Shown here: positions 1 through 32,071 of the stretch, one piece after another
How the letters are laid out: every line of letters begins with the position of its first letter
Position numbering within the stretch: position 1 is the first letter of the stretch
NCBI GenBank assembly: GCA_913053615.1
Contig: CAJXHA010000007.1
Coordinates: forward strand, 1-32,071
DNA from: an uncultured Bacteriovoracaceae bacterium
Lineage (GTDB): Bacteria; Bdellovibrionota; Bacteriovoracia; Bacteriovoracales; Bacteriovoracaceae
Length of the DNA: 32,071 nt
Direction: 5' to 3'
Position numbers and translations under genes: made by a program
Notes under the pieces: model-generated
Seen by the model: only the letters and a program-made list of their open reading frames with translations
The model's database searches: none
Told to the model about the DNA's origin: nothing

Positions 1-802
1 CATTTGTAAAGTCTTCTTGTTCTTTATTAAGAATTGCTTCAACTAAATTTAAAATTAAAGATTTATTAATTAAACCTAATGAAGCATAGAGCTCTTCTTC
101 TTTAATTTTTTCACCAAGACTTAAGCTAAGAACTTGGTCTAAAAGTGATAAGCTATCCCTAACACTTCCATCACCATGATCAGCAATAATTTCAATTAAA
201 CCATCTGATTCAAACTCTATATTTTCTTTAGCCGCAATATTTTTTAGGTGACTTGTTAAAAGCTCTTTACTTACACTTTTAAAATCGAATCGTTGACAAC
301 GAGAAAGCACTGTTCCCAATAGTTTATGAGGGTCTGTTGTAGCGAAAACAAAAACAACATGTGCTGGTGGTTCTTCCAATGTTTTTAAAAGAGCATTAAA
401 AGCTCCTGTAGAAAGCATGTGAACCTCATCAATGACGTAGACCTTATACTTTCCAGAGCTTGGAAGGTATTGAACGTTTTCGATTAGCTCACGAATATTA
501 TCAACACCATTATTTGATGCGCCATCTATTTCAATATAATCAAGTGAATTCGAATTATTAATTGCAACACAAGAGTTACATTCATTACATGGATTATTAT
601 CAGTTAAGTTTTCACAACGGATTGCTTTAGCAAAAAGACGAGCGATAGTAGTTTTACCTACACCGCGGGTACCAGTGAACAAGTATGCGTGTGCAATTTT
701 CTCTGATTTGATCGCATTAACTAAAGTATTAGTTATATGAGATTGACCAATAACTTCTTCGAACTTCTTTGGTCTCCATTTTCTTGCTAGTACTTGATAC
801 AC
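1..802 (-). CDS. dnaX: DNA polymerase III subunit gamma/tau, N-terminal part (3' end truncated by window edge)
   Basis: Reverse-strand translation from a GTG start at 802 with upstream GAGGGA: (M)YQVLARKWRPKKFEEVIGQSHITNTL...AHAYLFTGTRGVGKTTIARLFAKAIRC...CNECNSC...DYIEIDGASNNGVDNIRELIENVQYLP...KVYVIDEVHMLSTGAFNALLKTLEEPP. Classic DnaX Walker A, zinc-binding cysteines and DEVH. Absent from the ORF track because it is open at the edge. Confidence 0.95.
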   Translation of the reverse strand, partial: MYQVLARKWRPKKFEEVIGQSHITNTLVNAIKSEKIAHAYLFTGTRGVGKTTIARLFAKAIRCENLTDNNPCNECNSCVAINNSNSLDYIEIDGASNNGVDNIRELIENVQYLPSSGKYKVYVIDEVHMLSTGAFNALLKTLEEPPAHVVFVFATTDPHKLLGTVLSRCQRFDFKSVSKELLTSHLKNIAAKENIEFESDGLIEIIADHGDGSVRDSLSLLDQVLSLSLGEKIKEEELYASLGLINKSLILNLVEAILNKEQEDFTN

Positions 803-900
803 ATTTCCCTCTTCAATATAACGCAAATTATAAGAGCAGAAAATCAATGTCAATGAGAGGTGCGCTAGATGTAAGGAAATAAGAAGAAGTGTTTAGAAAG

Positions 901-990
901 CGGCAATGCCCACACTATATAACAACACAGTACCGTTGCTCCCTTCCGGGCCTGGCGGAGTTCCTGGTGATATACACGTAGGCATTACCG
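901..990 (-). ncRNA. ffs: Signal recognition particle RNA (4.5S type)
   Basis: Reverse strand contains CCAGGAACTCCGCCAGGCCCGGAAGGGAGCAACGGTA (SRP domain IV consensus). Ends CGGTAATGCC / GGCATTGCCG pair. Adjacent to dnaX, as in many bacteria. Confidence 0.93.
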
Positions 991-1042
991 TCTGGCATAT
1001 TAGTAAGTTAGAAGGTGAGTGTCAATTACTCAGTGCGAAACA

Positions 1043-1102
1043 TGGCGGAGGACAAGAGATTCGAACTCTCGAGACGCTTTCACGCCTACACGCTTTCCAA
1101 GC
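1043..1102 (-). pseudogene. 3'-half remnant of tRNA-Ser (left attachment site)
   Basis: Reverse strand GCTTGGAAAGCGTGTAGGCGTGAAAGCGTCTCGAGAGTTCGAATCTCTTGTCCTCCGCCA: anticodon loop, variable arm, T-arm and CCA end of a tRNA-Ser. No D-arm or 5' acceptor follows. Matches the 3' half of the intact tRNA at 29155-29244. Confidence 0.88.
1087..1102. repeat. attL core (direct repeat copy 1)
   Basis: TACACGCTTTCCAAGC, identical to 29199-29214. Confidence 0.82.
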
Positions 1103-1159
1103 TGTTATTTTAATCTAAAAATCCTAATATTTTCAATAGTTAACGCACTTAAAATTTTG

Positions 1160-1264
1160 TGCACGCAGAATTTTGGTGCCAAAGAAATCAAATAGTTACC
1201 AAAACTTTCACCCTTGAATGCGTGCAGTTTGCGTGCAATTTTCTTCTTCAAAGATTTGCGTGCA
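1160..1264. repeat. Cluster of TGCGTGCA motifs (candidate recombinase arm-type sites, left end)
   Basis: TGCACGCA at 1160-1167; TGCGTGCA at 1219-1226, 1230-1237 and 1257-1264. 1219 and 1230 are 11 bp apart, the same spacing as the right-end pair. Confidence 0.7.
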
Positions 1265-1384
1265 CGACAGGGAAGAACTTTTATTAGCTTTCTCTAATTC
1301 AGCTTCTTGTTTCCACTTACTAAGTAGTTTAAAGACTTCTGCAGCTCTTTTAATTTCTTCTTCTGTATATTCTTCTTCAATCAT
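1208..1384 (-). CDS. Small hypothetical protein (~58 aa from internal ATG)
   Basis: ORF MIEEEYTEEEIKRAAEVFKLLSKWKQEAELEKANKSS...; its ATG (1384) lies 5 bp inside the end of the upstream HTH ORF, suggesting translational coupling. The 3' end contains the TGCGTGCA motifs. Confidence 0.45.
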   Translation of the reverse strand: MIEEEYTEEEIKRAAEVFKLLSKWKQEAELEKANKSSSLSCTQIFEEENCTQTARIQG

Positions 1385-1601
1385 TTTCCCACCAAGGCCC
1401 ACGTCTATTATCTAGCAACATTTTTCTCAATTCTTCTTTTAAATATCTATTTGATCTACCCAGTTTATAGAAGGGGACATAGCCATTACTTGTCATATTT
1501 CTAAGACGACCTACTGAAATACGAAGATAGTCAGCTGCTTCTTCTGTAGTGAGCCATTCTTGATTTTCAAAATTTTTCGAATCAGCATCTTCTAATTTCA
1601 T
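1377..1601 (-). CDS. Excisionase-like helix-turn-helix (HTH_17/MerR-like) protein
   Basis: WLTTEEAADYLRISVGRLRNMTSNGYVPFYKLGRSNRYLKEELRKML is the typical excisionase-family wHTH. ATG at 1601 preferred over 1685, which overlaps the upstream gene. Confidence 0.78.
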   Translation of the reverse strand: MKLEDADSKNFENQEWLTTEEAADYLRISVGRLRNMTSNGYVPFYKLGRSNRYLKEELRKMLLDNRRGPWWEND

Positions 1602-1608
1602 AATCTTT

Positions 1609-2049
1609 TTAAAAATCACCCCAATCACACTGTAGGCATACCAATCCGAGATCTCGCCACATCGACACAACTTTCTTTCTATCATCTACCACAAATAGCG
1701 GTGAATGTTTTCCATGTATATGTCTCTCAAATAACTCTTTCTTAACTATTGCATCATCACGGTAATCTTTTTCGGTTCTAAAATATATTGAATCAAAGTG
1801 AACATCATGATCCTTTAGCCACTTTAAAGTAACATCTTTGTGAATTTCCTCTCTTCCAGTTAGAAGAATAATCTGATATTCATTTTTAAATTTATCAACT
1901 ATGGCCTTGCACCAAATATTCAATGAATCATTCTCCATACTGGAATTAAATCTTTTCCAGTCGTTACCATCATCAAGATAGCCTCTTCTGTGGTCTATAT
2001 TAGCTAAAGTTCCATCAATATCAATTATTATACATTCATTTCTTTTCAT
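1609..2049 (-). CDS. HAD-superfamily phosphatase resembling the T4 Pnkp 3'-phosphatase domain (no kinase domain)
   Basis: IIIDIDGTLANIDHRRG (DxDGT), ILLTGREE, and VVDDRKKVVSMWRDLGLVCLQCDWGDF, closely recalling T4 polynucleotide kinase ([26 protein letters not shown]). Starts 2 bp after the upstream ATPase stop. Confidence 0.83.
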   Translation of the reverse strand: MKRNECIIIDIDGTLANIDHRRGYLDDGNDWKRFNSSMENDSLNIWCKAIVDKFKNEYQIILLTGREEIHKDVTLKWLKDHDVHFDSIYFRTEKDYRDDAIVKKELFERHIHGKHSPLFVVDDRKKVVSMWRDLGLVCLQCDWGDF

Positions 2050-2051
2050 AT

Positions 2052-4733
2052 TTAATCTACAACAGTTGCTACAGGAGTTTTATCTACAATCTCTTTACGC
2101 TTCTTAATAAGATCGTCTTTTTTCTTATTTATATCTTTAACAAACTGACTAATTGCACTTATGTCTGTTTTGATTTCATCTACCTTAGGTCGATCATCTG
2201 AAAGAGAAAGACTCTTATCGTGGCCAATCATATATTTTGAGCATTTTGACATTTCAAAGCTAATTTTTGAAAAGTCAGCATCATCAACTGTTACACCATT
2301 TAATCGTTGGGTTTGAATGCCTTGTCCAAATCGAGTGACAACTTCGTTAAAAAGTACTTCTTCAACGGTTCTTTCCCAAGTTTCTCTGATTCGACCATAA
2401 ATAATGCCTGCTTCATGGTTATAATCATCACCGTTAAGGTTTTTACTCTTCAGTGTATCAACATCATCACTTAAAGTTTTGATTCTTGCTTTAACATTCT
2501 GAGCGTGCCACGGATTTGTATTAAAAATGATTCCTGATTTCTTCCCGTCTTTTCTTATATTTTGTAGATGTGTTGGAACATTCAATTCTTTTGCGAAAAA
2601 CTCTAGATCAAACAAGAAAGCAATATCGTGGGTAAATATGACGACTTGTCTTTCTTTAGCTTCTTGTACCAATCTCTTGGCGATATTCTTTCTGTATTGA
2701 TGGTCTAAAGAAGTAACTGGGTCATCTAATATAAGTCCATTTTGGTGCTTCGCCGTATCCAGTTCAGCAAGTAGCCCAGCAAGGGATGCAATTTTTTGCT
2801 CACCTTCACTTAGTATCAAATCAATTTTACTCCTTGGAGGCATATTTGCTCCTTTTAGGCTCAATTGAAATGTTGGCTTACCATCCTTTGTAGATGAATC
2901 AATAAATAGGGGTATTTTCTCACCACCAAGTTTTGATAATTCGAGGGTTAAAGCTTTTAAAAATGTATCTTTTAAAGAGTTTGTTATGATCGAGCTTCCC
3001 TTTCTTGATATACTGGTATGGTCGAGAGCTTTTATCATTGTGTTATATTGGTCCAGAGATTTTAAATAATTGATGTAGTCAACGAAGTCACTTTTCTTAC
3101 TACTTGCTATTTTAAGAGAGTCTAATTCACTCTTTTCGTTTTTAGTTTTTTTCAGTTCTTCTGGATTAATACTCTTCTTAATTTCTTCTTTAGTTGCCTT
3201 AGTCTTTACAATTACTTGTTCAAAAATGGATATTTTACTGTCATTTGATGTGTCACAGATTAATAACTTAACATCTTCTTTTTTAATAGCATCTATAAAC
3301 GCTAGACGATATGAGTTTAGTGAGTCGAGTTTCTCTTTTAATATTTTTACATTGTCTTCAGATAAACATGTAAAATTCTGATCTAATATTTTCTTTGCTT
3401 CTATGATCTTTGAATCATGTCCCTCTAAAAAGACTTTTGCTTTATCTATTTTTACGACAATATCATCAAAATTCTTTTTTATTTTACCTTCTGCAAATCT
3501 CTTAAATGTTTCCAAACGCATTTTAGCATCAGGCACCAGGTCCTGCTGACAAAAAACACATTTAGCTGTTTCATTAGGAAATGTACTATCTGGGTAAGCA
3601 ACCTTTTCCGAAAAGTCTTTAGCTGCATCATAGAGTACTCGCCACAACTCATTGCCAGTCCCAGAAATCATTCCATCAGTACTCATGCTTTGTGATAATT
3701 CATCTAAAGCTTTTTTGCTATCGAGCTTGTTGTTTATTATCACTGAGAGGTTTTTTTGTTTTTCTTCAGAATACGACTTCTCCAGTAGATCAAAGTCAGA
3801 CTGCAGACTAGTAAGACTTGTAATTTCCTTATCTAACGCTGTTACCTTTTTCTTTATTTCAGTCTCATTGGCATCAACTATTTTTTTACTCAATGACACT
3901 AAATCACTTTCATTTTTCTCTGACCATTCTAGCTTCTTTAATAATTCGTCACTTTCAGTATCTTTTGTTATTTTTGATACATATTTATATATAGACGAGC
4001 TAAGATCAATTTTATCGAGGTTAATTTTAACTTCTTTAGGTTTCTCATTAGATAGTATATTTTTCACTTCCGAAATACAGTCTATAATTTTCTTAAAGAT
4101 ATCAGTTCCACTCGGTAAATATATTAATTCATTTTTATCGGTAACCTGAATTTTCCCACATTTATTATCATAAACGACAATCTGCTGAAGAAATTCATTT
4201 CCTTCTGCAGTATTTGACCATTCATATTGGATGACATTCTCATTTTCGGAGAACTCTAATTTAACAGACGCTTGTGTTGAAGACTGATCGTCAAATACAT
4301 TTGGAAGTACACTATCTACACTTCGAGCCTTACAACAACTCTTCAACAGCCTGCTATAACCTGATTTCCCGACACCGTTTTCACCATAAACAATAGTTAA
4401 ACCGTCTAATGCAAACTGCAGTTTTGAATCAGAGGTAAGGGCATTTACATTCGTTGGTGATTCTAATTTTCTTAATACAACTTTGCTACTTGATGCTCTT
4501 TCTATACTTGTAAAATCTGATCTGTTTATTGGAATAGCTTTTATAGATGAACTCTTACGATACCCATTCTGAGCAAGAACTATTTCTGCAATCTCTTTAA
4601 CATCTTTGTCAGTGTATTCACCAAACGAAAGTATCCTTCGGACAATATCTTGTTTCCAATCTTCCTGAGCTGTAGCCCAATCTAAAATTTCACTTAATAT
4701 TGTCATTCCAACTCCTATCTGGGCTTCATTCAA
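2052..4733 (-). CDS. AAA_13/Rad50-like ATPase (PrrC/RloC-like architecture) with CxxC motif
   Basis: Walker A GENGVGKSGYSRLLKSCCKARS; central CVFCQQDL flanked by long charged regions; signature LSEGEQKIASLAGLLAELD; Walker B GLILDDPVTSLDHQYR; FTHD switch. Confidence 0.85.
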   Translation of the reverse strand: MNEAQIGVGMTILSEILDWATAQEDWKQDIVRRILSFGEYTDKDVKEIAEIVLAQNGYRKSSSIKAIPINRSDFTSIERASSSKVVLRKLESPTNVNALTSDSKLQFALDGLTIVYGENGVGKSGYSRLLKSCCKARSVDSVLPNVFDDQSSTQASVKLEFSENENVIQYEWSNTAEGNEFLQQIVVYDNKCGKIQVTDKNELIYLPSGTDIFKKIIDCISEVKNILSNEKPKEVKINLDKIDLSSSIYKYVSKITKDTESDELLKKLEWSEKNESDLVSLSKKIVDANETEIKKKVTALDKEITSLTSLQSDFDLLEKSYSEEKQKNLSVIINNKLDSKKALDELSQSMSTDGMISGTGNELWRVLYDAAKDFSEKVAYPDSTFPNETAKCVFCQQDLVPDAKMRLETFKRFAEGKIKKNFDDIVVKIDKAKVFLEGHDSKIIEAKKILDQNFTCLSEDNVKILKEKLDSLNSYRLAFIDAIKKEDVKLLICDTSNDSKISIFEQVIVKTKATKEEIKKSINPEELKKTKNEKSELDSLKIASSKKSDFVDYINYLKSLDQYNTMIKALDHTSISRKGSSIITNSLKDTFLKALTLELSKLGGEKIPLFIDSSTKDGKPTFQLSLKGANMPPRSKIDLILSEGEQKIASLAGLLAELDTAKHQNGLILDDPVTSLDHQYRKNIAKRLVQEAKERQVVIFTHDIAFLFDLEFFAKELNVPTHLQNIRKDGKKSGIIFNTNPWHAQNVKARIKTLSDDVDTLKSKNLNGDDYNHEAGIIYGRIRETWERTVEEVLFNEVVTRFGQGIQTQRLNGVTVDDADFSKISFEMSKCSKYMIGHDKSLSLSDDRPKVDEIKTDISAISQFVKDINKKKDDLIKKRKEIVDKTPVATVVD

Positions 4734-4749
4734 AACCTAATTTTTCTTA

Positions 4750-5319
4750 TTAATTTTTTAAGATTATTTCTGGAGAATACTTCTCTACAATGGCCCTAAC
4801 AATTTTTTTATGCACAGGAGTACACCTTGAACCGAATATAATTTCTTTAACGCTTATCTTAACAAATTGCTCTGTAGAAATAACTCTATGCTCTCTTTCG
4901 TAATTCCAAGCTTTTAATTTTTTCATTAAAACTTCTTGAGGTGTAGAGTTATACTGCAAAATAGGTAAGTCATCTAAATAGGTAACAGGGCCAGAATGAA
5001 TAAAGTCGGGCCTATCTTCAATAGTTACACCAATACAAACACCTTTGTGACTATTTGCATAGTGAGACCACATAAGCATATTGTTATTATCCTTAGATAA
5101 TGAACAAATGCGATGTTTTTGCTTTTGGTTAAAAAAGTCTTTAGCCCACTTATCTATATTTTTCTCATTATCTTCATTCATAGAGTAATAATAATGTCCT
5201 TCCATTGGATCATTTAAAGTTTGAAATTGAGCTGCATACAACCTTTTATTTAGTATAATGTCTGCAAAAAACTCAAAATTATCTAATCCTCTATACTTAT
5301 AGAAAACTTCCTCTCTCAT
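4750..5319 (-). CDS. DUF2971 domain-containing protein
   Basis: YKYRGLDNFEFFADIILNKRLYAAQFQTLNDPMEGHY...RICSLSKDNNNMLMWSHYANSHKGVCIGV matches the DUF2971 pattern (NDPfe / CS / lMWsHYa..H.G). Confidence 0.8.
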   Translation of the reverse strand: MREEVFYKYRGLDNFEFFADIILNKRLYAAQFQTLNDPMEGHYYYSMNEDNEKNIDKWAKDFFNQKQKHRICSLSKDNNNMLMWSHYANSHKGVCIGVTIEDRPDFIHSGPVTYLDDLPILQYNSTPQEVLMKKLKAWNYEREHRVISTEQFVKISVKEIIFGSRCTPVHKKIVRAIVEKYSPEIILKN

Positions 5320-5377
5320 TCATCTTCCTGGATTTTGGTCACGTTATTTAAACCATCTTTTTAAGTCTTAAAATTTT

Positions 5378-5617
5378 TTATACTTCTAAATCATCATTAA
5401 CTTCTTCGATAGAAATCACTAAAGCTTTTTGAATTGTATGTGTTCCACCCATGTTATCGCCATATTCATTAACAGCACTTGGGCCTTCTTCTTCTAACTC
5501 GATAGTATCTGCATCTATTTTTGTTAGAACTCCATAGTCGTCCATAACCTGATGCAAGTTTTGAACCTTAACTTTTACATATTTTCCTAAAAACTTATCA
5601 AAATCAATCATTACCAA
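5378..5617 (-). CDS. Small hypothetical protein (79 aa), possibly Sm/SH3-like beta-barrel
   Basis: FLGKYVKVKVQNLHQVMDDYGVLTKIDADTIELEEEG...HTIQKALVISIEEV; strand-rich pattern. Overlaps the upstream DUF262 ORF by 14 bp. Confidence 0.65.
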   Translation of the reverse strand: MVMIDFDKFLGKYVKVKVQNLHQVMDDYGVLTKIDADTIELEEEGPSAVNEYGDNMGGTHTIQKALVISIEEVNDDLEV

Positions 5618-7283
5618 CCTCTTCCTGAATCATGTAACTAAACTTCTCTTCAATTAAAGCTTTTCTTGCTTCTATAAAATCTTCAAACTTTTCCATTTTC
5701 CATAAGTTTTTATCTTTGGGTATAAGATGCATATCTAGATAATTGTCATCCTTATCTGAAAACCAAACTTCAGGTAACGTGTCTGATTTACCACCAGCAC
5801 CATTCTCTCCAGCACTCAAAAGCATACAATTTGCTATCTGATCTCTGAATTCAACCTTATACTTTCTAATGTTTCGTTTACCAGTTGTGGGATTAACTTC
5901 CTTGACCTTTTTTAGGTGAGCTTGTGGAAATATGTGATCAACTTGCGGTAAGTTATTCTTATAGGCTGGTCTATAGTTGAAATCCTTATAGAGTAAATTA
6001 AAAATCATATGTATTTGTTTGGAACCATACGTGGCCTCCAAAATAGTATTTTTTGTTATATCTAGATTCCTACCATCAGCTTTTATCACGCCAAATATAA
6101 TGTCTGTGTCAAAGTCACTTAACTCAGTTATTTTTTTGGTACATTTATCAATCAAGTTATCTGGTGTTCCACTAAAAGATCCTGCTATCAAAGTTCTTAA
6201 AAAATATGTATCAAGACCTTTGGCCTTCTTCCATTTATCAGGATAGTGATATCTGAAGTAAATTACAGGAATTAGTCCCAAATACGATGGCATTGCCTTA
6301 TCTGTTCTTATATATGTTTGTGTTGCAATAAAATCCCTAACATCCAATATCGAATTGGATATATTCGTCCAGTCGTTGATTATCTGCTCTTTAGTTTTAC
6401 CATCTCTAAATTTTTCAACCTTATAGCTTGCTCCTTTATTTAATAGAGACAAGCAGGTTTTTAAAATAAAGTCCCTTGAAAAATTAAATTCAGATCCATT
6501 TAAATTCTCTAGTAGGTCTTCCATGTTTTCATCTGCGTCATCCCAAGATGATGTTAACAATGAAAATAGTAAGTCTGATTTCCCAAGACGTGTTCCACCA
6601 GAGTTGGCCCTAATAAAAATTTCTACAACATCATCATCATTATAATTCTCAGGGTTATCCACAGAATCAATTTCCTGATAGGTAATAACTTCAGATGTCG
6701 CAAAAATTGTATGTGCATTCATTAGATTGTCTTCGATTATCTCTGATTGCTCATCTGTTATATCATCAAATTTCGACAAGATATCTTTTGCCATCTGTCG
6801 TGGTTTATTTGAAAACACAACATCTTTAAATCTTACCCATGGCAATGCAACATTCTTCTTATCTATAAATTTAAATTCATATCGAATGTCATCAGGAGGA
6901 GCTTGCTTACCACTAAGAACATTAAAGTAAAGTTCTTTTTTTTCATATGAACCCTGTAGACCTATAAAAAAGCTCTGTAGTCGTTGCTGCCCATCTAAGA
7001 CTAAAAGTTTCTGTTCCTCATTTGGGATTTCATTATAGTCTGATAGCTTAGTATTTGATCTATACTTCTCAATAAAACGTCTAGTCTTGATTTCAGATTT
7101 TGTCTTCCAAACAAGAAATGTACTAATAGGGTATTCACGTAAAACTGAATCAAATAATCTTTGAATTTGATCTTCACTCCACACAAAGGGACGTTGGATA
7201 TTTGGCAACCAAAATCCACCTTCTTTTTCTGGGTTGTTTAGATAACCAACAATCTTCCTAATTGATTCTGTTTTGTTCTTCAT
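5604..7283 (-). CDS. DUF262 domain protein with C-terminal HNH-type (DUF1524-like) nuclease region, GmrSD-like
   Basis: GGFWLPNIQRPFVWSEDQIQRLFDSVLREYPISTFLVWK...LLVLDGQQRLQSFFIGLQG (DUF262 DGQQR motif); FIRANSGGTRLGKSDLLFSLL; C-terminal LPQVDHIFPQAHLKK. Confidence 0.88.
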   Translation of the reverse strand: MKNKTESIRKIVGYLNNPEKEGGFWLPNIQRPFVWSEDQIQRLFDSVLREYPISTFLVWKTKSEIKTRRFIEKYRSNTKLSDYNEIPNEEQKLLVLDGQQRLQSFFIGLQGSYEKKELYFNVLSGKQAPPDDIRYEFKFIDKKNVALPWVRFKDVVFSNKPRQMAKDILSKFDDITDEQSEIIEDNLMNAHTIFATSEVITYQEIDSVDNPENYNDDDVVEIFIRANSGGTRLGKSDLLFSLLTSSWDDADENMEDLLENLNGSEFNFSRDFILKTCLSLLNKGASYKVEKFRDGKTKEQIINDWTNISNSILDVRDFIATQTYIRTDKAMPSYLGLIPVIYFRYHYPDKWKKAKGLDTYFLRTLIAGSFSGTPDNLIDKCTKKITELSDFDTDIIFGVIKADGRNLDITKNTILEATYGSKQIHMIFNLLYKDFNYRPAYKNNLPQVDHIFPQAHLKKVKEVNPTTGKRNIRKYKVEFRDQIANCMLLSAGENGAGGKSDTLPEVWFSDKDDNYLDMHLIPKDKNLWKMEKFEDFIEARKALIEEKFSYMIQEEVGND

Positions 7284-7285
7284 GT

Positions 7286-10200
7286 TTAATCTTCCTCAAA
7301 TCCATAGTTGCAACTGAGTGTGTTTGCATTTTCGCTTACAGTTCTCACTACATCATCATCAATTCCATCTGGTACATTTATTTGTACTTCAAGTCTAATT
7401 TCTGCCTGTGAGCCAAGTAGTCCCGTTAAGTGTGAAAGTATCTCCTGGTTTATTGTACCAATATCTCTTGAAATGCGTGCTGGGTCCTGGATGGAGAATG
7501 AGGCATGAAATCTTCTTGTTTTCTTATCTTCCTTCTTCTGCGGATTTGCATCTGTAGTTTGTGAATTACTACCAATTTCAGACAAGGGTCTTACATCATC
7601 CTTTGGACGAAACTTTTCAGCAACTTCAGGTTTCACAAGAACACTATTACCATCTGCAATAGGATGCACTCCTGAAGAAAAAGTAAGTCCCATATAACAA
7701 TTTCTCGTGTTATCATATCCTTGTGCATAGAAAAAGGAATCTTCAAAACTTAGTAAAAGATTTGAATAATTTTGTTCTATAGAGTTTAGTAAGACTTCTT
7801 GTGATTTAATTCTAGGCAGATATAAATACCTAGCAAAATATTCGGCAAGGTCTTTAACGTTTACATGATCACCTTGCCATAGTGGAACTCTGTCTAACTC
7901 GCACCGTAGTGCAATTGGTGCCATTTCAGCAGCAAGCTGTCCTGCACTCACAAGTTTCCTAGAAGCTTTTTCTGCCAATGGCTCATGCCCAGTGATTCTT
8001 TCTTCTGTCCATTCAAGAACATCACCAGAAGTCATTTGTGTTGGATATATCATCCAAATAAATGTTTCTGGAATTCTTAATTCCATCACGCCACGTGCAG
8101 ATTCTTTCCTCTTGGTTGCCATTTTTGCTTGTGACTGAGTAAGGTCATATTTTTCTTTATCATCTTCAATTTCCTTCCAAGCCAAGTAGTCAGCGGTCGC
8201 TTTAATTAAGCTTTTTAAGTTTTCTCCATCAGCTGACATAAAAATTAATGTGTTCTTATTTAAACGTGGTGACGTTCCTTTTGAATCAAGTAATTCTTTT
8301 GCAAAACTTAATGCCTTTGAATCCTTCGCCTTCGATGTATGTGTATTCTCTGTAGGTAATATTACAAGTCTACAATCTAAATCATCTGGTACATCAGATG
8401 GCGATGTTGGCATAACATGAACTCTCGAAAATTCTCCTCTTCTAGATGCATTCTTTTTTACAACTTCTTGAATTTCTCTAAAAACTTCATCTTTTTTCTC
8501 TTCGAAATTTGCGGCAAGGTCTTTGGCCTTTGTTGCAATTGTGGCTCTTGTTGTAAACCAATACTTTCCAGATTCTTCATTAAGATAACTTGAACCATCT
8601 AGCTTTCTCAAGGCATCGCCAAAAGTTGCTGCTGTTTCACCTGGTTGAAAACATCCTAGTTTTATTTCTTTGTCACTAATACCTTTAGTTGTTGAGTGTT
8701 GTGTTGGAGCAGATCCAACAAAGATTGTTCTAGAGACCCTTCTTGTGGCAGAGAATCTTCCAAGATTAGGGTTTTCTCTATCTACTCTTACTGAAAATGA
8801 TTCTGGGCCATCAATATCACTCGAAATAACACCTTCCCAAGGATCTTCTAAGTAATTTGTAAGTTCTGCTTGAACATGTGGGTCATCCAAGGGAACTGTT
8901 GCGGGCAATATTAATAAATTTTTATCCTCTCTTTCCCATAGTGCATGAATTACTTTTGACATTAATCGCAAAACACCTCTAGTTTTTTGAAATCGGTCAA
9001 GTGTTGACCAAGTTTCAAATAAAAAATCAAAAAGCAATGGGTGAATAGGGTATGCGACTTCTAATCTTCTTTTGTAATCCCTCTCCCTACACTCTGAGGG
9101 AAACTCTTGGTATTGAGTTTGATAAGCATCATAAAATGATCTTACGACAGCATCTCTGCTTACAGCACTTTGATTATCTAGATTATTAAACAATCTTCTT
9201 CTAACAATTTCGAAACCCTCTTGTGGTGTAGCAGCTTTCCAAGGAGTTTCGACTCTTCCAAGAGCCTTTTTTATTCCATTAAGTGCCTTTTGACCTATCT
9301 CTCCACCAATTTCGTTATCTGAAGCTGGAACACTCACAACCAAAAAAGCCTTTGGAGATGTTTTTACAGCTTGTGTTAGCATTTGTGCAAATGTGAAATG
9401 CGTATCTAATGTTCCAGCGGGCAAATCATCACTTCTACCCAATTGTCGAGCATAGGCAACCCATTCATCAATCATAATTAAGCAAGGTGAATATTTATCA
9501 AAGAGAACTTTTAGTGTTTCTCCAGGGTTGGTACCACGTTTGTCATCTTCTTCTACTAATGCATACCCTTCTTTACCACCTAGCTGCCAAGCTATTTCTC
9601 CCCAAATAGTGTGAACCAGAGTTCCATCATCTTTTGCATGTGGTTGACCTGGAGATATATTTGTTCCAACAATAACTGCACGATGAACTTTTGTTGGTGG
9701 TTCTATTTTAACCTTTTTTACTAGCTCATCAGCACCTAATAAGTTTGAAGCTGGTGTTCCACTGAATAAATGATACAATGCCAGCATAGAGTGTGTTTTT
9801 CCACCACCAAAGTTTGTTTGTAACTCTATTACTGGCTCTCCAGAATCTCCAGAAAGTCTTTTCAATCCATTTTCAAGAAGAACTTCAAGGCCTTCTGTAA
9901 TAAAAGTTCTCTTATAAAATTCAATTGGATCTTTGTACTCATCACTGCCCTGATTTAAATAAACCTGCCATAAATCAGCTGCAAACTCTGCTTGAACAAA
10001 CTTTCCAGTTGCGACATCTTCATGAGGCATAATCACTTCTCGCCAAGGCTTTAATCCACCCTCTGGATTACCTTCAAGCTCTGCCATCCTAGATTTCTTT
10101 ACTTGATATTTTGATTGTTCTTCGTATCTAAGCCTCATAACTTCATGCTTGTGCTTTGAAACTTCGTCGGTTTTATTACTAGCAACTGATTGTAATAATC

Positions 10201-10552
10201 TTTCCATAGAATCAAGTGCTCTATATGAGTCATCTGTACTGAAGGTTTTTTGATGTGCCCACTTGTTTCTTATATCACGAAGTTCACTAGTAATGTTTCT
10301 ATCATTTCTACTTAGAGTTTTTCCAAAAACACTATTCCAATTATCCCACATAATTTGAAGCAAGCCCTGTACATCCCATTCAATCTTATTGGCTTTGATC
10401 ATATCCTTTTGATGTTCACGAAGATTATTACTTACAGTAGTAATCCAATCATCACCATAAGTTTGATTAAGTTCTCTCTCAACATAAGGAGTTAATTCTT
10501 CTTGCAGAATATCTAAACACTTTCCAATTCTTTCTCTATTACTTATTGCCAT
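7286..10552 (-). CDS. DUF499 (COG1483-like) ATPase with N-terminal Swt1-like HEPN region
   Basis: Walker A ELQTNFGGGKTHSMLALYHLF, Walker B PCLIMIDEWVAYARQL; N-terminus RIGKCLDILQEELTPYVERELNQTYGDDWI plus RNKWAH. Between a DUF1156-type methylase and a DUF262 gene. Confidence 0.85.
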   Translation of the reverse strand: MAISNRERIGKCLDILQEELTPYVERELNQTYGDDWITTVSNNLREHQKDMIKANKIEWDVQGLLQIMWDNWNSVFGKTLSRNDRNITSELRDIRNKWAHQKTFSTDDSYRALDSMERLLQSVASNKTDEVSKHKHEVMRLRYEEQSKYQVKKSRMAELEGNPEGGLKPWREVIMPHEDVATGKFVQAEFAADLWQVYLNQGSDEYKDPIEFYKRTFITEGLEVLLENGLKRLSGDSGEPVIELQTNFGGGKTHSMLALYHLFSGTPASNLLGADELVKKVKIEPPTKVHRAVIVGTNISPGQPHAKDDGTLVHTIWGEIAWQLGGKEGYALVEEDDKRGTNPGETLKVLFDKYSPCLIMIDEWVAYARQLGRSDDLPAGTLDTHFTFAQMLTQAVKTSPKAFLVVSVPASDNEIGGEIGQKALNGIKKALGRVETPWKAATPQEGFEIVRRRLFNNLDNQSAVSRDAVVRSFYDAYQTQYQEFPSECRERDYKRRLEVAYPIHPLLFDFLFETWSTLDRFQKTRGVLRLMSKVIHALWEREDKNLLILPATVPLDDPHVQAELTNYLEDPWEGVISSDIDGPESFSVRVDRENPNLGRFSATRRVSRTIFVGSAPTQHSTTKGISDKEIKLGCFQPGETAATFGDALRKLDGSSYLNEESGKYWFTTRATIATKAKDLAANFEEKKDEVFREIQEVVKKNASRRGEFSRVHVMPTSPSDVPDDLDCRLVILPTENTHTSKAKDSKALSFAKELLDSKGTSPRLNKNTLIFMSADGENLKSLIKATADYLAWKEIEDDKEKYDLTQSQAKMATKRKESARGVMELRIPETFIWMIYPTQMTSGDVLEWTEERITGHEPLAEKASRKLVSAGQLAAEMAPIALRCELDRVPLWQGDHVNVKDLAEYFARYLYLPRIKSQEVLLNSIEQNYSNLLLSFEDSFFYAQGYDNTRNCYMGLTFSSGVHPIADGNSVLVKPEVAEKFRPKDDVRPLSEIGSNSQTTDANPQKKEDKKTRRFHASFSIQDPARISRDIGTINQEILSHLTGLLGSQAEIRLEVQINVPDGIDDDVVRTVSENANTLSCNYGFEED

Positions 10553-10568
10553 ACCGCACCCCTTGTTT

Positions 10569-13388
10569 TTAAACTTGCATTGCCCTCTCAGACATACTAC
10601 TCCAGGCAGTAATTAGAGAATTATAAACTCTAGATTCATTAATCCATTCCTTCTTTACACAAAGGTTATAACATCTATATGCTAGTTTTTTACAACTCTC
10701 AGCCCTCTCCCCAACATCCAACAACAACTTTGCTGCTTCTTGCTCTCCATTTTTCTCTAAAATTTTATAAAGATAGTGAGTAATTTCCCATATGCTTTTC
10801 GTAGAAACATCACTCGAATTCCAATTATCAGGTAAGTCTTCGGTATTAATGAGTTTAACTTTTCCATTTTTTGAAATTAAAGTTTTATTAGATGTTGAAT
10901 TTAAATTTACATTCTTTGCTTGAGCTAAGGTATTTGCATCTCCATATGCCCCCTCCTCGAAACCATTGATCGAAAACCAGGTTAGACAAAAACGAGTATA
11001 ATTATCAAACTCATTCTCTGACTCTTCCATCACTTCATCTAATATTTGGTTTATTAAAATTAGTGCGGATCTTACGCTCATTATACTTCCGTCATTCTCA
11101 ACCACTTTCTCATACCTAGAAAAAACACCAATTCCAGGACCAATAATTGATTGTTCCAAATCCACTGCTGCAATATTGGCACTTCTCATATGATCTAAAC
11201 TTGTAGATAACTCAGCCTTAAGCTCTTGCATAAAGCTTCTTTTTGGAATTATCTTTCCATTCCGATTTGGATTAGGCCTACAAGTCAATACGATAGATGA
11301 TGCAAGTGCGTTGTTTCCCATACCAATCATTCTTGTTGATTGCTCACTTCTTAATGGCCATGTACCAGTTATTCTCAAACCTGAATTTATTAATGCACTT
11401 AAAAATGCTTCCCATCCAGAGGATACTCTATTGTTATCGCTTAGCTCTGATTGTTTAAATGCATAGTAAACCGTCATTGGATATAGATTATTTATTGTAT
11501 TTGATAAATTTGTAAAAACCTGAGTCATTCCTTTTAAGAAGAAATCATTAGCAAGCTTTTTACTTTTATGCCTAATTGGTGACGCAATTAATTCCGTACT
11601 TTTAGGCACCAATACAGTTTTAAAATAATTTGGATAAATACTTTTCAATGAATTTCTCATCCATACATAGAAAAAATCTGATAAATCTGCATATCCAATA
11701 TTGTCATAGTAAGGTGGGTCTGTTGAAATTACAGCACCTAATGAAAGTTTTTGAGAGCTAGCATCCTCAACATAAGCTTTACCCATCTGGTAAGCTGGTA
11801 ATTTTTCGATGCATTTGGATTGATATTCAATATTATTGATAAATCCACCTACATTTTTTCCTAGCATATTTGCTTCGCCAAAGTCCCAAACCATCGGAAC
11901 AGCATGACGATTAAACAAGCCCATAATTTTTTCATTTCCAGCCCTCCATCCAGTTAGAGAATTGTTAAAGTCAGCCGTTCTGTCTATTGAAAGTGCAATA
12001 TAGGTTGCAATACATTCTGCATAGGCTATTGCACCACTTCCCCCCTCAGAAATTCTCTTTCCCTTTTCAACCCCTTCATTCACTAAATCATTTGTTATTT
12101 TTTCAATTACCTTAGGTATACATTCAGAAAACGTTATAAGACCAAGCATCTGTCGATTTAAAAATAAATCTTTATGTTCAAGCATTCCATACTCTTGAAC
12201 CCTAAAACCTAACGCTTTCGATGGCAGTTTTGTTGTAATTACGTTATCAGGATAGGTTATATTTTTTATGATTTTTTCATATTTTTCATCAGGCTCTACA
12301 TATATTTTTTCCCTATCTCCCTGAAGAGCTATTGCCACTAATTTAAAACCAATTTTTCCTTTTTTCCCTTGTTCTCTTATATAATCAAAGGGAATAGGTG
12401 TATTTGAAATTACACATCGCCCCCCAGAACGACCAATTGTGCCAATAGTATTTTTACTTTTATCGTTGTATGTCACTCTAATTGAATACGTATTGTTTTT
12501 AACTTCAACCTTTAATTTTGTATTATTTTTTTTTGACAGTAAGAAATTCTTTATTAATGGTACTTTTTGTCCTTTCAAAAAAGGATCAGGACTTTCTACG
12601 GTTCTGGCCCATATCCATGCAACAACAGGTAGCTCTCGACCTAAATATTTGTTAAACTGCTTGTTGATGCCAACATGCTTATCCGTTATTTCAATATTCT
12701 TCCAATTATTTCCAATTAAGTCATTTACGATTTTCCATACCCAATATCCATACCTTCTTACATCTTCAGCAATAACATCAAGACTCCTCTTATATTTTTT
12801 ATTTTTATTTAATTTAATCAAATCTGTTTCAGTATATTCGCCATATGGTTTTTCAACATTAAAAGCATAGGGTAGCTCTATCATTGATTTTGTTATAAGT
12901 GCAGCGACAGGGTTCAAATCGCTTCCAACCGAACTTAATCCTAAACGTCCTGCTTCTGTAGGTATTGCACCTCCTCCACAAAAAGGATCATAGATAAAAG
13001 GCAAGGCACAACCATCAATTTCAATATTGTTAACTCTGCAATTTATCAACCAAGATTTTTTTATTTCGGAATATGCTAGTTTCATCAATTCTTCATCATC
13101 ACTATTTTTCCAATCTGAAAGTTTTTCGATTATTTTAAATAAAGACTCTTTCTTCTTTAAGGCGTCTCGCATACTCCCTTTTTTTGTAATATTAAATTCA
13201 CTTACCGGGTCGTTTACCAATTGAGCGAAAATTACTGCTCGTGCAGCAGCAAATGGTCTTCGGGCCCACCAATGGTGAATTCCCCTTGGATGAGAGCCAA
13301 TACCAGGGAGCTTCTCATAAGCACTGTTTGCATTAATTGTTTCAAGTGGTATAGATGTCTCAATTATTTTTTTTATATATACTGTCAT
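10569..13388 (-). CDS. DUF1156 (COG1743-like) adenine-specific DNA methyltransferase
   Basis: N-terminus IPLETINANSAYEKLPGIGSHPRGIHHWWARRPFAAARAVIFAQLV; SAM motif FIYDPFCGGGAIPTEAGRLG; catalytic DPPYYDNIGYADLSDFFYVWMR. Confidence 0.9.
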   Translation of the reverse strand: MTVYIKKIIETSIPLETINANSAYEKLPGIGSHPRGIHHWWARRPFAAARAVIFAQLVNDPVSEFNITKKGSMRDALKKKESLFKIIEKLSDWKNSDDEELMKLAYSEIKKSWLINCRVNNIEIDGCALPFIYDPFCGGGAIPTEAGRLGLSSVGSDLNPVAALITKSMIELPYAFNVEKPYGEYTETDLIKLNKNKKYKRSLDVIAEDVRRYGYWVWKIVNDLIGNNWKNIEITDKHVGINKQFNKYLGRELPVVAWIWARTVESPDPFLKGQKVPLIKNFLLSKKNNTKLKVEVKNNTYSIRVTYNDKSKNTIGTIGRSGGRCVISNTPIPFDYIREQGKKGKIGFKLVAIALQGDREKIYVEPDEKYEKIIKNITYPDNVITTKLPSKALGFRVQEYGMLEHKDLFLNRQMLGLITFSECIPKVIEKITNDLVNEGVEKGKRISEGGSGAIAYAECIATYIALSIDRTADFNNSLTGWRAGNEKIMGLFNRHAVPMVWDFGEANMLGKNVGGFINNIEYQSKCIEKLPAYQMGKAYVEDASSQKLSLGAVISTDPPYYDNIGYADLSDFFYVWMRNSLKSIYPNYFKTVLVPKSTELIASPIRHKSKKLANDFFLKGMTQVFTNLSNTINNLYPMTVYYAFKQSELSDNNRVSSGWEAFLSALINSGLRITGTWPLRSEQSTRMIGMGNNALASSIVLTCRPNPNRNGKIIPKRSFMQELKAELSTSLDHMRSANIAAVDLEQSIIGPGIGVFSRYEKVVENDGSIMSVRSALILINQILDEVMEESENEFDNYTRFCLTWFSINGFEEGAYGDANTLAQAKNVNLNSTSNKTLISKNGKVKLINTEDLPDNWNSSDVSTKSIWEITHYLYKILEKNGEQEAAKLLLDVGERAESCKKLAYRCYNLCVKKEWINESRVYNSLITAWSSMSERAMQV

Positions 13389-16300
13389 TTTATCTCACTC
13401 GATTTTTTATATAGTTCTTTAATTTTATAATTAATACTAGTTGCTTCAAAATCAGGTTCATTTGTGAAGGGCTCCCTAATATATACAGGGTCTTTTGCAA
13501 TATCATTTTCGATCTCAACTATTGCGAGGATAAAACTATCTGGCTTATTCAAGCCTACTAATATTTCATTTTTAGTTATTGTTACAGTTTCTGCACCAAA
13601 GACACGGCCTTTTACTTCGATAAACCTAAGGTTACCTTCTTTATCTTTAGATTCAATGTCATAACCACATTTCTCATGGCTAACATCTCTTGGAACATTT
13701 CCAAGACTTCGTTCTACTTCAAAGATTTTATTCATCGCAATCATTTCTGATTTCTTAGTTTCTTTTGCAAAGAGCCCTATTTCCTCAGAAGATTTTCCTT
13801 CTATCTTTTGAAGAAATCCTTTCGGTATTATCAAGGCACCACCAATAACTACGGGAGGAAGAGGGGATACCTGTCTTTCTTGTTGGATTTCTAGTTCTCT
13901 TTTCTTTAATCTTGTAGCAAGATCATCTGCTCTTTGCTGTGCTTTTTTTGAATTTAACTTGGTATTTTTCTTCTTTCCAGACTCTTCTTGAAGTCTTAGC
14001 TGCTCTGAACGATGATCCCAGTATCCTATTTCCTTAGTTAACCTTGTCTTAACTGCTTTTAATGTTTTATCTAATCTCACAAAGATTCTTTCTTTTATTT
14101 CGTCAAAGTGCCTTGGGACTATGTTTTCTATTGCGTAGGACACGGCCATATCTTCTGGTGAACTCAATTGTGACAGTTTTTCTTCAAGAGTAGGTTCTAA
14201 TTTGATTATCTCATCATCTGTTAGCGGCCTATAATTTAAGAAAGGGGCATAGCCTGCTTGAACAAATTTTTCTACATTAGCCTTATTTTCATAAGACTTT
14301 ATATTTCCCTCTAAAAAAAGCATCTGCTTTGAAATTATTCTTCGATGCCCATCTTTATTAACTCGACCATCTTGAACTCCATGTTCAAGATAGACTAGTA
14401 AACGTAAGTCTTCTGAACAATCTTCTGGATCTACTAAAATTGCACCTTGTTTTAGAATATCTTTATTTTTCTGTAAGATTATATCTATCGTTGCATCTAG
14501 CAGGGGATGACCTGGACAAATATACTCTGCACGTGGTTTTCCCTGAGGAGCTATAAGATCTTTTTCAAATGTAATCCGTTCGTATCTTTGTAATACTGAT
14601 TGGCCCTTTCCAATTACTCTATCAGTATTTCTAATTTGTGCTGGAACGTGCGAGATTTGATATCTTCGAGATTCCCTTTCTTGTATCGAGCCTCCTAACA
14701 TTTTGAATGACTCTTTAAAAAATGCCTCGATATAATGTGGTTGGAGCTTCTTTGCTTCAGCTCTTTCCATTTGTTCCTTAATTTCTTGAACTTTAATGCT
14801 ATCCATTGAATCATGACCAATAGCATTTTCTTTTATTAGCTCTTCAAGTTTCTCTCTGTCTAGTGATGAGTCTATTACTTGATCAAGTCGTGCTTTTACA
14901 TCAGGTCTCTCTCCATACCTAACAGCCTCAACCAGTAGGTCTCGCAATGTTCTATTGTCAAAAGTAACTTTGCCTAAGATATCAAAAACTTGACCATGGA
15001 GTGCATCTTTTTCATTATCGAGTTTTTCTAATAATCTCTGATATACTTCGCCTTCTCTTGTCTCAGATGCAACAAGATTCCATAAGTGACATACTTCTGT
15101 TTGACCAATTCTGTGTATTCGTCCAAATCTTTGTTCGAGACGATTAGGGTTCCAAGGTAAATCATAATTAATCATTAAATGTGCACGTTGTAGATTCACA
15201 CCTTCGCCAGCGGCATCAGTTGCAACTAATATTTTCACATTGGGATCATTAAGGAATTTATTTTCGGAATTTTTTCTTTCTTCTCTGGCTGATCCCCCAT
15301 GAATAGTAACAATAGAATCGCCTTCTCCAAAAAGTGTCGAAACTCTATTAACTAAATAATTTAAAGTATCTTTATGTTCTGTAAAAATTATTAACTTACG
15401 TCTAGCTCCATGTGAATCATACATTGAACTATTTTCTTGAAGTAGTTTAGATAGCTCATCCCACTTTCTATCAGTTCCAGAGCGTACAACTTGATTCGCT
15501 GTATTTTCTAAGTCTTTTAGACTTCTAATTTCTGCTTCTAATTCTGGAATTGTTTTACTTGCAGTTGCCTGATCAAGTACAAGCTCTTCTTGTTGTTCGA
15601 CCTCAAAATCTGGTGCATCTTCAAGATCTTCCAAATCCTCTACTGAAAGCTTAACATCTTCTTTCAAACTAACTTGCTCTAATGATTGCCCACGAGCTGC
15701 AAGTTTCGCTTCGTTCAAACGGTTTTCAAGCCTCTCTCTTCTTCTTTTCAAACTTTCATATATTGCTGCAGGTGATGATGCCAATCTTCGTTGTAATATT
15801 GTTAGTGCAAAGCCTACTGTTCCTCTTCTACCATCATTTTCCAAAGCATCGGCTCTGTTAAATTCATTACGAACATATTCTGTTACATCTGTATATAATT
15901 GAGCTTCAAGAGGCGATAGTTCATAGTTAACTGTGTAGGCACGTCTCTCTGGAAAAAGTGGCTTCCCATCAAACTTCACTAATTGTTCTTTTACTAATCG
16001 TCTCATCATATCTGATGGATCGATCGAGTGAACTCCTTCTCGAAATACACCTTCAAATCGGTCACCATCTAAAAGGCCAAGAAAAAGCTGAAAATCTATG
16101 TCTTTACCATTATGTGGTGTTGCTGTCATAAGCAGAAAATTTCGGGTAACTTCAGAAAGGAGTTTACCAAGTTTATATCTTTTAGTGTATTTTACTTCTC
16201 CTCCCCAATATGAAGCAGACATTTTATGGGCCTCATCACAAACGACAAGGTCCCAATCTGTAACTCTAAGTTTTTCTTGTATATCTTCATTTCTACTTAA

Positions 16301-16924
16301 TTTATCCAGACGGCAAATCACTAATGAATTTTCTAAAAACCAATTTCCCGTTCTTGCTGACTCGAGTTTGTCGTTTGTTAATATTTCAAAGGGAAGATTA
16401 AATTTATGATATAGTTCATCTTGCCACTGTTCGACTAAGTTTCCAGGACAGACAATTAAACACCTTTGTAGATCACCTCTTGCAACAAGTTCTTTTATAA
16501 GAAGACCTGCCATAATCGTTTTACCAGCACCTGGATCATCTGCAAGAAGAAATCGTAATGGTTGTCTTGGTAACATTGACTCATACACAGCTGTGATTTG
16601 ATGAGGTAATGGTTGAACTAATGATGTATGTACAGCAAGAAGAGGGTCAAACAAATATGCAAGTCTGATTCGATAAGCCTCCGATGCTAATTTTAATGCA
16701 TATCCATCAGCATCAAAACTCCATGGTCGACCATGCTCAACAACACTTAGTTCTATTTCCTTTTCTCTTAGAACAACTTCTTGTGATACTTTACCAAATG
16801 AATCTTTATAGGTGAGTGTAATGGCGGAGCTACCGTGCCATGAAATATCAATAATAGTTACTAGGGAGTCAGGTAAAATTCCTTTAACGACTGCCCCACG
16901 TTGAAGGTCTTCCAATTTGACCAT
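13385..16924 (-). CDS. SNF2-family DEAH helicase with C-terminal DUF3883-like domain
   Basis: LLADDPGAGKTIMAGLLIKEL; DLVVCDEAHKMSA; LMTATPHNGKD; NPNRLEQRFGRIHRIGQTE; C-terminus GYDIESKDKEGNLRFIEVKGRVFGAETVTITKNEI. ATGA overlap with the methylase. Confidence 0.92.
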   Translation of the reverse strand: MVKLEDLQRGAVVKGILPDSLVTIIDISWHGSSAITLTYKDSFGKVSQEVVLREKEIELSVVEHGRPWSFDADGYALKLASEAYRIRLAYLFDPLLAVHTSLVQPLPHQITAVYESMLPRQPLRFLLADDPGAGKTIMAGLLIKELVARGDLQRCLIVCPGNLVEQWQDELYHKFNLPFEILTNDKLESARTGNWFLENSLVICRLDKLSRNEDIQEKLRVTDWDLVVCDEAHKMSASYWGGEVKYTKRYKLGKLLSEVTRNFLLMTATPHNGKDIDFQLFLGLLDGDRFEGVFREGVHSIDPSDMMRRLVKEQLVKFDGKPLFPERRAYTVNYELSPLEAQLYTDVTEYVRNEFNRADALENDGRRGTVGFALTILQRRLASSPAAIYESLKRRRERLENRLNEAKLAARGQSLEQVSLKEDVKLSVEDLEDLEDAPDFEVEQQEELVLDQATASKTIPELEAEIRSLKDLENTANQVVRSGTDRKWDELSKLLQENSSMYDSHGARRKLIIFTEHKDTLNYLVNRVSTLFGEGDSIVTIHGGSAREERKNSENKFLNDPNVKILVATDAAGEGVNLQRAHLMINYDLPWNPNRLEQRFGRIHRIGQTEVCHLWNLVASETREGEVYQRLLEKLDNEKDALHGQVFDILGKVTFDNRTLRDLLVEAVRYGERPDVKARLDQVIDSSLDREKLEELIKENAIGHDSMDSIKVQEIKEQMERAEAKKLQPHYIEAFFKESFKMLGGSIQERESRRYQISHVPAQIRNTDRVIGKGQSVLQRYERITFEKDLIAPQGKPRAEYICPGHPLLDATIDIILQKNKDILKQGAILVDPEDCSEDLRLLVYLEHGVQDGRVNKDGHRRIISKQMLFLEGNIKSYENKANVEKFVQAGYAPFLNYRPLTDDEIIKLEPTLEEKLSQLSSPEDMAVSYAIENIVPRHFDEIKERIFVRLDKTLKAVKTRLTKEIGYWDHRSEQLRLQEESGKKKNTKLNSKKAQQRADDLATRLKKRELEIQQERQVSPLPPVVIGGALIIPKGFLQKIEGKSSEEIGLFAKETKKSEMIAMNKIFEVERSLGNVPRDVSHEKCGYDIESKDKEGNLRFIEVKGRVFGAETVTITKNEILVGLNKPDSFILAIVEIENDIAKDPVYIREPFTNEPDFEATSINYKIKELYKKSSEIK

Positions 16925-17056
16925 ACCGTGCTCCTAAATATGCAACTCAACATAGAGAGAAAAATCTCCTGTGATAAATTAAAAAAATCTTGCCTAAATA
17001 GTTTATATTACACATGAACTATAATCAATTGGATTAATGACATTAAGGAATCTTAA

Positions 17057-17422
17057 CTATATTGAAGAAGCTGATATTTTGTCTGTAATAGTCTTTTTTA
17101 ATTTTACTGAGTTGAATTCAGAACTATGACAAATCTCTAAAGATCTTCTCCCAATCTCACTAGCATAATCATATCTATCATCAAGATAATTAAATCTAAA
17201 TAGATAAGCATCTTGCTCAACAATAACCATCCCGATCGAGTGGTCATTGTTAAAATCAATTTCACTATCAAAAGAAGAAAAATTTCTTACTGCTTTTATA
17301 ATTTCAGCTCTAAATTCTGAATTTTTCACCTTGTGTGAAAGGCTTATTTCTATTTTTCCCATGGCTAAATTCTTTCTGAGCTTATCATTTAAATCTGCTA
17401 CAAGGTGTCTTCTTGCGTTCAT
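17057..17422 (-). CDS. Hypothetical protein (121 aa), first gene of the large operon
   Basis: ORF with upstream AGAGGAGAA ribosome-binding site; no family recognised. Divergent from the XRE gene. Confidence 0.6.
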   Translation of the reverse strand: MNARRHLVADLNDKLRKNLAMGKIEISLSHKVKNSEFRAEIIKAVRNFSSFDSEIDFNNDHSIGMVIVEQDAYLFRFNYLDDRYDYASEIGRRSLEICHSSEFNSVKLKKTITDKISASSI

Positions 17423-17461
17423 TTATTCTCCTCTAGACCTGACAATAACTTTAAGATATTA

Positions 17462-17475
17462 TGTATTATAATACA
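17462..17475. promoter_or_regulatory. Palindromic operator 1
   Basis: TGTATTATAATACA, perfect 14-bp palindrome. Confidence 0.65.
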
Positions 17476-17488
17476 AGTAATTATATAC

Positions 17489-17504
17489 ATGTATTTAAAT
17501 ACAT
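17489..17504. promoter_or_regulatory. Palindromic operator 2
   Basis: ATGTATTTAAATACAT, perfect 16-bp palindrome with the same TGTAT-N4-ATACA core, 28 bp from operator 1. Confidence 0.65.
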
Positions 17505-17505
17505 T

Positions 17506-17760
17506 ATGAGTAGAGCTAAAAATACAGAAGAGCAAATTAAGCTCGCAAAACTATTTTCTAAGAGATTGAAATTAGAGCGAGAAAATATGGGGCTGAGTCA
17601 AAATGAACTCGCAATGAGGACTAATATATCAATTGATACGATAAGATCTCTTGAAGGTTGCAGAATCAAGACACCAGGACTATTTATGGCCTATAAGCTT
17701 GTATTGGCCTTAGATGGAAAAATTGAAGAATGGTTAAACGAAATTGATGAACAACTATGA
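17506..17760 (+). CDS. XRE-family HTH regulator (C-protein-like size)
   Basis: KLFSKRLKLERENMGLSQNELAMRTNISIDTIRSLEGCRIKTPGLFMAYKLVLAL. ATG at 17506 preferred over 17461 because palindromic operators lie between the two. Confidence 0.85.
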   Translation: MSRAKNTEEQIKLAKLFSKRLKLERENMGLSQNELAMRTNISIDTIRSLEGCRIKTPGLFMAYKLVLALDGKIEEWLNEIDEQL

Positions 17761-17763
17761 TAT

Positions 17764-17994
17764 TTAAATTTTGTACTTTTTTTTAATTGTCTTAATTCCT
17801 TCTCTCAGAGCTTCAACAAATACATCGTTCTTTCTAATCACATAGCTATTTTCATCTCTATTATCATTAAGTATTTGAACAAGCTCTTCTATCTCAAGAG
17901 TAATCTCATCTTTAGTTGCTTTATCAAGACGAAAAGATAGAAGTGGATAATCATTTGGGTGTTTTTTTTCTTTCTTTTTGAATCCAAGTGTCAT
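17764..17994 (-). CDS. Small protein, possibly ribbon-helix-helix DNA-binding
   Basis: YPLLSFRLDKATKDEITLEIEELVQILNDNRDENSYVIRKNDVFVEALREGIKTIKKKYKI; beta-strand followed by helical segments. Family assignment uncertain. Confidence 0.5.
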   Translation of the reverse strand: MTLGFKKKEKKHPNDYPLLSFRLDKATKDEITLEIEELVQILNDNRDENSYVIRKNDVFVEALREGIKTIKKKYKI

Positions 17995-18085
17995 GCCTAA
18001 CCTATTAATATTATATAATTAATTATCCTATCGGTATTTGTTATATAAAACATTAGAATATAAAAAATTATAATACAATATTTTA

Positions 18086-18114
18086 TTGCACAATTTTACA
18101 CATCGTGTTATAAT
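18086..18114 (+). promoter_or_regulatory. Sigma70-type promoter for the DUF2779 gene
   Basis: TTGCAC (18086-18091), 17-bp spacer, TATAAT (18109-18114). Confidence 0.65.
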
Positions 18115-18120
18115 AACTTT

Positions 18121-19500
18121 ATGAATAAGCAACTAATAACCAAAACATTGATTAAATCTTATGTAGACTGCCAGAAGGGCCTTTATCTAGAGCTTAACAA
18201 TCCAGAGTTAAAACATCTTAAGGATGATCCATTTCTGTCATATTTAGCTAGTGAGGGTTATAAATTTGAGGACATTGTTATTTCTCTTTTTCCTAATGCG
18301 AATCTCCAAGCAACATTTACGAGTAATGGTGTACTTATTCGTACAGATATTTTAACTGATGATGCACTAATTGAAGTGAAGTCATCTACAAGCGTTAGAA
18401 GCGAAGACATTTTAGATATCGCAATACAAGCATGTATTCTAAAAGAGACGGGCAATGATCCTGGTGTATATAAGTTGGCCTTTGTTGATAACACTTATTC
18501 ATTAGCATCTGGCCTTGATATTAATCGCTTAGTTCGTTTTGAGGACGTAACGGCTTTGGTAGAAGAAATCCTTCCTGAAGTTGAAGATCTTATCAAAAAT
18601 GCTAGAAAGACCGCTAATGCAAAGAAATCTCCTAAAAGAGAAGTTGGTCGTCACTGTTTATCATGCCCATTTATTGAAAGTTGTTCTCCTGAGTTATTGG
18701 ATTATTCAATATTCCATCTTAGAAGGGGTGGAAAAAAAATTGATGACCTCTTAAATGAAGGTGTTAAACATCTAAAAGATATTACGTCTTCTACTAATCT
18801 TTCAGGCTATCAAGAGCTTCAAGTGAAGGCATCTAGTATTGGTGATATTATTAACAGGGAAAGCATTAATGCTACCCTGAATACTTTGAGATATCCCATA
18901 TATTATTTGGATTTTGAAGCAGCTCCAATCTTAATTCCTAGATATGATGGTTCTTCTCCTTATGAACAGATAACTTTTCAAGTATCAATTCATATTGAGG
19001 AGTCGCCAGGAGCTGAACTTAAACATATTGAATTTTTACATGATCAAGATACTGATCCTCGCCATGACCTTGCTCAGTTTCTAGATCAAAACATAAACGA
19101 ACAGGGATCTATTGTTGTCTATCATGCCAGTTATGAAAAAGGACGACTACAAGAGATCGCTGACAAATATCCTGAATATTCAACTAAGATGAATGATTTT
19201 ATTAGCCGTTTATGGGATCTTGAAACTATTTTTACAAAGGGCCATTACATTTCATCTAAATTTAATGGCAGCACTAGTATTAAAAAGGTGCTTCCTGTTC
19301 TTGCTCCAGCATTAAGCTATCAAGATCTTAATATATCAAATGGGGCTGATGCCTTTATAAGTTATCTTCAAATGATTGATGATAATACAACCTCAAGGAA
19401 GAAACGAGAAATCTATAACTCGCTTCTGCAATACTGCAAAATGGACACGTATGCGATGTATGCAATCGTGGAAGCTCTGCGGGAGGTTTGCCATGAATAG
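18121..19500 (+). CDS. DUF2779 protein: RecB/Cas4-like nuclease plus RNase H-like region
   Basis: LIKSYVDCQKGLYLELN; ALIEVKSST; GRHCLSCPFIESCSPE (Fe-S type cysteines); YPIYYLDFEAAP...; LLQYCKMDTYAMYAIVEALREV. Confidence 0.87.
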   Translation: MNKQLITKTLIKSYVDCQKGLYLELNNPELKHLKDDPFLSYLASEGYKFEDIVISLFPNANLQATFTSNGVLIRTDILTDDALIEVKSSTSVRSEDILDIAIQACILKETGNDPGVYKLAFVDNTYSLASGLDINRLVRFEDVTALVEEILPEVEDLIKNARKTANAKKSPKREVGRHCLSCPFIESCSPELLDYSIFHLRRGGKKIDDLLNEGVKHLKDITSSTNLSGYQELQVKASSIGDIINRESINATLNTLRYPIYYLDFEAAPILIPRYDGSSPYEQITFQVSIHIEESPGAELKHIEFLHDQDTDPRHDLAQFLDQNINEQGSIVVYHASYEKGRLQEIADKYPEYSTKMNDFISRLWDLETIFTKGHYISSKFNGSTSIKKVLPVLAPALSYQDLNISNGADAFISYLQMIDDNTTSRKKREIYNSLLQYCKMDTYAMYAIVEALREVCHE

Positions 19501-19598
19501 TTCTAGATAAATTTCCTAGTTATTAACATTTTATGATCGTCCCAATGCTCACATTCTGAGTAAGTGGAGAACTTTAACTTTTTTCATACGAGGTAAAA

Positions 19599-20150
19599 AT
19601 GAAAAAACTATTTATTTCTGATCTCGAGCAAGAAACAGGAGTTTCGAGAAGAAATATTTATAAATACATTAGAAATAATGCTTTCTATAAAAAGTTTAAA
19701 ATCAAAACGATGTCTGAGCTTCCAAACGGCGTTTCAAAAGGATCTCCAGCCAAGGTATTAAGCCAAGAACAATACGATTATTTGAAGGATAAAATAGAAA
19801 GTGATCCTAATTTAAAAAACAACGAAGACCCAATGGATGGCAAGGATTGTGTTTACGTCGTCGACCTTTGTCCCAATGGCTTTATTGTTATCAATGGCCA
19901 AAAACAAAAACGCTTTAAGATTGGCTACACTTCAAGATCTCCCAAAAAAAGAGAAAAAGATTATAGAGTGAGTAACCCTGAGGCCGCCATCGTCATGACA
20001 ATGGAGCTTGGAACTTCTGAAGAGCAGGTCCTTTTAAAATATATCAATGGAAAATCGTGCAAAAGGATTGGTAACACTGAACTTTTTGATGTCGAAGATG
20101 TGGATAAGTTCCTTAGTAAAATTCAAGAATTTTATGAAAATCTAAAATAA
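19599..20150 (+). CDS. N-terminal HTH plus GIY-YIG-like (T5orf172/MUG113) domain protein
   Basis: LFISDLEQETGVSRRNIYKYIRNNAFY; CVYVVDLCPNG...KRFKIGYTSRSPKKREKDYRVSNPEAAIVMTMELGTSEEQVLLKYI...TELFDVEDVDKFL. Confidence 0.78.
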   Translation: MKKLFISDLEQETGVSRRNIYKYIRNNAFYKKFKIKTMSELPNGVSKGSPAKVLSQEQYDYLKDKIESDPNLKNNEDPMDGKDCVYVVDLCPNGFIVINGQKQKRFKIGYTSRSPKKREKDYRVSNPEAAIVMTMELGTSEEQVLLKYINGKSCKRIGNTELFDVEDVDKFLSKIQEFYENLK

Positions 20151-20166
20151 TTTATAGGAGAATATT

Positions 20167-21096
20167 ATGTTTGATCAATGCCAAGACCCAACTATTAAAA
20201 GTATCAATGTACCTGTTAAGCAAATCAAAGGAATTATAGAAAGTCCTAATGGTAATACTATATTAATATCAAATAACGCTATGGCCATTACTATAGACCT
20301 TGATGGAAATATTCTTAACTCTGGCCAGCTTCTCCCAAGCACTGAAATCTTAAGTTTTGTAGAGTATGAAGAAGAGTTCTGGTTTACAACAGCTGATAAG
20401 CATATATATGTTATTAATTCAGACCTTCAAATTACTCAATCATTCTCTCTGGATTATGTAGCCACTTCCGTTGCCCCACTTGAAGATAGGTCTGCTTTGG
20501 TTATTTCTTACTTTGATCAGCAAACGAATCAATCTTTCTTTGAGTATCGTTCACTGCCAGAGTTAAATATTCTAGCAACTGGTTTCTATGGGCCAAAGAC
20601 CCCAATTATTAGCTCAGTTGCATTTAAACATGATGGCCATATATTTCTAGCCTGTTGCTCAAAATCTGAACTTTCTCTTTTAAAAGTTCAGGGGCAGGAA
20701 TTAATTAATATTCAGAGCTATTCTGAAGAGAGTGAAGGTAGGGAGCTAAACTATTCTCAATTGCTAGCTGAATCTAAGAGGTTTTTAGTCGATAATATGA
20801 CAGGTAGAGTAAAAGCTGACCTTGAACCTTCTAAGTACATGGAGAAACTTTGCTTTTTTAGAAATGAAGAAGCAACTCATGGTGCCATTGCTAAAAGAGA
20901 TAACTGGATTGCTTTTCTTAACCCAAATCAACTTAAAATGGTTAATTATGATACAAAAGAGAGCTATAAGTTTCAAACAAAGCTAGATAATCCAAACATC
21001 GTAAAAGTGCTCAAATACCATGTAATCTGCGTCTACGACAATGTTTTAAGCATCTATGACTTTAGGAAGCAATCACTGAAGTTCATCATGGATTGA
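20167..21096 (+). CDS. Predicted beta-propeller-like protein, function unknown
   Basis: Repeating beta-rich segments (IKGIIESPNGNTILISNNAMAITIDLDGNIL; EFWFTTADKHIYVINSDLQI; VAFKHDGHIFLACCSKSELSLLKV; NWIAFLNPNQLKMVNYDTKE). Located 16 bp after the preceding ORF. Confidence 0.65.
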   Translation: MFDQCQDPTIKSINVPVKQIKGIIESPNGNTILISNNAMAITIDLDGNILNSGQLLPSTEILSFVEYEEEFWFTTADKHIYVINSDLQITQSFSLDYVATSVAPLEDRSALVISYFDQQTNQSFFEYRSLPELNILATGFYGPKTPIISSVAFKHDGHIFLACCSKSELSLLKVQGQELINIQSYSEESEGRELNYSQLLAESKRFLVDNMTGRVKADLEPSKYMEKLCFFRNEEATHGAIAKRDNWIAFLNPNQLKMVNYDTKESYKFQTKLDNPNIVKVLKYHVICVYDNVLSIYDFRKQSLKFIMD

Positions 21097-21138
21097 TAAT
21101 CTACTAATACGAGGGAATTAGTATCAAAGGAGATTATT

Positions 21139-23169
21139 ATGCTTAGAATTTATTATTCAACACTTTTAAACGAGTTTGTTTCAAAAGAAATCACAGAAGA
21201 CAAAAGAGATGCTTTGGGCCCAGTATACTCTTCGATTCTAAATCAGTATCTAGATTATTATGGGCTTTCTCAAGCTTCACCAGTGGGTGAAGAACTCTAT
21301 GATGTAGAAAAGCTTGGAATATATTTTGAGTCTCTAAAAGGAAAATACAGTGGTACTACAACGCCAGGAATAAAGTCCAAACTAAGAAAGATTAGAGATT
21401 TTGGTATCAAACTCAGCTACAATCATGACATTGTAAAACTACAATTTGGTGATTCTCTTGCTCATATTTTAAATATAAAAAAGATGAGTGGGACGAAGTT
21501 GGCTCAACAGCTAGAGTTAAGACCTCAGACAGTCACTGAATGGATTTCAGGAAAAAATCTACCTTCTTATAAGCATCTTAATAAAATTGGAAAAATTGAA
21601 GATATACTTGAGGTTCCAAGGGGTGTTCTTAAAAGTAAACTTGGTAGAGTTGCTCATGGAGAAAGAATAAAACTTCTTGATGCCAGAGAAAGAACTCCAC
21701 ATGGGCTAAAAACTAGTAAATTAAAGCAGAAGTCCTACTATCTTCCTTTAGATCAAATGCCTCAAAATGTACAAGATGACATTGCTACCATGGTTGCATT
21801 TTTTACTTCATCATTTCCACAAACTATTCATCCTAAGTTCAAGCGGGCAAAAAAGCAATTTTGGAGAATAAAACCAAACAAAAAGGAAAGTGGAAAAGCT
21901 CTTATGGTCATTAAGGACATACAGCAATTCTTTGGTTTTCTCACTTCTCCTTCTGATCATGCTGACCCATTGCAAAGAGGTCTAGATATTCCCATCAATA
22001 AATTATCTCTTTCACTTTTAATGAACCCTGAGTTTATTGGAAAATATGTTCAGTTTAGAATGGAAAGAAAGAAAAATCTTACTACTGGAGTTAAAAGAAT
22101 TTTAGATCAATTTAAAGTATTTTGTCGTAAAAAGTATGGTTACATAAGACAGCATACCAAATTAGGTCAAGAATATTTCGTCATTCAAAATGGACAATAT
22201 ATTTATCCCTATCAATCTTGCAACCCCTCTGATTGGAATATGTTATGGGATCAAATATGTGAAGATACTCACGAATACCTTGATGATACTGTAGAGTCCT
22301 CCGTTTTTGTTTCAGATGTTAACACCTTTAAAACTATTGAAAACATTGTTGAAACAGATATCTTACCACAAGTAAAAGATATACTAGACTGGATTAAACT
22401 AGATGCATCTTTGAAGGGATTAGGTACTGTAACTACGGCACAAAAAAAGAGAGACTCTCTTCTCTCCATGTTGATCTTTTTATTCGAATTAAGAATTGAT
22501 CACTATGCAACAATGGAGTTTGATAAGCACATCTTTGAAAAAAATGGTGAGTTAAAATTCAGAATATTCAGGGATGAACTTAAACGTCCAGAAGTATTAA
22601 AAACTCCTTATGTAACATTAACGATCCCAAGGGATGTTGCTGCTCAAATTATGGAGTATAAAAATATCCATCGTCCACATCTTTATGGTGCTAAAGAAAG
22701 TAATAAGGTTTTCCTTTCAAATCCTTCTGGACGAAAAACACCAGAATCAGTTAATGGTGTGCAAGCAAGGTCACTATCTTATGCCTTCAAGTCTTTAATG
22801 TCTCTTTACTCAAACAGTTCTACAGGGTTTGGCCCACATGCTGTAAGAAAAATTATTACATCAGTTCTCGATAGAAAGCGTGACATCGCAGACTTTGATA
22901 ATGCTGCAACCCTGGCCATGCATACACCAGAAGTTAGTAGAACCTCTTATGCTGCCAATGAAATTGAAGCTGCATTTGAGCATTATGTTGCTCGTCTTCA
23001 ACATGCAGGAATTTTATCTATGCCAGAAGGGGAAAGAAGGAAGATACAGGTTGATGAAATTGACTATCATGATCTTCTTATTAAAAATAAAGAGCTTGAA
23101 AAAATGCTTATTGAAGCTCAAGAGAAACTTGTTAAAGTAGGAGATAAAAGTTTATCTCTTGTAAGTTAA
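21139..23169 (+). CDS. XRE-HTH fused to tyrosine recombinase-like domain
   Basis: HTH: KMSGTKLAQQLELRPQTVTEWISGKNLPSYKHL. Recombinase motifs: FELRIDHYATMEF (Arg I), GPHAVRKII (HxxR), LAMHTPEVSRTSYAAN (His and Tyr). Confidence 0.72.
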   Translation: MLRIYYSTLLNEFVSKEITEDKRDALGPVYSSILNQYLDYYGLSQASPVGEELYDVEKLGIYFESLKGKYSGTTTPGIKSKLRKIRDFGIKLSYNHDIVKLQFGDSLAHILNIKKMSGTKLAQQLELRPQTVTEWISGKNLPSYKHLNKIGKIEDILEVPRGVLKSKLGRVAHGERIKLLDARERTPHGLKTSKLKQKSYYLPLDQMPQNVQDDIATMVAFFTSSFPQTIHPKFKRAKKQFWRIKPNKKESGKALMVIKDIQQFFGFLTSPSDHADPLQRGLDIPINKLSLSLLMNPEFIGKYVQFRMERKKNLTTGVKRILDQFKVFCRKKYGYIRQHTKLGQEYFVIQNGQYIYPYQSCNPSDWNMLWDQICEDTHEYLDDTVESSVFVSDVNTFKTIENIVETDILPQVKDILDWIKLDASLKGLGTVTTAQKKRDSLLSMLIFLFELRIDHYATMEFDKHIFEKNGELKFRIFRDELKRPEVLKTPYVTLTIPRDVAAQIMEYKNIHRPHLYGAKESNKVFLSNPSGRKTPESVNGVQARSLSYAFKSLMSLYSNSSTGFGPHAVRKIITSVLDRKRDIADFDNAATLAMHTPEVSRTSYAANEIEAAFEHYVARLQHAGILSMPEGERRKIQVDEIDYHDLLIKNKELEKMLIEAQEKLVKVGDKSLSLVS

Positions 23170-24020
23170 GAAAGTTTCTTATCTGCAAGCCACTCATTTA
23201 TTTCTGTTACGACTGACTCTAGGGTAGCAGGTATTGATAATTGGCTTGCTACCTTTCCAAGCTTTCTTAAGTGAGCTGCCCAAAGTGTCTGCATTGCTGC
23301 AAATTCATCTTCATCAAAGGATACAGGAAGCTCTTTATTCGTATTACGTGTTGTAAAAGTAGTATCAATACTATTTTGTAGTTTGGCTATATCCAAAAGA
23401 CTTTTCTCTCTGCTTAGCAAAAGAAGATCATGAAAATCCTTCATCCTACTGTTAGCAGCTCCTTTTGATACTACAGTTTCAAGCTTCTCTGCAAAAATTG
23501 TCTCAACTGGATATATTTGAAGTGTTATTGCTCCCTCAAAGATTGGCTTTCCTTTGTATTCATACAACTCTAATGACTCAAGCTTTGGATCAACAAGATC
23601 TCCAACTCCAATATCTACTTGGATCTTATCCTTCATCTTTTGACCAAATGTCAGATCAATATTTAATCTATATCCAGGATAATTCATATGAGGTTGTTCA
23701 AGAGGGACAACTTCAGCAAACTTAAAACTGAATCCATCTTCAATTTGTACACTACAAATTTCAATAAATGATTTTTCTATATTTGGGACATCAGCATTAA
23801 TTTTATTTGCCAAAAAATCTACATCCTTTGTTTCTCTACCAATATCAATATAATGGGAAAGAAGTAGACCACCTTTAAATATAAATTGATCCCTATATTC
23901 AGAGCCTGAAATTCTCGCAAGAAACCTTTCTAGCACTAAAGAACGCCACACCTCACCAAAGTCTTTACCTTCATCCTTAGCAATGCTTTTAATTCTCTCT
24001 TTAAGTGCCTGCTCATTCAT
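23166..24020 (-). CDS. abiEii: AbiEii-type nucleotidyltransferase toxin
   Basis: RDQFIFKGGLLLSHYIDIGRETKDVDFLANKI; IQVDIGVGD; MKDFHDLLLLSRE; coupled by ATGA overlap to an AbiEi-like gene. Confidence 0.87.
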   Translation of the reverse strand: MNEQALKERIKSIAKDEGKDFGEVWRSLVLERFLARISGSEYRDQFIFKGGLLLSHYIDIGRETKDVDFLANKINADVPNIEKSFIEICSVQIEDGFSFKFAEVVPLEQPHMNYPGYRLNIDLTFGQKMKDKIQVDIGVGDLVDPKLESLELYEYKGKPIFEGAITLQIYPVETIFAEKLETVVSKGAANSRMKDFHDLLLLSREKSLLDIAKLQNSIDTTFTTRNTNKELPVSFDEDEFAAMQTLWAAHLRKLGKVASQLSIPATLESVVTEINEWLADKKLS

Positions 24021-24613
24021 GTTGTGACCGCCATAATATAAGGAGCTATTTTAACTCTTAGCTCTTTTGCATATTTTTGAAGCTTTTTAAGATCAAGCTT
24101 ATCTTTTCCACTTCTGGCCAGTGCAGCCTTAAGGGCCTTAACTCCTATCTCAACTCCAAGATATCTAAAGGAATCAAGAATTGTACGTTCTACATCAAAA
24201 ATTTGAACCTTTTCACTTCCAAGAGCAAATTCAGTTTTACCTAGATCGATATTTCTCATTCTAACTATTCTGGCCCCACTTCTTCTTGGTGCTCTTGAGC
24301 TATGTGAAACAGCAATCCAATGGGCACGTGGAATTTCATCTGTTAGCTCATAAAGGGTGAGAGCAGAGATAAGACAGATCACGCCATCAGGTATACTTTT
24401 AGATACAAGAACAAGATCTTCATAACGAAAATCAACGTCAAGGTCTTGATTGGAGCTTCTGTATACACCTCTATCAACACGCTCAATCATTCCTTTTTTG
24501 ATATAATAATTTATCAGGCTCGGGCTTATACCTAGCTCTCTGGCCTCACTTGCTCTAAAGACTGTTTTCTTTAGTAGTGGTTTAAGTTTCTGAAATTGCG
24601 TATTAGTGTTCAT
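24017..24613 (-). CDS. abiEi: AbiEi-type antitoxin/autorepressor
   Basis: VFRASEARELGISPSLINYYIKKGMIERVDRGVYRSS (wHTH); GVICLISALTLYELTDEIPRAHWIAVSHSSRAPR (AbiEi C-terminal pattern). Confidence 0.87.
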   Translation of the reverse strand: MNTNTQFQKLKPLLKKTVFRASEARELGISPSLINYYIKKGMIERVDRGVYRSSNQDLDVDFRYEDLVLVSKSIPDGVICLISALTLYELTDEIPRAHWIAVSHSSRAPRRSGARIVRMRNIDLGKTEFALGSEKVQIFDVERTILDSFRYLGVEIGVKALKAALARSGKDKLDLKKLQKYAKELRVKIAPYIMAVTT

Positions 24614-24626
24614 GTCTTATTTTAAC

Positions 24627-24659
24627 ATATGTACCCATACTGCACAAGTGGGTACATAT
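24627..24659. promoter_or_regulatory. Inverted-repeat operator of the AbiE operon
   Basis: ATATGTACCCA - 11 bp - TGGGTACATAT, perfect 11-bp arms just upstream of the abiEi start. Confidence 0.7.
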
Positions 24660-24677
24660 ATTAAATTTCAACTCGTG

Positions 24678-24953
24678 CATGGTAATTTCTTAGTGATATC
24701 AGAAACTTAGATCCATCTATAGGGTAAAGATACATGGCCAGAGCTAGAAAAACTTCCCAAATTACCAACTCTTTTGTCAGGTAGTTCATGTAACTCAGAT
24801 AGAAGCATCTCAACAAAATATCAATATTATCAATAGGTTAAATGGCAATTTGAGCAATTATGGTAATGACTTTTTGCTCTTTTATTACCATAAGATTATT
24901 CCTTGTAATATCAAGCACTTAAGCCATTTTTAGAGCAATCTCAAATTACCATG
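24678..24953. repeat. Noncoding region with five TGGTAAT/ATTACCA elements
   Basis: TGGTAATTT at 24680, AAATTACCA at 24759, TGGTAAT at 24861, ATTACCA at 24884, AAATTACCA at 24943; no long ORF. Confidence 0.6.
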
Positions 24954-25014
24954 ATAATTCATTAATTTGTAGATCCTTATGTGAACTTAAACAATTTATA
25001 TAAGGAGATTATTA

Positions 25015-25323
25015 ATGAGTTCTATTTATGTAGACATCATCGTTTCAAGATTAATGAAAATTTACGAGACGGAGTTTGGTGGGAAACCTAACGGCAGATT
25101 TAAAATCTGCTACCAAAGAATGCAGCAGGTGACAGGGAAAACAATTATCAACTCTACCTTCTTTACTCAATTACAGGAGTGTGCATTTAACTCTGGTCTT
25201 ACCATTATCAATTTAGGAAGTGAGTTTGCGGTGATTGAAACTGGCATTCTTACTGGTTATCGTAACGTTCCTCAGGGCTGTATTGATAAAGTATTAAAGG
25301 AGCAAAGTCATGATCAAAGATAA
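25015..25323 (+). CDS. Hypothetical protein (102 aa)
   Basis: Preceded by AAGGAG; overlaps the start of the CHC2 zinc-finger ORF, suggesting translational coupling. Confidence 0.65.
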   Translation: MSSIYVDIIVSRLMKIYETEFGGKPNGRFKICYQRMQQVTGKTIINSTFFTQLQECAFNSGLTIINLGSEFAVIETGILTGYRNVPQGCIDKVLKEQSHDQR

Positions 25324-25588
25324 AATTGAGAAAATTAAAACTGCAAATATATCATCAATACTTAGGCATTTTATACGGCTAAAAGCACATCAAAATAAAT
25401 ATAGGGGACTATGCCCTTTTTGTGACAATCGAAAAGAGACACTGTTTGTAGATGATCATAAATCCATTTACTACTGCAGTGAAGATGGTGGCGGTGGTGA
25501 TGCCATTAGCTTTGTTATGAACTTTAAAGACATCACCTTTGATGAAAGCCTTAATCTCATCTTATCACTGATCGGCAACCAATCTTAA
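25310..25588 (+). CDS. Stand-alone CHC2 zinc-finger (DnaG N-terminal-like) protein
   Basis: ISSILRHFIRLKAHQNKYRGLCPFCDNRKETLFVDDHKSIYYCSEDGGGGDAISFVMNFKDITFDESLNLI: CPFC...YYC...GGDAISFVM of primase zinc-binding domains, with no TOPRIM region. Confidence 0.85.
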   Translation: MIKDKIEKIKTANISSILRHFIRLKAHQNKYRGLCPFCDNRKETLFVDDHKSIYYCSEDGGGGDAISFVMNFKDITFDESLNLILSLIGNQS

Positions 25589-27004
25589 CTTAGGTACTTG
25601 GGCCACTGATGATGCTTCTGGTGGTCTAGGAGGTGTATCCTTATGAAGCATTTTCTCTCTAAATGCTGCGTGAGCTGTTCTAGCACGCAGCTCTTTTCTC
25701 TTATCATCGTTCATATAGTTTTTCTCATTAACTTCCTTGCTGTGCCCCAAGATATAAGCTCTATCCTCTGCTGATATGCCCTTATCTCCCATCTCTTCAT
25801 TCAAAGTGTTTCTAAAGTCATGAACTTGATAATCTTTTCCTCTATAGGCAAGACCAAAATGTTTACTGGCATCATCAACTAAGTTTTGAATACCTTTTAA
25901 GAAATCATCACAACGTTGCCATCGACCATGTCGATAAATTGGGAATAGGAAGCGATACTTTTTGTAAGAGGTCGTTCCACCCTTTGGGGTTATTCTTCCA
26001 TATATTTCATGGTTTCTATGCTTTATTTGCTGAGATTTTATATAAGCAATACATCTTTCATCCAAAGGAATAATTCTCTTATGTCTATTATGAGTTTTAA
26101 CCTGAAATCCCATTTCAATATTAGTCGGGCAATCAGGCTTATCCATTAATATGATGCTGTCAAAATTGTACTTATCGGGGTAGAGGTTTTCTTCACTAAG
26201 AGTAGACATCTCTCCCTTAGCAATACCTGTTGTTCTATAAAGATAAATCATCTCTTTTCTATCTGGATAATTAAAGGGTGTTTCAAATGGATAACTATCA
26301 ACAGCAGAAAGTAATTCTTTGGGATAGGTTACAGTTCTTGTTCCAACGGTCTCATTTTCATGGCCATTAGTTTCAGGAGTAGAGCTAATAACTGCTGGAT
26401 TCATATTAAGGCCAAGCTTTTTTGCCAGACAATTAAAATAGGCTTTTAATAACCTCTTGTAAGATGCTGCCGTTACAATATTAATAGGCTTCCCATTTTC
26501 AGCACACCACTTTTGAAGATTATCTTCTATTTGTTGCAGGTCATTTGTATCCACCTCTTCTAAATATCGCTTACCTGTACGTTTACTAACAGTTTTCAAA
26601 AGATATTTTAAAGTTGGCTCTTGCCTTGCGATATTACTATCTCTTTTACGGTGCCTTCCTTTATTAAAATCGGTGTAATATAAACTCATCCCATCTAAAA
26701 ATAGTGTTTGGCCTTTTTTAGACTTCACTTCAAATTTTTCAAGCTTTGATATCGATTTAAGAGGAAAACATCCATTTCTAACAAGTGATTCAAACTCCCG
26801 TACCGTCTTGTTTCTAGCAGCTTCTGTCTTGCAGCTATCAGTCATAAGTCCATAATAATGCTCTCTTTTGCCAGTGGTTAAATAAAAAGTGATTCTGTAT
26901 CCATTACGATATTTCTCAATCTTAGGGTTAGGAGAAACAATTCCACTGTACTTAAAGTTAGTTTTCTTAAAATCACTCCCGTTTAAATACAAACAATTTA
27001 ACAT
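25565..27004 (-). CDS. int: Tyrosine-type site-specific recombinase (island integrase)
   Basis: VHDFRNTLNEEMGDKG (HxxR), YILGHSKEVNEKNYMNDD (His and Tyr), KTHNRHKRIIPLD; close to attR and adjacent to an excisionase-like gene. Confidence 0.87.
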   Translation of the reverse strand: MLNCLYLNGSDFKKTNFKYSGIVSPNPKIEKYRNGYRITFYLTTGKREHYYGLMTDSCKTEAARNKTVREFESLVRNGCFPLKSISKLEKFEVKSKKGQTLFLDGMSLYYTDFNKGRHRKRDSNIARQEPTLKYLLKTVSKRTGKRYLEEVDTNDLQQIEDNLQKWCAENGKPINIVTAASYKRLLKAYFNCLAKKLGLNMNPAVISSTPETNGHENETVGTRTVTYPKELLSAVDSYPFETPFNYPDRKEMIYLYRTTGIAKGEMSTLSEENLYPDKYNFDSIILMDKPDCPTNIEMGFQVKTHNRHKRIIPLDERCIAYIKSQQIKHRNHEIYGRITPKGGTTSYKKYRFLFPIYRHGRWQRCDDFLKGIQNLVDDASKHFGLAYRGKDYQVHDFRNTLNEEMGDKGISAEDRAYILGHSKEVNEKNYMNDDKRKELRARTAHAAFREKMLHKDTPPRPPEASSVAQVPKLRLVADQ

Positions 27005-27015
27005 TTGGCCTCCGA

Positions 27016-27309
27016 CTAAAAATTTTGATGAAATCGAGATTTTCTCTCCAGAAATTCATCAAGATCTTTTTGAGTATAGATTTTATCTTTACCAATAAGC
27101 TTCCAGGTTATTTTCTTTTTCTTGGCATAATTCTTTAGTGTTTGAAGTTCAACTCTCAAGTAATCTGCAGCTTCTTCTTCTGTAAATATCGTTTTGGGGA
27201 CTTTCAATGACTCAGCTAATTGATACATAAGCTTAATCTGAGAGTAGTCATATACAACCACTGGAGACTTCTTATTAGCCTTTTCGAATATCTCTTTATT
27301 CTTTTTCAT
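27016..27309 (-). CDS. Excisionase-like HTH protein
   Basis: FTEEEAADYLRVELQTLKNYAKKKKITWKLIGKDKIYTQKDLDEFLERK; 11 bp upstream of the integrase gene. Confidence 0.78.
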   Translation of the reverse strand: MKKNKEIFEKANKKSPVVVYDYSQIKLMYQLAESLKVPKTIFTEEEAADYLRVELQTLKNYAKKKKITWKLIGKDKIYTQKDLDEFLERKSRFHQNF

Positions 27310-27339
27310 GACGCAATATTAACATAAGACAAAACCACA

Positions 27340-27385
27340 CGCAATACTTTTTCATTGCGCGTGAATATCGAGACTTTTTCATTGC
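27340..27385. promoter_or_regulatory. Candidate operator region between divergent xis/int and HTH genes
   Basis: Direct repeat ACTTTTTCATTGC at 27346-27358 and 27373-27385 (27-bp period). First copy lies in the inverted repeat CGCAAT-N8-ATTGCG. Confidence 0.6.
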
Positions 27386-27419
27386 TAAGCGTTTAAAATT
27401 AGGTGAATATATTGTTAAT

Positions 27420-28079
27420 ATGAAAAGTTCTAAATTTATAAATGATATTCTTAAAGACTTTGATGCCAGCATCAGTGGCTTAGCAACCTTAATAGAGGTA
27501 AATCCAGCAACGATTCATCGTTGGATTAATGATGAAATGGAGATCTCACAAGACAATATTGATAGGATCAATGAAATTTCCTCTATCATCAAAACAATTT
27601 CAGCTAGTGCCCACTGCCAAACAGGTGAAATTATTAAAACACTAGTTACTCTTAAAAAGTCGCCTCTATGGAAAGGATGGGATCATACTATTCAAATGCT
27701 TAGTGGAGCAGATATTTCTCTTCAAAATGAGGATTACCTAAAAAAGCATCTTCTTCAAAATCCTAATCTTCTTGAAGATGGATTAAGGCCACTCAAAAGA
27801 ATCCCTTCAGGTTTAGATATCGATGCCCTATTCAAAGATAAAAGTGGTAATCATATAGCTGTTAAATATTATAAGAAGACTGTTGCCACAGATGAATACG
27901 GGAAAATTAAAATTCTTCTATCAACTCTCTCTGGCAAACTAGGCAAAAAGAACAAACTGATTCTGGTTGGCCCACGTTTTATAAATTCTTTTGTTGAAGT
28001 TTCAGCAAATGAGAAAAATCTCAAGCTTCTACAATTAGGTATCGACCTCAAGCCTATTCAACCGATAGGGCTTTTTTGA
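27420..28079 (+). CDS. HTH protein with NucS/DUF91-like C-terminal domain lacking a clear catalytic Glu
   Basis: SGLATLIEVNPATIHRWINDEMEI (HTH); YLKKHLLQNPNLLEDGLRPLKRIPSGLDIDALFKDKSGNHIAVKYYKK resembles NucS-type NP.lle.GL...iDll..D..G..v.iE.K. Confidence 0.6.
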   Translation: MKSSKFINDILKDFDASISGLATLIEVNPATIHRWINDEMEISQDNIDRINEISSIIKTISASAHCQTGEIIKTLVTLKKSPLWKGWDHTIQMLSGADISLQNEDYLKKHLLQNPNLLEDGLRPLKRIPSGLDIDALFKDKSGNHIAVKYYKKTVATDEYGKIKILLSTLSGKLGKKNKLILVGPRFINSFVEVSANEKNLKLLQLGIDLKPIQPIGLF

Positions 28080-29041
28080 TGAGTGAAGTTAAAAAGCAGC
28101 ATTATGTACCACAGTGCTATTTGAGAAACTTTACTTTTGATAAGGATAAAACTTATATCTTCTGTAGAGACTTAGTTTCTGGCAGTGTATTTAAGCCTAA
28201 TATTGAAAATATTGCTCAACAAAAATATTTTTACGATTTTCCAGATCAAGATGAAACTAATTTTCAAATCATAGAAAAATCATTTTCAAAGATCGAAGGG
28301 AATTATGCTACTTATCTAAAAAGGCTTATAGGTAACGTTCAAAGCGGGTATCTGCTATCTCCTTGCAAAAATGCAAGGATTATCACTGATGATTTAAAAG
28401 ATGCATTCTCTCTTTATCTGTCTGTGCAATATTTTAGAACTCCAACACATAGACGAGCTATTCAAGACATGATGATAGGGACAGTAAACTGGATGCTGCC
28501 TCACTTTCTAGAGCACCATGCACCGCCACCACCAGAAGGTCTAAGTATTGATGATATATATGCAGAATATAATGAAGAATACGCTCCCATCCATCATGCC
28601 GAGTTTATGTTTAAGGATGAAACCATAGAACGGTTTTCTAGCCTATTTTATAACAAGGTGTGGGTCATTGGTTATTGCACTTCAGATTCGCTTCTTTATA
28701 CTTCTGACAATCCTGTAGTTAAGCACTCCCAATTTAAATCACCAGTAAGAGGATATGGTCTAGGTTCTCCTAATGTTGAAATTTACTTTCCTATCTCATC
28801 TAGGATTGTCTTAATGTTATTTGAAGAAGGACTCTATGATGGTCATATAAGCAAAGAGATAAAGGAGGATTGTATTTATGAGCTTCCTGAAGAGTACATT
28901 AGATATATTAACAGCATGCAGGTTTATCAAGCCCAAAGACAAGTCTATTGTGAAATAGATGACTTTAATCTCGTGGATGAGATGATTAAAACAAACCCTG
29001 AAATCACTTCTAAAGACAAACCTCAAATCGTTATTAATTAG
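28079..29041 (+). CDS. DUF4238 domain-containing protein
   Basis: VKKQHYVPQCYLRNFTFDKDKTYIFCRD; FSLYLSVQYFRTPTHRR; LLYTSDNPVV. ATG at 28079 overlaps the upstream stop. Confidence 0.83.
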   Translation: MSEVKKQHYVPQCYLRNFTFDKDKTYIFCRDLVSGSVFKPNIENIAQQKYFYDFPDQDETNFQIIEKSFSKIEGNYATYLKRLIGNVQSGYLLSPCKNARIITDDLKDAFSLYLSVQYFRTPTHRRAIQDMMIGTVNWMLPHFLEHHAPPPPEGLSIDDIYAEYNEEYAPIHHAEFMFKDETIERFSSLFYNKVWVIGYCTSDSLLYTSDNPVVKHSQFKSPVRGYGLGSPNVEIYFPISSRIVLMLFEEGLYDGHISKEIKEDCIYELPEEYIRYINSMQVYQAQRQVYCEIDDFNLVDEMIKTNPEITSKDKPQIVIN

Positions 29042-29094
29042 CTTCCGCTTACACGCCAAAATGAGGTATTCGAAAATTTTTAAAAATAAAAGTT

Positions 29095-29113
29095 TGCGTG
29101 CAATTTGCGTGCA
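29095..29113. repeat. Tandem TGCGTGCA motifs (candidate recombinase arm-type sites, right end)
   Basis: TGCGTGCA at 29095-29102 and 29106-29113. GTTTGCGTGCAATTT (29092-29106) also occurs at 1227-1241. Confidence 0.7.
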
Positions 29114-29116
29114 TTA

Positions 29117-29142
29117 AAAAGCCTCTTCGAAAAGAGGCTTTT
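29117..29142. terminator. Rho-independent (bidirectional) terminator downstream of tRNA-Ser
   Basis: AAAAGCCTCTT-CGAA-AAGAGGCTTTT: perfect 11-bp stem, tetraloop, A/T tracts on both sides. Confidence 0.88.
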
Positions 29143-29154
29143 AAGTATTTGAAA

Positions 29155-29244
29155 TGGCGGAGGACAAGGGATTCGAACCCTCGAACGAGTTTCCCCGTTA
29201 CACGCTTTCCAAGCGTGCGCCTTCGACCACTCGGCCAATCCTCC
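29155..29244 (-). tRNA. tRNA-Ser(GGA), CCA encoded
   Basis: GGAGGATTGGCCGAGTGGTCGAAGGCGCACGCTTGGAAAGCGTGTAACGGGGAAACTCGTTCGAGGGTTCGAATCCCTTGTCCTCCGCCA; GGA anticodon, long variable arm. Confidence 0.97.
29199..29214. repeat. attR core (direct repeat copy 2), within the tRNA-Ser anticodon stem-loop
   Basis: TACACGCTTTCCAAGC, identical to 1087-1102. Confidence 0.82.
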
Positions 29245-29275
29245 GCTTAAGAGAAATGAGATTATAAAATATTAG

Positions 29276-29746
29276 TTATTTAGACAAGTGACGATCGCGC
29301 TTTTGACGAAAGAATTTTGATAATAATTGAGAGCACTCAAAGTGATTTACGCCCCCCATAATACTAAAGGTGTGATTTAATCTTTTATCTAAATGAAAAT
29401 TATAACCTAGACTTAAAGCCCCACCCTTACGATCGTAGGCCCCAAAGACGACTCTTTTAACACGTGCTTGAATTAGCGCACTGTAGCACATTGGACACGG
29501 CTCAAGAGTTACATACACAGTTGCGCCTAATAATCTCCAATCACCTAAGTTCTGAGCAGCCATTTGGATAGCTAAAATCTCAGCGTGTCCACAAGGATTG
29601 TTTTCTGTTTCCTTTAAATTATAAGTACTCGCTATGACCTCATTATACTCAGATACAATGACACAACCGACAGGTACTTCATCTTTAGCAAAAGCAGTTT
29701 GAGCTTCTTGATAGGCCTCTTGCATAAAGTGTAAATCTTCATTCAT
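29276..29746 (-). CDS. tadA: tRNA-specific adenosine deaminase
   Basis: CGHAEILAIQMAAQNLGDWRL, ATVYVTLEPCPMCYSALIQARVKRVVFGAYDRKGGALS (HAE/PCxxC). Confidence 0.95.
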   Translation of the reverse strand: MNEDLHFMQEAYQEAQTAFAKDEVPVGCVIVSEYNEVIASTYNLKETENNPCGHAEILAIQMAAQNLGDWRLLGATVYVTLEPCPMCYSALIQARVKRVVFGAYDRKGGALSLGYNFHLDKRLNHTFSIMGGVNHFECSQLLSKFFRQKRDRHLSK

Positions 29747-30497
29747 CAGACTTACCTTTTAAGTCTTCAAATTTTCTTCTAATTTTTAGACGATTAGTAT
29801 TATTCCAAACTTTTAAAAGACCGTTATAATTCTTCTTTTCTTTTTCATTTCTTAAATAAAATTCAACACCATAACGAATAGGTCTTCCTTGAATTATTTC
29901 TTTACTTGTTTTTACTACTCCTACTAATTCAAAGTGGGACTTTTGATTATCATATTCAATTATAACTTCTTCATTAAGAGGGATGTTCTCAAAAGACTCA
30001 ACACAAGCGGCACCACGGCGTAAATCCGTAATACGTGACTTGTGTGACTTATCTCCAATTTTTAATATACTTTTTAAATCACCTCTGTATCTAAAATCAT
30101 ACTCCCACCATTGAACTCGTGGATAAAAGAGTGGTGAAGACATTATATAGCAATTAATTGCAAGAAAGAGCATTGCAAGAAATGTAAGATATAAGACAAG
30201 AAGATTATAATGAATAAATGTATACTTCAGAATAAATTTTAAAAAGAATAAACCCAAGAGACCACTTATACCCCAAAAAGCATAATTTCTATTTTTCTGA
30301 GCTTTAAAATAGAAATTAAAGGCACCAACTATAATTATGATTTCAAATATAAAACTAAATTCAATTAATGCCTGATCAAAAGTTCTAGTTAGTATAGATA
30401 AACTCAGTGTTAAAAAAGCCAAAATATACTGTACGATCTGTGAACGTTTATAATCTTCATTTAGATCAAGTTCAAAAAAAGTTTTCATTCTACTCAT
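29739..30497 (-). CDS. Membrane protein with PilZ-like C-terminal domain
   Basis: Several hydrophobic helices, then ITDLRRGAACVESFENIPLNEEVIIEYDNQKSHFELVGVVKTSKEIIQGRPIRYGVEF. Confidence 0.7.
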   Translation of the reverse strand: MSRMKTFFELDLNEDYKRSQIVQYILAFLTLSLSILTRTFDQALIEFSFIFEIIIIVGAFNFYFKAQKNRNYAFWGISGLLGLFFLKFILKYTFIHYNLLVLYLTFLAMLFLAINCYIMSSPLFYPRVQWWEYDFRYRGDLKSILKIGDKSHKSRITDLRRGAACVESFENIPLNEEVIIEYDNQKSHFELVGVVKTSKEIIQGRPIRYGVEFYLRNEKEKKNYNGLLKVWNNTNRLKIRRKFEDLKGKSDE

Positions 30498-31812
30498 AAG
30501 TTGTCTCTATATCTTCTAATGTTGTTTTATCTTTAAAATAGATTGGGTCTTTGTAGTTTGTTTCTATTCTATATGAATCGAAAGTATTTTTAGTTCCTAC
30601 AAAGGTAATACTATCATTATCTTTTATACCATACTTTTTAGTTAGGTTTAATATACTATAATGACTTTCCCTACTGCGAAGATGTTTTACAGGGTATATA
30701 TAGTTTTTATAATAAGAGAAACGAGCACCATATTGATAATTGTCAAAAACGATATGTGGCTCTGAGTCTAGACTATAGAACTCTGCAAATCTTTTTTGCC
30801 AACCATGGATTTCATTTAAGCGATCGACCTTCTCACTTAATCCAAAGTCATAAATCAATATGAGCCTAAAAGTAGAAACAATTATTAATGAAGGAATTAA
30901 AGTTATATAAATAGCTTTCTTTTTTTCAATGGATTCTTTTAAAGCGAGAATCAAAAAGGCGGCACAAGCAGTTACTATCCAATTCAGCTCAATTGCATTT
31001 CGAAAAGACATTAAAAATACAAAAGCAAAGAAGCCAATTGAGTTATAAAAGTAGATTTTGTTAGTTTTATTTTTCCAAGCATTCTTTAATAAAATTGGAA
31101 ATGTAAAAAAACCACAAACAAATGCTATACCTAATAAGTAATTAACCATATTTTGAATATCAAAATGTTTTTCTCTTCGACCAGTTAAATGAAATTTAAA
31201 GCTTACAAAGTCATGCTTATACTGCCAATAGATATGGGGCATATAGAGAATGATTACAATTGCAATAATTGCATAAAAGCTTTTTCTTTTAACTAGCTCT
31301 TTATGTGCAAGAACTGTGAAGAGTACAACGAGTAGACCATGATACTTGGAATAAAATAAAGCCGATATAACCAAGCCGAGTATTATTACATTTCTTAAAG
31401 AGTCGTCATTGATATAGTCCTCAGTTTTCTTCCAGAACAAAACACTAAAAAACAGCAAAGGTGTATCTGGAAGTGCAAAAAAGCCTGACGAAATTAATAA
31501 AGGGAATGCAAAAAATAAAATATAAAATAAGTTTCTATTTTTAGGGCTTACCATATCTCTCATTAGGTAAATTGTTCCAAGCATAAGAAGGGTAAAAACA
31601 ATCCTTGTGAAGAAAACTCCATGTCCAAATAACTCGCCCAGCCAAATAGAAATAGCAACCATCGGTGGATGGTCGTAATAGCCAAAGTCTAAAAAACTGG
31701 AATACACCCAGTAATAGGATTCATCATAGGTTATACCAGTAAAAATAATCTGAACTAGGCTCAAAAGTCCGATTAAAAGAATCATATAATTTGAATTTTT
31801 TCTTATATCCAT
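30490..31812 (-). CDS. Glycosyltransferase family 39-like (ArnT/PMT-type) membrane protein
   Basis: ITYDESYYWVYSSFLDFGYYDHPPMVAISIWLGELFG...FALPDTPLLFFSVLFW; many TM segments. Confidence 0.87.
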   Translation of the reverse strand: MDIRKNSNYMILLIGLLSLVQIIFTGITYDESYYWVYSSFLDFGYYDHPPMVAISIWLGELFGHGVFFTRIVFTLLMLGTIYLMRDMVSPKNRNLFYILFFAFPLLISSGFFALPDTPLLFFSVLFWKKTEDYINDDSLRNVIILGLVISALFYSKYHGLLVVLFTVLAHKELVKRKSFYAIIAIVIILYMPHIYWQYKHDFVSFKFHLTGRREKHFDIQNMVNYLLGIAFVCGFFTFPILLKNAWKNKTNKIYFYNSIGFFAFVFLMSFRNAIELNWIVTACAAFLILALKESIEKKKAIYITLIPSLIIVSTFRLILIYDFGLSEKVDRLNEIHGWQKRFAEFYSLDSEPHIVFDNYQYGARFSYYKNYIYPVKHLRSRESHYSILNLTKKYGIKDNDSITFVGTKNTFDSYRIETNYKDPIYFKDKTTLEDIETTYE

Positions 31813-31906
31813 TGTCATAATTCTATCAAAAAAAAAGATGATTAGGCATTAATTGTTCACAGATTCTTCTCTAAACAAATATGCCATCTTCTATTATAAT
31901 TTTAGA

Positions 31907-32071
31907 GTGCAACCAAATTTGAATAATAATATTAATACTAAGAGAACTATTACTTATGAAGTAATTCGTTATGTATCAATATATTATTTTACTGTCGCAA
32001 TAATTCTTACCTTCATTCAGCTTTTTTATGAGTATTATAATATCAAGCAAGGTATCACAGAATACGTCCAA
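31907..32071 (+). CDS. N-terminus of a possible membrane protein, truncated by window edge
   Basis: Open frame from GTG 31907: VQPNLNNNINTKRTITYEVIRYVSIYYFTVAIILTFIQLFYEYYNIKQGITEYVQ; one TM helix. Confidence 0.5.
   Translation, partial: MQPNLNNNINTKRTITYEVIRYVSIYYFTVAIILTFIQLFYEYYNIKQGITEYVQ

Follow-up and report, generated by a model that had tools for sequence, protein, structure and literature searches.

The window analysed here, 32,071 nucleotides that constitute one whole contig (CAJXHA010000007.1) of an uncultured Bacteriovoracaceae bacterium, contains a complete genomic island of around 28 kb inserted at tRNA-Ser (Table 1). The elements that define a tRNA-integrated genomic island are present, namely att repeats at both ends and an integrase adjoining the tRNA end, and the SRP RNA gene adjoins attR on the outer side of the island. 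Copies of the repeat TGCACGCA are located inside each island end, two of them at 11 bp spacing, and the same arrangement is found in a related island (G050). At the tRNA end of another one (G038, on a contig of a Bacteriovoracaceae MAG), TGCACTCA takes the place of TGCACGCA, and the integrase there is 67% identical. The tRNA-Ser att repeats and the arm repeats indicate that the island is served by an arm-site integrase and an excisionase-like gene of its own. The first catalytic arginine of this integrase is replaced by alanine in the trio-bearing islands, while it is present in two other family members (G150 and G163). This replacement need not imply inactivity, since some CTnDOT-type integrases employ an alternative arginine (PMC8138268). 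The island backbone is common to the window, G050 and G038, and the cargo varies: the window carries Hma-type genes, G050 has HsdR and further genes of restriction type, and G038 a SNF2-type helicase. The defence-type cargo recognised by PADLOC around the genes of interest in the window comprises Hma, HEC-05 and PDC-S06.

Table 1. Position of the features of the tRNA-Ser island within the 32,071-nucleotide window.
Feature	Position	Strand	Remarks
attR	1042..1102	-	Diverged copy, 3' part of tRNA-Ser
attR-side arm repeats	1219-1264
Small divergent gene, 76 aa	17764..17994	-	Looks ribbon-helix-helix-like by eye; lies upstream of DUF2779 in every module (blastp between modules)
DUF2779 exonuclease-like/Cas4-like gene, 459 aa	18121..19500	+	Pfam DUF2779, 138 bits
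Conserved spacer, 98 bp	19501..19598	.	Inverted repeat CTCA-N5-TGAG at 19547-19562 and conserved 3' block
HTH + T5orf172 (GIY-YIG superfamily) nuclease-like gene, 183 aa	19599..20150	+	Pfam T5orf172 at aa 101-174
Beta-propeller-like gene, 309 aa	20167..21096	+	Predicted all-beta model with propeller PDB matches
XRE-HTH + tyrosine recombinase, 676 aa	21139..23169	+	R452, K482, H567, R570, H595, Y604; dN/dS 0.10
AbiEii/AbiEi toxin-antitoxin pair (slot adjoining recombinase)	23166..24613	-	Pfam AbiEii 140 bits, AbiEi_4 38 bits
88-bp inverted-repeat element, TGGTAATTT...AAATTACCA	24680..24767	.	Borders the TA slot on the right; candidate site of recombination (or origin)
Small CHC2 zinc-finger gene (DnaG-type)	25310..25588	+	Pfam Zn_ribbon_DnaG 67.5 bits, scored on the G050 orthologue
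Island integrase, tyrosine recombinase	25565..27004	-	First catalytic Arg replaced by Ala; PHROG integrase 5.9e-16
Excisionase-like small HTH gene	27016..27309	-	Adjoins integrase; kept beside it in five islands
attL-side arm repeats, TGCACGCA	29095-29102 and 29106-29113
attL in tRNA-Ser(GGA)	29155..29244	-	The tRNA gene itself

Three genes of the backbone had been singled out by a sequence-only reading as a possible new system formed by a GIY-YIG/MUG113 nuclease-like protein, a beta-propeller and a recombinase-like protein. The three reading frames and the gaps of 16 and 42 bp between them were exactly as it had described, and the genes are indeed separate from the integrase module. The nuclease-like assignment of the first gene was upheld by a marginal pass of the Pfam T5orf172 model (20.1 bits versus a cut-off of 20.0, E 0.00091), and its HTH-like N-terminal stretch and the MUG113 resemblance gave weak matches. 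Orthologues of this protein are 92% and 74% identical, and the candidate catalytic residues Y110, R118 and E141/E142, assigned by eye, are invariant among the three. No family exceeded the cut-off for the second gene, whose orthologues show 94%, 63% and 56% identity; an AlphaFold model derived from two sequences was all-beta, with a mean pLDDT of 57 (77-90 in the first blades, poor in the second half). It gave 1174 PDB matches at E<=0.001, and beta-propellers of WD40, BamB-type or designed origin make up most of the 50 listed, which is compatible with the propeller proposed before, although the mean pLDDT is low.

The protein encoded by the third gene combines an XRE-type HTH (aa ~102-152) with a complete set of tyrosine-recombinase motifs in its C-terminal part (R452, K482, H567-x-x-R570, H595, Y604), so that the R...HxxR...H...Y signature read from the sequence was correct. 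R452, K482, H567, R570 and Y604 are invariant in a nine-member alignment of Bdellovibrionota, Deinococcus and rhizobial proteins at ~20% identity, and the position of His595 is occupied by Asp in the rhizobial members. This deep, XRE-containing family was reached from a tblastn match on a Deinococcus plasmid. Since the Pfam Phage_integrase model gave no match and membership is based on motif and order, the protein is to be regarded as a diverged relative of tyrosine recombinases; its structure model (pLDDT 40) was too poor for a fold search. The three genes are under purifying selection, with dN/dS values of 0.07-0.14 (0.07-0.16 for all genes tested), and a degenerate recombinase was rejected on account of the kept catalytic residues and the low dN/dS. 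Between the window and G050, the segment at aa ~87-520 shows 68-86% identity with synonymous sites near saturation, the backbone being otherwise mostly 87-99% identical. Such near-saturation indicates that the segment, which includes the XRE and core-binding parts, has been swapped as a block; positive selection on the DNA-binding part was discarded in favour of allele replacement because synonymous sites are affected too.

A DUF2779/Cas4-like gene is found exactly 98 bp upstream in every trio copy, and because of this constant position it is probably cotranscribed with the trio, as the first gene of its operon. DUF2779 has been classed with 3'-5' exonucleases, with a PD-(D/E)XK-like domain attached (Majorek et al., PMC3985635). 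The spacer is constant in four modules. Its strict inverted-repeat motif is unique in the window, and loose versions (GCTCA-N5-TGAG) occur there at chance frequency. As a marker of the system DUF2779 was rejected, being common in the phylum (47 of 369 genomes) and present in other contexts.

The full trio was identified in three of the 369 phylum genomes through a recombinase search, always in this tRNA-Ser island, and the GIY-YIG and propeller genes were found in those same three among 129 family genomes; besides the window, the trio is intact in G050 and G038. A second module in G038 consists of the small divergent gene, DUF2779, the 98-bp spacer and a propeller, with a helicase-like gene pair replacing GIY-YIG and no recombinase. 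In G150 and G163, DUF2779 and a G038-type helicase stand in one row with a small HTH gene and an integrase that is related. These variants indicate that the module is a backbone with exchangeable parts. The earlier proposal of a new three-gene system thus stood as regards co-conservation in three islands but not as a closed unit: DUF2779 is to be included, the propeller is found without the other two genes, and relatives of the recombinase occur without GIY-YIG or propeller. The set is better described as a tRNA-Ser island backbone module with a recombinase of a TA-cassette-associated family. In agreement with the previous statement that no named system has this composition, we obtained no name for it in Pfam, NCBIfam, PHROGs or PADLOC; the latter gave weak HTH-region matches for the GIY-YIG protein and the recombinase, none for the propeller and Cas4-like matches for DUF2779. 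Viral carriers of the genes were sought in viral-contig scans and by phage tblastn, and none were found.

Downstream of the recombinase there is a slot for toxin-antitoxin (TA) genes, occupied in the window by an AbiE pair placed tail to tail with the recombinase gene, with overlapping stop codons. In G038 the slot holds another AbiE-type pair, and in G018, where only a fragment of the recombinase is found, a DUF1778-like/GNAT pair (named by eye). The three TA types end at one and the same base, which is the start of an 88-bp inverted-repeat element of constant length and position in the window, G050, G038 and G018. Its nine outer base pairs are invariant, and covariation was uninformative on folding. 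Searched by DNA similarity, the element appeared in three of the 129 family genomes, exactly those with the full recombinase, and the diverged G018 copy was recovered by profile. Several inverted TTACCA repeats (24680-24951) continue past the element, so that an origin role for the region is possible. On the left, recombinase side of the slot no matching repeat was found, the best left/right pairs being at chance level.

Distant relatives of the recombinase are encoded on rhizobial plasmids (Agrobacterium, Rhizobium), where they are annotated as hypothetical proteins, lack GIY-YIG or propeller partners and are often located beside TA genes. They form compact units with PIN or Fic toxin genes, with sharp ends in differing contexts. 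The units end at a ~20-bp site that resembles a tRNA T-arm; VapBC, RelBE and HipAB modules are likewise bounded by additional sites of this kind, all in one orientation. AbiEii/DUF6088 pairs, which represent the TA type of the window, also adjoin such sites. The site sequence associated with an Agrobacterium unit (PIN gene plus recombinase, VapBC cassette) is CTTGANNGGANTCGAACC. When up to one mismatch was allowed, the core pattern gave 44 matches over 10 plasmids, one of which had zero, compared with none for a reversed control, and the sites are all on one strand in eight of the nine plasmids with matches. The TA association was noted at the individual sites examined. Some sites are isolated among metabolic genes. 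One plasmid carries a VapBC cassette in two copies of 100% identity at separate places, where the flanks are unrelated and identity stops at the sites. A search for a cleanly unoccupied counterpart of a rhizobial unit's location matched the left flank alone. The rhizobial motif matches the window loosely at the tRNA T-arm and is absent from the island otherwise. On two Deinococcus plasmids the recombinase relative directly precedes an 880-aa gene, with a weak DNA primase match in the one tested. No published description of such TA cassettes was found in the literature searched, and papers beyond that search may exist.

Taken together, these data lead us to consider, with a probability of roughly 0.4, that the recombinase exchanges TA cassettes in the slot beside the 88-bp element. 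The protein would most likely be an active site-specific tyrosine recombinase that handles TA cassettes, inserting or swapping a TA pair between its own 3' end and the element. The TA genes in the slot would help to retain the island in its host and may add phage resistance, while the GIY-YIG, propeller and DUF2779/Cas4-like proteins would probably constitute an accessory DNA-processing or competitor-cutting module in which the HTH of the GIY-YIG protein gives specificity and the propeller serves as a scaffold. The catalytic residues, purifying selection, the differing TA pairs at one fixed border and the site-bounded rhizobial TA cassettes back exchange. We infer the action of the recombinase on the 88-bp element, the identity of the TA pair as its cassette and the roles of the three accessory proteins. 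The island-specific claim leans on the coincidence of borders and on the distant relatives; the cassette pattern of the rhizobial plasmids carries more weight as an observation. Several facts argue against exchange. The element and the recombinase share one island, which makes their co-occurrence partly trivial, and homologous recombination via conserved flanks could give a similar TA replacement. No matching repeat was found on the left side of the slot, the rhizobial motif does not reappear in the island, identity between island and rhizobial recombinases is only ~20%, with the Asp at His595 in the latter, and no recombination product was seen, either for the island or for the rhizobial plasmids.

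The main rival explanation, which we regard as rather unlikely, is that the DUF2779/Cas4-like nuclease, the HTH-GIY-YIG protein, the propeller and the XRE recombinase make up one anti-phage or anti-competitor module. The GIY-YIG protein would cut DNA chosen by its HTH in an Odn-like manner, DUF2779 would degrade it, the propeller would act as scaffold and the recombinase-like protein would add a DNA-specific step. The presence of two nuclease-like genes, their location among the Hma, HEC-05 and PDC-S06 cargo, the helicase that takes the middle gene's place in the related module, the block replacement of the XRE and core-binding segment between near-identical islands, and the existence of T5orf172 weapons in conflicts between elements (PMC8263062) all fit this idea. 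However, the trio proteins gave no PADLOC system match beyond the weak HTH ones, the genes belong to the backbone and not to the variable cargo, and the distant recombinase relatives do without nuclease or propeller partners. Among the options initially contemplated (defence, DNA rearrangement or a nested mobile unit), the relatives back DNA rearrangement best, and defence is less probable.

A role in island maintenance appears distinctly less probable. The recombinase would then resolve dimers of an excised replicating form, and its XRE domain would regulate the operon. A replication origin or resolution site would be formed by the 88-bp element together with the TTACCA repeats that follow it, and the TA genes would change by homologous recombination. 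The CHC2 zinc-finger gene beside the repeats, the repeats themselves and the occurrence of relatives on plasmids, including the two Deinococcus ones with their possible primase neighbour, are consistent with this; nevertheless, the rhizobial relatives move as site-ended cassettes instead of being fixed at one plasmid resolution site, and three TA types end at the same base of the element. It is very improbable that the recombinase serves as integrase to a smaller, nested element within the island, as could be suspected from the finding of a second complete tyrosine recombinase within an island and from rhizobial homologues in small mobile units. Its position and neighbours are the same in three diverged islands, the 98-bp spacer to DUF2779 is constant, and the trio and the island integrase are similarly diverged in G038. 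The sequence-only reading had accepted that its proposal would fall if the protein were merely such an integrase with its own att sites; direct-repeat pairs flanking the trio did not exceed chance, the island has an integrase, excisionase-like gene, attL/attR and arm sites of its own, and that candidate was rejected.

Regarding known systems, TA-rich chromosomal integrons (IntI/attC) also combine a tyrosine recombinase with TA cassettes, and share with the rhizobial relatives the same-orientation sites between cassettes and with the island an inverted-repeat element, here beside the slot. In contrast, an XRE domain and a long N-terminal half distinguish the present recombinase, which gave no match to integron-integrase models in Pfam and NCBIfam. 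The rhizobial sites are ~20 bp long, T-arm-like and scattered over plasmids, with the recombinase gene itself inside a cassette, whereas the island slot holds one TA pair bordered by the 88-bp element, with no array or left partner site found. Islands integrated at tRNA genes by arm-type integrases are similar in the tRNA-Ser attL/attR, in having the integrase with a small HTH gene at their tRNA side and in the swapped defence cargo, but here the backbone includes a second complete tyrosine recombinase and the nuclease-propeller module, and the integrase lacks the canonical first Arg. The Gamma-mobile-trio consists of three genes (GmtX, GmtY and GmtZ), a recombinase gene among them, and is linked to defence cargo. 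The system in the window instead joins its recombinase to a GIY-YIG-like and a propeller-like gene, and the island integrase is separate; a check by name revealed no NCBIfam match for the Gamma-mobile-trio. Finally, Odn of phage ICP1 is a T5orf172 nuclease that cuts the origin of the satellite PLE (PMC8263062). It resembles the first gene of the trio in joining T5orf172/GIY-YIG to an N-terminal DNA-binding domain in a genome in conflict with other elements, although Odn works on its own and has a DNA-binding part that mimics the satellite initiator, while here the GIY-YIG gene is followed by those of the propeller and the recombinase.

The recombinase may therefore be part of an unrecognised gene-capture system rather than of a closed defence trio. 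In its broadest form, which we put forward as doubtful, XRE-containing tyrosine recombinases of Bdellovibrionota, Deinococcus and Rhizobiales would form a system unrelated to IntI that captures and shuffles TA cassettes at its own sites, T-arm-like on rhizobial plasmids and represented by the 88-bp element in Bacteriovoracaceae islands, where it would be coupled to the nuclease-propeller module. The strand bias of the T-arm-like sites hints at recombination linked to the direction of replication. If true, this would represent a second, IntI-independent route by which plasmids and islands gather TA genes in cassette form, carried out by proteins whose present annotation is hypothetical, and would help to explain the spread and accumulation of TA genes.

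Cargo is exchanged at a single site of the island, with Hma-type genes in the window and HsdR and other restriction-type genes in G050, a genome with a full-trio island, while the HEC-05- and PDC-S06-type genes lying outside the swapped cargo retain 96-98% identity between the two. In the island integrase of the trio-bearing islands the first catalytic Arg is replaced by Ala; the related integrases of two family genomes, G150 and G163, keep this Arg and have Tyr in place of the first His.

Coordinates of the integrases and of the exchanged cargo (L-numbers are comparison DNA pieces)
Feature	Window	Comparison piece
Island integrase	25565-27004	
Related integrases of G150 and G163		L060 10324-11880; L061 6411-7892
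Cargo swap region	2052-16924	L018 2324-16873

The spacer following the DUF2779/Cas4-like gene (window 19501-19598) is exactly 98 bp long in four modules and shares a conserved 3' block among them despite the differing next gene; it could possibly be an operator or an exchange point. Five copies of TGGTAAT/ATTACCA, in both orientations, adjoin the CHC2 zinc-finger gene in the window (copies at 24680-24951), and these may be iterons of a replication origin.

The helicase-like gene on C105 of G038, another full-trio genome, is split into two frames overlapping by 16 nt (L028 3577-5099), through a real frameshift, a programmed frameshift or an assembly error; its homologues in G150 and G163 are unsplit, single genes. 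In G195 (L017 5939-9550), a frameshift at the HxxR motif breaks a distant XRE-recombinase; its neighbours are a phage-type integrase of the ordinary kind and an unknown gene of 615 aa.

In rhizobial plasmids (L079, L090-L094, L096, L098, L099), toxin-antitoxin (TA) modules and recombinase units are bounded by T-arm-like sites, CTTGANNGGANTCGAACC. Within a given plasmid the sites almost always share the same strand, and the reversed control of the site pattern gave zero matches in these plasmids. The site-bounded TA modules look like an undescribed, dispersed TA-cassette system.
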